A stretch of 64,000 nt of DNA from Flavobacterium sp. UBA2787. Its GTDB lineage: Bacteria; Bacteroidota; Bacteroidia; Flavobacteriales; Flavobacteriaceae. Of this stretch, positions 1 through 64,000 are shown piece by piece. The stretch's first letter is position 1, and every line of letters begins with the position of its first letter. The DNA is taken from positions 62,001 through 126,000 of the forward strand of contig DEHZ01000005.1 in the NCBI GenBank assembly GCA_002352205.1, read 5' to 3'. A model generated the notes under the pieces. That model had not been told where the DNA came from, ran no database searches, and saw only the letters and a program-made list of their open reading frames with translations. A program made the translations under genes and the position numbers.

Positions 1-1
1 G

Positions 2-2482
2 ATTATTGCACAAACTTCTTCCGGAAATGTAACAGTTTCTCTTCCAAATTCAAATTTTTCGTATCAGTGGTTATTGAATAATGCACCAATTGCAGGAGCT
101 ACCGGAACAACATATACAGTTAACGATGCAACACAAAACGGATCATATAAACTCCGTGTTACCATTCCAACCTTTGCTCCTATTGAATCAAATGCGATTT
201 CGATTGCTTTGCAACTTCCAACACCCGTTTTAACTGCCGTTGGAAGTTTGTGCGGAACTAACTCAGTTCAATTAAACAGTTCTGTAACCAACAGCATTTT
301 TACTTATAAATGGTATCAAAATAACACGTTAATTACCGGAGCAATTCAACCAAGTTACACAACCAACCAAGCCGGAAATTATCATTTAGTGATTTCGTAT
401 GGAGTTTGTTCGGTTACATCAAATACGATAAATTTAGAACAAAACAGTATTACAGCCAATTTGAATTTACCGGCAACATCGATTATCATTCCGGGAGAAA
501 CAAAAACCTTAATCGCTACAACCAATGCTGTAAATCCAACTTTTGAATGGTTTAGAAATAACGCAATTATTTCAGGACAAACGGGTTCATCAATTAATGT
601 TACACAAAATGGTGTTTACAAAGTAATTGTTACACAAACAACAGGTTGTAATGCAACGCAAGAAGCTGTTTCGGAATTGGTTTATCCTGATTCATTCAAC
701 GTGACAATTGCAGCAAATGCTGGTTATTCTCCTTGTGGAAGTGAGGAGGCGACTTTATCAATTACTAATTTTAATGCAGTTAGTTCATCTGAAACATTAT
801 CCATTTTAAATAATTCGTATGGTTATGTTTATGAATGGTTTAAGGATGGAGAATTGGTGCTTTCATCATCTAGTACAACCTACACCGTTCCTTCTTTTTT
901 AGAAAATGGTTTGTATGAATTACGTGTTATCATCCCAACATTTGCACCAATTGAATCAAATGCGATTTCGATTGCTTTGCAATTTGAAACTCCGGTCGTA
1001 ACCGCGGTTGGAAGTTTGTGTGGAACAAACTCAGTTCAATTAAACAGTTCTGTAACCAACAGTATTTTTACATACAATTGGTATCGAAACAACACCTTAA
1101 TTACGGGAGCAATTCAACCAAGTTATACCACAAATCAAGAGGGAAATTATCATTTAGTAATTTCGTATGGAGCTTGTACGGTTACATCAAATACGGTGAA
1201 TTTAGAACTAAACAGCATTACAGCAAGTTTGAATTTACCGGCAATATCGATTATCATTCCGGGAGAAACAAAAACCTTAACTGCAACAACCAATGCGGTG
1301 AATCCTTCTTTCGAATGGTTTAGAAATAACGCAATTATTTCGGGACAAACCGGAGCTTCAATCAATGTGACGCAAGATGGCATTTACAAAGTAATCGTTA
1401 CACAAACAACCGGTTGTGATGCAACACAAGAAGTTGTTGCAGAACTGGTTTATCCTGATTCTTTCAATGTGACAATTGCTGCAAATACAGGTTATTCTCC
1501 TTGTGACAGTGACCAAGCAACGTTGTCAATTACAAACTTTAACGCGGTTAGTTCATCTGAAACAATGTCCATTTTAAACAATTCATATGGTTATGTTTAT
1601 GAATGGTATAAGGACGGAGAATTGGTGCTTTCATCATCCAATACAACCTATAATGTTGCTTCTTATTTAGAAAATGGTTTGTATGAATTACGAGTTACCA
1701 TACCGGGTTTTAGTACGATTATTTCTAATACTGTTACTATAAAATTAGGCATTTCAGATGATTTTACTTTATCAACCGAAGGTACTTTATGTGAATCGGG
1801 TGGGAGTGTAACCTTATCATCAGACATCACCAATACAAATTATATTTTGACATGGTTTTCGATTGAAAATAATACTGAAATCGGAACTGGAAATTCAATT
1901 ACAGTAACCGAACCCGGAAATTATTTTATGACTATTGATTTTGACGGATGTACCTATTCATCAAACACAATTGCAGTTGAAGTGATTACAACAGACGGAA
2001 TTACTTTAAATATATCCGATGCGATTACTGTTATTCAAGGCGGTTCAAATGAAGTAATTGCCAGCGGAGTTGATAATTACACTTGGTATTTGAACGATGA
2101 AATTATTGCCATCGGAAATTCATTTTCTGTTTCACAAGCCGGAACATACACAATTATCGGAACGATTGGGGATTGTGAATTCACTAAAACATTTACGGTT
2201 ACTGTAGTTGAAAACACAAGCATTGTTGTGCCAAATGTAATTACGATGAACAACGACGGAATCAATGACTTTTGGTCACTTCCGAACGAATATATTAATA
2301 AAGAAGATGTTGAGGTGATTATTTATTCACCAAAAGGAAAAGTAGTTTTCAGAGCGAGAAATTATCAAAATAACTGGCCAAATTCAACTTTAGAATATGC
2401 CAAATCAGAACCGGTTTTTTATTATACCATTTCTGAAAACGACGAAATTATTAAAAGAGGGGCCATTACCGTAATCGAATAA
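2..2482 (+). CDS. sprC: SprC-like Ig-repeat surface protein with T9SS type B sorting domain (5' partial)
   Basis: The reading frame is open from the first bases, so the window edge cuts off the N-terminus; the internal ATG at 74 is not a convincing start. The 826 visible residues are tandem Ig-like beta-sandwich repeats with paired cysteines and recurring YxWY/W cores. The last ~85 residues (from VPNVITMNNDGINDFW) form a gliding-motility-associated C-terminal domain (CHU_C, T9SS type B sorting signal), so the protein is expected to be exported through the outer membrane and held at the cell surface. Two blocks of 768 bp are nearly identical. The stop lies 2 bp before the next gene. The order Ig-repeat protein, PorP-like protein, giant SprB, SprF matches the sprC-sprD-sprB-sprF operon known from F. 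johnsoniae. The sprC name rests on this order and domain type, not on an alignment. Confidence 0.75.
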   Translation: MIAQTSSGNVTVSLPNSNFSYQWLLNNAPIAGATGTTYTVNDATQNGSYKLRVTIPTFAPIESNAISIALQLPTPVLTAVGSLCGTNSVQLNSSVTNSIFTYKWYQNNTLITGAIQPSYTTNQAGNYHLVISYGVCSVTSNTINLEQNSITANLNLPATSIIIPGETKTLIATTNAVNPTFEWFRNNAIISGQTGSSINVTQNGVYKVIVTQTTGCNATQEAVSELVYPDSFNVTIAANAGYSPCGSEEATLSITNFNAVSSSETLSILNNSYGYVYEWFKDGELVLSSSSTTYTVPSFLENGLYELRVIIPTFAPIESNAISIALQFETPVVTAVGSLCGTNSVQLNSSVTNSIFTYNWYRNNTLITGAIQPSYTTNQEGNYHLVISYGACTVTSNTVNLELNSITASLNLPAISIIIPGETKTLTATTNAVNPSFEWFRNNAIISGQTGASINVTQDGIYKVIVTQTTGCDATQEVVAELVYPDSFNVTIAANTGYSPCDSDQATLSITNFNAVSSSETMSILNNSYGYVYEWYKDGELVLSSSNTTYNVASYLENGLYELRVTIPGFSTIISNTVTIKLGISDDFTLSTEGTLCESGGSVTLSSDITNTNYILTWFSIENNTEIGTGNSITVTEPGNYFMTIDFDGCTYSSNTIAVEVITTDGITLNISDAITVIQGGSNEVIASGVDNYTWYLNDEIIAIGNSFSVSQAGTYTIIGTIGDCEFTKTFTVTVVENTSIVVPNVITMNNDGINDFWSLPNEYINKEDVEVIIYSPKGKVVFRARNYQNNWPNSTLEYAKSEPVFYYTISENDEIIKRGAITVIE
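239..1774 (+). repeat. 768-bp tandem repeat inside sprC
   Basis: The block starting at 239 (coding VGSLCGTNSVQLNSS) recurs at 1007 with an offset of 768 bp, i.e. 256 codons, and very few changes. The second copy diverges from about 1700 onward. Each unit holds about three Ig-like domains. The similarity is at nucleotide level, which implies recent duplication or gene conversion. Confidence 0.85.
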
Positions 2483-2484
2483 AA

Positions 2485-4464
2485 ATGATAAAAAAGTACG
2501 TAATCGTTTTAATCATAACAGGATTTGTGTTTGCCGATTTGCAAGCACAAGATGCTCCTGTTTTGACGTTTACGATACCTACGCAAAACACTTTATTGTT
2601 GAATCGATTTATGATGAATCCGACTTTTTCGGTTGTTCGTGAAAACGATTCGTACCTCACACTTTACCACAGAAATCAATGGATTCAATTTGATGATTCG
2701 CCGGAATTATATATGCTTTCTTATTCAGGTAAACACGGTGAAAGAGCAGGAGTAGGGATTGGAATTTATCAACAGAATTTAGGAATTATTACCAGTTTTG
2801 GTGGAGTTGGAAACTATGCTTATCAAATTCCGATTCGTGAAAAAATAAAGTTGACTTTAGGTTTCAACATCGCATATTACAACAGTGGTGTGGACCGAAA
2901 CAGAGCCGTAACCAACGAACCTGATCCGGCTATTATGGCGTTGCGAAATAATTCGATATTAACAATAAAACCGGGTTTGAATGTAACCTGGGGAAGTTTT
3001 GACTTTGGAGTTTATGCCGAAAATTTCGTGGATTATGATTTTAAATCCAGCGAAATGGTTCAGGATTATTCGCAAAAAACGTACACCGGACATGCGATGT
3101 ATCATCATCAAATGCAAAATCAAGAAGGGTTGTTTGAAAACGGTTTTTTCAGATTAATTGCCCGTGGAAAAATGAATCAGACGGATGATTTTGTGTATGG
3201 AGGTTCGGTGATAACCAACTTTCCAAATTTAGGTTGGGTGCAAGCCGGAATTGATGATTTTTTTGGAGTGAATATTGGCGTTGGGGCTCATTTTACCAAA
3301 AAATTGTCTTTAGGTTATACGTATGAAAGAGTGATAAATGATGGTTTAGTGAATTTTGGTCCAACGCACGAAATCACACTTTCGTATCGATTTGCAGGAA
3401 AAGAGAGCGAAGAAACATACAACAGAAAATCATCAAAAAAAAAGCCTACAGCAGTTGTTAGAAAGCCAAAAGTGTTGAAAAAAACAGAAGAATTTGAAGA
3501 AGAATACGAAGAGGATTTTGCCGAAGAAGAATATGAAGATATGGCCGAAGAACCAATTATCATTGAGCCTGCTCCAAAGAAGAAAAAATCGGTTTTGAAA
3601 AAGAAAAAACCATCAAAAGCGATTGCTGAAGTTGAAGAGGAAGAAGAATATGATGAAGATGAAACAATGAAATCCTACAACAAAGACATCGAAATTGAAA
3701 AATTAAAAATGACGTTGGACGAAAATAATTTAAAACTATTAGAAATCATTGTCAAACAAGATTCGCTTGAAAATATGAAAAAAGCCGATTTTGAAAAACG
3801 AATTGAGAATATGATGCAATACATCGAACGATTAGAAGTAACCATTGCCGAAAAAGATTGCAATTGCGATCCGAAAACAACAGTGGTTACAGAAGAAACA
3901 ACAGTGGAAGCCACAACAAAAACAACTGTAAAAAATGGTGAAACAGTTGTAGTGAAAGGAGATAAAAATGATTTGAACAGCAAATTATCAGCGATGAAAT
4001 CATCAACTAAAAAAGAAGAAATTAAATTACCATCAACTAAAAATAATTCAAAAAACACTGATTTGGAATCTAAAATTTCCAAACTCAAAAAAGAAGAACC
4101 AAAAACAAATACCAATTCAAAATTTTCCCTAACAGATGAAGAAATCAAAGAGTATTATTCCAGACTGACCGACAAAAAAAGAGCTACTGCCAAAAAAGGA
4201 AACTATTTGCAGGTAGATAATCAAGAACCCGGATATTACATTATTTCCAATGTTTTTTCTGATCCTGCTTTTGCTGATGATTTTATCAATAAGCTAAAAA
4301 AGCGAGGAATTAAAGCCAATTATTTTATTAACCCAAAAAACAATTTCAGGTATGTTTATTTAAAAAAACATTCAGAATGGAGTGAAGCCCTAATCTCCTA
4401 TTACACGAATGTTGACAACACCTACTTTGATGAAATTTGGATTATGAACATTAACATAAAATAA
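2485..4464 (+). CDS. sprD: SprD-like PorP/SprF-family outer-membrane protein with charged linker and C-terminal domain
   Basis: A signal peptide (residues 1-22, ending LQAQ) precedes a PorP/SprF-type beta-barrel region (about 23-310; GIGIYQQNLGIITSFGG and the FNIAYYNSGVDR stretch are typical). A strongly charged Lys/Glu linker follows (about 315-395), then a predicted coiled coil (about 400-455), and a C-terminal ~90-residue domain (570-659) that looks SPOR-like (GYYIISNVFSDPAFADDF). PorP/SprF proteins work with T9SS-secreted adhesins at the outer membrane. The gene is 2 bp after sprC and 10 bp before sprB, so it is surely cotranscribed. At 659 residues it is about twice the usual PorP/SprF length because of the extra C-terminal modules. 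The sprD name is by gene order. Confidence 0.75.
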   Translation: MIKKYVIVLIITGFVFADLQAQDAPVLTFTIPTQNTLLLNRFMMNPTFSVVRENDSYLTLYHRNQWIQFDDSPELYMLSYSGKHGERAGVGIGIYQQNLGIITSFGGVGNYAYQIPIREKIKLTLGFNIAYYNSGVDRNRAVTNEPDPAIMALRNNSILTIKPGLNVTWGSFDFGVYAENFVDYDFKSSEMVQDYSQKTYTGHAMYHHQMQNQEGLFENGFFRLIARGKMNQTDDFVYGGSVITNFPNLGWVQAGIDDFFGVNIGVGAHFTKKLSLGYTYERVINDGLVNFGPTHEITLSYRFAGKESEETYNRKSSKKKPTAVVRKPKVLKKTEEFEEEYEEDFAEEEYEDMAEEPIIIEPAPKKKKSVLKKKKPSKAIAEVEEEEEYDEDETMKSYNKDIEIEKLKMTLDENNLKLLEIIVKQDSLENMKKADFEKRIENMMQYIERLEVTIAEKDCNCDPKTTVVTEETTVEATTKTTVKNGETVVVKGDKNDLNSKLSAMKSSTKKEEIKLPSTKNNSKNTDLESKISKLKKEEPKTNTNSKFSLTDEEIKEYYSRLTDKKRATAKKGNYLQVDNQEPGYYIISNVFSDPAFADDFINKLKKRGIKANYFINPKNNFRYVYLKKHSEWSEALISYYTNVDNTYFDEIWIMNINIK

Positions 4465-4474
4465 ACACCCCAAA

Positions 4475-7400
4475 ATGAAAACGCCCCAAATACCACAATT
4501 AAAAACAATCTTCCTACTCGGTTGTTTTTTGCTAATTAACTTGGCTGCCTATGCCCAGGTTCCCGTTCCTTTTACGGTTCGCTATGAACGAAATTTAAAA
4601 GGAGATATGACGTTGATTTCAAACGGAATTGTAAACAGACAAACCAATTCCAACACACCAAATGATCCGTATAATACGGTTGGAAATTCATCGGAGTATA
4701 ACGATAACCTCAATATGCGATACATAGATATTGATGGTGATCCAAGTACGTTTAGTTCCAGTAGTGCATCATTAATTTTACCGGCTAGTGGATGTAACAA
4801 AATTGTTTACGCCGGATTATATTGGTCCGCAACCTATCGTTTTAACAACGGTTTCTCTACTTCTCCGGGAGATGGGGATAACGTTCGTGAAAATGATTTT
4901 AACCAAGTGAGATTAAAATTACCTGGTGGAACTTATCAAAATATAACCGGACAATTAATTTTTGATGGATTTACAAATCCCGATTTTATTGCGAATAGTC
5001 CGTATTCTTGTTTTGCAGATATTACTTCATTAGTAACAAGTTTAGCCAATCCGGAAGGAGAATATACTGTTGCAAACATTAGAGCTACGCAAGGACAAAT
5101 AAATGGAGGAGGAGTTTCCGGCGGATGGACAATTTTCTTTGTATATGAAAATCCAACGATGACCGGAAAATTTATTACTGCATATGATGGTTTTGCAGGA
5201 GTGCGAGCAACTATTGGTCAAACGGATATTTCTTACTCTGGATTTACCACTTTACCACCGCCGTTTCCGGTAAGAGCAAAATTAGCATCAGCAGCTTTAG
5301 AAGGTGATAATAGAATCACGGGAGATCAGTTGTTATTTAGAGCTGACTCAAACGCAACTTTTACCGCTTTGGGAAACACATTAAATGTAACCAACAATTT
5401 TTTTAATAGCCGATTAACACTGAATGATACTGATTTTGTAGATAGAGTTCCCAATAGTTTAAATACGTTGGGATATGACGGAGATATTATTACAGTAGCA
5501 AATCCGCTCAACAACGTAATTCCGAATAATGAAACTGGGGCAACGCTTCGGATTACCTCAACACAAGATACTTACTTTATGTTCTTCAATGCATTCAATA
5601 TTGAAGTCATAGAACCGGATATTAAATTAGTAAAAACAGTCGAAGATTTAGCAGGAAACGACATCGGTGGGGCTGATGTCAACCTGGGGCAATTCTTAGA
5701 TTATGTTGTTACATTTCAAAATGTGGGTAACGATGATGCAACGAATGCAACAATTCGTGACATATTACCAATCAATACCAGTTTTATTTCAGTGGATTTG
5801 AGTGGAGCTCCCGGGGTGACTTTCACACACGATCCTGCTTTTGATGAATTGACTTTTACTTTACCGAATAACTTAGTTGAAATAGGCGATCCTGTTTATA
5901 CTATTCGCATTCGTGTTCAAGTAGCTACAACATGTAGTGAATTGGAGGATGCTTGTTCAAATTTAATTCAGAATCAAGCCTACGCCACTTATCGTGGGGT
6001 TTTAAATAACAATTGGATATCAAATGACCCAAGTTTTGCCGGACTAGACAGTTGTGGATTTGGTCAACCGGGTCCGGCGAATTTCTTGGTCGATATCGAC
6101 GATTGTATTTTTGAAAACGAAGCCTATTTATGTGGTAGTGATATAACGCTTACCGCTGCAAATGGATATGAAACCTATACTTGGTTCAATAGTGCCAATG
6201 AAGTAATCGGAAATACACAAACCATTACTGTTTCCAACGTTGGAACCTATACAGTTGTGAATACCGCAACTCCTCCGTGTATTGGAATTACTCAAACTTT
6301 CAATGTTTTATTATTTGGAGCAACACAAACCAATCCGGTGATTCCTTTTGCCGATGAGGTGGTGATTTGTCCGAATAATGGAGAACAATTGCCTTATATT
6401 TTCTTATGTGGAACGAATGATAGTCAGCTTATTCAAACCGGAATCAGCGATGCAACCAGTATCGTTTGGGAAGTATTGAATGAAACGAGTTGTCCTCCGG
6501 TTGGCATTGATACGTGTGCCAATAATAATCCGGCTTGTTCTTGGAACCAAGTAGGAACCGGTGCCAACTTTAATGTAACAACGGCAGGACAATATCGCTT
6601 GACAATCAATTACCAAGATGGATGTTTTACTCGTTTTTATTTTAATGTATATACGAATTTATTAGACATTCAATATGTAACAACTAACATACTTTGTAAT
6701 ACGCCGGGAAGCATCACGATTACTAATCTTCCGTCGGACTATCAATTTCAATTAGTTGATCAGATGACCGGAAACATTTTAGTTCCTTACCAAAATAATC
6801 CTGTGTTTACAATTTCAGATGCGGGAGTTTATACGGTTCAAGTTACACAAATTGGTGTGACAGATGGTTGTGTATTTGAACTACCAAACATCGGAATTCA
6901 AGAGAACAATTTCCAAGTAAATTTGATTCCACAAAACACCAATTGTAATGGTTTTGGAAGTATTCGTGTACAAGCAACAGGAGCACAGCCGCAATATCAA
7001 TTTAGTATCACCAATCCAATTTCTGCAACAAGCGGATGGGTTGTTGACAACGATTATACCTTCAATAACTTAAATCCGGGAACTTATACGGTTACAGTTG
7101 TTACAGAAGATGGTTGTTCATTTACCGGAACAGTGACTATTGAAGATGAAAATAATTTGGCTTTAGTTGCTTCCATTTCTCAAAATATTACTTGTAATCA
7201 AGGAAATATTTTAGTCAATCCTTCAGGAGGACAACCACCTTATTCTTTTGCAATCTATAGCTATAATGGAACATTGTTAAATCCAACAGGAGCAGACTAC
7301 CAAACTAGCGTTATTTTTGACATTGAATTTGGTCAACAAGGAACTTATGTTTTCATTGTTGTAGATGCAAATAATTGTACAGCTTTATCAAATCCTGTAA

Positions 7401-10400
7401 CAATTGAATTAGTTCCAAATGTTCAGTTCACGACAACTGTTCAAAATATAAATTGTTTTGGTCAGAATGACGGATCAATTATCTACAATTTAACTTCATC
7501 AAATGGTTTTCAGGTTTCTTATCAATTATTAGATGAAAACGGAAACATCATCAGTACTAACAATTCAGGTATTTTCAACAATTTACCTGCTGGAGACTAC
7601 ACTGTTGTTTTAGTTCAATCACAAGGAAACAGAGTCTGTGAATTCCCAACAGATTTCACAATTACCGAACCAACGCCAATGACTGGTGTTGCTGAGATCA
7701 CTGAAAATTATACTTGTATTACTAATGCGGGAACGATTAATATTGTTCCGGGTAGTATCACTGGTGGAACTGCTCCGTATCAATTTAGTATTGATGGTGT
7801 GAATTTTGTTTCTTCTTCGGAATTTGCAGGTTTAACATCAGGAAATTACACCATCTATATTCAAGATGCGAATGGATGTATTTTTACAACCAATACCATT
7901 TCCTTAGTTGCACCTAATCAATTAACCGATTTAACTTTTAATGCAACAGCGTTAACGTGTCCGGCACAAAATGCAACGGTAACAGTAACAACAGTTGGCG
8001 GAACAGCTCCGTTTACGTATGAAATAATCGCTCCTGCAGGACAAACCGTGAACAACGGAACTAATCCTGTGTTTACTGGATTAACTGCCGGAACATACAC
8101 GTTTGAAGTAACTGATAGTAATGGTTGTACATATCAAGAAACTTACACTATTAATCCATTACCAATTATTGATGTAATTGGTCAAACGATTAGCAATGTG
8201 GTTTGTTTTGGAGCTTCAAATGGAGCTGTTACTTTTACAGTAACCAACTCAAATCCATACAATTATCAAATCGTAAATAGTTCAAATGCGGTTGTTGCAT
8301 CAGCAAACAATTCAAATTTATCAACTATTTCGTTAACAGGTTTAACAGCTTCAACTTATACGATAACGATAACAGATACTGTTACCAATTGTACTGACAC
8401 AACAACTGCTATTGTTGAAGCACCAAGTAGTGCGTTGGCTTTCACATTTGTTGCCAATCAAATCAGTTGTAATTCCAACGGAAGTGTAATCATTACTGCT
8501 GCCGGCGGATGGGGAAGTTATCAATACCAACTTACTCAACCAAATGGGGTAGTGGTAGGGCCTCAATCGAATGCCACGTTTACAAATTTAACACAAGCCG
8601 GAACTTATACAATTTCGGTAACTGATATAAATGGTTGTGTTGTGAGCAACACATTCAACCTAACTACGCCAACAAATCCTGTTGCTGTAATTGCATCGTC
8701 ATCCGATTTATGTTTTGACGCTAATGGGGCTACATTAGTAATTGCAGTGACGGGTGGTGTAGTTCCTTATACGTACAGTATCAATGGAAATCCATCACAA
8801 AATTCAAACACATTTGCCAATTTAACTCCGGGAAGTTATACGGTAATTGTTACGGATGCCAATGGATGTACCTCATCTGTTTCACAAACCATTCAACCTG
8901 AATTAACAGGCGATTTATCGTTAACGAAAGGTTTGGATTGTACGGCATCACCAAATGCTCAAATCTCAGCTGCAATCGCTGGCGGATTAGCTCCGTTTAC
9001 CTATCAAGTTTCTTTCAACGGGGGAGCTTTTGGATCATCCACGAATGTGGTTGGAACTAACTTTGTGTATTCTACTGCCAATGCCGGAAATTATCAATTT
9101 TTGATAACCGACGCACAAGGCTGTACTTTTACAAGTCAAACTATTACTGTTGAACCGTTGACATTACCTGAAATCACTTCTGTTATAGAATTACAAGGAA
9201 TTTTATGTCACGGAGGAAATGAAGGAGAAATTCAAATCAATACCAATAATGCGGTTGGATTAGCTCCTTTCGTCTTAGAAGTAATCAATACTACAACAGG
9301 TGTAAATTACGGAACTCAAACTTCAGGATTAACAGCCGGAAATTATCAAATTACATTAACTGATGCTAATTCGTGTACCGATACAGCATCTATTACATTA
9401 ACTGAACCTAATCCGATTGTTTTCACAATTGCTACTGTAGATATTACGTGTAACAATCCGGGTGGTACTTCTTATGGTGAAATAATCGTGCAAGGTGTAG
9501 CCGGTGGAACAGCTCCATATACTTATATTTTAAATAATAATTTCGGATTTATTGCTTCTTATACTCCGGTAACCAATGAAAATCATTCTTTCCAGATTCT
9601 TAATTTCGGAATTTATAATGTTGAAGTTATTGATGCCAACGGATGTGTTTTACTAGTTGATAATATCATCATCGCTTCACCTCCAAGTGATTTGATTATT
9701 GATGTTTCTACTTCAACTTCTGATTGTGTGAACGGTGGAACAGCTGTCATTACAGTAACTTCTGCAGTAAGTAGTGGTTCGTATGAGTTTGCGATTTTAG
9801 AAACGAATGTTTTACCATATTCAACAAACTATCAACCGTCAGATGTTGGAACTCCGGAAACTTCTACTTTTACAGGATTAGTTCCGGGTGTAACGTACAC
9901 GTTTGTAGTGCACGATTTAGTAACCGATTGTTATTATTTTAAAACTGCTGATACGCCAATCAACACCCCATCCAATTTAACTTCTGTGTTAGATGTGGTT
10001 GGAAATGTGAGTTGTACCGGAAGTAATGATGGTTTTGTGAATTTTACATTTGATAATTATGATGCTACGGCGACGAGTGTATCCTACGAAGTATTTAATT
10101 CTCAATCGAATATTTCTACCGGAATTACAGGAACTTCTTCACCATTAGGCGGACCAATTTCTGTAACAAATCTTGGCCCTTTAGCTCCCGGAATTTATTA
10201 CATTTTATTTACTGAAAATGGAGGAACATTAACCGGATGTAGTAGTGCATCAGTACCATTTACCATCTCTCAATCAACTAATTTATTACAAGTAACTGCG
10301 AATGTTACCAGAAACGATAATTGTCAGAACAACAGAGGACGAATTACTGCAACAGGCCAATTTGGAACAGCTCCTTATCAATATCAATTGGTAATTGCCG

Positions 10401-13400
10401 GTGATCCTGCTCCAACAGTACTAACTTGGGCGGGAAGTGCAACCAATGTTTTCAATGTTGAAGGCGGAAATTATGTAGTTTATATTCGAGATGCCAACGG
10501 ATGTATTCAATCAGCACCTGTTTTTGTACCGACGGATCCTTCTCCGCAAATTTCAGCTACTGTAACCAATTTATGTACAGCTGTTCAAGGCGATTTCACC
10601 ATTGAAGTAACGTTAACAACTGCCGGAATTGCTCCTTATACATTTAGTTTAAACGGCGGAACTTTCCAAGCACAAACGGTTCCAACATTCACTTATACCA
10701 ATTTAAACTCAGGAAATTATTCAATTAGAGTGAGAGATTTTAACGGATGTATTCATACTGTAAACCTTACTATTCCTGCTCCTTTGAATTTAACTCCGGC
10801 AATTACGGCTCAAACTTCTTGTGCTAATAACGATGGAATTATTACCGTAACACCTTTCGGCGGAAGCGGAACTTTTACATACGAATTACAAAACAATGTA
10901 GGCGGTGTAATTGTAGCGGCTCAAGCTTCTCCAATATTCAACGGATTGGCTTCAGGGAATTATGTGGTGGTAATAAATGATACAACCACAGGCTGTTCAG
11001 CTCAAGCTCCAATTGAATTAGAGCCTGCAACTCCTGTAACTTTTACCACTGTTCATAATGATGTAAGTTGTAATGGCGGAAATGACGGAAGTATCACCGT
11101 GACTTTACCATCATCCAACGATAATCCGATTTATACGTATGTTTTAACAGATGGTGTAAATGCTCCAATTTCTCAAAACAATGGCGTTTTCACAGGATTA
11201 GCGGCTGGAACTTATACGATTACTGTGACTTCTGCCAGAGATTGTTCATTACAAGAAATCATTGTAATTGATGAACCGGCTTTATTAACAGTTGCTGCAA
11301 TAGCTACCGATTTTGCTTGTGATCCTTCTAATGTGGTTCAAACATCAACCATTACAGCCACTGCTAATTTTGGAACAGCTCCTTATGTTTACAGCATTAA
11401 CGGAACGAATTTCTTCGCATCCAACACATTTACAATTGTAGATAATGGAAGTGTTCAAAACATTACTGTGACTGTTCGCGATGCTAATAATTGTTTGGCG
11501 ACAACTGTTGTGAACATTAATCCGTTACCAACCATTACTGCAGTTACTGCAACAACGGTAACGAATTTAACGTGTACAAATGACGGAACCGTTCAAATTA
11601 GTGTAACCGGTGGTTCTGGTGATTTCACTTTTGAATTATTACCACTAGGAAGTCAGCCTGCTATCACACCGGGAAGTGGTGTATTTAGTGCCATTTTTAC
11701 TTTGACTGAGCCAGGAACTTATACTTTCCAAGTAACCGATAATGAAACAGATTGTTATTTTATAACAGCTCCTTACGAAATTGCTCCTTTTGATACCATC
11801 GAAGCAACTATAATCAACTCATCTGCAGTAACTTGTTTTGGCGATACAGATGGAACTATAACTGTAAATGTTTTAGGTTATATAGGAAATGTAACCTATG
11901 ATGTAATTGACATTCAAGGAAATACGGTTGCTTCCGGAAGCGGAAATACAGCCATAAATCCATTCATTGTTTCAGGATTATCGGGTGGAAATTATCAAGT
12001 GGTTGTAACAGCTACTGAAACACCTTTCTGTACAGCTATATCCAACTTTGCAGTAGTTTCTTCGCCAAGTGAGCCATTGGTTTTAACAGCGAATGAAACA
12101 GCAAATGTGACTTGTACAAATAATTTAGGTGAAATTTTTGCCAATGCAACCGGAGGGTGGGGAACGTATCAATATGAATTGGTAAATAACACGACTGCTA
12201 CAACCGTTCAACCTTTTGGAGCCAATTCCTTATTTACAGGATTAACTGCCGGAAATTATACAGTTTCAGTACAAGATGCAGGCGGATGTTTAGTAAGTTC
12301 AACTGTTATTCTAGTTCAACCGAGTTTAATTTCGGCTAATCTTACTTCTACCAATACTAATTTACTTTGTAATGGTGATACAGATGCTTCTGTAACGGCT
12401 GCAAATGTAATCGGAGGACAAGGAACGTATCAATACATTTTGAATACGTATGATTCAACCGGAACAACGATTGTAACTAGTTCAGGCGGACAAACGAGTC
12501 CAACTTTTGACGGATTAGGTGCCGGAATTTACAGTATCACCATCACAGACGGATGGAATTGTGACTTCACATCCAACATCATCACCATAACTGAACCAAC
12601 AAGTGTTATTGCTTCATTAACATTGACTAGTTCATTAACGTGTGAAAATGATGCGGTCATCACTGTTTCTGCTTCGGGTGGAACGGCTCCGTATCAATAC
12701 AGCACAGACGGAATCACTTTTACTAACACAACGGTTTACAATGTTGGCCCAGGAACGTATCAGTTTTTTGTAAGAGATGCTAACAATTGTGCCGTAGTTC
12801 AAACCAATCAAATTACAATCGAAACTATTCCTGATTTAGAATTGAATTTGAATTTAAACAGTGCCAACATCAACTGTTTTGGAGAAAGTACTGCAACCAT
12901 TATTGCTAACACAACCGGAGGATTAGGAAATTACAGCTATACGCTTTTAGATGGTGCGAATAACATAATTGCCGGTCCACAAAGCAGTGGAATGTTTACC
13001 AATCTTCCATCCGGAAATTACATTGTTGAGGTGGATAGTGTGGATTGTAATGCAGTTTCATCACTAATCCAAATCACTGATCCGCAAGAATTGATGATTT
13101 CAAACTTAACTGTCAATAATGTTTTATGTAACGGTGGTGAAAACGGAAGTGTTTCCATCCAAACTACAGGAGGAACAGGAACTGTTCAATATGCGATTTC
13201 GCCTAACTTAAATCAATTTTTCAATAACGGAACATTCAACAATTTAGCTCCCGGTAATTATGATATTATCGTTCAAGATCAAAACGGATGTTTTATTTTA
13301 TTGGATATCGAAATCACAGAACCTGCTCCATTAGTCGCGGATGTTGATTTAACCACAGTGGTTCAAAACTTGTGTTTAGGTGATAATGATGGTTCGTTTA

Positions 13401-16400
13401 CCGTTCTAATCACCGGAGGAACAGCTCCGTACTCAACCAGTTTAAATAACCAAGATCCGGGTGCTTTTGTTGAAGGACAATTATCGTTCTCAGGATTAGA
13501 AGGCGGAACTGATTATTTCATCTTCGTAAAAGATGCCAATGGTTGTGAAACAATTGCGTATATCTTCTTAGATGCTCCGGTAGAAGTAATTCCTGCCATT
13601 GAATCAGTTGTTTATAATTGTACAGGAAATGTACCGGGTAACATCGTAACCGTTTCTGTCAATGCATCAGCAGTTGGAAATGTTCAATATGCTTTAGATG
13701 GTGGAACATATCAAGCTTCAAATGTGTTTGTGAATGTTCCAGCCGGAAATCATACTATTTCAGTTCAACACACCAACGGTTGTACCAAAACAGTTGATGT
13801 GAATATCGATGATAATCAACCGTTGAGTGCGACTTTATCAAGTGTTCAAAACGTACTTTGTAACGGAGATTCAACAGGAAGTGTAACCATCGACGTAACC
13901 GGAGGAACCGGAACAATTGAATATGCGATTTCGCCAAACTTAACCACATTTACAACTAACAATGTGTTTACAAACTTAGCGGCCGGAACGTATGATATTA
14001 TCGTTAGAGATGGAATTGGTTGTAGTTTAACAGAACAAGTTATCATCACCGAACCGACAGTTGTGACTTCAAGTGTTTCAGCTTTAGTGCAAGAATTATG
14101 TACCAATGACGGAAACGCAAGCATCACAATTGCTGTAAATGGTGGCGTTGCTCCTTATTCAACCAGTTTAAATGACCAAACTAATTTTGTAGCCAATCAA
14201 TTTACTTATGGTAATTTAACAGGCGGACAAACTTATATCATTTTCATTCAAGATGCGAATGGTTGTATTTCATCCATTCCTGTAACGTTAGATGCTCCCG
14301 TAACAATTATACCAACGGTTGATATAACGTATTTCTGTACAGGAAATGTCGTTGGAAACACCGTAACTGTTAGTGTAAATTCAGAAGTAGTAAATGATGT
14401 GACTTATTCATTAGACGGAGGAACTTACCAAACATCACCAACTTTTACAAATGTTCCGGTTGGAAATCATACGATCTCAGTTCAACACACCAATGGTTGT
14501 ATTCAAACTGTTAATTTCATTATCGATGACATTCAACCGATAAGTGTTACAATTTCAAATGTTCAAAATGCACTTTGTAACGGTGACTCAACAGGAAGTG
14601 TAACGATAAACGGAACAGGAGGAAGCGGAACAATTGAATATGCAATTTCGCCTAACTTAACCACATTTACCACAAACAATGTGTTTACAAATTTAGCTGC
14701 GGGAACGTATGACATTATCGTTAGAGATGGAATTGGTTGTAGTTTAACAGAACAAGTTATCATCACCGAACCGACAGTTGTGACTTCAAGTGTTTCCGCT
14801 TTAGTGCAAGAATTATGTACCGGTGACGGAAATGCAAGCATCACAATTGCTGTAAATGGCGGAGTTGCTCCTTATTCAACAAGTTTAAATAACCAAAATA
14901 ATTTTGTTGCGAATCAATTTAACTATTCTAACTTAACAGGTGGACAAACCTATACAATATTCATTCGAGATGCGAATGGTTGTATTTCATCCATCCCGGT
15001 AACGTTAGATGCTCCGGTTACTATTAATCCAACGGTTGCTGTAACGTATGTTTGTACAGGAAATGTGGTTGGAAATGCCGTAACAGTTAGTATAAATTCA
15101 GCTGTTGAAAATGATGTAACTTACTCATTGGATGGTGGAGCTTTCCAAACATCAGCAACTTTCAACAATGTTGCAGTTGGAAATCATAACATCAGAGTGA
15201 GACATTCAAATGGTTGTGAACAACAAGTTCAATTTACAATCACACCTTCAACTCCTGTTCAAGCTGTATTTACTAAAGTAGATGTAACTTGTCATGGTGA
15301 ATCAACCGGTTCATTCCAAGTTTCAGCCTTTGGTGGAAGCGGACAATTAGAATTTGCAGTTTCTCCAAACTTGACAGATTTTGGTGCAAACCAAACATTT
15401 ACCAACTTACCTGCCGGAAATTATACGGTTATTGTTAGGGATGAAATTGGTTGTACTACCCAGTTAAACATCACCATTAACGAACCAACTTCATTAGATG
15501 CTTCCTTAGTAACCATGTTCCCGGATTTGTGTGCAGGTGACAATGTAGGTGCAATTGAAATTGATATAAATGGCGGAACTGCTCCATATTCAACCAGTTT
15601 GAATAATGAAAACAATTATACACCCAACCGTGTTTTGTTTGAAAATTTAGCCGGTGGGCAAACTTATACCATCTATGTGAGAGATGCCAACGGATGTGTA
15701 ACAACATTGCAAGTTGCAGTTGATGGTGGAATATCAATTTCTCCCGGAGCTGATGTTGTGTATGGTTGTTTAGGCGATTCAGCCTTTAATACCGTAACCA
15801 TCAAAGTGATGCAAAATGTTGAATCTCAAGTAACGTATTCGTTAGACGGCGGAGCCTATCAAAACGGAAATGTATTTACTAATTTATCAAACGGAAATCA
15901 TTCGATAACTGTTCTTCATGAGGATGGTTGTTCGGAAACTATCGGATTTACCATTTCAAATTACATTCCGATTACGTTGACTTTAACTGAAACGTATCAA
16001 AATCAGTTTACGGCAACAACAACCGGAGGAAGTGGAAATTACACCTACTATCTAAACGGAGTAGACTATGGATACAATAGTGTTTTCCAAATCTTAGCTA
16101 CCGGAACCTACACGGTGGTTGTGAGAGATGAAAATGGTTGTACTGCCGAAGCTCAGATTTATATTGAGTTTATCGACATTGATATTCCGAACTTCTTTAC
16201 TCCGAATGATGATGGTGATAACGATACTTGGGTTCCTGAAAATTTAGAAGGATTCCCAAAAGCACGCGTAGAGGTTTTTGACCGCTACGGAAGAATTATT
16301 ACGCAATTTGGACACAAAGGCGAGTGGGATGGAACCTACAACGGATCACTGTTACCTACCGGTGATTATTGGTACACCATCACGCTAGACGGCGGAAGAC

Positions 16401-16432
16401 AATTTGTTGGAAACGTTACCCTTTACAGATAA
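4475..16432 (+). CDS. sprB: SprB-like giant gliding-motility adhesin, 3985 residues
   Basis: A signal peptide (1-27, ending AAYAQ) leads into a globular N-terminal region (about 30-380). A DUF11-like domain follows (about 383-482), then Ig-like segments (550-730) and roughly forty SprB-type repeats of 75-80 residues (about 740-3890), recognisable by C-x-G, GG-x-APY, AGxY and DxNGC words. The final ~85 residues (IPNFFTPNDDGDNDTW onward) are a CHU_C / T9SS type B sorting domain. In F. johnsoniae SprB is the mobile surface adhesin moved along the cell by the gliding motor. This protein is shorter than the ~6500-residue F. johnsoniae SprB but has the same plan and is flanked by PorP/SprF genes. 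Four copies of a ~239-residue super-repeat lie near the C-terminus. The assignment is from composition and context. Confidence 0.85.
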   Translation: MKTPQIPQLKTIFLLGCFLLINLAAYAQVPVPFTVRYERNLKGDMTLISNGIVNRQTNSNTPNDPYNTVGNSSEYNDNLNMRYIDIDGDPSTFSSSSASLILPASGCNKIVYAGLYWSATYRFNNGFSTSPGDGDNVRENDFNQVRLKLPGGTYQNITGQLIFDGFTNPDFIANSPYSCFADITSLVTSLANPEGEYTVANIRATQGQINGGGVSGGWTIFFVYENPTMTGKFITAYDGFAGVRATIGQTDISYSGFTTLPPPFPVRAKLASAALEGDNRITGDQLLFRADSNATFTALGNTLNVTNNFFNSRLTLNDTDFVDRVPNSLNTLGYDGDIITVANPLNNVIPNNETGATLRITSTQDTYFMFFNAFNIEVIEPDIKLVKTVEDLAGNDIGGADVNLGQFLDYVVTFQNVGNDDATNATIRDILPINTSFISVDLSGAPGVTFTHDPAFDELTFTLPNNLVEIGDPVYTIRIRVQVATTCSELEDACSNLIQNQAYATYRGVLNNNWISNDPSFAGLDSCGFGQPGPANFLVDIDDCIFENEAYLCGSDITLTAANGYETYTWFNSANEVIGNTQTITVSNVGTYTVVNTATPPCIGITQTFNVLLFGATQTNPVIPFADEVVICPNNGEQLPYIFLCGTNDSQLIQTGISDATSIVWEVLNETSCPPVGIDTCANNNPACSWNQVGTGANFNVTTAGQYRLTINYQDGCFTRFYFNVYTNLLDIQYVTTNILCNTPGSITITNLPSDYQFQLVDQMTGNILVPYQNNPVFTISDAGVYTVQVTQIGVTDGCVFELPNIGIQENNFQVNLIPQNTNCNGFGSIRVQATGAQPQYQFSITNPISATSGWVVDNDYTFNNLNPGTYTVTVVTEDGCSFTGTVTIEDENNLALVASISQNITCNQGNILVNPSGGQPPYSFAIYSYNGTLLNPTGADYQTSVIFDIEFGQQGTYVFIVVDANNCTALSNPVTIELVPNVQFTTTVQNINCFGQNDGSIIYNLTSSNGFQVSYQLLDENGNIISTNNSGIFNNLPAGDYTVVLVQSQGNRVCEFPTDFTITEPTPMTGVAEITENYTCITNAGTINIVPGSITGGTAPYQFSIDGVNFVSSSEFAGLTSGNYTIYIQDANGCIFTTNTISLVAPNQLTDLTFNATALTCPAQNATVTVTTVGGTAPFTYEIIAPAGQTVNNGTNPVFTGLTAGTYTFEVTDSNGCTYQETYTINPLPIIDVIGQTISNVVCFGASNGAVTFTVTNSNPYNYQIVNSSNAVVASANNSNLSTISLTGLTASTYTITITDTVTNCTDTTTAIVEAPSSALAFTFVANQISCNSNGSVIITAAGGWGSYQYQLTQPNGVVVGPQSNATFTNLTQAGTYTISVTDINGCVVSNTFNLTTPTNPVAVIASSSDLCFDANGATLVIAVTGGVVPYTYSINGNPSQNSNTFANLTPGSYTVIVTDANGCTSSVSQTIQPELTGDLSLTKGLDCTASPNAQISAAIAGGLAPFTYQVSFNGGAFGSSTNVVGTNFVYSTANAGNYQFLITDAQGCTFTSQTITVEPLTLPEITSVIELQGILCHGGNEGEIQINTNNAVGLAPFVLEVINTTTGVNYGTQTSGLTAGNYQITLTDANSCTDTASITLTEPNPIVFTIATVDITCNNPGGTSYGEIIVQGVAGGTAPYTYILNNNFGFIASYTPVTNENHSFQILNFGIYNVEVIDANGCVLLVDNIIIASPPSDLIIDVSTSTSDCVNGGTAVITVTSAVSSGSYEFAILETNVLPYSTNYQPSDVGTPETSTFTGLVPGVTYTFVVHDLVTDCYYFKTADTPINTPSNLTSVLDVVGNVSCTGSNDGFVNFTFDNYDATATSVSYEVFNSQSNISTGITGTSSPLGGPISVTNLGPLAPGIYYILFTENGGTLTGCSSASVPFTISQSTNLLQVTANVTRNDNCQNNRGRITATGQFGTAPYQYQLVIAGDPAPTVLTWAGSATNVFNVEGGNYVVYIRDANGCIQSAPVFVPTDPSPQISATVTNLCTAVQGDFTIEVTLTTAGIAPYTFSLNGGTFQAQTVPTFTYTNLNSGNYSIRVRDFNGCIHTVNLTIPAPLNLTPAITAQTSCANNDGIITVTPFGGSGTFTYELQNNVGGVIVAAQASPIFNGLASGNYVVVINDTTTGCSAQAPIELEPATPVTFTTVHNDVSCNGGNDGSITVTLPSSNDNPIYTYVLTDGVNAPISQNNGVFTGLAAGTYTITVTSARDCSLQEIIVIDEPALLTVAAIATDFACDPSNVVQTSTITATANFGTAPYVYSINGTNFFASNTFTIVDNGSVQNITVTVRDANNCLATTVVNINPLPTITAVTATTVTNLTCTNDGTVQISVTGGSGDFTFELLPLGSQPAITPGSGVFSAIFTLTEPGTYTFQVTDNETDCYFITAPYEIAPFDTIEATIINSSAVTCFGDTDGTITVNVLGYIGNVTYDVIDIQGNTVASGSGNTAINPFIVSGLSGGNYQVVVTATETPFCTAISNFAVVSSPSEPLVLTANETANVTCTNNLGEIFANATGGWGTYQYELVNNTTATTVQPFGANSLFTGLTAGNYTVSVQDAGGCLVSSTVILVQPSLISANLTSTNTNLLCNGDTDASVTAANVIGGQGTYQYILNTYDSTGTTIVTSSGGQTSPTFDGLGAGIYSITITDGWNCDFTSNIITITEPTSVIASLTLTSSLTCENDAVITVSASGGTAPYQYSTDGITFTNTTVYNVGPGTYQFFVRDANNCAVVQTNQITIETIPDLELNLNLNSANINCFGESTATIIANTTGGLGNYSYTLLDGANNIIAGPQSSGMFTNLPSGNYIVEVDSVDCNAVSSLIQITDPQELMISNLTVNNVLCNGGENGSVSIQTTGGTGTVQYAISPNLNQFFNNGTFNNLAPGNYDIIVQDQNGCFILLDIEITEPAPLVADVDLTTVVQNLCLGDNDGSFTVLITGGTAPYSTSLNNQDPGAFVEGQLSFSGLEGGTDYFIFVKDANGCETIAYIFLDAPVEVIPAIESVVYNCTGNVPGNIVTVSVNASAVGNVQYALDGGTYQASNVFVNVPAGNHTISVQHTNGCTKTVDVNIDDNQPLSATLSSVQNVLCNGDSTGSVTIDVTGGTGTIEYAISPNLTTFTTNNVFTNLAAGTYDIIVRDGIGCSLTEQVIITEPTVVTSSVSALVQELCTNDGNASITIAVNGGVAPYSTSLNDQTNFVANQFTYGNLTGGQTYIIFIQDANGCISSIPVTLDAPVTIIPTVDITYFCTGNVVGNTVTVSVNSEVVNDVTYSLDGGTYQTSPTFTNVPVGNHTISVQHTNGCIQTVNFIIDDIQPISVTISNVQNALCNGDSTGSVTINGTGGSGTIEYAISPNLTTFTTNNVFTNLAAGTYDIIVRDGIGCSLTEQVIITEPTVVTSSVSALVQELCTGDGNASITIAVNGGVAPYSTSLNNQNNFVANQFNYSNLTGGQTYTIFIRDANGCISSIPVTLDAPVTINPTVAVTYVCTGNVVGNAVTVSINSAVENDVTYSLDGGAFQTSATFNNVAVGNHNIRVRHSNGCEQQVQFTITPSTPVQAVFTKVDVTCHGESTGSFQVSAFGGSGQLEFAVSPNLTDFGANQTFTNLPAGNYTVIVRDEIGCTTQLNITINEPTSLDASLVTMFPDLCAGDNVGAIEIDINGGTAPYSTSLNNENNYTPNRVLFENLAGGQTYTIYVRDANGCVTTLQVAVDGGISISPGADVVYGCLGDSAFNTVTIKVMQNVESQVTYSLDGGAYQNGNVFTNLSNGNHSITVLHEDGCSETIGFTISNYIPITLTLTETYQNQFTATTTGGSGNYTYYLNGVDYGYNSVFQILATGTYTVVVRDENGCTAEAQIYIEFIDIDIPNFFTPNDDGDNDTWVPENLEGFPKARVEVFDRYGRIITQFGHKGEWDGTYNGSLLPTGDYWYTITLDGGRQFVGNVTLYR
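13115..15980 (+). repeat. Four-copy ~717-bp super-repeat in sprB
   Basis: A three-module unit (an LCNGD-type SprB repeat, an LCTGDGN-type repeat and a YxCTGN-type module) is repeated four times, starting near 13115, 13846, 14563 and 15280. Copies two and three are offset by 717 bp (239 codons) and almost identical in DNA; the outer copies are diverged but keep the same order. The unit is larger than one SprB repeat. Confidence 0.85.
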
Positions 16433-16502
16433 AAAAAATAAAAAAATGCCAACTTCAAATTGCCACAAGTTTGGAGTTGGTTTAACCCAAAAACCTACAA
16501 CC

Positions 16503-17441
16503 ATGAAAAAAATAGCCCCGTTTTTCATTTTGCTAGCTTTTCTAAACGGAAAAGCCCAGGAATTAAACCTACCATCCTTTACGCAATATTTAGCCGATAA
16601 TCCATTTATAATTTCACCGGTATATGCCGGAATTGGAGACAATGTAAAAATCAGAGCCAACGGATTTACACAATGGGTTGGAATCAAAGATGCACCCGAA
16701 AATATGTCGCTTGCTGCCGATATGCGAATTCACGATCAATCAGGAATTGGTTTGTATTTGTACAACGATAAAAACGGAAACACCCGTCAATCGGGAGCAA
16801 AAGTGAGTTTTGCCCATCACATTGTAATTGATAAATATGCTGAACAATTTGTTTCGTTTGGTATTTCGTATGCTTTAAATCAGTTTCGAATTGAAATTGA
16901 AAATTTCACCGGTCAAGATATGGCAGTTACCGACGACAGAAGATTAACCAATCACAATGTAGATGTTGGTTTTTTGTATCGTAAAAACGGTTTCTACGGC
17001 AGTTTTACCGTTGCCAATTTATTAAACAAAAATGTAGATATTTTTAATGACATTGAGCCTCTTGAACTTCGTAATTATCAAGTGTTTTCCGGTTATAAAT
17101 GGCGAAGTTCATCCAACAGTGATTTTGAAGTGGAACCATCCGGATTTTTTCAATATTTTGAAAGTGATCAAAGATCGACCACCGATTTGAATTTGAAGCT
17201 TCGTTTTTATAACTTTGATGATTATTACTGGGCAGGTATTTCCTATCGGTTTTTAAATGATCAATTGTTGGAGCCATTAAATATCGGTCCGATGTTGGGA
17301 TTAAAAAGAAGTAATTTTTATTTCGCTTATTCCTATCAAATCACGCTCAATAAATTGGTGAATTACAATTCGGGTACGCACATGGTTACGCTTGGTATAG
17401 ATATTTTCCAAGGCATCAGCAACTGTCCGTGTACTTATTAA
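16503..17441 (+). CDS. sprF: PorP/SprF family T9SS membrane protein
   Basis: A 312-residue protein with a signal peptide (MKKIAPFFILLAFLNGKAQ), followed by the conserved PorP/SprF opening (LPSFTQYLADNPFIISPVYAG) and a beta-rich outer-membrane barrel to the C-terminus. The ATG at 16503 is chosen because it opens a proper signal peptide. The frame stays open back to an ATG at 16404 inside sprB and another at 16446, but those would add a hydrophilic leader. In F. johnsoniae SprF is needed for surface localisation of SprB and is encoded directly downstream, as here (70-bp gap). It is the last gliding gene in the run. Confidence 0.85.
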   Translation: MKKIAPFFILLAFLNGKAQELNLPSFTQYLADNPFIISPVYAGIGDNVKIRANGFTQWVGIKDAPENMSLAADMRIHDQSGIGLYLYNDKNGNTRQSGAKVSFAHHIVIDKYAEQFVSFGISYALNQFRIEIENFTGQDMAVTDDRRLTNHNVDVGFLYRKNGFYGSFTVANLLNKNVDIFNDIEPLELRNYQVFSGYKWRSSSNSDFEVEPSGFFQYFESDQRSTTDLNLKLRFYNFDDYYWAGISYRFLNDQLLEPLNIGPMLGLKRSNFYFAYSYQITLNKLVNYNSGTHMVTLGIDIFQGISNCPCTY

Positions 17442-17450
17442 AAACAACAA

Positions 17451-17810
17451 ATGGGAACAATTAAATTACAAAACATCCGAACGTTTTCGTTTCATGGGTG
17501 TTTGATGGAGGAGAGCAAAATCGGCTCAGATTATTCAATTGATTTGGAAATTAAAACCGATATGCGAAAGTCGGCCACTTCAGATGAATTGCACGACACT
17601 GTAGATTATGTTCACTTAAACAAAGTAGTGGTGGAAGAAATGGCCATTCGCTCTAAGTTATTAGAACACGTCGCTCATCGTATCATCAAACGCATTTTTG
17701 ATGAAATTCCGGCTGTTTCACGAGTAATCGTCTCGGTTTCTAAACTGAATCCGCCTATTGGTGGTGATGTAGAAGCAGTTACGGTGGTGATGGAAGAGTA
17801 CAGGAGTTAG
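17451..17810 (+). CDS. folB: Dihydroneopterin aldolase
   Basis: 119 residues, the usual FolB size. The enzyme converts 7,8-dihydroneopterin to 6-hydroxymethyl-dihydropterin plus glycolaldehyde in folate synthesis, in the cytoplasm. Family features are visible: the N-terminal FHGCLMEESKIGSDY segment with the pterin-binding glutamate, the central LLEHVAHRI helix and the C-terminal SKLNPPIGG motif carrying the catalytic lysine. The usual tyrosine in the F/Y-Y-HG motif is replaced by serine-phenylalanine (FSFHG). It starts 9 bp after sprF and may be cotranscribed with the spr operon, with no metabolic link. Confidence 0.9.
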   Translation: MGTIKLQNIRTFSFHGCLMEESKIGSDYSIDLEIKTDMRKSATSDELHDTVDYVHLNKVVVEEMAIRSKLLEHVAHRIIKRIFDEIPAVSRVIVSVSKLNPPIGGDVEAVTVVMEEYRS

Positions 17811-17979
17811 AAGGTTGCGAGTTGAAAAGTTGCGGGTTACGGGTTTTCTGCGTAAAATTGTCATTCCGAAGAATAAGGAATCTCATAAATTTAGGATTAA
17901 GTTTACTTTTAGAAAAAGTTTTTTGAAGTTTAGCTTTTTAACTTTAAACTTTTTATTTACATTTGCCATCCGATTATAA
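17811..17979. other. Spacer with half of a dispersed palindromic repeat
   Basis: No gene. The segment 17858-17885 (TTGTCATTCCGAAGAATAAG then GAATCTCA) resembles one arm of the 28-bp inverted repeat at 28194-28266, without a partner arm. GTTGCGGGTT-type simple repeats lie just after folB. The tRNA promoter occupies the right end. Confidence 0.6.
17958..17965 (+). promoter_or_regulatory. -7 box of the tRNA-Cys promoter
   Basis: TACATTTG matches the Bacteroidota sigma-A -7 consensus TAnnTTTG and is followed by GC. It lies 14 bp before the mature tRNA 5' end. A T-rich stretch at 17935-17940 sits at the -33 distance. Confidence 0.6.
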
Positions 17980-18050
17980 GGCGTCGTGGCCGAGCGGCTA
18001 GGCACCGGTCTGCAAAACCGTCTACCCCGGTTCGAATCCGGGCGATGCCT
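17980..18050 (+). tRNA. tRNA-Cys (anticodon GCA)
   Basis: A 71-nt cloverleaf. The 7-bp acceptor stem is GGCGTCG with CGATGCC (one G-U pair), followed by a U discriminator base as expected for Cys. The D arm contains GCCGAGCGGCTAGGC, the anticodon loop is CTGCAAA with anticodon GCA, and the T arm is CCGG TTCGAAT CCGG-like. The 3' CCA is not encoded. A 27-43 C-U mismatch closes the anticodon stem. A strong terminator starts 4 bp after the gene. Confidence 0.95.
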
Positions 18051-18054
18051 CAAG

Positions 18055-18084
18055 AAGAGTTACTGAAAAGTAGCTCTTTTTTTT
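18055..18084 (+). terminator. Rho-independent terminator of tRNA-Cys
   Basis: A 10-bp stem (AAGAGTTACT with AGTAGCTCTT, one G-U pair) capped by a GAAA tetraloop and followed by a run of eight T. Confidence 0.9.
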
Positions 18085-18089
18085 GTTTA

Positions 18090-18325
18090 AAATTTTTAGA
18101 AAAAATTAATTAAAGATAACGCAAAAACCGTCTACTCCGGTTCTCCCGATTGCTATCGGGAGGTCGATGCCTCTGAAACCTTCAAGGAAACTTGCAGGTT
18201 TTTTTTATTGTAAATTTTTAGAAAAAATTAATTAAAGATAATGCAAAACCGACTGCTTCGGTTCTCCCGATCGCTTTCGGTAGGGTGAAGCCCCTGAAAG
18301 CTTCAAGGAAAATTGGAGGTTTAAA
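18090..18325 (+). repeat. Two 122-bp tandem degenerate echoes of the tRNA-Cys 3' half
   Basis: Two units, offset by 122 bp, each begin with the same AT-rich leader (AATTTTTAGAAAAAATTAAT) and continue with a copy of the tRNA from the anticodon onward. In unit 1 (18121-18171) GCAAAAACCGTCTACTCCGG ... GTCGATGCCT is still clear, but the T loop is replaced by the perfect palindrome TCCCGAT-TGCT-ATCGGGA. In unit 2 (from 18242) the tRNA part and palindrome are more decayed. Neither has a 5' half, so neither can make a tRNA. A terminator-like hairpin ends each unit. Confidence 0.8.
18176..18206 (+). terminator. Terminator hairpin at the end of echo unit 1
   Basis: AAACCT-T-CAAG, GAAA tetraloop, CTTG-C-AGGTTT, followed by eight T. 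A second, decayed version ends unit 2 at about 18296-18322. Confidence 0.8.
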
Positions 18326-18352
18326 TTAGAATTTTAAGTGTACCTTAAGTGG

Positions 18353-19009
18353 TTAATCAGTAATTATTATCAGAATTGGTGGAATATTAGGCCAAAGAGC
18401 ATTAATATTTGGATACACTTTGTATTTAATAGCTGCTATTGTAATTATATCTCCTTTTTTTATTCTATTTAATTCATTAAAAGTATACTCATTGATAGTG
18501 TTTCCATCTACTATAATAGCGGGCTTTTTTTCCCTTTTAATCACAAAATTTGTTACTTCAAAATTCCAGTCAAATAGAAAATCTTCCATATGAACTGAAA
18601 TTTTTGCATTTTTAAGCTCTGTTAAATCCATAGTAACATAGCTATTATCACAATTTCTATTATTTATTTTTCCTAAAGGTCGAGGAATGTTTTTTATCCT
18701 GAAAACTTGTTCTTCAACCACTTTTGTATCATCTTCCAAAATTATTTCTAATGTAACAACCACTTCATTTCCTTGTCCGGGAGAAATGGAATAATGTCCA
18801 TTACTAAAAGTTACACCTAATCCAGAAGCGGTAAATGATTTTGCGTTTGGTACAGCAATTGAAATTGGATTTTGAATTCCTCTATAAACTACATTCAATT
18901 TATCAACAGAAATTACTCCCAACTTTGGTTTTGAAACTGACGCAGAATCATTTTGTGCCAATAAAAATTGACAAAAAAACAAACAAAGTATAAGTCGAAA
19001 TTTTTTCAT
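18353..19009 (-). CDS. Secreted protein resembling the C-terminal domains of GldM
   Basis: 218 residues starting at the ATG that opens a signal peptide (MKKFRLILCLFFCQFLLAQ); an upstream in-frame ATG at 19033 would add eight charged residues. Residues 30-125 (DKLNVVYRGIQNPISIAVP, and VFRIKNIPRPLGKI) closely resemble the periplasmic C-terminal domains of the gliding/T9SS motor protein GldM. The rest (FLFDWNFEVTNFVIKREKK to the end) follows the last GldM domain. The N-terminal membrane helix and coiled domains of full GldM (over 500 residues) are absent, so this is a stand-alone periplasmic relative. There is no gldKLN neighbour. Its function is unknown; it could bind T9SS components or be an unrelated envelope factor sharing the fold. 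Confidence 0.7.
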   Translation of the reverse strand: MKKFRLILCLFFCQFLLAQNDSASVSKPKLGVISVDKLNVVYRGIQNPISIAVPNAKSFTASGLGVTFSNGHYSISPGQGNEVVVTLEIILEDDTKVVEEQVFRIKNIPRPLGKINNRNCDNSYVTMDLTELKNAKISVHMEDFLFDWNFEVTNFVIKREKKPAIIVDGNTINEYTFNELNRIKKGDIITIAAIKYKVYPNINALWPNIPPILIIITD

Positions 19010-19115
19010 TATTATAATCCTTTTACCTTTCAATTTTCTTCTTAATCATTTCTTTTTCTTCATAAAAAAACTTGAATAAATAAAAAGATTATGTTAAACT
19101 CATTTCAAAAATCCT

Positions 19116-19490
19116 CTACCACGTCTTTTCAAAAGAGGTTTTATCAAACGGTTTGGTGTTTTCTTTGAATAAAGAATCTTGCGTGTTTTTGAGTGATAGT
19201 TGATTCTTTTCGCCAAATACTTTTGATAACAAAGCAATTGGGGTGAGGAAAATATAAAATATCAACGAAAGAAGAATGTTAGGCACAATCATGCTGAGTA
19301 CCCAAGTGAGTTTCATCCAGAGATAATCAATTTTTTCGGCTAAATAATCTGAAAGTAAGCCTAAAACGCCAACAATTAATGAAACATTCAGAGCCCATTT
19401 CCATCCGGAAAAGAAATGAATGATTAAAAATCCGACAGCGATAACTAATACCGTTTTGGTTGGATTCGATTTTATTTGTTTTGGATTCAT
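19116..19490 (-). CDS. SxtJ-family small membrane protein
   Basis: 124 residues from the ATG at 19490 (MNPKQIKSNPTKTVLV). The longer reading frame back to 19577 overlaps the upstream small gene and is not credible. Three to four hydrophobic helices (about 15-32, 36-53 and 68-92) and a polar C-tail resemble SxtJ-type proteins, which are typically encoded beside carbamoyltransferases. It is the last gene of a four-gene operon, 4 bp after the DUF5989 gene. The role is unknown; the name derives from saxitoxin clusters but implies no toxin here. Confidence 0.7.
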   Translation of the reverse strand: MNPKQIKSNPTKTVLVIAVGFLIIHFFSGWKWALNVSLIVGVLGLLSDYLAEKIDYLWMKLTWVLSMIVPNILLSLIFYIFLTPIALLSKVFGEKNQLSLKNTQDSLFKENTKPFDKTSFEKTW

Positions 19491-19494
19491 ACTA

Positions 19495-19647
19495 TTAAAA
19501 TAATGTGTAAATAAACGGTGCAATTGCACTACCACCACCAATAACGATGAGTACACCCAAGAGCAATAAAACAACAATAACCGGAATTAGCCAGAATTTT
19601 TTTCGCTCTTTCATGAAACCAAGCATGTCTTGTAAAAATGTAAGCAT
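19495..19647 (-). CDS. DUF5989-family 50-residue membrane protein
   Basis: A short gene: ATG at 19647, stop at 19495, reading MLTFLQDMLGFMKERKKFW and then a hydrophobic helix with a GGGSAIAPFIYTLF end. The LxDMLxFMKERKKFWLxP start and the Gly-rich, APFIYxLF finish are typical of DUF5989. The protein should be a single-pass inner-membrane peptide with a short cytoplasmic N-terminus. The gene begins 1 bp from the SGNH hydrolase stop and ends 4 bp before the SxtJ start, so the four genes form one transcript. Confidence 0.85.
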   Translation of the reverse strand: MLTFLQDMLGFMKERKKFWLIPVIVVLLLLGVLIVIGGGSAIAPFIYTLF

Positions 19648-19648
19648 A

Positions 19649-20788
19649 TTATTTAAAATAATTATAAAGTTTAGTTGCTAATAATTCATTTCCTTCCGGC
19701 GAAAAATGTACACCTTCGGTGGCATGAATTACATTTGATTTTTTTTGATTGTAGGCTTTATAAAAATCATCTTGAAACTCTACCGTTTTTAAATTCATCG
19801 ATTCAAGATTGGTTTTTAATAAATTCCACGTATTTGTATTTGCCGTTGATCTATCGCCGAAACTATTGTTATTGTCAATTAAAACAACAATTGGAACAAT
19901 GTTTTTGGCTTCACAAAACGCTTTAAAAGTACTGAAAATTTTTAAACAGTATTTAAAATCTTCATTATCATTCATATAAACCGGCGGTTTACGGTGTTTT
20001 ACTTGTTCTTTTGTGCTGTATAGTAATCGTAAGAAAGCAGACTTTGTCCAAATCTTATCTTCCAATTCCAAGTAATTGTTATATCCTTCAATATTTTCAT
20101 ATACGACTCTTGCTCTTTCGGAAACCGGTCTGGAAACAAATTCGATTGGTTTAACACAAGGAACATTTATCAACGAATATTTATTGCTGTTTTCTTCAAA
20201 CTTAAACCTTGGTTTGGTTTTAACTCCACCTCCATAATAACTGTAAACAGTTGATAAAGAACGTTCAAGATCACCTGAAACTAAACCAAAAATGATGGTA
20301 TCACATGTAATTTCATTGTTCATAAATCGAAGTAGAGCTTGATCAATTCCATAACCACCACTTCCCATATTTAAGACAGAACGATTTGTTTTTTTGGATA
20401 AAATTGCCGGCCAAGTATCTTCATAAACTACAGCATCACCATGTGTAAACGAATCACCTATACAAATAATATCATAATGATTTTGGGTCTTAATTTTAGC
20501 TTTAAAATCTTCTTCCGAACAACGAAAACCATTACTATCGGAAAAGTAAATACCGTCTTGTTTCCATTTTCCATGCGACCATCCTAACAGCGAATCATAA
20601 ATTCTATAACCATCCGTTTGAGTGGTTGGTTTTTTGGAATCTTGGTATTGAATTGGTAAAATGTACTTTGTTTTTTTTCCTAAAACATATTCATGTCCGT
20701 TTGATTCGGTTAAAATAAATCGTGTACCAATTTCCAATAAAGCAAGGGTAATAAAAACGGAAATAAGAATAGGTTTTAAACTTTTCAT
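19649..20788 (-). CDS. SGNH/GDSL hydrolase-like membrane-anchored protein
   Basis: 379 residues. An N-terminal membrane anchor (about 5-24) is followed by an SGNH fold with block I ICIGDSFTHGDAV (about 107-119), the GSGGYG turn near 143 and a C-terminal TEGVHFSPEGNELLA block (about 356-370). In classical SGNH enzymes the last block is DxxH; here it reads ExxH. Such enzymes remove or transfer ester groups on glycans or lipids, and the anchor places it on the periplasmic face. It is 5 bp downstream of the carbamoyltransferase gene. Substrate unknown. Confidence 0.8.
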   Translation of the reverse strand: MKSLKPILISVFITLALLEIGTRFILTESNGHEYVLGKKTKYILPIQYQDSKKPTTQTDGYRIYDSLLGWSHGKWKQDGIYFSDSNGFRCSEEDFKAKIKTQNHYDIICIGDSFTHGDAVVYEDTWPAILSKKTNRSVLNMGSGGYGIDQALLRFMNNEITCDTIIFGLVSGDLERSLSTVYSYYGGGVKTKPRFKFEENSNKYSLINVPCVKPIEFVSRPVSERARVVYENIEGYNNYLELEDKIWTKSAFLRLLYSTKEQVKHRKPPVYMNDNEDFKYCLKIFSTFKAFCEAKNIVPIVVLIDNNNSFGDRSTANTNTWNLLKTNLESMNLKTVEFQDDFYKAYNQKKSNVIHATEGVHFSPEGNELLATKLYNYFK

Positions 20789-20793
20789 CGGTA

Positions 20794-22659
20794 TTAATCC
20801 TTTTTAAATTTTACTAACCATTTTTCTCTGTTCTCAAAATCAATTTGTTCCGTTTTAGTGTAAACAAAATCATTGATGACTAGAAAATCCATTTCGGTAC
20901 TCATAAAACAACGAAAAGCATCAAAAGGAGTACAAACAATCGGTTCGCCACGAACGTTAAAACTAGTGTTGACAACTAAGCCGTAATTGGTTTGTTTTTC
21001 AAAAGCATGAATCAATTCCCAATAACGTTGATTTGTTTCTTTATGAACGGTTTGAATTCTGGCAGAAAAATCTAAATGCGTGATCGATTGAACATCACTT
21101 CTTTCAAAATATAATCGTTCCCACAGCGGTAGCGAATGATAATTTTCCGGTAAAGTTTTTCGTCTGTTTTCTTTTACCGGAGCTACCATCAACATATAAG
21201 GTGAACTTGTTTCTAAATCAAAATAATCAGAAACTCTTTCTGCCAAAACAGAAGGTGCAAATGGTCTGAATCCTTCTCTGTATTTGATTTTAAGGTTTAA
21301 TTTTTTCTGCATTTCCGGATTTCTGGCATCGCCCAAAATACTTCTGTTTCCTAAAGCTCTTGGACCAAATTCCATTTTACCTTGAAACCATCCCACTACA
21401 TTTCCTTCTGCTAATTTAGATGCGATGAAAGTGGAAAGCTCTGAAAATGATTCATAGTGTTTAAAGTTTGCTTTCACTTTTTTGTTCATCAACATAATTT
21501 CTTTATCCGAATAGGCCGGACCAAGGTAGGAACCTTGCATTAAATCGGTTGTATTGTTGAATTCTCTTTCTTCATCAAAATACATGTGACTTGCGGCCAG
21601 AGCAGCTCCCAAAGCACCACCGGCATCACCTGCAGCGGGTTGAATATAAATTTCTTTGAAAATATTTTCCTTGAGTAGTTTTCCGTTGGCAACACAGTTT
21701 AATGCTACACCACCTGCCATACAAAGATAATCTGCACCGGTTATTCTTTTTGCTTCTTTTGCCATTTTGATGACAATTTCTTCGGTAACAATTTGAATTG
21801 CTAAAGCAAGATTACAGTGTTTTTGTTCCAATTCATCTTCATCATCACGTCGTTTGAAACCAAATAATTTTTCCCATTTATCATCATGCACCATTCTGAG
21901 TCCGGTAGCGTAATTAAAATACTTTTGGTTTAGCCAGATTGAACCATCTGTTTTTATATCGACCAATTCTTTTTTAATGATTGAAATAAAGCGATCGGTT
22001 TCTTCCGATTCCGGATTTCCGTAAGGAGCCAATCCCATTAATTTATATTCACCCGAATTTACGGTAAATCCTAAATAATAAGTAAACGCACTGTATAACA
22101 ATCCAACAGAATGCGGAAATTCCATTTCTTTTAACAATGAAATTTGTTTATTGTCTCCCATTCCGATGGAAGCTGTACACCATTCGCCCACACCATCAAT
22201 GGTTAAAATTGCCGCTTTTTCATACGGTGAAGGAAAAAAAGCACTTGCTGCATGCGATAAATGATGTTCTGGAAACAGTAATTTTACCTTTTTTTTATCA
22301 TATGGACCGACTTCTTTTAAACCATCAAAAATTAATTTCTTAAGAAACATTTTTTCGTTTAACCAAATTGGAATTGCTTTTAAAAAAGAAAGTAATCCCT
22401 TGGGTGCAAAAGCATAATAAGTTTGCAAGAGACGTTCAAATTTTAGTAACGGCTTGTCATAAAAAACGATAGCATCAAGATCATCAATTTCTAAACCGGC
22501 TTCTTCCAAGCAGAATTTTACGGCATTAGTAGGAAAATCGGGAGTATGTTTAATTCTTGTAAAACGTTCTTCTTGAGCGGCAGAAATAATTTTACCGTTG
22601 ATGGTTATTGCCGCAGCAGAATCGTGATAGAAAGCAGAAATTCCTAAAATTTTCTTCAT
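20794..22659 (-). CDS. Carbamoyltransferase (NodU/CmcH family)
   Basis: 621 residues, normal for the family. The N-terminal Kae1-like domain starts GISAFYHDSAAA and contains PEHHLSHAASAFFPSPYEKA and NSGEYKLMGLAPYG; the C-terminal YrdC-like part contains MEFGPRALGNRSILGDAR (about 430-447) and NTSFNVRGEPIVCTP. These enzymes move a carbamoyl group from carbamoyl phosphate, via a carbamoyl-AMP intermediate, to a hydroxyl of a sugar or natural product. As first gene of the operon with SGNH, DUF5989 and SxtJ partners, it probably modifies an envelope glycan or lipid; that target is inferred. Confidence 0.92.
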   Translation of the reverse strand: MKKILGISAFYHDSAAAITINGKIISAAQEERFTRIKHTPDFPTNAVKFCLEEAGLEIDDLDAIVFYDKPLLKFERLLQTYYAFAPKGLLSFLKAIPIWLNEKMFLKKLIFDGLKEVGPYDKKKVKLLFPEHHLSHAASAFFPSPYEKAAILTIDGVGEWCTASIGMGDNKQISLLKEMEFPHSVGLLYSAFTYYLGFTVNSGEYKLMGLAPYGNPESEETDRFISIIKKELVDIKTDGSIWLNQKYFNYATGLRMVHDDKWEKLFGFKRRDDEDELEQKHCNLALAIQIVTEEIVIKMAKEAKRITGADYLCMAGGVALNCVANGKLLKENIFKEIYIQPAAGDAGGALGAALAASHMYFDEEREFNNTTDLMQGSYLGPAYSDKEIMLMNKKVKANFKHYESFSELSTFIASKLAEGNVVGWFQGKMEFGPRALGNRSILGDARNPEMQKKLNLKIKYREGFRPFAPSVLAERVSDYFDLETSSPYMLMVAPVKENRRKTLPENYHSLPLWERLYFERSDVQSITHLDFSARIQTVHKETNQRYWELIHAFEKQTNYGLVVNTSFNVRGEPIVCTPFDAFRCFMSTEMDFLVINDFVYTKTEQIDFENREKWLVKFKKD

Positions 22660-22853
22660 TAAAGTTGCATTTTCTTGATTTTATCTTTTGAGTAAACGTG
22701 TGTTTTTATTCTAAAAAAGGGACGTTAAACCAACAGATTCTTAAGTTCATAGATTTCTATGCAATAATATGAAATTGTTTTTTAATTGAAGTTTATTTGG
22801 CGATGCAATGTTGGTGATTCTCTTGTAAAGTTGAATTTTAATAAAAAAATCAA

Positions 22854-23537
22854 TCAATCCTTCAACCGCTCAAACTTATCCTTAATCATTTTTTTCTCTT
22901 CAGGAAAAAAGCCTTGAATAATTAAAAAGAACCCGAAAATCATTAGAATTACACTAATAACGCGTTTTATTTTATAAATGATATAGGGTGTTAAACGGTT
23001 TTTAAGTTGTTTAGCTAAGATGATTTTAACGACATCGGTAATCAAATAAGTAATGATAATCACCGTCATAAACAGAACAATACGGTCGGTTTCCATGTTC
23101 ATTTGAGGACCAAAGACGATGATGATTCCCACCCAAAAACCCAACACACCAATGTTGATGAAATTGAGTATAAATCCTTTGAAAAAAAGTCCTAAATAAT
23201 TGTTTTTCGGAATTGAATCGGCTAAAAATTCTGGGTTGAGGTTTTTCTTTTTTACTCTTTTTTCTCTGATAAAGGAAATTAAACCAAAAACAAACATAAT
23301 TACACCTCCAAATATGAATAAACTCGGATCGTCTTTGAGTTTTTCCAAAAGTTGATTGGTACTGAAATAAGCTATCAGAATAAAAACCAAATCGCCAAAA
23401 ACAACACCAAAGTCAAATGTGATGGCAGCTTTAAATCCTTTGGTAATACTGGTTTCTATCAGTACAAAAAACACAGGACCAATGGTGAAAGCCAAGAGAA
23501 TTCCCCACGGAATGGCAGCTAAAATATCGTTAAGCAT
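22854..23537 (-). CDS. LysE-family exporter
   Basis: 227 residues with about six membrane helices. The opening PWGILLAFTIGPVFFVLIETSITKGF carries the GPxxxxxxxxxxxxG signature of LysE/RhtB exporters. A charged loop (REKRVKKKNL) separates the two helix triplets. It should sit in the inner membrane and export amino acids or similar small molecules; the substrate cannot be read. It stands alone on its strand, with 86 bp to the upstream head-GIN gene. Confidence 0.85.
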   Translation of the reverse strand: MLNDILAAIPWGILLAFTIGPVFFVLIETSITKGFKAAITFDFGVVFGDLVFILIAYFSTNQLLEKLKDDPSLFIFGGVIMFVFGLISFIREKRVKKKNLNPEFLADSIPKNNYLGLFFKGFILNFINIGVLGFWVGIIIVFGPQMNMETDRIVLFMTVIIITYLITDVVKIILAKQLKNRLTPYIIYKIKRVISVILMIFGFFLIIQGFFPEEKKMIKDKFERLKD

Positions 23538-23623
23538 TGAAGTTTGTTTCAGGTTTAAAGTTTCAAGTTACGAAACTTTCTAAATGCTAATTTAGAATTT
23601 TAAATTCAAAAAATGAACAATTC

Positions 23624-24292
23624 TTAATTCATTTCTTTAATTGAACCTCCTAAAACTGTTTTTTGATCAATTTGTTTTGGTTTTCCGTAGATGTAAATAT
23701 AACCGCCGGCTCTCACTTTGGCATCTACATAATCGGTGGCATGAATACTGGCATTTCCACCCGCATTGATGCTCACAGTAGTTTGATTGGAATTAAATTT
23801 ACTTGCATTTACTTCACCTCCGGAAGTAACGATAACCTCTTGATTTTGAGTAGTTCCTGTAATATTAATTTTTCCACCTGTAGAAGTTTTACTGTTGCAT
23901 TTTTGTACATCTAAAGCAATTTTAATTTCTGCTCCTTCTTTGGCATTCAAATTAAAATTAACTGCTTTTATTGTTTTTTCAGCATTCACATAAGAACCTT
24001 CGCTGGCTTCAACACCTTCTAATTTTTTGTAGTAAACGGTGGCTTCAATAACTTCACCTTTTAATAATTTTGTCAGCGGCATGCGGATTTTTAAATCGCC
24101 ATTGTTATTAATCACTTCCACTTCTGAAGCTCTTGAACCTTTGATTTCTACTTTATTTTCATTGGATGGAATGAGCTGAGCTGAAATTCTGTCAAATATT
24201 TTTACCGTTGTAAAATCGCCCGGACTTTTGGTTACCGTTTGAGCAAAAAGGGGAGAAGTAGCTAAAATAAAAAGTAAGATGATTTTTTTCAT
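23624..24292 (-). CDS. Head-GIN domain (DUF2807) exported protein
   Basis: 222 residues: a signal peptide (1-17, ending LFAQ) and a repeating beta-helix-like domain with the family wording IKIFDRISAQLIPS, VEIKG, LKIRMPL and repeated GGxxNxS/AGGxxxI turns. This is the putative auto-transporter adhesin head GIN domain, common in Bacteroidota and of unknown role. It has its own promoter (-7 box at 24322-24329). Confidence 0.85.
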   Translation of the reverse strand: MKKIILLFILATSPLFAQTVTKSPGDFTTVKIFDRISAQLIPSNENKVEIKGSRASEVEVINNNGDLKIRMPLTKLLKGEVIEATVYYKKLEGVEASEGSYVNAEKTIKAVNFNLNAKEGAEIKIALDVQKCNSKTSTGGKINITGTTQNQEVIVTSGGEVNASKFNSNQTTVSINAGGNASIHATDYVDAKVRAGGYIYIYGKPKQIDQKTVLGGSIKEMN

Positions 24293-24321
24293 GATAGGAT
24301 GATTTTGAGATTGATGTATTT

Positions 24322-24329
24322 CAAAAATA
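24322..24329 (-). promoter_or_regulatory. -7 box upstream of the head-GIN gene
   Basis: Read on the minus strand this is TATTTTTG, an exact match to TAnnTTTG, 29 bp before the start codon. No clear TTG lies at the -33 distance. Confidence 0.5.
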
Positions 24330-24359
24330 ATACCAAATTAAAACTTAATTTTAAGACCA

Positions 24360-24755
24360 CTAAGTATGTTTTAATTTTAAAACTTTAGCATTTTGTGCAT
24401 TTAAAATAATAAAGAAAACACCTCCTTTTTTATCTTTTGGCGATGAACCTTCTATAACCCAATAAGAATTTTGAACAAAGAAAATAGTATATGGTTTTTG
24501 TTTTTTTATTTGTTTTTTGCCGTATTTATTAAAAAGAATGGCTTCTGCAACCTGAACTGCAGTTGTACTATCTTTTAAAATTAATTCACTACCAATGTTT
24601 AATTCCGGACTTTCTTCTAGAATTGTTTTAATTTCAAGATTCAAAAATCTTTCTAAAAGTATTTTTTTTCTTTGCTCAACTAGATCATCTTCTTGTTTTT
24701 TTGATGCACAGGAAAATAGAGATAAAAGTACTAATGAAAGGATAATATTTTTCAT
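24360..24755 (-). CDS. Lipoprotein with NTF2-fold immunity-like (YbbC/YhhH-type) domain
   Basis: 131 residues. The signal ends in a lipobox (LFSC, Cys16). The body matches the pattern of NTF2-fold immunity proteins: STTAVQVAEAILFNKYGKKQ, then KPYTIFFVQNSYWVIEGS, then GGVFFIILNAQNAKVLK. Such proteins are found next to polymorphic toxins, but no toxin gene is nearby, and similar lone lipoproteins are common in Bacteroidota. Function therefore open. Confidence 0.65.
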   Translation of the reverse strand: MKNIILSLVLLSLFSCASKKQEDDLVEQRKKILLERFLNLEIKTILEESPELNIGSELILKDSTTAVQVAEAILFNKYGKKQIKKQKPYTIFFVQNSYWVIEGSSPKDKKGGVFFIILNAQNAKVLKLKHT

Positions 24756-24822
24756 ATTTTAAGTTTTATAATATAACAAAACTGTTGTTTTATTAAAATG
24801 AAAAAATAAAATAAGTAATATC

Positions 24823-24849
24823 CCTACAAGGTTCTAAAAACCTTGCAGG
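24823..24849. repeat. 11-bp inverted repeat downstream of ribonuclease R
   Basis: CCTACAAGGTT and AACCTTGCAGG pair with one mismatch around a 5-nt loop. It sits just past the rnr stop and could serve as a weak terminator, although no T run follows on the minus strand. Confidence 0.55.
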
Positions 24850-24874
24850 ATGACTGTCAACAGAAAACCGATAA

Positions 24875-27052
24875 CTATTCTTTCCTTCTAATAAAATGAA
24901 AATCCAATTGTTTTTTAACCAAATCGGCATTTTTTACTTTAACGTAAACTTCGTCACCTAATTGTATAATGTTTTTTGAAACTTCGCCTACTAACGCATA
25001 TTGTTTTTCATCAAACACATAATAATCATCTTTAATTTCGCGGATTCGCACCATTCCTTCGCATTTGTTTTCGATGATTTCTACATAAATTCCCCATTCG
25101 GTAACACCGGAAATTACACCTAAAAATTCTTGATCTTTATGGTCTTGCATGTATTTCACTTGCATATATTTGATACTGTCGCGTTCTGCTTTAGCAGCTA
25201 AATTTTCCATATCAGACGAATGAGCACATTTTTCTTCATACAATTCTGCCGAAACCGATTTTCCTCCATCCAAATAATATTGCAACAAACGATGCACCAT
25301 CACATCCGGATAACGACGAATGGGTGATGTAAAATGTGAGTAATAATCAAATGCTAATCCGTAGTGACCAATGTTTTCAGTTGAATAAACCGCTTTGCTC
25401 ATACTTCGTATAGTCAACGTATCTACTAAATTTTGTTCTTTTTTTCCAACTACATCATTCAACAATGTATTCAATGATTTGGAAATATCTTGTTTCGATT
25501 TGAAATTGATTTTATAGCCAAACTTAGAAATTACCGTTTGCAAATTGATCAATTTATCTTCATTTGGTTCATCGTGAATTCTGTACACAAACGTTTTCTT
25601 TTGTTTTCCTATAAATTCTGCCACTTTTCTATTGGCCAACAACATAAATTCTTCAATTAAATGATTGGCATCTTTGGATACTTTAAAGAAAACTCCAACC
25701 GGTTCTGCTTTTTCATTCAAATTGAATTTTACTTCCACTTTATCAAAAGAAATTGCTCCGTTTGCCATTCGTTTTTGACGAAGGATTTTAGCTAATTCAT
25801 CTAATTTTAAAGTAGCTTCTACCACATTTTCATGAACTTTATAATCATTTCCGGTTAACGAAATTTCGGCCGGAATGATATCTTTTTTGGTTTCGATGAT
25901 GTGTTGAGCTTCTTCATACGAAAAACGTTGATCAGAATAAATCACGGTTCTTCCAAACCATTGATTGATTACTTCTGCTTTGGGAGAAACTTCAAAAACG
26001 GCAGAGAAGGTAAATTTATCCTCGTGTGGATTCAGAGAACACGCGTCGTTGCTTAACACCTCCGGAAGCATCGGAACAACACGATCAACTAAATAAACCG
26101 ATGTGGCTCGTTTATAAGCTTCGTCATCCAAAATCGTTCCTTCTTGCAGATAATGGGAAACATCGGCAATGTGAATACCAATTTCATAATTTCCATTGTC
26201 TAACTTTTCAAACGACAACGCATCATCAAAATCTTTAGCATCTTTTGGGTCAATTGTAAACGTTAATGCTTTTCGCATATCACGACGTTTGGCAATTTCT
26301 TCTTCGGTAACGGAAGTATCAATTTTGTTGGCAAATGCTTCCACTTCAATCGGGAAATCATACGGCAAACCATATTCGGCTAAGATTCCGTGAATTTCTG
26401 TATTGTGTTCACCAGGTTTTCCTAATACTTTGATGACTGATCCAAACGGACTATCGGCTTTAACGGGCCAATCTTCCATTTTTACTAAAACTACATCTCC
26501 GTGTTCGGCATCGCCCATTTTATTTTTTGGGATGAAAATATCGGTGTACATTTTAGCATTGGCAGTAGTTACAAAAGCAAAATTCTTTTGAATATCAATC
26601 ACACCTACAAATTCAGTTTTGGCACGTTCTAAAATTTCTAACACTTCAGCTTCGGGTCGGCGAGAACTTCTTCGGTTGTAGATGTAGGCTTTTACTTTAT
26701 CGTTATCCAACGCATGATTTAAATTGATAAACGGAATGAAGACATCTTCTTCTAATTCATCACAAATAAAATAGCCTGTTTTTCGGGAAGTCATATCGAT
26801 GGTTCCTTCGTAATATTCGGCTTTGGAAACCATTTGGTATTTGCCAACTTCTACTTCGTGAATTTTATCTTGAGCTTTTAAAATTTTTAAATCGCGGATA
26901 ATTTCGTTTCTGCTTTTAGTATCATCTAATTCTAAAATAACAGCTATCTGTTTGTATGTGAATGATTTATTGGTTTCTTTTGACAGAATTTTAAATATCT
27001 GTGCGGTAAAATCTTTATTTTTTTTACCTAATTTTCTGGGTTTCTTACTCAT
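24875..27052 (-). CDS. rnr: Ribonuclease R
   Basis: 725 residues. An N-terminal winged-helix segment (about 10-70) and cold-shock/OB domains (about 75-230) are followed by the RNB catalytic domain (about 260-590; TFTIDPKDAKDFDDALSFEK carries the magnesium-binding aspartates) and a C-terminal S1 domain (about 640-722). It degrades structured RNA 3' to 5' in the cytoplasm and helps rRNA and mRNA turnover. The C-terminal tail is short, ending in HFIRRKE, without the long basic tail of the E. coli enzyme. Monocistronic. Confidence 0.95.
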   Translation of the reverse strand: MSKKPRKLGKKNKDFTAQIFKILSKETNKSFTYKQIAVILELDDTKSRNEIIRDLKILKAQDKIHEVEVGKYQMVSKAEYYEGTIDMTSRKTGYFICDELEEDVFIPFINLNHALDNDKVKAYIYNRRSSRRPEAEVLEILERAKTEFVGVIDIQKNFAFVTTANAKMYTDIFIPKNKMGDAEHGDVVLVKMEDWPVKADSPFGSVIKVLGKPGEHNTEIHGILAEYGLPYDFPIEVEAFANKIDTSVTEEEIAKRRDMRKALTFTIDPKDAKDFDDALSFEKLDNGNYEIGIHIADVSHYLQEGTILDDEAYKRATSVYLVDRVVPMLPEVLSNDACSLNPHEDKFTFSAVFEVSPKAEVINQWFGRTVIYSDQRFSYEEAQHIIETKKDIIPAEISLTGNDYKVHENVVEATLKLDELAKILRQKRMANGAISFDKVEVKFNLNEKAEPVGVFFKVSKDANHLIEEFMLLANRKVAEFIGKQKKTFVYRIHDEPNEDKLINLQTVISKFGYKINFKSKQDISKSLNTLLNDVVGKKEQNLVDTLTIRSMSKAVYSTENIGHYGLAFDYYSHFTSPIRRYPDVMVHRLLQYYLDGGKSVSAELYEEKCAHSSDMENLAAKAERDSIKYMQVKYMQDHKDQEFLGVISGVTEWGIYVEIIENKCEGMVRIREIKDDYYVFDEKQYALVGEVSKNIIQLGDEVYVKVKNADLVKKQLDFHFIRRKE

Positions 27053-27161
27053 AATTCTTTTCTAATAAAGGTGAAAATTACGAATAAGATAGCAGAAAAT
27101 AGAATTTGAAATACAGATTTATTGAAAATATAACTTTTGTATCTTTATGCAAATTTGAAAA

Positions 27162-27398
27162 ATGAAAGACTTTGTGACCGTTGCAGTTTTTAATTTACCC
27201 ACAGAAATTGCGGTTTTAAAAACTATTTTAGAAAACGAAGGCATTCAGTACTTTTTTGAAAATGAAACGATTGTATCGATCGATCCGTTTGCAAGTATTG
27301 CTTATGGCGGAATTAAATTGAAAGTGCATCGAAATGATGTGGTTTTGGTAAAAGGTATTTTAGATAATTTGGATAGTCATTTACGGATTGTAGAATAG
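27162..27398 (+). CDS. DUF2007-family small protein
   Basis: 78 residues. The opening FVTVAVFNLPTEIAVLKTIL followed by ENEGIQYFFENE and GGIKLKVHRND is the standard DUF2007 pattern, a small alpha/beta domain resembling the signal-transducing protein GlnB fold. Cytoplasmic, function unknown. It is divergent from rnr, with a weak promoter at 27140 (TATCTTTA). Confidence 0.8.
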   Translation: MKDFVTVAVFNLPTEIAVLKTILENEGIQYFFENETIVSIDPFASIAYGGIKLKVHRNDVVLVKGILDNLDSHLRIVE

Positions 27399-28193
27399 TT
27401 ATTTCTCACAGAAAGCACGAAAAACACAGAATTGACTTTTTTTTAATCAAAGAACACAGATTTATAAAATTTTAGAAATCTTTATAATCGATGGAACGCG
27501 GATGAAACGGATTAGCTTCGCTAAACGCAGATTTTAACTGATTTCCTAACTAGATGTAAAAAGGTAATCAAAATTAAAAAGAATACACAACTTGAAACCT
27601 TAAACTAGAAACTTTTTAAATACCATCTTCTAACTTCCATCTTAAAATAGTTTTCAACATTTATTAAATACAACAAAAAGAAAAATTAAATTAATTTAAA
27701 ATTTATGATGGTTATTATAGCGTGTTCATTTGTACAATAACTTTATCCGGTAAACTTGATTTTAAAAGTTGTCGTAAGTTATACAGACTTGTTAACAAGG
27801 TTACAAAAAGATAAAATGCTCAAAATGAAGAAAATTTTAGTTTTTATTAACAGTTGTTAACATCCAATTTTTGATGTAAAATATTAATAAGTTTGTTGTG
27901 AAAAACTGTTGAAAACCGACTTTAAAAAGTTGATAATTTTAAAGTAAAAAATCAAAACAAAAGTTGATTTATTCATTTCAATTTTTGATTAGAAAAAATT
28001 TCCATACTTCTTCAAAATACTTCTAAAATTCTATCTGAATTTATCAACAACCTATGTTAATTTAATGTTACCTCATTATCAAGCGATTATGAAATACTGT
28101 TAACAATGGAAAGATTTAACGTTTAGTTTATGATAATTATAAGATTATCAAAGGTTTAGTGAAAAATTAATTAAAAAGAGTTTATTGAGTTTT
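27399..28193. other. Long AT-rich spacer with TGTTAACA and TTATCAACA-like words
   Basis: No credible gene. The left part (27480-27545) holds an imperfect dispersed-repeat-like stretch (GGAACGCGGATGAAACGGAT, with an AGC-TTC-GCT hairpin). From 27650 the DNA is extremely AT-rich and carries TGTTAACA at 27790-27797 (inside the palindrome CTTGTTAACAAG), 27855-27862 and 28098-28105. It also carries TTATCAACA at 28041-28049, AGTTGATAA at 27928-27936, TGTTGAAAA at 27907-27915 and TTTTCAACA at 27651-27659. These resemble DnaA boxes loosely. See findings. Confidence 0.5.
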
Positions 28194-28266
28194 TTGTCAT
28201 TCCGACGAAGGAGGAATCTCATAATGTGAATGACCTATTGAGATTCCTCCTTCGTCGGAATGACAA
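28194..28266. repeat. Perfect 28-bp inverted repeat
   Basis: The arms 28194-28221 and 28239-28266 are exact reverse complements (TTGTCATTCCGACGAAGGAG then GAATCTCA) around a 17-nt loop. The same arm, altered, occurs alone at 17858-17885, which suggests a dispersed element. It is placed beyond the crtY stop. Confidence 0.9.
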
Positions 28267-28330
28267 GATTGCGGGTAAACTGCGACTAAAAACAGATAAC
28301 AAACAGCAGATAACAAATAACAGACAACGG

Positions 28331-29479
28331 CTACACCAACTTCCACAAAGCCCGAAAAGTAGCCTTAATAAATAACCATTTTGGTAACGTTAACATCACT
28401 TTTAAGTTGGAGAAAATAGTACCTTCCTCATTCAAAAATTGAAAGATATTTTGAATGGAATTTTTTTTAAAAAGTGTTCCAAAAAGTTGAGCTCCTAATT
28501 CATTATTTTGATGTAAAACTTCTAACAAAATTAAATCGTAAAACCAATAGCGGTTTTTTTGATGAAATTTTGAAAGGTTTTGATTACTTTTTAAGAATTC
28601 AACCAATTTTTCAGATTGTTTCTTACTGTTGAAAAAAGTAAAACCGGTACTAGCTTTTGTCCAACCACCGGCCGTTCCTATGAATAAAACGCGTTCCGAA
28701 TTCTGTTTATGAAACGGAAAACAAGTCATCGGAATGTTTCCACTTTCTTTTTCTACAATTTCATGATCGGTGATACCCAGATTTTGAAGATAGTTTTGAA
28801 TCGCTTTTTCGTAAACTGATTTTTCTAATAAATCTTCAGAAAACAACGTATATTCGAACAAAGCTTCGGTTTTGGAAGTTGGCAAAACATACATAAATCG
28901 AGTGTTTCCATCTTGTTCTATTGTAAAATCCATAAATTTTACTTCTGAATCATCAAAAATTGCTTCTTTGGTTTTGATGAACCAACCGATGAAATGTTGC
29001 TTTAAATAGGGATAGTTAGTTTGATTGAGAATTGGATTGACATCGAAAAAGCTATTCAATAGAAAATGACTTGAATATGTTTGATTTTTTCCTTGAACTT
29101 CAACCGAATCTTCAATTGTTTTCCAATTTAAAATTTCATCCTTTTCAAACGTAAAATTGGATTTGTTTGAAATTTTATCGAATACCAATTTGTAAAAATC
29201 ACTACTTCTAATCATTTTATACAAATAAGGATTCATTTCAAAAGATTGTTGAAAATCCTGATTTCCGATGAATGCTTTTTCCCAAGTTTTGGATAGGATG
29301 GAATCGAATTCGCCATTTGGTTCTTCCCAAAAACACCACGTTCGGTCGTTTTGATTTTTAATTTCTTTGTCGATTATTAGAATCGATTTATCATCAAACC
29401 ACGCATCATTCGCCATCCGATAAGCGGTTAGCAAACCGGATAATCCGGAACCAAGGATGATGTAATCGTATTTTATCAT
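28331..29479 (-). CDS. crtY: Lycopene cyclase family protein
   Basis: 382 residues, the usual size. The N-terminal dinucleotide site is YIILGSGLSGLLTAYRM, followed by the cyclase motif NDRTWCFWEEP (about 43-53) and a later IPMTCFPFHKQ and FIGTAGGWTKASTGFTF (about 265-285). These are the hallmarks of CrtY-type lycopene beta-cyclases, which close the rings of lycopene to beta-carotene at the membrane and need reduced FAD. No other carotenoid gene (crtB, crtI, crtZ) is within the window. The product probably feeds a zeaxanthin-type pigment, as in many flavobacteria. Confidence 0.9.
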   Translation of the reverse strand: MIKYDYIILGSGLSGLLTAYRMANDAWFDDKSILIIDKEIKNQNDRTWCFWEEPNGEFDSILSKTWEKAFIGNQDFQQSFEMNPYLYKMIRSSDFYKLVFDKISNKSNFTFEKDEILNWKTIEDSVEVQGKNQTYSSHFLLNSFFDVNPILNQTNYPYLKQHFIGWFIKTKEAIFDDSEVKFMDFTIEQDGNTRFMYVLPTSKTEALFEYTLFSEDLLEKSVYEKAIQNYLQNLGITDHEIVEKESGNIPMTCFPFHKQNSERVLFIGTAGGWTKASTGFTFFNSKKQSEKLVEFLKSNQNLSKFHQKNRYWFYDLILLEVLHQNNELGAQLFGTLFKKNSIQNIFQFLNEEGTIFSNLKVMLTLPKWLFIKATFRALWKLV

Positions 29480-29494
29480 TTAATTTTTTTTTAG

Positions 29495-29538
29495 CCACGA
29501 ATTCACAAATTAAATCTACTATATTCGTGAATTCGTGG
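29495..29538. repeat. 12-bp perfect inverted repeat between crtY and the DUF1905 gene
   Basis: CCACGAATTCAC (29495-29506) and GTGAATTCGTGG (29527-29538) are exact complements around a 20-nt loop. It could be a terminator for the minus-strand DUF1905 gene or a dispersed palindrome. Confidence 0.7.
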
Positions 29539-29543
29539 TAACA

Positions 29544-30062
29544 TCATAATCTATTCTTAAAACTCTTAAAATCCTCATTCAACCCTTTAAAATCCAAAAC
29601 ACCTTTTCGGTTTTTCAAATGATCTAAAATAACGAATGATTTTTCAATTCGAAGTTGAGAACTTTTGTATTTGTTTACTACATGAATTAACGTTCGCTGT
29701 TTTCCCGGTGTGAGTTTATGAAACAAATCGCTTCCTTCGGGATCGCTGAAAAAGACTTCTTCCATTTCTTCCGATAGTGGCATACCGTATTTGCTATCGT
29801 CTTTAACTAATTCAACTTTTACATCATCATTCAAATGCAAATTCAGTTTTTTAGAGATTTCTCTATTCAATAAAATATAATGAAAAGTCACTTTTGGTAA
29901 CATCGCACAATGAAAAGAAAAATTTCCGTTAAGTGTGCAAACCACCCGTTTATCTTTGGCTTCTTTGACTAGTTTTTCAAAAACAGCCGGCGGAATCGGG
30001 ATGTGTAATTCCCAATACAACGTATTATCATCAAACGAACAAACCTGACCGTTAAATTTCAT
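29544..30062 (-). CDS. DUF1905 / YdeI-OmpD-associated family protein
   Basis: 172 residues in two parts. Residues 1-95 form a DUF1905 beta-barrel (CTLNGNFSFHCAMLPK, YILLNREISKKLNLHLND). Residues 105-172 form the YdeI/OmpD-associated helical tail (LTPGKQRTLIHVVNKYKSSQLRIEKSFVILDHL). Cytoplasmic, no known reaction. It is divergent from rpiB. Confidence 0.8.
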   Translation of the reverse strand: MKFNGQVCSFDDNTLYWELHIPIPPAVFEKLVKEAKDKRVVCTLNGNFSFHCAMLPKVTFHYILLNREISKKLNLHLNDDVKVELVKDDSKYGMPLSEEMEEVFFSDPEGSDLFHKLTPGKQRTLIHVVNKYKSSQLRIEKSFVILDHLKNRKGVLDFKGLNEDFKSFKNRL

Positions 30063-30084
30063 CCTAAGCTGATTGAATTTGATT

Positions 30085-30092
30085 ATTTTTGT
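30085..30092 (+). promoter_or_regulatory. -7 box of the rpiB promoter
   Basis: TATTTTTG, an exact match to TAnnTTTG, 28 bp before the chosen rpiB ATG. It also supports the start at 30121, because the upstream in-frame ATG at 30073 would lie before the promoter. Confidence 0.55.
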
Positions 30093-30120
30093 AAAGATAA
30101 AAATAACAACACAACTACAA

Positions 30121-30552
30121 ATGAAAATCTCTATTGGAAACGATCACGCTGGTCCGGATTATAAAAAAGCCATCGTTGATTTTTTAGAAAAACAAGGTCA
30201 TGAAGTCATTAATCACGGAACCAACACAACCGACAGTGTTGATTATCCCGATTTTGGTCATCCCGTAGCCAGCGATGTAGAAACAGGAAAAGCCGACTTA
30301 GGAATTGTCATTTGCGGCAGCGGAAACGGAATCGCTATGACTGTCAATAAACACCAAGGCATTAGAGCTGCTTTGTGTTGGACAAAAGAAATTGCGGCTT
30401 TGGCAAGACAGCATAACGATGCAAATATTATTAGTATTCCTGCTCGATTTACTTCGATTCCGCAAGCAGTTGAAATGGTGGAAACTTTCTTGAAAACTGA
30501 TTTTGAAGGAGGAAGACATCAGAATCGAGTGAATAAAATAAGTTGTTCGTAA
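30121..30552 (+). CDS. rpiB: Ribose-5-phosphate isomerase B
   Basis: 143 residues from the ATG at 30121 (MKISIGNDHAGPDYK). Family motifs are present: the N-terminal GNDHAGPDYKKAI, the active-site cysteine in GIVICGSGNGIAM, and HNDANIISIPAR. It interconverts ribose-5-phosphate and ribulose-5-phosphate in the pentose phosphate pathway, in the cytoplasm. It lies 16 bp upstream of the cation transporter and may be cotranscribed with it. Confidence 0.95.
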   Translation: MKISIGNDHAGPDYKKAIVDFLEKQGHEVINHGTNTTDSVDYPDFGHPVASDVETGKADLGIVICGSGNGIAMTVNKHQGIRAALCWTKEIAALARQHNDANIISIPARFTSIPQAVEMVETFLKTDFEGGRHQNRVNKISCS

Positions 30553-30568
30553 AAAACAAAAAACCTAA

Positions 30569-31474
30569 ATGTCCACCAACCCAAAAATCCACAAGCACAA
30601 TGTAACCGGAAAAAATCTGATTTTATCCATTTTACTCAATACATTGATTACGATTGCTCAAGTGATTGGTGGAATTGTTTCAGGAAGTTTGGCTTTAATT
30701 TCTGATGCATTACACAATTTTTCCGATGTGCTTTCGCTCATTTTTAGTTTGGTGGCTCATAAATTATCCAGAAGAAAAGCTTCCATCAGTCACACATTTG
30801 GTTATAAAAGAGCTGAATTGATTGCAGCGTTTATTAATGCCTCCACGTTGATAGTTGTGGCATTTATATTGATTTATCATGCGATAATTAAATTAGCACA
30901 TCCTGAACCCATTGAATCCAGTTTAGTGATTTGGTTGGCACTTTTAGGAATTGCTGTCAATGGATTTTCTGTTTTATTACTTCGTAAAGATGCGGCTCAT
31001 AATTTGAATATGAAATCGGCTTATTTGCATTTATTCACTGATATGATGGCTTCTGTCGCGGTTTTAACCGGTGGTTTATTGATGAAATTCTACCAAATTT
31101 ATTGGGTAGATAGTGTGATGACATTGTTGATTGCTGTTTATTTAATCATTGTTGGAACAGATTTATTTATAAAATCTACTAAAATGTTGATGTTGTTTAC
31201 ACCGGATACAATCGACATTAAAGAAATTGTTAGAGAAGTACATCAAATTAAAGGAGTTGGCAAATTACATCACATTCACGTTTGGCATTTAAACGAAGAA
31301 GAATTGCATTTAGAAGCTCATCTCGACTGTGCAGCCGACATTAAAATGAGTGAATTCAACGATTTATTGCATGAAATTGAAGAAGTGCTTTATGAAAAAT
31401 TCAATATCAATCACGTGAATATTCAACCGGAATTTCAGAAGGTTGATCCGAAGGATTTTATTGTGCAGGATTGA
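30569..31474 (+). CDS. Cation diffusion facilitator (CzcD/ZitB-type)
   Basis: 301 residues with about six membrane helices (21-185) and a cytoplasmic C-terminal domain. Metal-binding patterns are seen in helix 2 (LISDALHNFSDVLS) and helix 5 (HLFTDMMASVAVLTG), i.e. HxxxD pairs typical of zinc/cadmium/cobalt exporters. The C-terminal domain (GKLHHIHVWHLNEEELHLEAHL) is the regulatory metal-sensing fold. It exports divalent metal, probably zinc, by proton antiport. Confidence 0.92.
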   Translation: MSTNPKIHKHNVTGKNLILSILLNTLITIAQVIGGIVSGSLALISDALHNFSDVLSLIFSLVAHKLSRRKASISHTFGYKRAELIAAFINASTLIVVAFILIYHAIIKLAHPEPIESSLVIWLALLGIAVNGFSVLLLRKDAAHNLNMKSAYLHLFTDMMASVAVLTGGLLMKFYQIYWVDSVMTLLIAVYLIIVGTDLFIKSTKMLMLFTPDTIDIKEIVREVHQIKGVGKLHHIHVWHLNEEELHLEAHLDCAADIKMSEFNDLLHEIEEVLYEKFNINHVNIQPEFQKVDPKDFIVQD

Positions 31475-31525
31475 TACTACTCTTACAAAAAAAGAAATCA
31501 CATTTTACCACTATAAATAACTATA

Positions 31526-33649
31526 ATGAATCAAATTCAATATATTCAAAACGCCACACAACTTCCGGTTAAAGGAATTGAAAATACGTTACAACTTCTT
31601 TCCGAAGATTGCACAATTCCCTTCATTTCTCGTTATCGGAAAGATCAAACCGGTAATTTAGATGAAGTGCAAATTGAGCAAATTTTTAAACATAACAAGC
31701 AATTTGAAGAAATTGTTAAGCGAAAAGAATCTATTTTAAAGGCAATTGAAGAGCAAGGACAACTTTCTCCGGAGTTAAAATTGAAAATTGAAAATTCTTT
31801 CGATTTACAAGAAATTGAAGATTTCTACTTACCATACAAAAAGAAGAAAAAAACCAAAGCCGATGCAGCCCGTGAAAAAGGATTGGAACCGTTGGCGAAG
31901 ATTATTATGGCACAAAACAGCGATGATATTGAGTTCATTGCTTCAAAATATTTGAACGATAAAGTAGCCAATGAAGACGAAGCCTTACAAGGAGCAAGAG
32001 ACATTATTGCCGAATGGATCAATGAAAATACGTTTATTCGTAAAAATTTGCGTCGATTGTTTCAACGAAAAGCAGTTGTTTCTACTAAAGTAGTGAAATC
32101 AAAAAAAGACGATGAAAATGCTCAAAAATTTAATCAGTATTTTGATTGGGCTGAACCACTTTCCAAAGCACCTTCTCATCGATTATTGGCCATGTTGCGA
32201 GCAGAAGCAGAAGGTTTTGTGAAAATGAATATCGAAATCGAGCCTGAAGAAGCATTGGAATTCATCGAAAATAATACCATTAAAAACAATAAAGAAACCG
32301 CACATCAACTGAAATTAGCCATAAAAGACAGCTATAAACGCTTGTTAGAACCAGCCATTTCCAACGAAACGCTACAAGAATTTAAAACCAAAGCGGATGC
32401 AAAAGCCATTGAAGTTTTTGCTCAAAATTTAAGTCAGTTATTGCTTGCTCCGCCTTTGGGTGAAAAACGAATTTTGGCCATCGATCCGGGTTATCGTTCG
32501 GGTTGTAAAGTGGTTTGTTTGGATGAAAAAGGCGATTTGCTCTACAACGAAACCATCTATCCTCATCCGCCACAAAATGAAAATGCGATGGCGATGAAAA
32601 AAATTCGTTCGATGGTCAATGCGTACAACATTGAAGCAATTTCAATCGGAAACGGAACTGCCAGTCGTGAAACGGAATTTTTCATCAAAAAAATTGCTTT
32701 TGACAAACCGATTCAAGTGTTTGTAGTTTCTGAAGCGGGAGCATCGGTTTATTCAGCATCTAAAATTGCACGCGATGAATTTCCAAATTATGATGTAACC
32801 GTTCGTGGATCCGTTTCTATTGGAAGAAGACTTTCAGATCCGTTAGCAGAATTGGTAAAAATTGATGCCAAATCAATCGGAGTGGGACAATACCAACACG
32901 ATGTAGATCAAACCAAATTAAAAGAAGAATTGGATACTGTAGTGGTTCGATGCGTAAATTCGGTTGGGGTAAATTTGAACACCGCCAGTAAATCATTGTT
33001 GAGTTATGTTTCCGGAATTGGCGAAAAAATGGCTGAAAACATCGTAAATTTTCGTTCGGAAAATGGTCCGTTTGAAGATCGAAAGCAATTGAAAAAAGTG
33101 CCACGATTAGGCGAAAAAGCCTATCAACAAGCAGCAGCTTTTATTCGTATTCAAAACGGGAAAAACCCATTGGATAATTCGGCAGTACATCCTGAGGCTT
33201 ATTCAATTGTGGAAAAAATGGCGAAAGATTTGAAAATTTCATTAACTGATTTAATAGGAAATAAAGAAAAAATTTCCTTAATCAAACCCGAAAATTATAC
33301 CAACCAAACCATTGGAATTTTAGGAATTAAAGACATTTTAAAAGAACTAGAAAAACCAGGACTTGACCCGAGAAAATCGGCAAAAGTTTTTGAATTTGAT
33401 CCGAATGTCAAAAAAATGTCAGACTTAAGAACAGGAATGATTTTGCCCGGAATTGTCAACAACATCACCGCTTTTGGTTGTTTTGTAGATATAGGTTTAA
33501 AAGAAAGTGGCTTGGTTCATATTTCACAACTCAAAGCCGGTTTTGTCTCGGATGTGAATGAAGTAGTGAAATTGCATCAACACATTCAAGTAAAAGTGGT
33601 TGAAGTGGATGAAGTAAGAAAAAGGATTCAGTTGACGATGATTCTATAA
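31526..33649 (+). CDS. tex: Tex-family S1 RNA-binding protein
   Basis: 707 residues, close to the family norm. The Tex N-terminal helical domain (1-190) is followed by a YqgF/RNase H-like domain (from LAIDPGYRSGCKVVCL, about 317-440), helix-hairpin-helix domains (about 490-560; SYVSGIGEKMAENIVNFR) and a C-terminal S1 domain (about 628-707; GCFVDIGLKESGLVHISQL). Tex is a cytoplasmic RNA-associated factor linked to transcription. A long T/A hairpin follows the gene. Confidence 0.95.
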   Translation: MNQIQYIQNATQLPVKGIENTLQLLSEDCTIPFISRYRKDQTGNLDEVQIEQIFKHNKQFEEIVKRKESILKAIEEQGQLSPELKLKIENSFDLQEIEDFYLPYKKKKKTKADAAREKGLEPLAKIIMAQNSDDIEFIASKYLNDKVANEDEALQGARDIIAEWINENTFIRKNLRRLFQRKAVVSTKVVKSKKDDENAQKFNQYFDWAEPLSKAPSHRLLAMLRAEAEGFVKMNIEIEPEEALEFIENNTIKNNKETAHQLKLAIKDSYKRLLEPAISNETLQEFKTKADAKAIEVFAQNLSQLLLAPPLGEKRILAIDPGYRSGCKVVCLDEKGDLLYNETIYPHPPQNENAMAMKKIRSMVNAYNIEAISIGNGTASRETEFFIKKIAFDKPIQVFVVSEAGASVYSASKIARDEFPNYDVTVRGSVSIGRRLSDPLAELVKIDAKSIGVGQYQHDVDQTKLKEELDTVVVRCVNSVGVNLNTASKSLLSYVSGIGEKMAENIVNFRSENGPFEDRKQLKKVPRLGEKAYQQAAAFIRIQNGKNPLDNSAVHPEAYSIVEKMAKDLKISLTDLIGNKEKISLIKPENYTNQTIGILGIKDILKELEKPGLDPRKSAKVFEFDPNVKKMSDLRTGMILPGIVNNITAFGCFVDIGLKESGLVHISQLKAGFVSDVNEVVKLHQHIQVKVVEVDEVRKRIQLTMIL

Positions 33650-33711
33650 CTAAAACGAGTAATTTTTACACAATTGATTTTTAAATTTCACCTAATTTTA
33701 CTCATTCTTAT

Positions 33712-33746
33712 AAAAGTTGTTTTTTTAAATTTAAAAAACAACTTTT
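33712..33746 (+). terminator. Terminator after tex
   Basis: AAAAGTTGTTTTTT and AAAAAACAACTTTT pair perfectly over 14 bp around TAAATTT, followed by AT-rich DNA. It lies 62 bp past the tex stop. The stem is mostly A-T, so it is weaker than a GC hairpin. Confidence 0.6.
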
Positions 33747-33890
33747 AATATTTTTAAAATTAAATAGCTGAAAATCAATTAATTAAAAACAATTCATTCT
33801 CCATCTTTCAACAGCTATTATAATTTATTTTTTATTCGGCATTTTTATTGTTTATGACTAATCAACCATAAGCTAATAAAACCAAGAAAA

Positions 33891-34118
33891 ATGAAAAAGT
33901 TAATTTTAAGCGTAATGCTATTGTCAGGAGTATTTGTTTTTGCACAGGAAACAAAGAAAGTTGAAAAAACGGAAAAAGTAAACACAACTACAACGGAAAA
34001 AACAGCTGAAGCCAAAAAAGCTGAGAAAGATGCAAAAGAAGCTGAAGCACTAAAAGCAATGGATCCAAAAAATGAAGCAGAAATAAAAGCCAAAAAAGAG
34101 GCTAAAAAAGAAGAATAA
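33891..34118 (+). CDS. Small secreted Lys/Glu/Ala-rich protein
   Basis: 75 residues: a clear signal peptide (1-19, MKKLILSVMLLSGVFVFAQ) and a mature part made almost only of K, E, A and T (KTAEAKKAEKDAKEAEALKA). It is likely a highly charged, helical or disordered periplasmic peptide. No family recognised. It has its own terminator 29 bp downstream. The antisense frame here (33845-34093) is a shadow. Confidence 0.7.
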   Translation: MKKLILSVMLLSGVFVFAQETKKVEKTEKVNTTTTEKTAEAKKAEKDAKEAEALKAMDPKNEAEIKAKKEAKKEE

Positions 34119-34146
34119 AATAATTAACCTTCATATATATTTGTTA

Positions 34147-34177
34147 AGTCATCGGGAGTTTTTCTCGGTGACTTTTT
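34147..34177 (+). terminator. Terminator after the Lys/Glu-rich gene
   Basis: AGTCATCG and CGGTGACT form an 8-bp stem (one G-U pair) around an 11-nt loop, followed by a T run. Confidence 0.75.
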
Positions 34178-34183
34178 CTTTGC

Positions 34184-34230
34184 AAAAAAAATTCCAAATA
34201 CAAATCTTAAATGATAGTATTTGGAATTTT
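34184..34230 (-). terminator. Terminator of tatA, bidirectional
   Basis: TTCCAAATAC (34192-34201) and GTATTTGGAA (34217-34226) pair perfectly. On the minus strand the stem is followed by eight T, ideal for tatA; on the plus strand by four T. Confidence 0.8.
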
Positions 34231-34250
34231 ATGTATAGAAACAAAACGTA

Positions 34251-34445
34251 TTATTTTTTGTCTTCTTCTTTTTTGTCGGCCGGTTGGTCTTCTTTGGCGG
34301 CATTTTTAAATTCTTTGATTCCGCTTCCTAAGCCTTTCATCAATTCCGGAATTTTTTTTCCACCAAATAAAAGCAAAATCACGACAATGATTAAACCTAT
34401 TTGCCAAGGACCAATAAAACCTAAAAATATTGCTAATACATTCAT
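34251..34445 (-). CDS. tatA: Twin-arginine translocase subunit TatA/TatE
   Basis: 64 residues. A short N-terminus is followed by one membrane helix (about 10-28), the family hinge [24 protein letters not shown] and a charged tail ([12 protein letters not shown]). TatA forms the pore that moves folded proteins across the inner membrane. tatC is not in the window. The gene has its own strong promoter and terminator, so it is monocistronic. Confidence 0.95.
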
Positions 34446-34464
34446 AATATCTAAATTGAGACTA

Positions 34465-34472
34465 CAAAGGTA
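34465..34472 (-). promoter_or_regulatory. -7 box of the tatA promoter
   Basis: Read on the minus strand this is TACCTTTG, an exact TAnnTTTG match, 19 bp before the tatA start codon. Confidence 0.6.
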
Positions 34473-34538
34473 AAAATAAATTAATGTAGTTGTTCAGAAT
34501 ATAAGCAATTCTTAACTAAAAACTGCGTTAAAGTGGAT

Positions 34539-34598
34539 TATATTTGTGTAAAACAAGAAAAATGACGCTTTTTAAAGAAGCTTTAATTCTTATATTTG
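34539..34598 (+). promoter_or_regulatory. Two -7 boxes ahead of the M23 peptidase gene
   Basis: TATATTTG occurs at 34539-34546 and again at 34591-34598. The second is 17 bp from the ATG and has a T run at the -33 distance; the first would give a longer leader. Confidence 0.5.
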
Positions 34599-34615
34599 TA
34601 TATTAAAATAAAAAC

Positions 34616-35485
34616 ATGTCTGGCAAAAGACTAAAAAGACAACGGCTAAAAAAACAATTGTTTACCAAAAACCGCTTGGTAATTTTAAATGAAGAATCAT
34701 TTGAAGAGATTTTTTCATTAAAACTTAATTTGATGAATGTTTTTGTGGTGGTAACCATTTCGGCTATTTTAATCATTTCTATTACAACTTATATTATTGC
34801 TTTTACACCTTTACGGGAATTTATTCCTGGCTATGCCTCTAATAAATTGAAAAAAGACGCTACTATCTTAGCTGTAAAATCCGATTCTTTAGCTTTGGAA
34901 GTAAAGAAAAACGAACTCTATATCCAATCGATTAAAAAGATTCTAACCGGCGACTTAGAGTATGCTAAGTTCAATAAGGATTCTATTTTGAACCCTGGAA
35001 ATGTTGATATTTCGAAAGAGGAATTAAATCCTTCTGAAGAGGAATTAAAACTGCGTGAACAAGTAGCTATGGAAGATAAATACAACCTTTTTGAAAAAGC
35101 TCAATCAAAAGTAAATTTGGTATTGTTTCCTCCTGTAAGAGGACATATAACCGAAAAATACAGTGCCGTAAATAAACATTTTGCCGTTGATGTGGCGGTT
35201 CCAAAAGACACTCCGATTAAATCGGTAGCTAATGGAACTGTAGTTTTTGCAGATTGGACACCTTCAACAGGAAACGTAATTATCATCAAACACCGAGATG
35301 CTATTTTATCGGTGTATAAACATGCAGCTACTTTGACAAAAACGCAAGGTGATGTTGTGCGAACAGGTGAAGTAATTGGTTTGGCCGGATCTACAGGAAA
35401 AGAATCAACCGGAATTCATTTGCATTTTGAACTTTGGAAAGATGGATTTACCATCGACCCTACCCAATTTATTGATTTTGAATAA
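34616..35485 (+). CDS. M23-family (LytM-like) metallopeptidase
   Basis: 289 residues: a basic N-terminal cytoplasmic segment, one membrane helix (about 43-65), a short coiled region (80-150) and a C-terminal peptidase M23 domain (about 165-285). Zinc ligands are visible: His188 and Asp192 in HFAVD, and His270 in the HLHFEL motif (268-273). It should cut or help remodel peptidoglycan in the periplasm. The first motif reads HFAVD instead of the usual HxGxD, with valine for the residue before Asp. It ends 2 bp before the GH3-family gene, so the two are cotranscribed. Confidence 0.9.
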   Translation: MSGKRLKRQRLKKQLFTKNRLVILNEESFEEIFSLKLNLMNVFVVVTISAILIISITTYIIAFTPLREFIPGYASNKLKKDATILAVKSDSLALEVKKNELYIQSIKKILTGDLEYAKFNKDSILNPGNVDISKEELNPSEEELKLREQVAMEDKYNLFEKAQSKVNLVLFPPVRGHITEKYSAVNKHFAVDVAVPKDTPIKSVANGTVVFADWTPSTGNVIIIKHRDAILSVYKHAATLTKTQGDVVRTGEVIGLAGSTGKESTGIHLHFELWKDGFTIDPTQFIDFE

Positions 35486-35487
35486 AT

Positions 35488-36975
35488 ATGATAATCAAAG
35501 TTATTGCAGCTAAATTATTAGCAAAAAAAGTAAATAAAGACACTTTAAAATGGTCTTCAAAGCCAGTTGAAACGCAACAAAAGGTTTTTGATGATTTGAT
35601 TAAAATGGCTTCTCAAACAAAGTTTGGAAAAGACCATCATTTCAAGAAAATTAAGTCTTTTAAAGATTTTGCTAACCAAGTTCCGGTTCGAGATTATGAA
35701 GCTCTAAAACCTTATGTTGATTTAGTTGTTCAAGGAAAAGAAGCTATTTTGTGGCCTGGAAAACCGGTTTATTTTGCCAAAACTTCCGGAACTACTTCGG
35801 GAGCAAAATACATTCCGCTTACCAAAGAATCAATTCCTTTTCATATTAGTGCCGCCAGAAATGCTTTGTTGAGTTATGTGTATGAAACCGGAAAAGCTGA
35901 TTTTTTAAAAGGAAAAATGATTTTTTTACAAGGAAGTCCAATTTTGGAAGTTAAAAACGGAATCAAATTAGGACGATTATCAGGCATTGTGGCTCATTAT
36001 GTTCCGAAATATTTGACTAAAAACAGAATGCCTTCTTGGGAAACCAATTGCATTGAAGATTGGGAAACCAAAGTGAATGCTATAGTTGATGAGACTATCA
36101 ACGAAGATATGACAGTTATTTCAGGAATTCCGGCTTGGGTTCAAATGTATTTTGAAAAATTACAGCAAAAATCAGGAAAGAAAGTAGGCGAACTTTTTAA
36201 AAACTTTAGTTTGTATGTTTATGGTGGAGTGAATTTTGAACCGTATCGTGCGAAATTTGAAAATTTAATTGGAAGAAAAGTTGATTCAGTTGAATTGTTT
36301 CCGGCTTCCGAAGGATTTTTTGCTTATCAAGACAAGCAAAATGAAAAAGGAATGTTGCTATTATTGAACGCTGGAATTTTTTATGAATTCATCAAAGCGG
36401 ATGAATTTTTTACCGAAAATCCAAAACGATATACCATTGGCGAAGTTGAATTAGGAGTCAATTATGCCTTAATTATCTCCACAAATGCAGGCCTTTGGGG
36501 TTATAACATTGGTGATACCGTGCAATTTACATCATTAAAGCCTCATCGATTGATTGTTTCCGGCAGAATCAAACATTTTATTTCTGCTTTTGGCGAACAC
36601 GTCATCGGTAAAGAAGTAGAACATGCTTTGAAAGAAGCGATGGAAGGTTCGTCAATTCGAGTAAACGAGTTTACGGTTGCTCCACAAATTTCTCCTGAAA
36701 CAGGTTTGCCTTATCACGAATGGTTTATAGAATTTGAAAACGAACCTGAAAATTTAGAGGTTTTTGCTCTAAAAATTGATGATGCCATGCGAAAACAAAA
36801 TGCTTATTATGATGATTTAATTGTTGGGAAAGTATTGCGAACATTGATTGTGACCAAAGTTTCACAAAACGGTTTCCAAGATTATATGAAATCCATCGGA
36901 AAATTGGGTGGTCAAAATAAATTGCCTCGTTTGAGTAATGATAGAGGAATTGCAGATAAGTTGAAATCTAAATAG
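35488..36975 (+). CDS. GH3 family acyl-acid-amido synthetase-like protein
   Basis: 495 residues. The ATP-binding motif TSGTTSGAKYIPL (about 102-114) and later YGGVNFEPYRAKFENLIG, ELFPASEGFFAYQD and GYNIGDTVQFTSLKPHRL are typical of the GH3 family. Plant members join hormones to amino acids through an acyl-adenylate. Bacterial members are widespread in Bacteroidota with unknown substrates. Cotranscribed with the M23 peptidase gene. Confidence 0.88.
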   Translation: MIIKVIAAKLLAKKVNKDTLKWSSKPVETQQKVFDDLIKMASQTKFGKDHHFKKIKSFKDFANQVPVRDYEALKPYVDLVVQGKEAILWPGKPVYFAKTSGTTSGAKYIPLTKESIPFHISAARNALLSYVYETGKADFLKGKMIFLQGSPILEVKNGIKLGRLSGIVAHYVPKYLTKNRMPSWETNCIEDWETKVNAIVDETINEDMTVISGIPAWVQMYFEKLQQKSGKKVGELFKNFSLYVYGGVNFEPYRAKFENLIGRKVDSVELFPASEGFFAYQDKQNEKGMLLLLNAGIFYEFIKADEFFTENPKRYTIGEVELGVNYALIISTNAGLWGYNIGDTVQFTSLKPHRLIVSGRIKHFISAFGEHVIGKEVEHALKEAMEGSSIRVNEFTVAPQISPETGLPYHEWFIEFENEPENLEVFALKIDDAMRKQNAYYDDLIVGKVLRTLIVTKVSQNGFQDYMKSIGKLGGQNKLPRLSNDRGIADKLKSK

Positions 36976-37023
36976 TCATCAATCATACTGAATGACATTT
37001 TCATAAAATACGTTAAAAAAAAC

Positions 37024-37031
37024 TACCTTTG
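37024..37031 (+). promoter_or_regulatory. -7 box ahead of the DUF6909-like gene
   Basis: TACCTTTG followed by C, an exact TAnnTTTG match, 21 bp before the ATG. It is the nearest promoter for the operon running into rfbA, rfbC and rfbD. Confidence 0.6.
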
Positions 37032-37052
37032 CCAGTTAGAAAATAGAATTTA

Positions 37053-38747
37053 ATGAAAGAAATAAAAAACATATCCCGTTCAAGAGCACAAGAATCTTCT
37101 TCAGCGATTGAGCGATTATACATCACAATGCGTCATTTGTTTAACCGTGGTTTTTATAAGCCAATGGGTGTTTCGGGTGAAACATTACGAGAAGCATTAT
37201 TGCAATTGCGTCCGGAAATTTATGGAACCATTGCCGAAGAAAAAGTAGAATTAAACGGATTATTATATGTTATCGAACGACTTCCGATTGGAATTGAAGA
37301 GTGTCGATACATCAATTTAACTTCAGACGAAGGTTATTCTAAATCGCATTTTCAAGCGATTGTTCCGCCAAAAAGAAGACGAAACTGCTACCGAATTGAC
37401 GAAGAACAAATGAATGTGGAAATCACCAGAGGACGTTCTGATATTTATGATATTCTAACGCACTTGACGTTTATTTTCATCGAATCACATAAAATTAAAG
37501 ACCGCGTTTTATTAGATGAAAATCAGTTAGAAGTAACTCGCGATTGGCAAAAAGTAGAACAGTATGTTTTACAAGGAAAAAAATTATCCCAAATTGATAA
37601 AGAAAAAGCGATTTCGCATGCATCCAATGTGTTAGGAAGAAGTTTTTCGGAAGTTTTAGACATTTATGATTCATTTGGAACAACCGAAAAACCGGATCGT
37701 TTTTTACACATTATTTATTGGTTAGGAAAAATTGCGATTGAAGAAGTTTTAGAAAATAACAAAAGAACTATCACTTTTAGTCCAATTTTGAGGGAACGTC
37801 TTGGACATCATATTCACGGTGAATTTTGGGCAACTCGTATCAAAGATGTGTTGAAAGAAAATGAATTGTTAGACAGACCGATTCACATCATTAGTGCCAA
37901 CATGCATAGTGTTATGAATTCAATTTTTGCAACAAATGTTTTAAAAACAAAATTCAAAGACAAACCGGATTTCTTTATATATGAAGAATTAAGTAAGTCA
38001 GGAGCAAATGAATTACGTAAAAAAGTGGAAGATGTAGCTCTGAAAAGTGGAATGATTTCGCTACTTGACACTTCAGGAACCAACATTGATGTGCAAGTTT
38101 TTGATACGGCAAAAATAGATTTTTCTAAAACCGCCTTTCCAAAAGCGAAAATTGCCAAGCAACAACCTGTTTTAATTGTGATGGATTATGCCTTTGGCGA
38201 ACAAGCCTATGAAACCATCGATGAATTATTGAAAGCTTACAAAGAAGAAAATAACAGTCAAACATTTTTAAATGTAGAATCCGTTTCTATTATGGGAAAA
38301 GCAGGAATTCTTCAAGGAGGAAAAGGCGATATTATGATTCCGTCTGCTCACATTAACGAAGGAACTGGGGATAATTATCCGTTTGAAAACCAATTGTCAC
38401 CCAATATGTTTTATGGCAATGACATTCCGGTTTTTGCCGGACCAATGGTGACCGTTTTAGGAACATCGCTTCAAAACAAAGATTTGTTGAAATTTTTCCA
38501 TGAATCTACTTGGGGTGTAATTGGTTTGGAAATGGAAGGAGCTTATTATCAAAAAGCGATTCAATCTGCTTCGAAAATTAGAAAAAGTATACCAGAAAAC
38601 GTAAAAGTTCGTTATGCGTATTACGCTTCTGACAATCCGTTGGAAACAGGAAGCACTTTGGCATCAGGTGGTTTAGGAACTACCGGTGTTAAGCCAACGT
38701 ATTTAATTACCATAAAAATATTAGAACAAATTTTTAATTCTAAATAA
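37053..38747 (+). CDS. Conserved Bacteroidota protein (DUF6909-like) with a nucleoside-phosphorylase-like C-terminus
   Basis: 564 residues, no signal peptide or membrane helix, so cytoplasmic. The N-terminal part (1-180) has a conserved helical region (ERLYITMRHLFNRGFYKPMG). The C-terminal ~200 residues contain SIMGKAGILQGGKGDIMIPS, VIGLEMEGAYYQKAI and ASDNPLETGS, which recall the base- and ribose-binding loops of purine nucleoside phosphorylases (the GLEMEG turn in particular). The DUF6909 label is from memory of the family. The reaction is not known. It leads an operon, with 6 bp to the Wzz-like gene. Confidence 0.6.
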   Translation: MKEIKNISRSRAQESSSAIERLYITMRHLFNRGFYKPMGVSGETLREALLQLRPEIYGTIAEEKVELNGLLYVIERLPIGIEECRYINLTSDEGYSKSHFQAIVPPKRRRNCYRIDEEQMNVEITRGRSDIYDILTHLTFIFIESHKIKDRVLLDENQLEVTRDWQKVEQYVLQGKKLSQIDKEKAISHASNVLGRSFSEVLDIYDSFGTTEKPDRFLHIIYWLGKIAIEEVLENNKRTITFSPILRERLGHHIHGEFWATRIKDVLKENELLDRPIHIISANMHSVMNSIFATNVLKTKFKDKPDFFIYEELSKSGANELRKKVEDVALKSGMISLLDTSGTNIDVQVFDTAKIDFSKTAFPKAKIAKQQPVLIVMDYAFGEQAYETIDELLKAYKEENNSQTFLNVESVSIMGKAGILQGGKGDIMIPSAHINEGTGDNYPFENQLSPNMFYGNDIPVFAGPMVTVLGTSLQNKDLLKFFHESTWGVIGLEMEGAYYQKAIQSASKIRKSIPENVKVRYAYYASDNPLETGSTLASGGLGTTGVKPTYLITIKILEQIFNSK

Positions 38748-38753
38748 ACAAGT

Positions 38754-39740
38754 ATGAGCTCAAACTCACCCATTAATTCTGATAATCAAGAAATTGACTT
38801 AACAAAAATATCCCAAAAAGTTAATGGAATTTTTGAAAGTTTATTAACTATGGTCTTTCGATTTATTCTATTTATCAAAAGAAACATTATTGTACTAATA
38901 GTTCTTTTTATAGTTGGAGCAGGAATAGGATTTTATTTAGATAAAAAAATTAAATCATATGATCACCAAATTATTGTTTCTCCAAATTTTGGAAGCACTG
39001 ATTATGTATATGCAAAAGTTGATTTATTACAATCTAAAATTAATGAAGGAGACACGAATTTTCTGAAAAAAATTGGAATTAAAAACACAAAAAAATTCGG
39101 TAATATAGAAATTGAGCCAATAATTGATGTTTATAAATTTATTAGAAACAACGAAGAAAATTTTGAGTTAATTAAATTATTTGCCGAAGACGGAAGTATC
39201 GATAAAATTGTTGAACAAGAATTAACTAGTAAAAATTACCCTTTTCACACAATTTCTTTTACAACCTCAAAAAAATCTACCGAAGATGAAACGGTTAAGC
39301 CAATTTTAAGTTTTTTAAATGATAGTGATTATTTTAATAAAATAAAAAAAGAATACCTAAACAATATTGATATTAAAATGAAAGCAAATGACTCTATTAT
39401 CAGTCAGATAGATGCTTTAATGAATCAATTTAAAAACAAGACGAGTGGCTCTCACAGTGATAAATTAGTTTATTACAATGAGAATACAGAGTTAAATGAA
39501 GTGATAAAAACTAAAGATGAGCTGATAAGAGACCAAGGTCAAAAACGTGTAGATTTGGTGATTTTAGATAAAACAGTAAAAGAAACTAGTGTTATTTTAA
39601 ATCGTAAAAACACCAAAGGAACAAATGGTAAAATGAAATTCATTATTCCGTTTATTTTTCTGCTTTTATTTATTAGTTTTAAAGGTATTTTAAGTTTTTA
39701 TAAAAAGCAAGCATTGAAAAGCAAACAAACAAACAGTTAA
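38754..39740 (+). CDS. Wzz-like chain-length/co-polymerase membrane protein
   Basis: 328 residues with a membrane helix near each end (about 36-63 and 291-312) and a large, coiled periplasmic domain between them. That is the layout of Wzz-type polysaccharide co-polymerases, which set polymer length. There is no cytoplasmic tyrosine kinase domain. The gene is 6 bp after its neighbour and 1 bp before rfbA. Sequence similarity to Wzz is weak by eye; topology and context carry the call. Confidence 0.6.
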
Positions 39741-39741
39741 A

Positions 39742-40599
39742 ATGAAAGGTATTATCTTAGCCGGAGGATCCGGTACACGATTACATCCGTTAACATTGGC
39801 CGTTAGTAAACAACTAATGCCAATTTACGATAAACCGATGATTTATTATCCTCTTTCAACACTTATGTGGGCAGGTATTAATGAAATTTTAATTATTTCT
39901 ACACCACATGATTTACCTTTATTTCGTCAGCTTTTAGGTGATGGTAGTAAATTAGGCTGTCGTTTTGAATACGCTGTTCAAGAACATCCAAACGGTTTGG
40001 CAGAGGCATTTATTATTGGAAAAGAATTTGTTGGTAATGATAAAGTTGCTCTAATTTTAGGAGATAATATTTTCTACGGAACCGGATTAGCAGAACTACT
40101 TCAAGCAAATAGCAATCCTAATGGCGGAATCATTTATGCATATCATGTGCACGATCCGGAACGTTATGGTGTAGTTGATTTTGATGCTAATGGAAAAGTT
40201 ATTTCTATTGAAGAGAAACCAACTCACCCAAAATCGAATTATGCTGTGCCGGGAATTTATTTTTATGATAATGATGTATTGGAAATCGCAGCGAACATAA
40301 AACCAAGTCATCGAGGAGAATTAGAAATAACAGATGTGAATAAAGAATACTTAAACCGAGGAAATTTGAAAGTAAGTATCTTAGACAGAGGAACAGCTTG
40401 GTTAGATACCGGAACGTTTCAATCGCTTATGCAAGCCGGTCAATTTGTGCAAGTAATTGAAGAAAGACAAGGTTTAAAAATTGGAGCTATCGAAGAAGCA
40501 GCATATAAAATGGGTTTTATTGATTCAAATCAGTTAAAAAGTTTAGCAGAACCATTATTAAAAAGCGGTTACGGAACTCATTTAATGGGTTTACTCTAA
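39742..40599 (+). CDS. rfbA: Glucose-1-phosphate thymidylyltransferase
   Basis: 285 residues. The nucleotidyltransferase motif [13 protein letters not shown] opens the protein, followed by [31 protein letters not shown] and the C-terminal [15 protein letters not shown]. It makes dTDP-glucose, the first step to dTDP-L-rhamnose. It is followed after 42 bp by rfbC. Slightly short versus the typical 286-293 residues. Confidence 0.95.
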
Positions 40600-40641
40600 T
40601 ATTGGCAAATTGACTAATTGTCAAATTGACACATTATTACT

Positions 40642-41193
40642 ATGAAATTTACAGAAACTAAGCTCAAAGGTTGCTTTGTTATAGAACCAAAAATAATTAT
40701 AGACGAACGTGGTTATTTTATGGAAAGTTTTAATGAACGAACTTTTCAAAATGCCCTTGAACAGTCGGTGCATTTTGTGCAGGATAATCAATCGTTTTCA
40801 TCAAGAGGCGTTTTAAGAGGATTGCATTATCAAACAGGTGAATTTGCACAAGCCAAATTGGTTCGTGTGATTCAAGGTGAAGTTTTAGATGTTGCCGTAG
40901 ATATCAGACCCGGTTCTGCAACCTTTGGACAATATGAAGCAGTCATTTTATCTGCCGAAAACCAAAAACAATTTTTTGTGCCAAGAGGATTTGCACATGG
41001 TTTTTTAGTACTTAGTGAAACAGCCACTTTTTTTTATAAATGCGATAATTTTTATAACAAAGAATCAGAAGGTGGAATTATTTTCAATGATTCAACCATT
41101 GGAGTTGATTGGAATTTTGAAACCGAAAAACTGATTATTTCAGAAAAAGACACCCATTTACCAACGTTAGAAAACGCAAAAAAAGCATGGTAG
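40642..41193 (+). CDS. rfbC: dTDP-4-dehydrorhamnose 3,5-epimerase
   Basis: 183 residues. Characteristic cupin motifs: DERGYFMESFNE, the catalytic-histidine segment SRGVLRGLHYQTGEFAQAKL, and DVAVDIRPGSATFGQYEAV, then VPRGFAHGFLVLSE. It epimerises dTDP-4-keto-6-deoxyglucose at C3 and C5. The stop overlaps the rfbD start by 7 bp, a sign of translational coupling. Confidence 0.95.
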   Translation: MKFTETKLKGCFVIEPKIIIDERGYFMESFNERTFQNALEQSVHFVQDNQSFSSRGVLRGLHYQTGEFAQAKLVRVIQGEVLDVAVDIRPGSATFGQYEAVILSAENQKQFFVPRGFAHGFLVLSETATFFYKCDNFYNKESEGGIIFNDSTIGVDWNFETEKLIISEKDTHLPTLENAKKAW

Positions 41194-42038
41194 TTTTAGT
41201 TACAGGTGCTAGCGGACAATTGGGACAGGCTCTACAATTCATTGCTTCAATCCATTCTGATGTTCAATTTGTTTTCTGTGATTCAAGTAAGTTAGACATA
41301 ACTAATTTAAACAACATTAAACAGCTTTTTGAACAATTTAAACCCAATTGTTGCATTAATGCTGCAGCTTATACAGCCGTTGACAAAGCAGAAAGTGAAC
41401 TAGAGAAAGCACATTTAATCAATGTTTTTGGAGCAAAGAATTTGGCAGAGGTTTGTAAAAAATTTAACACTATTTTACTTCATATTTCCACTGATTTTGT
41501 TTTTGACGGAACTAAAGATTCTCCTTATACAGAAGAGGATTTTCCAAATCCAACAGGTGTTTATGGTCGAACCAAATTAGACGGCGAAAAAGCCATTCAA
41601 GAAACGTGGGATAAACATTTTATAATTCGTACATCTTGGGTTTATTCGCGGTTTGGAAATAATTTTATGAAAACCATGCTTCGGTTAGCTTCTGAAAGAG
41701 ATAAACTATCAGTTGTAAACGATCAAATCGGAACGCCAACAAACGCTGTCGATTTAGCAGAAGTCTTGATTAAAATTATCTTAACCAACAACCGACAACC
41801 GACAACCGACAATTTTGGCATTTACAACTTCTCCAACGAAGGCCAATGCAGCTGGTATGATTTTGCTAAGAAAATATTTGAATTTAATAACATCAAGATT
41901 AATTTGGAACCCATTCCAACAACAAGATTCCCAACACCTGCAAAACGTCCGGATTATAGTGTTTTGGATAAAAAGAAGATTAAAAATGCTTTTGGAGTTG
42001 AGGTTAAACATTGGGAGGAGAGTCTGAAAAACGCTTAA
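41187..42038 (+). CDS. rfbD: dTDP-4-dehydrorhamnose reductase
   Basis: 283 residues, an SDR enzyme with TGASGQLGQALQ at the N-terminus and the YGRTKLDGEK active site (YxxxK). It reduces the last intermediate to dTDP-L-rhamnose. Residues about 198-206 are encoded by a triple CAACCGAC simple repeat (41786-41812) of the kind usually seen between genes, apparently tolerated in a loop. rfbB, the dehydratase, is not in this window, so the pathway must be completed elsewhere. Confidence 0.93.
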   Translation: MVVLVTGASGQLGQALQFIASIHSDVQFVFCDSSKLDITNLNNIKQLFEQFKPNCCINAAAYTAVDKAESELEKAHLINVFGAKNLAEVCKKFNTILLHISTDFVFDGTKDSPYTEEDFPNPTGVYGRTKLDGEKAIQETWDKHFIIRTSWVYSRFGNNFMKTMLRLASERDKLSVVNDQIGTPTNAVDLAEVLIKIILTNNRQPTTDNFGIYNFSNEGQCSWYDFAKKIFEFNNIKINLEPIPTTRFPTPAKRPDYSVLDKKKIKNAFGVEVKHWEESLKNA

Positions 42039-42055
42039 TTTTTGTTTTAACAAAT

Positions 42056-42093
42056 AAAAAAGTCCAATGAGAATACTAAATCATTGGACTTTT
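42056..42093. terminator. Bidirectional terminator between rfbD and the CotH gene
   Basis: AAAAGTCCAATGA and TCATTGGACTTTT form a perfect 13-bp stem around a 10-nt loop, with A/T runs on both sides, so it serves both convergent genes. Confidence 0.9.
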
Positions 42094-42110
42094 GTTAGGT
42101 ATTAATTTTA

Positions 42111-45100
42111 TTATTTTTTTACAATCTTTTTAATTTCTTTTTTGTCATCTACCTCTAGTTGAAGAATATAAAGTCCGCTTTGAAGATTAGACATATTTAT
42201 TTTTAAACCATTTAAAAGTCCGTTTTTAACCAATTTTCCATCTACTGAAAATAGTTTATAATCTACTGCTTTATATCCATGAACAATATACAATTCTTCA
42301 GAAACCGGGTTGGGATAAATATTAAATTGAAGAGCTGGAATTGGATCTACAATATCAAAAGTTTCTTGAATTCCTTTAATGCTAAAGTTATTGAATGTTA
42401 CTCGATTGCCATTATCTTGTGTCATGTTTTCTCCCTCAAAACGGAGACGAATTTTTAAGTTTGGATTATTATTCACTGCTTCAATTGAAGAAAAATCAAC
42501 TTCATATAATTGATACTCATCAGACAGGTCTAAAGAGGTTGAGATTAACCCATCAGTTGTCCAAATAGGCGTGTTTTCTGAAATTGAGTAATCAACCAAA
42601 ATAGCATCTGCAGCCTCTTCATCTTTGGCAGCAAAACCAAACAAAATATCTTGATAGCCAGAAGTTGAAAAGTCAAAAATCATTTGGTTTTCCAGGCCAT
42701 TCTGTTGAAAAGGTTGTTTTATTTGTAAACCACGCATATTGGCGGTTTCAAATGGTATATCATTGTTAGCTTCCGGAATATAGTTTAATTCGGTTGGACT
42801 ATTCCTGCGTTCCATGGATGCTTTTCTCCAATTTGGGTGAGTGTTGTCAAACGGATAGCCTTCTAAACACGACTCAAAAAGAAGTACTCCTTCTCCAGGA
42901 ATTTCAAATGAAGAATTGATTTCAATTAATGGAGTATCATTCGGAACAGCACTATCCATTACCCAAAAGTAAATAGGAACATCTTCTAGTTCTTCAGAAG
43001 CTACAAAATGAGCCGTAAGCTGAATGTTTGTGTTTGGAATGATTGTAATTTCCTCTTCCGGACTTATTGAAGCTCCGGACCAATGACTAAACACATAACC
43101 GGGTTTCGCAATGGCTTTTAATGTGATTGGAATGCTTTTAAAGTAAATTCCTAACCAAGGATAGGAATTTTCTTGAACACCAGGTGTTGCAGGAATGATT
43201 TCAATTGTATTGATTTTAACAAAACCGTGTTCTTCATCAGAAACATCTAATTGGACACCTAACGTTGATTCAATTTCAAATTTTTCCAAAATATGATTTC
43301 GTTGATGTATTGGTCTTTCGTTTGAAAATTCGATCATCACATCGATGTTAGAATTCCAAAACTCTAACGAGTTAATGGAATTCCAACGTTGTCCGTGTTC
43401 AATAATTTCTGCTTCTACACCACTTTTCATTTCGTTGATGATGCCTACCACACGTTCCGGTAAATAGGTTGTATTCATCAAATCAGCAAAACGATTGATA
43501 AAATTATTTTTGAAAGTAGTATTTTCAAGTAATTTTCGTAAAATTAGGGTTGACCATTCCGGATTTGTTGTTTCATCGCCACCGGTTGAAGTTGCAAAAG
43601 CTAAGGTGTTATGTTCATAAGATTGTGGTCCGCCATCGCCACCAAAACCAAAATCGGTGTCTTTTAGCACCCATCGCCATCTGCCGTCTTGGCCATGAGG
43701 AGCATCGGGTTCATATTGTTCGGTTCTTTTTCTCCAAAACTCGATGTTATTGTGCGGCCAATCCGTATTTCGGGCATAAATATTAGCAATAAAATGGTCG
43801 GCATAATTTTCCGTATCCATTTGTGTAGTAACATAATTAAAATTAGCAACGTTATTTAGATTATTACTTTCAATAAAATTCAACATAGCAGCATAATGTT
43901 CAAAATCACCTTCTTGAACCAAAAAACCATTGTATTCCAAGAAATCTAAGTCGCCATCTGCGATGTTGTAAACACGTTCGAAGTAATGACGATCAAAACG
44001 TTCTCTCATATTTAAAATTCCCCAATATTCCCCATTTAAAAAAGTAATTGTTGGTTGATAGGCTTGTGTGTCAAAATTTAAGTGATTAACTGTTCTTTGT
44101 ATAAATGCATCTCTAAAATAGGTTGAAGATAAATCATTTCCAGAATTTCTTAATATTAATCGTTTGAAACTTGAGTAAGATGAATTTTCAAAAAAAGTGT
44201 GATTAAAAGTGCTACTACCATATTCTGAACGAGCATATAAGCGAAGCGATTTATTTGGAGAAATTCTTGTAAAACCACCATTAATTCGTAAACCAATGTT
44301 TTGATTAATAATTTCGTTTCCATTCTTAAAAAAACTAAAGTGGGCTTTTTTTTCGGTTTCATCACCGCTCCTTTTATAATTTGCATCAGACCAAAGAGCA
44401 TTACCGTCAGGATTATTTGTCCGCCAATCGTCAAAATCTTTTCCGGCAACATATATTCCATTTTCATATTCAAAAAAATGCTCTTCATCCAAGCTGATAG
44501 AAACTACCGGAATAGAATAACGGTTTGATTCTTCGGGAGAAATAAAATAGGTTTTGGTTACTGTTTCACTAGAAAGAGAACCCTCTTTTATAGCTTTTGC
44601 TCTAATTACGGTTCCTTTAAAAACTGGAAAGTCTGGAGTATAAAAGGGATTTTGATGAAATGTGGAAGAAATTGAGGATATTTTGTTAGGTAATTCACTT
44701 CGATCAATCACTTCAATCGGATTTGTGTAAATCAAAGTGGAAAATGATTCTTCCAGCAATTCGCCTGTTTCTTGTCCGGGAAATTCTTCATACTGATTTT
44801 TGTAGAGGTATGATTTTCCTCCAAGATTTTCTGCCATTGGTTCAGACCCGTCGAGGGAATAAAGTATATTAACTTCTGGGTCGGGATGAGAAATTGTAAG
44901 TGTAAAACCATCAGTATAAAACCCTGAATTTACCGAAAATTGAGGGGCACTCAATTCATCAGCGGCACCTTCACTAGGGTTTAATGTCCCAGGCGTTGGT
45001 TCCTGAAAAATTAAAAAAGTTGATGAGCCACTTGGAGCCCTTCCGTATGAAAAATTTTGAGGGATAACAATGGCAGGAATTTGATCGGCAATAGTACCAT

Positions 45101-45464
45101 CTGGATATGTAAGTGAAATTGTTTCTCCGCCGGCACTGATAGCAAAATTGGTATGAAGTGGAAAATCGGGATTCGTTCTGTTTTTGTTAGAACACCAAAT
45201 TAGTAAGTGTTCTCCGGGCTGAATAGAATAATTAGGAAAAGTCCATTTAAAAAGGTTGTCATTGTCTGATAATCCGTAACCTAAAAGGTTAATGATTTCT
45301 GTTCCTGTGTTGTAGAGTTCTACCCAGTCTTCATAACTTCCATCATCATCTGTGTTAACGGTAGAATTAGATGTAATGATTTCGTTGATAACAATGTTTT
45401 GGGCTTCTACACTAAAAAACAAAAATAGTAAACTTACGAAAAAGATCGTTTTTTGTAATTTCAT
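42111..45464 (-). CDS. T9SS-secreted CotH kinase family protein
   Basis: 1117 residues. Order of parts: signal peptide (1-21); lamin-tail domain (about 23-130; VINEIITSNSTVNTDDDGSY, WVELYN); a chitobiase-type beta domain (about 185-215; YSLDGSEP); a CotH kinase domain (about 315-720) with the metal-binding VLKDTDFGFGGDGG near 600; an InlB-B-like repeat (about 805-850; PGYVFSHWSGA); a jelly-roll region; and a C-terminal T9SS type A sorting domain (about 1045-1117; FNIYPNPVSEELYI). CotH kinases phosphorylate proteins; this one would act outside the cell. It is convergent with rfbD and has its own promoter. Confidence 0.88.
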   Translation of the reverse strand: MKLQKTIFFVSLLFLFFSVEAQNIVINEIITSNSTVNTDDDGSYEDWVELYNTGTEIINLLGYGLSDNDNLFKWTFPNYSIQPGEHLLIWCSNKNRTNPDFPLHTNFAISAGGETISLTYPDGTIADQIPAIVIPQNFSYGRAPSGSSTFLIFQEPTPGTLNPSEGAADELSAPQFSVNSGFYTDGFTLTISHPDPEVNILYSLDGSEPMAENLGGKSYLYKNQYEEFPGQETGELLEESFSTLIYTNPIEVIDRSELPNKISSISSTFHQNPFYTPDFPVFKGTVIRAKAIKEGSLSSETVTKTYFISPEESNRYSIPVVSISLDEEHFFEYENGIYVAGKDFDDWRTNNPDGNALWSDANYKRSGDETEKKAHFSFFKNGNEIINQNIGLRINGGFTRISPNKSLRLYARSEYGSSTFNHTFFENSSYSSFKRLILRNSGNDLSSTYFRDAFIQRTVNHLNFDTQAYQPTITFLNGEYWGILNMRERFDRHYFERVYNIADGDLDFLEYNGFLVQEGDFEHYAAMLNFIESNNLNNVANFNYVTTQMDTENYADHFIANIYARNTDWPHNNIEFWRKRTEQYEPDAPHGQDGRWRWVLKDTDFGFGGDGGPQSYEHNTLAFATSTGGDETTNPEWSTLILRKLLENTTFKNNFINRFADLMNTTYLPERVVGIINEMKSGVEAEIIEHGQRWNSINSLEFWNSNIDVMIEFSNERPIHQRNHILEKFEIESTLGVQLDVSDEEHGFVKINTIEIIPATPGVQENSYPWLGIYFKSIPITLKAIAKPGYVFSHWSGASISPEEEITIIPNTNIQLTAHFVASEELEDVPIYFWVMDSAVPNDTPLIEINSSFEIPGEGVLLFESCLEGYPFDNTHPNWRKASMERRNSPTELNYIPEANNDIPFETANMRGLQIKQPFQQNGLENQMIFDFSTSGYQDILFGFAAKDEEAADAILVDYSISENTPIWTTDGLISTSLDLSDEYQLYEVDFSSIEAVNNNPNLKIRLRFEGENMTQDNGNRVTFNNFSIKGIQETFDIVDPIPALQFNIYPNPVSEELYIVHGYKAVDYKLFSVDGKLVKNGLLNGLKINMSNLQSGLYILQLEVDDKKEIKKIVKK

Positions 45465-45492
45465 GGGTGGTTAGATATTAGTAGGAATTTTG

Positions 45493-45500
45493 CAAAAATA
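45493..45500 (-). promoter_or_regulatory. -7 box of the CotH gene promoter
   Basis: Read on the minus strand this is TATTTTTG followed by C, an exact match to TAnnTTTG, 28 bp before the start codon. Confidence 0.55.
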
Positions 45501-45550
45501 GTTAAATTTTAATTAATGGTTTTTCTTTTTTAATTAGTGGGAACAAAATG

Positions 45551-45558
45551 TATCTTTG
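45551..45558 (+). promoter_or_regulatory. -7 box ahead of the six-gene glycan module
   Basis: TATCTTTG, an exact TAnnTTTG match, 31 bp before the first ATG, with a T run at the -33 distance (45520-45531). It faces away from the CotH promoter. Confidence 0.6.
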
Positions 45559-45589
45559 AGTTTTAAAAGTCAAGTATAAAATAAACGAC

Positions 45590-46519
45590 ATGAGTTTAAA
45601 CAAAATATTGGTAGGTTATTCAGGTTTTGTTGGGTCAAATCTTATTGATCAAACCCGCTTCGACGGAATTTTTAATTCTTCAAATATAGAAGATTCATTT
45701 GGTTGTAAATCTGATATATTAATATATTCTGGTGTAAGAGCAGAAAAGTTTTTGGCAAATAGCCAACCCGAAAAAGACTTTGAAATCATCAAAACTGCAA
45801 TAGAAAACATCAAGAAAATAGACTCAAAAAAGCTAATTTTAATTTCTACAGTAGATGTTTATCCAATTCCACAATTAGTTCATGAAAATAGCCTAATTGA
45901 ATATGAAAGTAATCAAGCTTATGGCAAAAACAGACTATATTTAGAGCGATGGGTTGAAGAAAACATAGAAGATTATCTTATTGTTAGATTACCCGCATTA
46001 TTTGGAAAAAACCTTAAAAAGAATTTTATTTATGATTTAATCCATATAGTTCCAGCAATGTTATCTGAGCAAAAGTTTTTAGAATTAGCCATAACAAATC
46101 AATGGATTAATGATTATTATACAAAACAGGAGAATGCTTTTTATAAACTTAATCCAATTTCTGCAGATGAAAAAGAGCAATTAAAAGAGCAGTTTTTAAG
46201 TATAAATTTTTCAGCACTTAATTTTACGGATAGTCGAAGCATTTTTCAGTTTTATAATTTGAACCATTTATGGAGTGATATTTCAATGGCATTACAAATG
46301 GGAATTAAAAAATTGAATTTAGCCACAGAGCCCATTTCGGCAAATGAAATTTATGAATCTGTATTCGGCAAAAAGTTTAAAAATGAAATAGCAATAAATC
46401 CACCACATTACAATTTTCATTCAATACATGCTATAAAATTTAATGATTCTGAAAAATACATTCGAAATAAAGAATCACTCTTAAATGATATTCAATTATT
46501 TATTAAGGAGAACAAATAA
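45590..46519 (+). CDS. NAD-dependent epimerase/dehydratase-like protein (SDR)
   Basis: 309 residues. The nucleotide-binding turn is VGYSGFVGSNLID (GxxGxxG), followed by ILISTVDVYPIP and an active-site-like YGKNR. In standard SDR enzymes this is YxxxK; here the position of the lysine is arginine (Tyr111, Arg115), so the chemistry may differ. It probably acts on a nucleotide sugar. Its TAA overlaps the next ATG (TAATG). First gene of a tightly coupled module. Confidence 0.75.
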   Translation: MSLNKILVGYSGFVGSNLIDQTRFDGIFNSSNIEDSFGCKSDILIYSGVRAEKFLANSQPEKDFEIIKTAIENIKKIDSKKLILISTVDVYPIPQLVHENSLIEYESNQAYGKNRLYLERWVEENIEDYLIVRLPALFGKNLKKNFIYDLIHIVPAMLSEQKFLELAITNQWINDYYTKQENAFYKLNPISADEKEQLKEQFLSINFSALNFTDSRSIFQFYNLNHLWSDISMALQMGIKKLNLATEPISANEIYESVFGKKFKNEIAINPPHYNFHSIHAIKFNDSEKYIRNKESLLNDIQLFIKENK

Positions 46520-47310
46520 TGAAACTATCAATATCTAATATAGCATGGTCTGCTGAAGAAGATTTTGAAATGTATGATTTTTTAAAAAAAGTCAATTTTT
46601 CAGGTTTAGAAATAGCTCCAACAAGAATTTTTCAGGAGAATCCTTATGAAAAATTAAACGAAGCTACAGAATTTTCCATGCGGTTAAAAAAAACATACCA
46701 ACTTGAAATTTCATCAATGCAGTCCATTTGTTTTGGAAAAAATGAAGCAATTTTTAGTTCTGAGGAAGAGCGAAAATTAATTTCAGATTATATAAAAAAA
46801 TCAATAGATTTTGCCCAATCCATAGGTTGTAAAAATTTAGTTTTTGGCTCACCCAAAAATAGAGTTATTGGGGAAAATCAAAATCAAATTGCAATAGATT
46901 TCTTTAAAGAACTGGGCAATTATGCTACTTCTAAAGACACAATTTTAGCTCTCGAACCTAATCCGGAGATATACGGTACTAATTTTATTAACACAACAAA
47001 TCAAGCTTTTGATTTTGTCAAACAAATTGATTCAGACGGATTAAAGGTTAATTTTGACTTTGGAACATTTTTATATAATGAAGAGAAGTTGAATGACATT
47101 GAAAAAAATATCCAGTGGATAAATCATATTCACATTAGCGAACCTTATTTGGAACTCATACAAAAAAGAGAAATTCATGAGGAATTAATCAATATGTTAA
47201 TCAAAAATGAATACACCAATTATGTTTCCATTGAAATGAAAAATTTGAATTCATTAGAATCAGTTAAAAACACAATTCTTTATTTAAAACAATTATCAGA
47301 TGCTTCATAA
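46519..47310 (+). CDS. Sugar phosphate isomerase/epimerase (xylose-isomerase-like TIM barrel)
   Basis: 263 residues, an AP-endonuclease-2/xylose-isomerase-like barrel. Likely metal ligands lie in ILALEPNPEIYG, LKVNFDFGTFLYN, HIHISEPYLELI and YVSIEMKN. It overlaps the upstream stop by 1 bp and the downstream GT2 start by 11 bp. Substrate unknown; beside the SDR it may help make an unusual sugar. Confidence 0.82.
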   Translation: MKLSISNIAWSAEEDFEMYDFLKKVNFSGLEIAPTRIFQENPYEKLNEATEFSMRLKKTYQLEISSMQSICFGKNEAIFSSEEERKLISDYIKKSIDFAQSIGCKNLVFGSPKNRVIGENQNQIAIDFFKELGNYATSKDTILALEPNPEIYGTNFINTTNQAFDFVKQIDSDGLKVNFDFGTFLYNEEKLNDIEKNIQWINHIHISEPYLELIQKREIHEELINMLIKNEYTNYVSIEMKNLNSLESVKNTILYLKQLSDAS

Positions 47311-48091
47311 AGCCATCAAGGGTGTTCCAAATTTTGAATCAAATGAATTTGAATCAAAAAAAACAAAGTACTGTTTGTGTATTCCTATTATTAACGAAGG
47401 AGATCGAATTTTAAAACAACTTCAACGAGCCAAAGAGTTTGATATTCATAATTTGGTTGATATTATTCTGTGTGACGGTGGTTCTACTGATGAATCAATG
47501 GAGCATGAAAGATTAAAAAAACTAGGAGTGAACACACTACTGGTAAAAAAAGATTTTGGTAAACAGGGAGCTCAACTCCGAATGGGATTTTGGTTTGCTT
47601 TAGAAAGAGGTTATGAAGGTATTGTGACCATTGACGGCAATAATAAAGACAGTATAGAATCGGTTCCTTTGTTTGTAGACAAACTGAATCAAGGTTTTGA
47701 TTTTGTTCAAGGTTCACGTTATTTAAAGGGTGGAAATGCAATAAATACACCATTAATAAGGCATTTGGCGGTAAAATTCATACACTCTCCAATAATATCC
47801 CTGACGGCAAAGCACCGATTTACAGATTCTACGAATGCTTTTCGCTGTTATTCCAAAAACTATTTATCACACCCTAAAGTACAGCCTTTTCGGGATGTAT
47901 TTGTAACTTATGAATTGTTGGCTTATTTGTCAGTAAGAGCCACGCAGCTGGGATTAAAAGTAGCTGAAGTACCAGTTACAAGAAGTTATCCAAAAACTGG
48001 GAAAACACCCACCAAAATTAGTTTTTTTAAAGGAAATGGTAACTTAATTAAAATATTAATCAAAAATTTTAAAGGAGATTATAACCCATGA
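47300..48091 (+). CDS. Glycosyltransferase family 2
   Basis: 263 residues with a GT-A fold: CIPIINEGDRILKQL, the LCDGGSTDESM nucleotide motif and TIDGNNKDS where a DxD metal motif is expected (DGN here). Later FTDSTNAFRCYS matches polyprenyl-phosphate-type GT2 enzymes. No membrane helix. It overlaps the next ORF by 4 bp (ATGA). It likely transfers a sugar to a polyprenyl phosphate or growing glycan. Confidence 0.85.
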   Translation: MLHKAIKGVPNFESNEFESKKTKYCLCIPIINEGDRILKQLQRAKEFDIHNLVDIILCDGGSTDESMEHERLKKLGVNTLLVKKDFGKQGAQLRMGFWFALERGYEGIVTIDGNNKDSIESVPLFVDKLNQGFDFVQGSRYLKGGNAINTPLIRHLAVKFIHSPIISLTAKHRFTDSTNAFRCYSKNYLSHPKVQPFRDVFVTYELLAYLSVRATQLGLKVAEVPVTRSYPKTGKTPTKISFFKGNGNLIKILIKNFKGDYNP

Positions 48092-51000
48092 AAATAATGC
48101 TTTTAGAAAATATTCGTCAAAAATTTAATCAACATCCACTATTTGTTAAATCATTACTAGTGTTTAGTTTCTTTTGTTCTTTTTTGATAAACGCTCCGTT
48201 TTTGAATAGTATTTTAGAATTTAAACCTGCAATTTCTAATTTTTCAAATCATATAATTTCAAATGCGGCATTGCATAATTTTGATATTTCTTCGCGGGTA
48301 AGACTTTATTATTTTGTGTTTTTTAGTTTGGTTTTGATAACTGTTTTTTTCTTTTCAGTATTTTTTTATTTTGTTAATAAACGTTTTGTTAATCCAACTT
48401 TAGATAAACGTATTCTCAAAAAAATTGAACAGATATCTATCGTAGGAATAGCTTCTGTTTTAACAAGTTTATTTTTTGTAGAGTTAGATTTAGCGGAACT
48501 TTTTATAGTATTTCTAGGATTTTATTTTTTCTTTTTCTCAAAAGAAACAGCAAATAACACATTTAATAATGGATTATGGACTTTAATTACAAGTATTCCT
48601 TTTGCTTACTTGCTTTATAGAATTATTAAGTCCAATGGTATTTTTAAAATACTTCCTGAAACCATACTAATAAAAAATATTCCACTTCCGGTTTCAGCTG
48701 ATTTATTGGTGTTCTTTTCTGTTTTTTTTATAATTTCGGCTATACTTCATTTTATTTTAGTAAAAAAATTTAAATCTAACAATTATAATTCTCAAGAGGA
48801 AGTTCAAAGCTATAAACGATTTTATTTAGCAACCATTCCTCTATCAGTGATAATAATTGCTTTTTCAATATCATTAGAAATTTTCAATATAATTAACCTT
48901 AAAACTAATTATGTTTTTAATAAACCAAAAGAATTATTTGCAGTAATTGCTATTCTCGGAATTATAATTTCTATGCTTTATTATCGTTTTTTGAATAAAA
49001 GAAAACATTCTAAATTAATTCTTTTTGATCCAATTGAAAAATATCATTTTCCTTTACTTATTATAAGTCTGGCTTTTATGATTTCGCAACCATGGCGAAT
49101 GTTTGGGCCTGAAAATGAATTTTTTGAGTTTGCAAATCATGGAATATCTGTAGACCATTTTTTTAGATACGGGAGTATTCCTATTATTGAGACATTTGAT
49201 GCTCATATGTTGTCAAATCAACTATTTGCCTATGTTTTTGGGTTGTTAAATGGATATGAGCCTTGGTCTCCTTTTTTATACTCAAGCTATATCTTTATAT
49301 TCATTTATTTGTTGGTTTATTTCTTGTTAAAAAGGATTTTAGGAGGGTTTTATGCATTTATTTTATTGCTATGTTTTCCTATGTTAAGTGTTGTCATTTC
49401 TAGTTTTATATTTAGCGGAATTATCGCATTACAATTATTTTCATTGTTTAATAATAAAGCGAACAAACGATTTTACTGGTTTTGGGGCTCAATAATTTTT
49501 CTTTGTATGTATAGATTAGACTTAGGATTTGCTTCTGCAATGGCGGGAATCGTAAGTTATTTTCTAATTCATTTTCTTGCTCAAAAATCTTATCAACTTA
49601 AATCATTCTTAAAAACCGGAGCGATTAGTATAGCTGCAACTGTACTTTTATTTGTTGTGTTGTGTTTGTTTAAAGGCATAAACCCAATCTCCCGCTTACT
49701 GGAACTTTTAACTACTGCCATGTCCAATCAAAATTGGGCTTATGAAGATTTGGGTAACACTACACACGTTCTTTTCCGATTAACGTATTATATTTTACCT
49801 GTTTTAACTCTGTTTTTACTAGCAAATACAATTTTAAAGCGAATAATTGTTAAATCGTATTTTCATAAAATTATTGAAAACAAATCACAGTTAGCAGCTT
49901 TAATTTTTTTCGTTTTCTTTAGTTTAGTTTTTTATTTTAATATTCCTCGCGGAATTGTTAGGCATAATTTTTTGTTTAACAATGTAGTCATTATCACGAG
50001 TACAATCCCACTGGCTCTAATATGTTATATTTATATATTTAAGAGAAAAAATAATCTTTTATATTTTCTTTCCACTTTAATCATAAGTTATTTTATAATC
50101 AACTTAACAACACTTTTATTTCAAAATAAAAGCCGAAGTTATTTTAAAGAGGCTTTTGCGTCTGCTCCCTTTAACGAAAAATTCCAACCATCTTATGCAT
50201 TTAATAGTACCAGAATTAGTGAAACTTTTAGCTTAGCAGAAGTAAAATACTTTAAGGAGATTTTAGATAAATTATTACATAAAGATGAAACGTATTTTGA
50301 TTTTTCTTCTACGAATTATTATCACGCATTAGTTGGGAGAAAAAATCCATTATATGTTAATCAGACTCCGTTACTTCTTAACGGGGACAGATCACAAGAT
50401 TTCGCATTGGAACAATTAAAAAAAGCTAAAATCCCAATAATATTAATGCCCAATAAAGAAAATATTTGGCATCAAATTGACGGCATTCCTGTTGAATATA
50501 AATATTATAAAATTTCAGAATACATAAATGAAAATTATTCACCATTTTTAAAGTTAAAAGATTTTACCATTTATGTCGAAAATCAAAAAATTCAAACCTA
50601 TAAAAACAAATTAAATATAAGCTCAAACCAGAGTTTCGCTATTAATGATTTTTCTCAAAAAAATATCGAACAAATACAAAAAAACGACATAGTAGTAGAA
50701 ACCAATGAAACCAATCATCTAGTTTTAACAAAAAACGGAAACGACGCTTTTATCTTCGGACTTTATAAGTCGAATCAAAGTAAGGATTCCGTTTATCAAA
50801 ACAATCCAAAAACTATAAAAGTAAAAATTGAAGCACTATCTATTGGTTCAGTTCAATTATATTATTGGCTTAGTGGTGAAGAATATTTTTCAGAAGAAAA
50901 TTCAAAAACATTTCAAATTCCATCACTAGGAAACTATGAGTTTGAAGTAAATACACCAACTTCTATTGAAGATGTTAGAATTGATGTTGATGCTTCTAAA

Positions 51001-51735
51001 ATCATTTTGAATCAACTAACAATTCAAAATAGGGAAACAGAACTTATAACAAATAGTGAAACTCTGAATTACAATTTAGGTGAAATACCTATGGTTTGGG
51101 GCGAACTAGCTGATCAAAAATTATTTAAATCGGTTGCTAAGTTCAATGACGTTTTAAATCAGAATAATGTCATTTTACAGCTAGATCCAAATACTCCAAA
51201 AAACAAGCCTTATTATTTATTTGTTGAAATGGAGTCAGACACAATTCAAGCAGCAACAGTAAGCATATTTGATGATAAGAACAATAAAAAACTGGAATAT
51301 CTATTCAGGTCAAATCAGGGAAAACATAGTTATGCTATACGACTAAGCTCAAACATTCACTGGTGGAATGAAAAAATTTCTAAGATCAGTATGACCACAG
51401 AAAAACCATTAAAAATAAGTAAGTTTGCTTTGATATCAGAAGATGGAAAAAGTACGTTTTCATTAAAAGACACTGATTTTTATCTAAGTAATATTACTGA
51501 TGAGAATTGGTCTGGAGGCGTAGGAATTCCCTTTAATGTAGTATTAATGGATAATTCACAACGAACTTTGAGCAAGCTTAAAACCCATAAAAAAATCGAA
51601 ATGAGCAGTGGAGAGGTTATCAACATAACGAAATATTGGAACACAGGTAATTTTATTCATGTAGAAATTGCAGAGCCTTTAGAAACTTATCGTTCAAAAA
51701 TAGCCTACCCCAATAATTTTAAATTCATTAAATAA
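48088..51735 (+). CDS. Giant polytopic membrane protein with large C-terminal extracytoplasmic part (GT-C-like)
   Basis: 1215 residues. About fifteen membrane helices fill residues 18-680, including a conserved acidic loop near 345-375 (ENEFFEFANHGISVDHFFR) that recalls GT-C glycosyltransferases using a lipid-linked donor. From ~690 to the end it is soluble: an alpha/beta region (about 715-835), beta-rich domains (870-1000 and 1020-1125), and a final module (1133-1215; LSNITDENWSGG) that is also found alone in the nearby lipoprotein. The gene is translationally coupled to the upstream GT2. I do not recognise the family with certainty. The role is probably transfer of a sugar outside the inner membrane. 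Confidence 0.6.
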   Translation: MKIMLLENIRQKFNQHPLFVKSLLVFSFFCSFLINAPFLNSILEFKPAISNFSNHIISNAALHNFDISSRVRLYYFVFFSLVLITVFFFSVFFYFVNKRFVNPTLDKRILKKIEQISIVGIASVLTSLFFVELDLAELFIVFLGFYFFFFSKETANNTFNNGLWTLITSIPFAYLLYRIIKSNGIFKILPETILIKNIPLPVSADLLVFFSVFFIISAILHFILVKKFKSNNYNSQEEVQSYKRFYLATIPLSVIIIAFSISLEIFNIINLKTNYVFNKPKELFAVIAILGIIISMLYYRFLNKRKHSKLILFDPIEKYHFPLLIISLAFMISQPWRMFGPENEFFEFANHGISVDHFFRYGSIPIIETFDAHMLSNQLFAYVFGLLNGYEPWSPFLYSSYIFIFIYLLVYFLLKRILGGFYAFILLLCFPMLSVVISSFIFSGIIALQLFSLFNNKANKRFYWFWGSIIFLCMYRLDLGFASAMAGIVSYFLIHFLAQKSYQLKSFLKTGAISIAATVLLFVVLCLFKGINPISRLLELLTTAMSNQNWAYEDLGNTTHVLFRLTYYILPVLTLFLLANTILKRIIVKSYFHKIIENKSQLAALIFFVFFSLVFYFNIPRGIVRHNFLFNNVVIITSTIPLALICYIYIFKRKNNLLYFLSTLIISYFIINLTTLLFQNKSRSYFKEAFASAPFNEKFQPSYAFNSTRISETFSLAEVKYFKEILDKLLHKDETYFDFSSTNYYHALVGRKNPLYVNQTPLLLNGDRSQDFALEQLKKAKIPIILMPNKENIWHQIDGIPVEYKYYKISEYINENYSPFLKLKDFTIYVENQKIQTYKNKLNISSNQSFAINDFSQKNIEQIQKNDIVVETNETNHLVLTKNGNDAFIFGLYKSNQSKDSVYQNNPKTIKVKIEALSIGSVQLYYWLSGEEYFSEENSKTFQIPSLGNYEFEVNTPTSIEDVRIDVDASKIILNQLTIQNRETELITNSETLNYNLGEIPMVWGELADQKLFKSVAKFNDVLNQNNVILQLDPNTPKNKPYYLFVEMESDTIQAATVSIFDDKNNKKLEYLFRSNQGKHSYAIRLSSNIHWWNEKISKISMTTEKPLKISKFALISEDGKSTFSLKDTDFYLSNITDENWSGGVGIPFNVVLMDNSQRTLSKLKTHKKIEMSSGEVINITKYWNTGNFIHVEIAEPLETYRSKIAYPNNFKFIK

Positions 51736-51738
51736 AAC

Positions 51739-52860
51739 ATGAACCAAAAATTTGATAAAATTATTATTGGTGCCGGAATTTACGGACTTTATGCTGCCAA
51801 ATATTGTGGAGAAAAAGGCGAAAAAGTACTTGTTTTAGAATTTGATGATGATCCGTTTAAAAGAGCAACATATATCAATCAAGCAAGAGTTCACATGGGT
51901 TATCACTATCCGAGGTCGTATACAACCGCGACAAAATCAGCGGGTTATTATGATCTTTTTCATAATGATTTTAATTTTTCTATAAAAGATGACTTTGATA
52001 AGATATATGCTATCTCGAAAAATTTTTCGTGGACCAATTCGAAACAATTTATAAAATTTTGTTCAGATTCAAACATTCCTTGTAAACCGGTAAATACTTC
52101 CGATTATTTTAAAGAAGATTTAATTGAAGGTTCTTTTTTGAGTAAAGAATGTACTTATGATGCTAAAATGATTGGAAATCATTTTATGTCTGCATTAGAT
52201 AAAATGGAAAATGTAACAGTTCTTTTTAACGCTAGAATAAAAAAAATAATAAAGAATGAATCAAGTTATCTAATTGAAACAGAAGATTATAATTTCTTTG
52301 AAGCCGAATTTGTTCTGAACGCAACGTATGCATCAATTAATCAAATTTTGGAGGAATTAAATTTTGAAAAAGTCGACATAAAATATGAATTATGCGAGAT
52401 TATACTTTGTCAAGTTAGTGAATCATTAAAAAATGTTGGAATAACAGTAATGGATGGTCCATTTTTTTCACTAATGCCATTTGGTAAAACAGGGTTACAT
52501 TCACTAACGGCAGTTTCTCAAACACCGCATAAAACAAGTTTTGATATATTGCCTACCTTTGATTGCCAAGAGCAAAGTAACAACACATGTAGCCCAAAGC
52601 GATTAGGTAATTGCAATAGCTGTATAGCTAGACCAAAATCTGCATGGCAATATATGAGTGGAATGGCAAAAAAATACTTAAAAGATGGAGTAGAAATAAA
52701 ATATGTTGAGTCTTTGTTTTCAATTAAGCCGATATTAAAAGCTTCTGAAATCGATGATTCAAGACCAACAATAATAAAGAAGCACAGTATAAATCCAACT
52801 TTTATTTCGGTTTTATCCGGAAAAATTAATACTGTTTACGATTTAAATGAAATTTTATAA
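51739..52860 (+). CDS. FAD-dependent oxidoreductase with cysteine cluster
   Basis: 373 residues. FAD site IIIGAGIYGLYAAKYCGEKG at the N-terminus, then ARVHMGYHYPRS, a segment seen in DadA-like oxidoreductases of glycan loci. Four cysteines at 276, 284, 292 and 295 (Cx7Cx7CxxC) could bind a metal or Fe-S cluster. The stop overlaps the next start (TAATG). It probably oxidises a sugar or its lipid-linked form; the substrate is not known. Confidence 0.75.
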   Translation: MNQKFDKIIIGAGIYGLYAAKYCGEKGEKVLVLEFDDDPFKRATYINQARVHMGYHYPRSYTTATKSAGYYDLFHNDFNFSIKDDFDKIYAISKNFSWTNSKQFIKFCSDSNIPCKPVNTSDYFKEDLIEGSFLSKECTYDAKMIGNHFMSALDKMENVTVLFNARIKKIIKNESSYLIETEDYNFFEAEFVLNATYASINQILEELNFEKVDIKYELCEIILCQVSESLKNVGITVMDGPFFSLMPFGKTGLHSLTAVSQTPHKTSFDILPTFDCQEQSNNTCSPKRLGNCNSCIARPKSAWQYMSGMAKKYLKDGVEIKYVESLFSIKPILKASEIDDSRPTIIKKHSINPTFISVLSGKINTVYDLNEIL

Positions 52861-53798
52861 TGGGAACGCTTAGTAAAGAAAAAAAATTAGTTTCTGCAGT
52901 AATATATCTTCATAATGACGAAGATCGTATTGTTGAATTTTTAAAAACAGTTATTCAAGTTCTCAAAAATAATTTTGAAAGCTTTGAAATTATAATTGTA
53001 AACGACTGTTCATATGATGATTCTGTAGAAAGGATGAAGAATGATGAACTTCTTAAAAAATTTAATGTTTCTATTGTAAATATGAGTATCCGACAAGGAT
53101 TAGAAGTTTCAATGACAGCTGGCATCGATTTATCTATGGGTGATTTTGTTTATGAGTTTGACGACCTAACTCTCGATTATGATGAACATTATATTATGAA
53201 AGCCTATCATCATATTGTTTCAGGTTTTGATATAGTTTCTGTAGCTCCTACTAAAGATAATTCATTGTTGTCCGGTTTTTTTTATAAAATTTTTAATAAC
53301 TATTCAAAAAGCAGATACAAACTTCGTTCAGAACGATTTCGAATTTTGTCAAGACGAGCAATTAACAGAGCATATTCTATCAGCAAAGCAATTCCATACA
53401 GAAAAGCTTTATATGCAAATAGCGGTTTAAAAATGGATTCACTTGCTTACACTCAAAAGAGGCTTTTAGATTTTAAAAGCACAAAAGAGAAAAGTGTTTT
53501 CAGAAATAAAATGGCTTTGAATTCTATTATTATCTACACTAATTTAGCTTTCCAAATTGCAATAGGTATTACCTTTTTATTGTTTAGTATTACGCTTTTT
53601 TCAGGAATTTATGCCTTTATAGTTTATTTCAGTGATCAAAAACCTATTGAAGGATGGACAACAACCATGCTTTTAATGTCGAGTAGTTTCTCAGGACTGT
53701 TTTTTATACTAGCAATAATAATAAAATATTTGTCGCTAATAGTAGAATTGATTTATAGTAAAAAGACTTATTTAGTTGAGTCGGTTGACCGTATTTGA
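52860..53798 (+). CDS. Glycosyltransferase family 2 with C-terminal membrane helices
   Basis: 312 residues. GT2 features: SAVIYLHNDEDRIVEFL, EIIIVNDCSYDDSVERM and YEFDDLTLDYDEHY at the DxD position. Two C-terminal membrane helices (about 221-252 and 263-292) make it resemble the GtrB/ArnC polyprenyl-phosphate glycosyltransferases, which load a sugar onto the lipid carrier. It is the last gene of the coupled module and fits as donor maker for the giant GT-C-like protein. Confidence 0.82.
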   Translation: MGTLSKEKKLVSAVIYLHNDEDRIVEFLKTVIQVLKNNFESFEIIIVNDCSYDDSVERMKNDELLKKFNVSIVNMSIRQGLEVSMTAGIDLSMGDFVYEFDDLTLDYDEHYIMKAYHHIVSGFDIVSVAPTKDNSLLSGFFYKIFNNYSKSRYKLRSERFRILSRRAINRAYSISKAIPYRKALYANSGLKMDSLAYTQKRLLDFKSTKEKSVFRNKMALNSIIIYTNLAFQIAIGITFLLFSITLFSGIYAFIVYFSDQKPIEGWTTTMLLMSSSFSGLFFILAIIIKYLSLIVELIYSKKTYLVESVDRI

Positions 53799-53882
53799 TT
53801 TTTTAAAAAACTATTGAAAATCAAATGGATAAAAGAAAAAATAATAGTATTGGAAAATAGTTGTCAAAATAATTTTTCAATT

Positions 53883-53945
53883 GAAAAAAAGAAATATTTT
53901 TGCACTGAAAAAAAGAAATATTTTTTGCACTGAAAAAAAGAAATA
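53883..53945 (+). repeat. Tandem 24/25-bp promoter duplication ahead of the lipoprotein gene
   Basis: GAAAAAAAGAAATATTTTTG plus CACT occurs at 53883-53906, again at 53907-53931 with one extra T, and partly at 53932-53945. Each full copy carries a TATTTTTG-type -7 box; only the first has the exact TAnnTTTG spacing. Confidence 0.85.
53895..53902 (+). promoter_or_regulatory. -7 box in the first promoter copy
   Basis: TATTTTTG, an exact TAnnTTTG match, 45 bp before the lipoprotein ATG. The second copy (53919-53927) has one extra T and may be weaker. Confidence 0.55.
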
Positions 53946-53947
53946 AA

Positions 53948-54304
53948 ATGAAAAAATTAATTTACATAGTTTGTTTAATAGTAATTGTTGGTTGTAAAGA
54001 AGAAGTTAAAAAAGAAACAAATTCACCAATAGTTGAAGATGAAAAAACAATCGTTTTGAGTAATTATTCAGACGAGAATTGGAATAATGGAGTGGCAATT
54101 GAATTGAATATGTTCTTGGTTGATCTTACAGATACTAATCGGGAGTTATTAAAAGATATTAAAGAGTTGGAATTAGTTGATGGAACAATTGTAAAAGTTA
54201 CCGGAACTACTGTTGCAGATCCCTTTATTCAAATAAATACGGAAGAAAAAGCAGATTTGTACAAAGAAAAAGCATCGTATCCTAATGTTATTTTTATTAG
54301 ATAG
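53948..54304 (+). CDS. Lipoprotein sharing a module with the giant membrane protein's C-terminus
   Basis: 118 residues. A lipoprotein signal ends in IVGC with Cys16 as the lipidated residue. After a short linker, residues 37-118 (LSNYSDENWNNGVAIELN ... KASYPNVIFIR) align end to end with residues 1133-1215 of the 1215-residue protein encoded 2 kb upstream; LSN-xx-DENW-xx-GV and the YPN-xx-FI end are shared. A small envelope binding or assembly domain is plausible. It has its own doubled promoter and a terminator. Confidence 0.75.
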   Translation: MKKLIYIVCLIVIVGCKEEVKKETNSPIVEDEKTIVLSNYSDENWNNGVAIELNMFLVDLTDTNRELLKDIKELELVDGTIVKVTGTTVADPFIQINTEEKADLYKEKASYPNVIFIR

Positions 54305-54327
54305 AATTTTTATTAAATAAAAGCTTT

Positions 54328-54352
54328 AGCCACCTTATTGGTGGCTTTTATT
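54328..54352 (+). terminator. Terminator after the lipoprotein gene
   Basis: AGCCACC and GGTGGCT pair perfectly around TTATT and are followed by TTTATTTTAT. Confidence 0.85.
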
Positions 54353-54373
54353 TTATAAAAAAATATAAAGACC

Positions 54374-54381
54374 TATATTTG
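54374..54381 (+). promoter_or_regulatory. -7 box ahead of the methyltransferase
   Basis: TATATTTG, an exact TAnnTTTG match, 20 bp before the ATG, with TTTTAT at the -33 distance. It likely drives the Wzx/Wzy gene run. Confidence 0.6.
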
Positions 54382-54401
54382 AAAAATATTAAGAACGTTA
54401 T

Positions 54402-55187
54402 ATGAACTGTAAAATTTGCAACAACAAGTCCGAAAAAATATTCAATGCCAAGGTACTTTATAAGTACGATGTCGATTATTTTCAGTGCACGGCGTGTGGG
54501 TTTGCACAAACGGAAGAACCGCATTGGTTACAAGAGGCTTATATCAGTTCAATGAATCTCTCCGACACAGGGGTAATGTACCGAAGTGAGAGAATGTCAA
54601 AAATTACAACCTCCATCATTTGCCTTTTTTTTAATAAGAAGGGTTTTTTTTTAGACTATGCGGGTGGTTTAGGAGTTTTTACACGAGCTATGCGTGATAT
54701 AGGGTTTAATTATTTTTGGCATGATCCTTATACAAAAAATGAATTGGCAAGAGGGTTTGAAGGCGAATTAAACCGGAAATATGATGCGGTAACCACATTT
54801 GAAAGTTTTGAACATTTTGTAGAACCTATAGAAGAGATTGAAAAAATATTAGAACTTACAGACACTATAATTCTAACTACCGACTTAATTTCAATTCCGG
54901 CACCAAAGCATACAGACTGGTGGTATTATTGCTCGGAACACGGCCAGCATTTATCGTTTTATTCAATTAAATCATTTGAAACTATAGCCAAAAAATTTGA
55001 CTTATATTATTACAATGCTATGAACATACATGTTTTAAGCAAGAAAAAACTAGGGTTATTTGGTTCTCTATTATTTAAGTTACCTATTGCTAAACACTTA
55101 TTATATCTTGGGTTTTTTGTTTTTAATCCTTTTTTAAAATCAAAAGCATTTGATGATATGAATAGTTTTTACCAAAAAAAGCAGTAG
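54402..55187 (+). CDS. SAM-dependent methyltransferase with N-terminal zinc ribbon
   Basis: 261 residues. Cys3, Cys6, Cys29 and Cys32 form a zinc-ribbon typical of the sugar C-methyltransferase/methyltransferase-13 group. The SAM site FFLDYAGGLGVFTRAMRDIG follows, then TTFESFEHFVEP. It probably methylates a sugar of the surface glycan. The next gene starts 46 bp later. Confidence 0.85.
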   Translation: MNCKICNNKSEKIFNAKVLYKYDVDYFQCTACGFAQTEEPHWLQEAYISSMNLSDTGVMYRSERMSKITTSIICLFFNKKGFFLDYAGGLGVFTRAMRDIGFNYFWHDPYTKNELARGFEGELNRKYDAVTTFESFEHFVEPIEEIEKILELTDTIILTTDLISIPAPKHTDWWYYCSEHGQHLSFYSIKSFETIAKKFDLYYYNAMNIHVLSKKKLGLFGSLLFKLPIAKHLLYLGFFVFNPFLKSKAFDDMNSFYQKKQ

Positions 55188-55233
55188 TTTCGCAGTTAAT
55201 CTTACAGTAACCCGTGAGGTTAATTGAATTCGC

Positions 55234-56493
55234 ATGAGTATTTTTACAAAAAAAAAGGCGTACGATTTTTCTATTTATGGTTTTGGACAACTAATTAATT
55301 TAGCCAGTCCATTAATCGTAATTCCTTTTTTAATAACTACTTGCGGAGAAGAAGGTCTTGGTAAAATTGGTGTTGGGTTTTCGATGGCATTAATCCTAAA
55401 TGCAATAATTGACTACGGCTCCTATATCATTGGTGTTCGCGAAATTGCCATACACAGAGAAAATCCAACTGTTTTAAATGAAAAAATTAATGCGATTTAT
55501 GGATCAAAATTTATACTGTTGATATTTGTTTTGACCCTTTTTAGCCTATTAATTTTTATAGTACCTTTTTTTTCAAGAGAAAAAGAAATGTTTTTTTTAA
55601 GTTTAGTTATTGTCGTTGGTCAGTGTTTTAATCCAGCATGGTTTTTTCAAGGGATTGAAAATTTCAAATGGATTTCTTTTATTAACATACTTTCAAAAAC
55701 TATTTATTTAGCAGGAGTTTTTTTCTTTATCAACAAAGAATCTGACTTTATATACGTGAATCTTTTTTTTGGATTAGGTTTATTAATTTCAAGTTTGATA
55801 GGTTTTTTTTGGTTAATCCATAGTTTTAAATTTAAGATTACACTATCCAATTTAAAGAAAGGAAAAACAATTATAAAAGAAGAATTTTCATTTAGCGTTT
55901 CTCAATTTTTTCTATCCATTCACCAATATTTTCCCATCGTGATTGTTAGTTATGTGTTAGGCGATTTTGCTGCAGGACAATACAGAATTATAGATCAGTT
56001 ACTTTCCCTTTTCAAAACATACCTCAATATGATTTTTTATTTTGTTTATGCCAATATTTGTCACGAATTAAATAAAAGTTTACAAGGCGGACTAAAGGTT
56101 TGGAAACAGTATAACGGATTGAATTTCCTACTGCTCTTTGTGGTTTCGTTGGTTTTCTTTTTTAATTCCGATTACATCGTTTCCTTTTTTAATATTGATA
56201 GTAATGAAATAGCTCCAGTTTCTTTTTTATTAAAAATAGGTTTATTAATTCCATTTTTAATTTCATTATCTCAACCACTAAGACAATTAATTTTCGCGTT
56301 TTCAGAAAACAGATTTTATGTTAGAGTTACCATTTATAGCACTTTGCTAAATGTAGTTTTAATGCTAATTTTTTCCTATTTTTACGGACTTATCGGAACA
56401 TTATACTCAATATTATTTGTTGAATTTATCGTTTTGATTTTATATTCTTTTATCCTTAAAGACCGATTTAACAGTCAAAGTACTATTTCATGA
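55234..56493 (+). CDS. Wzx-type flippase
   Basis: 419 residues, about twelve to fourteen membrane helices throughout. The first helix region (YDFSIYGFGQLINLASPLIV) and YIIGVREIAIHRENP follow the polysaccharide flippase (MATE-like Wzx/RfbX) pattern. It would turn lipid-linked repeat units across the inner membrane. It overlaps the Wzy gene by 4 bp. Confidence 0.85.
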   Translation: MSIFTKKKAYDFSIYGFGQLINLASPLIVIPFLITTCGEEGLGKIGVGFSMALILNAIIDYGSYIIGVREIAIHRENPTVLNEKINAIYGSKFILLIFVLTLFSLLIFIVPFFSREKEMFFLSLVIVVGQCFNPAWFFQGIENFKWISFINILSKTIYLAGVFFFINKESDFIYVNLFFGLGLLISSLIGFFWLIHSFKFKITLSNLKKGKTIIKEEFSFSVSQFFLSIHQYFPIVIVSYVLGDFAAGQYRIIDQLLSLFKTYLNMIFYFVYANICHELNKSLQGGLKVWKQYNGLNFLLLFVVSLVFFFNSDYIVSFFNIDSNEIAPVSFLLKIGLLIPFLISLSQPLRQLIFAFSENRFYVRVTIYSTLLNVVLMLIFSYFYGLIGTLYSILFVEFIVLILYSFILKDRFNSQSTIS

Positions 56494-57743
56494 AACTAAC
56501 CTTTTCTAAAGAGTTTCCTTACCAGTTTCTGTTTGCATTATGTATCATTTTGCCATATTTTAACGTATATGAAGTTACTTTTTTAGTTTGGTTAACCACT
56601 CTTTTCTTAAGTATTAAGAAGAAATATTCTATAATTGTTTTAAAATATGTTTTCTCATTTTCTGCCATTATAATTATTGCTTTTATAGTTGGCTTGAACA
56701 AAGATTACCCCCTATTTATCAAAATAAGAGATTTTACCTATCTTGTTAAACCAATTTTGGGAATTTTAATTGGCTATCAACTTTGTAGAAATCATAACTG
56801 CAAACCCTTTCAAACAATTATAGTTACAGGATTAATTATAGCAATTGTTCATTTAATTATTGTTTTTTCAAGTGTCCTGCTTTATAATGTTCGTAATATT
56901 CATCAATTAAGACATTATGGAGGTTTCTTTAGTGATTATGAAGTTTATGCTTTAGTAATTGTGCTTTTTTATAAAAAATTTGAACTCCAATTAAGTCGAA
57001 AGGAGTTTTTTACAGTGGCTATAATTATTGGTTTATCCAGTTTTTTATATCTTTCAAGAACTAACTTTATTCAGTTTGCTATATTGATTTTAGCAATGAA
57101 AGGTTATTTTGTTTTAAATAAAAAATCGTTAACTGTTATTGGAGCTTTTCTAATTGCAGTAATAATTGGTTATAGCTATATTTATAGCATGAATCTTTCT
57201 AGAAATGGAACAGGAATGGAAGCACTTTTGTATAAGATTAAAAATGCTCCGATAGAAGCATTTAAAACAAAAGTTGACAAGGATGATTGGCAAGATTTTA
57301 ATGATAATTATCGATCATACGAAAATATAATTACAGTCAGACAAGTCAAGAGCGAGGGAATAACCGGGATTCTATTTGGTAAAGGGATGGGTTCAACAAT
57401 TAAACTTGGAAAAAAAGTTTGGACAAATGACGGTACCTATATTACAAAAGCAGCAATTTTACACAATACATATTTTACCATATTTTTGAAATCTGGATTA
57501 GTTGGAGTATTCTTTTGTTTTTATTTTATTTATTTATTATTAAAACAAAACAAAACAGATATTGAATTGGTTAAAAACATTAATTTATTGTTAATTGGAA
57601 CAGGTGTCTTTTTGGTTTTAGCAAATTGGGTTTTACTTGGCTTGTATTTAAAACTTGACAACAAATCAATTTTACTCGGATTCATTCTAGCCTATAAAGA
57701 ACTAATTTTAAAAGAAGAAAAAGCTTTAAATAAACATGAGTAA
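56490..57743 (+). CDS. Wzy-type O-antigen polymerase
   Basis: 417 residues, about ten to twelve membrane helices with one large extracytoplasmic loop (about 235-320). Polymerase-like words are visible: RHYGGFFSDYEVYAL and FGKGMGSTIKLGKK followed by AAILHNTYFTIFLKSGLVG. It would join repeat units on the periplasmic side. It overlaps flippase and downstream glycosyltransferase genes by 4 and 8 bp. Confidence 0.8.
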   Translation: MKLTFSKEFPYQFLFALCIILPYFNVYEVTFLVWLTTLFLSIKKKYSIIVLKYVFSFSAIIIIAFIVGLNKDYPLFIKIRDFTYLVKPILGILIGYQLCRNHNCKPFQTIIVTGLIIAIVHLIIVFSSVLLYNVRNIHQLRHYGGFFSDYEVYALVIVLFYKKFELQLSRKEFFTVAIIIGLSSFLYLSRTNFIQFAILILAMKGYFVLNKKSLTVIGAFLIAVIIGYSYIYSMNLSRNGTGMEALLYKIKNAPIEAFKTKVDKDDWQDFNDNYRSYENIITVRQVKSEGITGILFGKGMGSTIKLGKKVWTNDGTYITKAAILHNTYFTIFLKSGLVGVFFCFYFIYLLLKQNKTDIELVKNINLLLIGTGVFLVLANWVLLGLYLKLDNKSILLGFILAYKELILKEEKALNKHE

Positions 57744-58854
57744 AAAAAGTATATTCATTGACTGTCATATTTTTGATGGTGGTTTTCAGGGAACAAGAAC
57801 ATACATTCAGGGACTGTATTTGGAAATGATAAAAAACAATGATATTCATTTTTTTTTTGCAGCTCACGACATAGATAATCTAAGTTCAATTTTTGGGTTT
57901 CAAAACAATATAACCTATCTGAAATATAATTCCCAAAGCAAATTTTATAGGTTATTGATAGATATACCCATGTTAATTAAAAAGCATAAAATTGAATATG
58001 CTCATTTTCAGTATGTAGTTTCACCTATTAAATCATGTAAATATATAGTTAGTTTACATGATGTTTTATTTTTAGATTATCCTTCCTATTTTCCATTTTT
58101 TTACAGATTTTTTAAAAGGATCCTTTTTAGATTTAGTGCAAAAAAATCTGACATAGTGCTAACGGTTTCAGAATATTCTAAATCAAGAATTAAGCATCAT
58201 TTTAATGTTGAAAGAATATATGTCACACAAAATGCAGTTGAAAATGTTTTTTTTGAATCTTTTGACAAAAAAAATGCCATAAATGAAGTGTACAATAAAT
58301 TTAATGTTTTAAACTATTTTCTATTTGTTAGTAGATGGGAGCCAAGAAAAAATCACCTTTTACTTTTAAAAGTTTTTGTAGAAAAAAGATATTATCAAAA
58401 TTATAATCTAGTTTTTATTGGTAATCACGCTTTAGATGATAAAGAATATAAAAAATATTTTAATTCGCTTTCTGATGAAATAAAAGCTACTGTTTTTAAA
58501 TTCAGTAATATAAGTTTTCAGGATTTATTGCTTTTTAACAGAGGTGCTACTATCTCTGTGTATCCATCAATTGCAGAAGGTTTTGGAATACCTCCACTGG
58601 AATCAATAGCTTGTGAAGTCCCAACAGTGTGCTCAAACACTACAGCAATGGCTGATTTTTATTTTAACCAAGATTGTTCTTTTAATCCTTTAGATGCTAA
58701 TGGGTTGGTTCGAGCTATTGAAAATGCTTTGAATGAAAAGAATATTATGAAGAAAAAGAAAGCTGTTTTAGAAAGATATAATTGGTGTTTTGCGGCAAAT
58801 CAATTTCAAAATGCTTTAGAAGAAAATAGTAGCAAGCGAAAAAAAGCGAAATAA
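57736..58854 (+). CDS. Glycosyltransferase family 4 (GT1/GT4-type)
   Basis: 372 residues, GT-B fold. SRWEPRKNHLLLLKVF starts the C-terminal half and SIAEGFGIPPLESIACEVPT (about 276-295) is the donor-binding E-x7-E region. Cytoplasmic, adds a sugar to the lipid-linked unit; sugar unknown. Coupled to the polymerase gene. Confidence 0.9.
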   Translation: MSKKSIFIDCHIFDGGFQGTRTYIQGLYLEMIKNNDIHFFFAAHDIDNLSSIFGFQNNITYLKYNSQSKFYRLLIDIPMLIKKHKIEYAHFQYVVSPIKSCKYIVSLHDVLFLDYPSYFPFFYRFFKRILFRFSAKKSDIVLTVSEYSKSRIKHHFNVERIYVTQNAVENVFFESFDKKNAINEVYNKFNVLNYFLFVSRWEPRKNHLLLLKVFVEKRYYQNYNLVFIGNHALDDKEYKKYFNSLSDEIKATVFKFSNISFQDLLLFNRGATISVYPSIAEGFGIPPLESIACEVPTVCSNTTAMADFYFNQDCSFNPLDANGLVRAIENALNEKNIMKKKKAVLERYNWCFAANQFQNALEENSSKRKKAK

Positions 58855-58860
58855 TTTTTT

Positions 58861-58868
58861 TACATTTG
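58861..58868 (+). promoter_or_regulatory. -7 box between two glycosyltransferase genes
   Basis: TACATTTG, an exact TAnnTTTG match, 25 bp before the next ATG. No TTG at the -33 distance, so the strength is doubtful. Confidence 0.4.
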
Positions 58869-58893
58869 TTAAAAAATTTTACCAAAAAGCTTG

Positions 58894-60000
58894 ATGAAAA
58901 TAGCAATACTCGGCACCCGAGGCATACCAAACTATTACGGAGGATTTGAACAATTTGCAGAATTTTTTTCAGTATATCTGGTTCAAAAAGGGCACGAGGT
59001 ATATTGCTATAACTCGCACAATCATAAATTTCAGGAAAAAACATTTCATGGTGTAAACATCATTCACCAACACGATCCTGAATACAAATACGGTACTTTT
59101 GGTCAGTTTATTTACGATTATAATTGCATAAAAGATTCTCGTAAAAGAGATTTTGACATTATTTTACAATTGGGCTACACCAGTAATTCCATTTGGTATT
59201 TTCTTCTTCCAAAAAAGCCAATTATTATAACTAATATGGATGGTATCGAATGGAAACGTTCCAAATATAGCCGACCGGTGCAACAATTCTTGCGTTTTGC
59301 AGAACGATTAGCAGCAATTAGTAGTGATTATTTGGTTTCTGACTCATTGGGAATTCAAACTTTTTTAAAGAAAAGATACAAAAAAGACTCTACCTATATC
59401 GCTTATGGAGCTCATCCGTTTACCAATCCAAATGAAGCTATTTTAGAGCAATATCACGTTGAAAAAGAAAATTTCAACATGATTATGGCCCGATTTGAAC
59501 CCGAAAATAACCTTCAAATGGTGTTAGATGGGGTTGTAAAAAGTAAAGACGAAACACCAATTCTTGTTATCGGTAACCACAACACCAAATACGGAGAATA
59601 TTTAAAAAATAGATACCAAAATAATGCTTCCATCCGATTTATGGGAGCCATTTACAACTTGGAACATCTTAATAACTTACGCTATTTCTCAAAACTTTAT
59701 TTTCATGGTCATTCAGTGGGCGGAACAAACCCATCTTTGCTAGAAGCAATGGCGTCCAAAGCATTGATTTTAGCTCACAACAATGATTTTAACAAAGGAA
59801 TAATCAAACAAAACGGTTATTATTTCGCTAATGCCGAAGAGGTAAAAAATTTACTGCTCACTATCAAAAAAAATGATAACTTGCAATTTATTCAAAACAA
59901 CTTTGAAGCCATAGTAAACGAATTTAATTGGGATAAAATAAATGGAGAATACCTCAGTCTTTTTGAGCAATGTATGGCACGATCTAAAACAGGAAAATAA
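58894..60000 (+). CDS. DUF1972-type glycosyltransferase
   Basis: 368 residues from the ATG at 58894; a TTG 3 bp earlier is a less likely start. The N-terminus AILGTRGIPNYYGGFEQFAE is the DUF1972 signature of a GT-B family with known rhamnosyltransferases. The C-terminal part has HGHSVGGTNPSLLEAMASKA in the donor site. A rhamnosyl role would fit the rfb genes upstream but is inferred. The end overlaps the next gene by 59 bp. Confidence 0.88.
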   Translation: MKIAILGTRGIPNYYGGFEQFAEFFSVYLVQKGHEVYCYNSHNHKFQEKTFHGVNIIHQHDPEYKYGTFGQFIYDYNCIKDSRKRDFDIILQLGYTSNSIWYFLLPKKPIIITNMDGIEWKRSKYSRPVQQFLRFAERLAAISSDYLVSDSLGIQTFLKKRYKKDSTYIAYGAHPFTNPNEAILEQYHVEKENFNMIMARFEPENNLQMVLDGVVKSKDETPILVIGNHNTKYGEYLKNRYQNNASIRFMGAIYNLEHLNNLRYFSKLYFHGHSVGGTNPSLLEAMASKALILAHNNDFNKGIIKQNGYYFANAEEVKNLLLTIKKNDNLQFIQNNFEAIVNEFNWDKINGEYLSLFEQCMARSKTGK

Positions 60001-61270
60001 AGAACATTTTTCATTTATTCCTTTTTTACTTTTACTTTGTACCATTTCAATGCCATTAGGTATAAATAATGTATTTTTAGGTATATTTTTGTTCTCTGTT
60101 CTTTTTAAATTCAAAACTTTTAAATTTCAGTACTCACTTTTAGTAGTTAGTGCACTTTTCCTTTTAATGGCAATCTCCTATTTCTGGAGTATTGATGCTA
60201 AGGCAACCCTAAAAGCTATTCCCAAAGAAATTGGGTTGTTACTCATTCCAATGTGCTTCATGATTATGAAACCGTTTACAAAAGAACAACGACAAAAAAT
60301 AATTAAATACTACAGTTATGCCATTGTACTCTATGTAGTTTTTTACTTAATTAAGGCCATTGTAAGGTTTTTGATGACCGGCGATACAAATGTGTTTTTT
60401 TATCATGAATTAGTAACCAAAGAGGTAAACGCCATTCACGTTTCAGTATATGTATCTATTGCATTTTTTTACTTTTTTATAAAAGAAATCAAATCTAAAC
60501 TAGAAACAAGTTTTGCTTTATTACTTTTTGTATTTGTATTTCTTTTGTCTTCCAAAAACATCATTATTGTTTTTATTCTTTTAGTTTTAATTGAGTTTTT
60601 CTTTTTTTCAAAAAGCGGTCATAAAATGAGATTGCGAAATTTAATTGTACTTGGATTGATTGTCAGCTCGTTTTTATTTATTGGAAAAATCAAGGATAGA
60701 TTTAAAGCAGAATTTCAATCAAACACAGAAAAAAGCATCAGCCATACAGTATTAGACATAGATAAAAGTTTAGAAGGTATAAATGTATTAAGTATTAAAG
60801 AAGCTTGGACAAACGAAAAGTTTTCACCCAACGATTTTTTCCCTGGAACGGCTTTCAGGGTATATCAAGCGAGAATGTTTCTTGAACTTTTTCAGGAAGA
60901 AAGTGTTTTTTGGAAAGGATATGGTTTAAATGCTTCCTATAAAAAATTGGAAGAAAAAGCAATTCAATATGATGTTTTTAGAGGAAACGAAAGCCAAGAA
61001 GGTTATCAAACAAAGAACTTTCACAACCAATATATTCAAAATTTTGCAGAATTAGGCGTATTTGGTTTTTTGATTTTAATAATTTTAATTGCTTTAAACT
61101 TAAAAAACGCAACAAAAAACAAAGATTTTGTTCAAATTGCTTTCGCAATTCTGATGATAAGTTTATTTTTGACAGAATCTTTTTTGTGGAGACAAAGAGG
61201 CGTGATGTTTTTTACATTGTTCTTTTGTTTGTTTAACTCAAAAGAGTATTTGCCCCTAAAAAAAATGTAA
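59942..61270 (+). CDS. O-antigen ligase/polymerase-like (WaaL-type) membrane protein
   Basis: 442 residues, about eleven helices. The late loop contains [13 protein letters not shown] followed by [20 protein letters not shown], the pattern of the O-antigen ligase domain. The ATG at 59942 lies 59 bp inside the preceding gene in another frame; it gives a natural short N-terminus before the first helix, while the next ATG (60050) would cut into it. It is distinct from the Wzy-like protein at 56490, so the locus has two such enzymes. Confidence 0.82.
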
Positions 61271-61271
61271 T

Positions 61272-62255
61272 ATGAAAAGAATACTAATAACAGGAGCAGC
61301 CGGATTTTTGGGCTCGCATCTTTGTGACCGTTTTATCGCGGAAGGATATTATGTTATCGGAATGGATAATTTAATTACCGGTGATTTAAAAAATATTCAA
61401 CATTTATTCAAAGAGAAGAATTTTGAATTCTATCACCACGATGTTACAAAATTTGTATTTGTTCCCGGTAAATTAGACTATATTCTTCATTTTGCATCAC
61501 CAGCTAGTCCGATTGATTATTTAAAAATTCCTATTCAAACTCTAAAAGTAGGGTCATTAGGAACACACAATCTGCTTGGTTTAGCTCGTGTAAAAAGAGC
61601 AAGAATTCTAATTGCTTCCACTTCTGAAGTGTATGGAGACCCACTAATTCATCCACAAACAGAGGAATATTACGGAAACGTGAATACTATTGGACCCAGA
61701 GGAGTGTATGACGAAGCTAAACGCTTTCAAGAATCAATCACAATGGCATACCACACTTTTCATGGTTTAGAGACTAGAATTGTCCGAATTTTTAACACCT
61801 ATGGTCCAAGAATGCGATTAAACGATGGTCGTGTAATTCCGGCATTTATTGGCCAGGCTCTTCGTGGAGAAGATTTAACTATTTTTGGTGACGGAATGCA
61901 AACCCGATCTTTTTGTTATGTAGATGATCAAGTAGAAGGAATTTACAGACTACTTTTATCAGATTATAATTTGCCGGTAAACATTGGAAATCCAGACGAA
62001 ATCACTATCAAGGATTTTGCAGAAGAAATTATAAAACTAACAGGAACAAAGCAAAAAGTGGTTTATCTCCCTTTACCAATAAACGATCCTTTACAAAGAC
62101 AACCGGATATTACAAAAGCTAGGGAAATACTAGGATGGGAACCAAAAATTTCTCGATCAGAAGGGATGAAAATCACTTATGATTATTTTAAAACCCTTTC
62201 AACCGATGAACTTTTAAAAGAAGAACATAAAGACTTCTCAGGATTCATTCATTAA
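61272..62255 (+). CDS. UDP-glucuronate decarboxylase (UDP-xylose synthase)
   Basis: 327 residues, SDR fold. NAD site [16 protein letters not shown], the decarboxylase-typical [24 protein letters not shown], and [11 protein letters not shown] holding the YxxxK pair. It turns UDP-glucuronate into UDP-xylose. It is not a dTDP-glucose dehydratase, so it does not fill the missing rfbB step. It starts 1 bp after the ligase-like gene. Confidence 0.9.
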
Positions 62256-62258
62256 AAA

Positions 62259-63626
62259 ATGGTAGCAGCTCAAAAAGGAAGATATTCTAAATACATCCGA
62301 CCAATAAGTGTTTTGTTAGACTTATTTGTTGTGGTTTTTTTATCTTTACTTTTATTTGAAGAACTACGTGTAGATTTTTTTCTTTTTGAACCGTATTTAA
62401 TAATTACTTGGTTAATAATTTCATTTTTTGTAGGTTTTTACGAAGTATATCGGTTTACAACTCCGGTGGAAATACTCTCCAAAATTCTTAAACAATTTGT
62501 TGTTTTTTGTTTAGTAATCATAGCTTATTTTCCTTTTGCTAAAGAATCTATTTTTAGCGGAAAAGCCATTGCTATTTTTATGACAATTAGCTTTGTTCTT
62601 GTTGTTTTATTAAAGTATTTACTTTTTTACTATCTAAAAAAATATAGAATCATTACTGGTAGCAATTACCGAAATGCCATCATTATTGGCTATACCCAAG
62701 AAGCTAAAAACCTAAAAGAGCTTTTTGAAAAGCGAAATGACTACGGATATCGGTTTTTTGGTTATTTTTCAGATAAAAAAACAAACGAAGAAGTAAGAGG
62801 AAAAGTAGCAGATATCAAAAACTATGTAATTGAAAATAAAATAGATGAAATTTATTGTTCACTTAATGAAATTACAAATGAACAATTAAAGGATTTAGTT
62901 GAATTTGCAGACGAAAATAACATAACAATAAAATTTATTCCGGACACTAAACAAATTTTTTCTAAAAATCTTAAAATTGATTATTACGAAATGTTTCCGG
63001 TTCTTTCTTTGCAACGAACCTTATTGCACGAACCAACAACCAAAGCTTTTAAAAGAGTGTTTGATATATTGTTTTCACTTTTTGTTATTGTTTTTTTGTT
63101 GTCTTGGTTAATGCCAATTTTAGCAATTTTGATTAAATTAGAATCAAAAGGACCTGTTTTCTTTAAACAAGGAAGACCTGGTTTAGATGAAGAAGAATTT
63201 TTTTGTTACAAATTCAGATCAATGCAAATTAATCAAACAACAGAAAGAGAAGCTTCTAAAAATGATCCTAGAGTAACCAAAATAGGCCGTTTCTTAAGAA
63301 AAACCAGTTTAGACGAAATGCCACAATTTTTTAATGTTTTGGTCGGTGATATGTCGGTTGTTGGTCCTCGACCACATCTTTGGTCACAAAATAAAGCCTA
63401 TGGTAATAAGGTAAAAAAATACATGGTTCGTCATTATGTGAAACCGGGAATCACTGGCTTGGCTCAAGTGAAAGGTTTTAGAGGCGAAATTGAAACCGAT
63501 GAAGACATGATTAACCGTATCAAATTTGATGTATTTTACATCGAAAATTGGTCTTTTGTGTTAGATATTAAAATCATCATTCAAACGGTAGTAAACATTT
63601 TTAAAGGAGAAGAAAAAGCATACTAA
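62259..63626 (+). CDS. Initiating polyprenyl-phosphate sugar phosphotransferase (WcaJ/WbaP type)
   Basis: 455 residues. Four N-terminal helices (about 15-130), a nucleotide-binding-like middle domain (135-250) and a C-terminal bacterial sugar transferase domain (about 265-455) with KRVFDILFSLFVIVF, FCYKFRSMQIN, SLDEMPQFFNVLVGDM and VGPRPHL. It puts the first sugar phosphate on undecaprenyl phosphate, starting the repeat unit. It is 3 bp after the decarboxylase gene. Its stop overlaps the stop of the convergent gene by 3 bp (63624-63626 and 63623-63625 share two bases). Confidence 0.93.
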   Translation: MVAAQKGRYSKYIRPISVLLDLFVVVFLSLLLFEELRVDFFLFEPYLIITWLIISFFVGFYEVYRFTTPVEILSKILKQFVVFCLVIIAYFPFAKESIFSGKAIAIFMTISFVLVVLLKYLLFYYLKKYRIITGSNYRNAIIIGYTQEAKNLKELFEKRNDYGYRFFGYFSDKKTNEEVRGKVADIKNYVIENKIDEIYCSLNEITNEQLKDLVEFADENNITIKFIPDTKQIFSKNLKIDYYEMFPVLSLQRTLLHEPTTKAFKRVFDILFSLFVIVFLLSWLMPILAILIKLESKGPVFFKQGRPGLDEEEFFCYKFRSMQINQTTEREASKNDPRVTKIGRFLRKTSLDEMPQFFNVLVGDMSVVGPRPHLWSQNKAYGNKVKKYMVRHYVKPGITGLAQVKGFRGEIETDEDMINRIKFDVFYIENWSFVLDIKIIIQTVVNIFKGEEKAY

Positions 63627-64000
63627 AAAACTTTTTTTGAAAGTAAATCCGCTATTTGTTTATCTAAATTGAATGAAGTTTTAGAGTTTTGAAATAAATC
63701 AGTTTTCATTTCACTAAAATTCTCTTTTGGCAATTCAGAAATGAGTTCAAGTTCTTTATTTAAAGCTTCATAATCGCCAACAGGTGCAATCCAGCCCATA
63801 TTATTTTCTTTCACAATATCTTCTCCCTCTCCTCCTCCAAAATATAAAACAGGAAAACCCAGCGAACCATATTCAAAAATTTTTGAAGGAACAGATCCGT
63901 AGATTCTCGCTTTTAAAGGAACCAAAGCAATATCAAACGTTGTAAGTTTATTTAACAATTGATTTCTTTCCATCATACCGTGAAAAATGATTTTCTTTTC
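63623..64000 (-). CDS. Glycosyltransferase family 4, C-terminal part (5' end beyond the window)
   Basis: The frame is open to the window edge (KKIIFHGMMERNQLLN...), so the N-terminal half is outside; the ATG at 63976 is internal. The C-terminal half reads DIALVPLKARIYGSVPSKIF and EYGSLGFPVLYFGGGEGEDI, the donor site of WbuB-like N-acetylfucosaminyl-type transferases. It is convergent with the sugar phosphotransferase gene, with no room for a terminator between them. Confidence 0.85.
   Translation of the reverse strand, partial: EKKIIFHGMMERNQLLNKLTTFDIALVPLKARIYGSVPSKIFEYGSLGFPVLYFGGGEGEDIVKENNMGWIAPVGDYEALNKELELISELPKENFSEMKTDLFQNSKTSFNLDKQIADLLSKKVF

Follow-up and report, generated by a model that had tools for sequence, protein, structure and literature searches.

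A six-gene Flavobacterium module that may make a rare sugar and add it to surface glycans

Six genes in the window (the whole stretch of 64,000 nucleotides of Flavobacterium sp. UBA2787 DNA analysed here) are best read, with a probability of about 0.6, as a mobile glycan-modification module in which a rare sugar made by an FAD-SDR-TIM enzyme trio would be linked to a lipid and transferred by a GT-C enzyme. The gene set is a travelling kit, occurring also on plasmids, on one contig resembling a prophage and, incompletely, in phages, and it probably makes an unusual sugar and displays it outside the cell. None of the papers returned by literature searches could be tied to this gene set or described it, in keeping with the preliminary description of this DNA, which knew of no named pathway combining these parts.

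The six ORFs lie head to tail at positions 45590..53798 of the + strand and encode, in this order, an SDR, a TIM barrel, a soluble GT2 (GT2s), a giant membrane protein, an FAD oxidoreductase and a membrane GT2 (GT2m) of 309, 263, 263, 1215, 373 and 312 aa. Neighbouring genes overlap by 1 nt (SDR/TIM, 46519; FAD/GT2m, 52860), 11 nt (TIM/GT2s, 47300-47310) or 4 nt (ATGA, GT2s/giant, 48088-48091), and a 3-nt gap separates the giant from the FAD gene (51736-51738). These coordinates agree with the preliminary description, which listed six head-to-tail genes with junctions from an 11-bp overlap to a 3-bp gap. It also proposed one promoter. A promoter-like -7 element, TATCTTTG (45551..45558, + strand), which we take to resemble the Bacteroidota -7 consensus, can indeed be read 5' of the first ATG, that of the SDR gene. 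However, a generic sigma-70 scan lent it no support, the 55 matches being at shuffle level (mean 54.6), so that a single promoter driving the module is at most plausible. A seventh gene (53948-54304), absent from the preliminary description, follows the six. It is followed by a terminator-like hairpin with a T-tract (54328..54346, + strand), a weak signal by itself since two such sites occur in the region against a shuffle mean of 2.9. The module is set in a Flavobacterium-like surface-sugar cluster of the window, with rml genes upstream and Wzx-, Wzy- and GT4-like genes downstream, as assigned by eye.

Such neighbours could mean that ordinary O-antigen genes stand side by side by chance. This is highly improbable, being already contradicted by the same set occurring outside this class, on all seven plasmids opened, and on a contig resembling a prophage. 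Among same-genus genomes, the FAD protein was found in 4 of 298 and the giant in 4 of 299, in the identical four carriers. Gene order is the same in L012 and in L010, which has two extra genes, and in L011 and L003 as far as their contigs reach. The families are rare in phylum samples (FAD in 2/247, GT2s in 1/395), which counts against the main reading. The plasmid modules inspected, all proteobacterial, come from seven of the 12 plasmid records with an FAD protein, and their gene tables are incomplete. SDR, TIM, GT2s and FAD form one gene run in each of the seven, with GT2s proteins 48-52% identical to that of the window. A GT2m relative stands at the expected place in all of them (tblastn in three, HMM in four with E 5.5e-14 to 2e-07); the match is weak in L030 and L032, and in L032 another glycosyltransferase scores higher. 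A flippase is present in six, annotated as GtrA in five and assigned to SMR by Pfam in L034. The prophage-like contig L046 shows the order GT2m-FAD-SDR-TIM-(SMR-like, by eye)-GT2s. The conserved neighbourhood for which the preliminary description had suggested a search is thus present, and co-occurrence in the same four genomes and in seven plasmid modules rules out a random assortment.

The SDR-like NAD(P) oxidoreductase (45590..46519, + strand; Pfam Epimerase, 6.2e-07) carries Ser86, Tyr111 and Arg115. Ser86 is found in 40 of the 42 rows of the family alignment and Arg115 in 41, the remaining row having a gap. The family therefore departs from the classical Tyr-x-x-x-Lys motif in having YxxxR, and the earlier observation of an Arg in place of the catalytic Lys holds. 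The xylose-isomerase-like TIM barrel, a putative keto-sugar epimerase/isomerase (46519..47310, + strand; PF01261, 1.8e-20), has E146 and D180 in 25/25 aligned rows, H205 in 22 (3 gaps) and E239 in 21 (4 gaps). Every non-gap row thus keeps the E-D-H-E set, presumably the metal site of AP_endonuc_2 keto-sugar epimerases. The TIM family profile matched ketose 3-epimerases (3.9e-12) and PDB 6wn6, a 3-keto-D-glucoside 4-epimerase (2.4e-8). In the DAO-type FAD oxidoreductase (51739..52860, + strand; PF01266, 7.8e-08), R50, H52, G54, Y57 and R59 are present in all 31 rows. The extra Cys cluster pointed out previously is real but optional (C292/C295 in 7/31 rows); absent from seven proteobacterial FAD proteins and from most of the 31 rows, it was discarded as a catalytic feature.

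Between the FAD, SDR and TIM families, distances are correlated (24 taxa; Mantel r 0.58-0.74, p 0.0001), and FAD and SDR are fused in L070 and L076. The neighbour of the FAD gene is an AKR in L017 and a Gfo/Idh/MocA protein in L045, as an oxidise/reduce pair would allow. The trees are only partly congruent, Psychrobacter SDR and TIM lying near phages L065/L069 and Psychrobacter FAD elsewhere. This and the weak FAD structure model (mean pLDDT 64.3, pTM 0.68) count against the main reading.

The conserved residues of the trio are compatible with a route in which oxidation, epimerisation and reduction lead to a rare activated sugar. That the trio makes a sugar is likely; this particular chemistry has about an even chance of being correct. 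In the cytoplasm, oxidation of an activated sugar by the FAD enzyme would turn one hydroxyl into a ketone. The TIM-barrel enzyme would then epimerise or isomerise the adjacent carbon via a metal-bound enediolate, and the SDR would reduce the ketone. The simplest such product would be a nucleotide sugar with inversion at two adjacent carbons. The E. coli YcjQ/YcjR/YcjS enzymes, unlike the module, belong to a catabolic setting with NAD-dependent redox steps, and no glycosyltransferase module is found there. As presented in the relevant part of PMC11543891, they comprise two dehydrogenases and a 3-keto-glucoside isomerase acting on glucosides and gulosides with the same three-step logic. Alternatively, the group that the trio makes to decorate a glycan may be small and not a sugar, for instance a keto or hydroxy acid or a polyol. 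The best solved match of the FAD family profile, L-alpha-glycerophosphate oxidase (6.7e-10), would suit such a product, as would sub-cut-off NCBIfam matches to hydroxypyruvate isomerase (TIM) and to glycerol-3-phosphate and L-2-hydroxyglutarate oxidases (FAD), and the cytidylyltransferase-like gene 3' of TIM in L087. We regard this as improbable in view of the sugar transferases frequently encoded alongside (DPM-like GT2, GT-C, BGT, small GT2s) and of the TIM family, which matches ketose epimerases best.

GT2s (47300..48091, + strand) is DPM-like, with dolichol monophosphate mannose synthase as its best solved relative (2.4e-11), and is a probable polyprenyl-phosphate sugar synthase; DGN replaces DxD in 10/10 rows. 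GT2m (52860..53798, + strand; PF00535, 1.5e-12) is GtrB/ArnC-like, matches GtrB (5eke) with 6.9e-30 and ends in two hydrophobic segments. Its DxD is degenerate, no canonical motif being seen by eye in the aligned rows. In Cereibacter (L030), GT2s and a PMT_2 GT-C (PMT_2 above cut-off) form one fused protein, as do GT2m and GT2s in L034. The preliminary description had the membrane GT2 load the lipid. Despite its overall likeness to GtrB, the sequences make GT2s the more likely loader, because of its DPMS match and the Cereibacter fusion and because GT2m has no canonical DxD. GT2s, anchored to the membrane through its GtrB-like partner GT2m with two helices, would move the sugar to polyprenyl phosphate. 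One question posed by the module is whether GT2m serves GT2s as a membrane subunit without catalytic activity. A flippase would then turn the lipid-linked sugar over: GtrA or SMR elsewhere, perhaps the downstream Wzx-like protein in Flavobacterium. No convincing GtrA or SMR relative was found in the window or the Flavobacterium loci (one match, E 0.099, in L017), which counts against the main reading. Modification of a glycan through a lipid-linked sugar is quite probable.

By analogy, the module would work in the manner of Gtr (GtrA, GtrB, GtrC) and of the three-component systems for pentofuranose, the trio being its new element. Through such systems, among other means, bacteria and prophages alter surface antigens. 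Like Gtr, the module is carried on plasmids and a prophage-like contig, and has a GT-C candidate, GtrA or SMR in most other members and a relative of the GtrB/DPM-like polyprenyl-phosphate sugar synthases, recognised by sequence alone and with non-canonical motifs in GT2s and GT2m. It differs from Gtr by three extra sugar enzymes, by two GT2s of which one is soluble and one membrane-bound with a degenerate DxD, and in Flavobacterium by an unrelated giant and a lipoprotein, GtrA not being found. The pentofuranose systems (Citrobacter O1/O2, GT136), as far as the relevant part of PMC11127046 describes them, likewise use a lipid-linked donor, a flippase, a GT-C with an extra soluble domain and an auxiliary epimerase. 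In that same part, their loader is a PRPP-dependent synthase instead of a DPM-like GT2, and their epimerase a single SDR with YxxxK instead of an FAD/TIM/SDR trio with YxxxR. Pfam and NCBIfam gave no match to a PRPP-dependent polyprenyl phosphoribose synthase among the module genes. According to the authors of PMC11127046, the epimerases of the pentofuranose systems are the only ones known to them in side-chain systems of O-antigens. What role a YxxxR SDR plays is a further question raised by the module.

The giant (48088..51735, + strand) has 14 hydrophobic segments followed by ~537 soluble residues, with a conserved E347/N350/P365/H373 region. It is GT-C-like by anatomy only, the superfamily being defined by 7-13 TM helices and a catalytic loop after an early helix. 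It matched nothing in Pfam or PDB at E up to 1, nor in NCBIfam at 0.01; a wider giant profile gave two chance-level PDB matches (0.27 and 0.52), and comparison with a PMT_2-type GT-C profile a probability of 5. This missing link to a known GT-C family counts against the main reading. The last ~88 residues (51463..51732, + strand) form a domain that we named DENW, with homologues at the C-terminal end of an L010 PMT_2 protein and in the product of the seventh gene (53948..54304, + strand). This product is 118 aa long, begins like a lipoprotein as judged by eye, and consists of a DENW domain matching giant residues 1128-1210 (E 7.8e-10). DENW was found only in its own genome among 148 phylum genomes and in none of the plasmids; three PDB matches (E 0.79-0.86) were taken as chance.

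A GT-C enzyme would add the sugar to a surface glycan, and in Flavobacterium the giant is a reasonably good candidate for this enzyme; the acceptor would be bound by its soluble C-terminal half together with DENW, a domain that the lipoprotein also carries. The giant, to which the preliminary description gave the transfer, cannot be the transferase in every module: its family is also present without the module, and other members have other GT-C-like proteins. A candidate GT-C gene is present in five of the seven plasmid modules, and W, D and E are invariant in the six rows of alignment A8. Azospirillum L029 and Ruegeria L036 have no annotated GT-C beside the set (gene tables incomplete), and the L031, L032 and L034 candidates have no PMT_2 match at E up to 1; both points count against the main reading. 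In L046, a relative of the Cereibacter GT-C, below the Pfam cut-off, lies on the opposite strand. The giant might instead be a surface-glycan membrane protein that is separate from the module, its gene having been inserted between those for GT2s and FAD, with transfer by another GT-C or the O-antigen machinery. GT2s and FAD do adjoin directly in L043 and L029, the neighbours of giant relatives in other Bacteroidia are GT9-type genes and not the module, an extra GT2 and a PMT_2 protein (above cut-off) sit inside the L010 module, and the profile link to GT-C was not found. Its co-occurrence with FAD in the same four carriers among ~298 genomes, its fixed place in L003, L010, L011 and L012 and the lipoprotein with its terminal domain, at the same place in these four loci, make such an insertion rather unlikely. 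The earlier outline, in which enzymes make a sugar, load it on a lipid carrier and transfer it outside, suits the conserved set, with GT2s as the more likely loader and the giant as transferase in part of the members at most; its three steps are inferred.

Mycobacterial DprE1/DprE2 pair an FAD enzyme with an SDR, as in the module, DprE1 being a VAO-type FAD oxidase. The DprE1/DprE2/Rv3789/Emb system also has a small flippase and a GT-C with a carbohydrate-binding domain; its donor is PRPP-derived, and we know of no TIM enzyme there. The module FAD protein is DAO-type (PF01266), from another flavoprotein family. Still, the trio could edit a sugar already on the lipid, GT2s making a polyprenyl-P-sugar that FAD and SDR (with TIM) epimerise and GtrA or SMR flips. 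Several modules do combine FAD and SDR with a flippase (GtrA or SMR) and a candidate GT-C, and the part of PMC11127046 on DprE1/DprE2, an SMR exporter and a GT-C with CBM presents the same logic. This was set aside as first choice, and judged unlikely, because phage operons have the trio without GT2s: none was found in L044, and among SDR-scan viral loci it occurs only in L066 (the L046 contig). The company of the trio in L044, a T4-type BGT with UDP-glucose as known donor, and the differing flavoprotein family also speak against it.

The scan gave 31 viral SDR clusters; within the stretch examined, 14 have FAD, SDR and TIM, four FAD and SDR, and 13 SDR only, the last counting against the main reading. 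Viral scans with GT2s and the giant were unproductive, and a second FAD scan returned the same two contigs as before. In the 'phages' collection, the GT2s and FAD queries, like those with two SDRs and one FAD taken from viral contigs, found only MT839812, an unverified metagenomic scaffold. In the 386-kb viral contig L044, FAD-SDR-TIM stands directly 5' of a T4 beta-glucosyltransferase (BGT) family protein (5.7e-15; PHROG 4.5e-39). T4 BGT uses UDP-glucose as donor, and to our knowledge T4 has no such trio. Tentatively, FAD-SDR-TIM may be an undescribed sugar-tailoring pathway common to cells, in the plasmid- or prophage-borne lipid-linked three-component surface-glycan module, and to some large phages, for glycosylation of their own modified DNA bases. 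The trio is present in Bacteroidota and Proteobacteria modules and turns up again in viral contigs, in one case next to a relative of a DNA glucosyltransferase. It points to a sugar that has yet to be linked to its genes, and offers sequence markers for finding it. In L044, the trio and BGT lie near a thymidylate-synthase-family gene.

The preliminary description of six head-to-tail genes at 45590-53798, encoding an SDR, a TIM-barrel protein (TIM), a soluble DPM-like GT2 (GT2s), a 1215-residue membrane protein (the giant), a DAO-type oxidoreductase (FAD) and a membrane GT2 (GT2m), held for all six ORFs and their junctions. A seventh gene (53948-54304, 118 residues), whose product has a lipoprotein-like start as judged by eye, adjoins them. 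It is followed by a terminator-like hairpin and T-tract at 54328-54346, a kind of site found here at chance level (2, against 2.9 per shuffled region). A short tandem repeat, also seen by eye, lies in the gap preceding this gene (53880-53945). On the other side, between rml genes and the module, the minus strand encodes a protein of 1117 residues (42111-45464) that combines CotH, lamin-tail and Por secretion-tail domains. Elsewhere in the window, an ORF of 3985 residues spans 4475-16432.

The giant is present in 4 of 299 same-genus genomes and the FAD family in the identical four (4/298); as these carriers are related, they do not represent four independent events. Among 397 family genomes, the giant was found only in its own. 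At phylum level FAD was found in 2 of 247 genomes (its own and G726) and GT2s in 1 of 395, a sample that may lack the three other carriers. Among same-genus loci, L012 keeps the order SDR-TIM-GT2s-giant-FAD-GT2m-lipoprotein, and L010 keeps the window's order with a GT2 and PMT_2 pair added. Two further loci, L011 and L003 (a MAG contig), start inside the set and keep the remainder of the order; the L003 FAD frame carries a single stop, at residue 98.

The 118-residue protein and the C-terminal ~88 residues of the giant are homologous (E 7.8e-10). This domain, which we call DENW (11 copies aligned), stands alone at 53948-54304, ends the giant at 51463-51732 and terminates a PMT_2-family protein of the relative G211 (L010, 13907-14179). 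The same small domain thus occurs both at the C terminus of two membrane-protein types and as a protein of its own. Of 148 genomes sampled from the phylum, only its own carried it, and it had no match among plasmids, no Pfam match above cut-off and no credible PDB match.

Conserved residues were examined in family alignments. SDR Tyr111 and Arg115 occur in 41 of 42 rows, the remaining row being a gap, and Ser86 in 40. In TIM (25 rows), E146 and D180 are found in 25, H205 in 22 and E239 in 21, the others being gaps. FAD R50, H52, G54, Y57 and R59 are present in 31/31 rows, Cys292/295 in 7/31, and the GT2s D-G-N in 10/10. No canonical DxD was seen by eye in eight aligned rows of GT2m (EFD in Flavobacterium) nor in five alphaproteobacterial rows. 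By profile, the nearest families were ketose 3-epimerases for TIM (3-keto-D-glucoside 4-epimerase 6wn6 also matched), L-alpha-glycerophosphate oxidase for FAD, whose structure model was weak, DPMS for GT2s and GtrB for GT2m; the sole SDR match at the limit used was dTDP-4-dehydrorhamnose reductase.

Most simply, FAD, SDR and TIM can be read as an oxidation/epimerisation/reduction set, in which FAD would oxidise the sugar, TIM would epimerise next to the ketone and SDR would reduce it. Such a sequence of steps would follow the logic of E. coli YcjS/YcjR/YcjQ; the title of the primary paper on these, as cited in PMC11543891, refers to the interconversion of D-gulosides to D-glucosides. The gene neighbouring FAD is an aldo-keto reductase in locus L017 and a Gfo/Idh/MocA gene in the 145-kb viral contig L045, either of which an oxidation/reduction pair would allow. 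L045 also carries cytidylyltransferase and NeuB genes, i.e. nonulosonic-acid-like, near FAD (7163-13829). GT2s would then load the sugar for flipping and GT-C transfer, by analogy with the three-component scheme of PMC11127046.

Outside the window's phylum, sampling covered plasmids, a phage collection, viral contigs and one scan of genome contigs with the giant, which found one MAG. FAD occurred in twelve plasmid records (26.7-34.3% identity) and GT2s in ten (47.7-52.2%). In all seven FAD-bearing records read for gene content, SDR, TIM, FAD and GT2s lie within one gene run with a GT2m relative at the expected place, three detected by tblastn and four by HMM (E 5.5e-14 to 2e-07, with poor matches in L030 and in L032, the latter having another, higher-scoring glycosyltransferase). 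GtrA is annotated in five of the seven, and the Psychrobacter plasmid has an SMR-family protein. Five carry a candidate GT-C gene, fused and Pfam-supported in L030 (Cereibacter); those of L031, L032, L034 and L035 are unannotated proteins assigned by position and by eye. In Azospirillum the genes run SDR-TIM-GT2s-FAD-GT2m, as in Flavobacterium minus the giant. On the 10.8-kb Psychrobacter plasmid pA22P4 (L034), the module is the sole cargo besides replication and mobilisation genes.

Three kinds of fusion, GT2s with a PMT_2 protein in Cereibacter, GT2m-GT2s in Psychrobacter and FAD-SDR in viral contigs L070 and L076, tie together GT2s and a GT-C enzyme, GT2m and GT2s, and FAD and SDR, respectively.

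An SDR-profile scan of viral contigs gave 48 loci and a FAD scan three more. Two of these 51 are second contig copies (L054 of L044, L066 of L046). SDR is present in 50, which group at 70% identity into 31 clusters; FAD, SDR and TIM all occur in 14 of these, FAD and SDR in 4, and SDR only in 13. The SDR and FAD stop-to-stop frames overlap, are fused or lie <=5 nt apart in 12 of the 18 FAD-bearing representatives, and are separated by 439-3203 nt in six. All these sources are contigs, with no cultured phage among them.

Neighbours were read in L044, L060, L065, L070, L075, L080, L083, L085, L087 and L091, leaving out L063, L069, L071, L074, L076, L079 and L088. In eight of the ten a glycosyltransferase lies nearby, either passing a curated Pfam cut-off (L087 barely) or, in L075 and L083, strongly matching a PHROG; these two have matches to a PHROG called DNA methyltransferase as well. 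Glycosyltransferase matches in L080 were sub-threshold only; the L065 neighbours included none, with a C5 DNA methylase and a dCMP deaminase instead. T4-type UvsX and a DnaB-like helicase indicate genuine phage surroundings for at least L065. In L044 (386 kb), thymidylate-synthase and thymidylate-kinase family genes precede FAD-SDR-TIM and a T4 beta-glucosyltransferase-family gene directly follows. The presence of the viral trio beside small GT2 or BGT genes, without GT2s, argues that its substrate is a nucleotide sugar rather than a lipid-linked one. L087, which represents a cluster of 10 loci, has a cytidylyltransferase-like gene after TIM (7765-8208).

Psychrobacter SDR and TIM group near viral versions (L065, L069) whereas its FAD does not, which hints that phages and bacterial modules have exchanged genes; Mantel correlations among the trio families partly reflect shared clades. 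The prophage-like contig L046 carries GT2m-FAD-SDR-TIM-(SMR-like)-GT2s (6925-13619) and, on the opposite strand, a relative of the Cereibacter GT-C (tblastn 7e-46; PMT_2 match below cut-off). The contig also has tail and S24 repressor genes, suggesting lysogenic surface conversion. L043, a 4-kb scaffold from human faeces that bears the label bacteriophage, carries SDR-TIM-GT2s-FAD, FAD being cut by the scaffold end.

The giant has 14 hydrophobic segments by hydropathy followed by a soluble tail of ~537 residues. This anatomy makes it a likely GT-C member; comparison with a PMT_2-type GT-C profile did not support membership. Within the class, relatives were found in nine further genomes (10/198 including its own) and align at most to residue 1119. 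None of the other module genes was found at six opened loci of these relatives (14-19 kb each). By eye, a GT9-like gene adjoins the relative in five of the six, confirmed by Pfam in L037 and L040; giant-family protein and GT9-like gene form a separate recurring pair in other Bacteroidia (L037-L041). A hypothetical protein of a Lawsonia plasmid (L033, 7967-11236) is a distant relative, covering residues 307-1119 at 21% identity.
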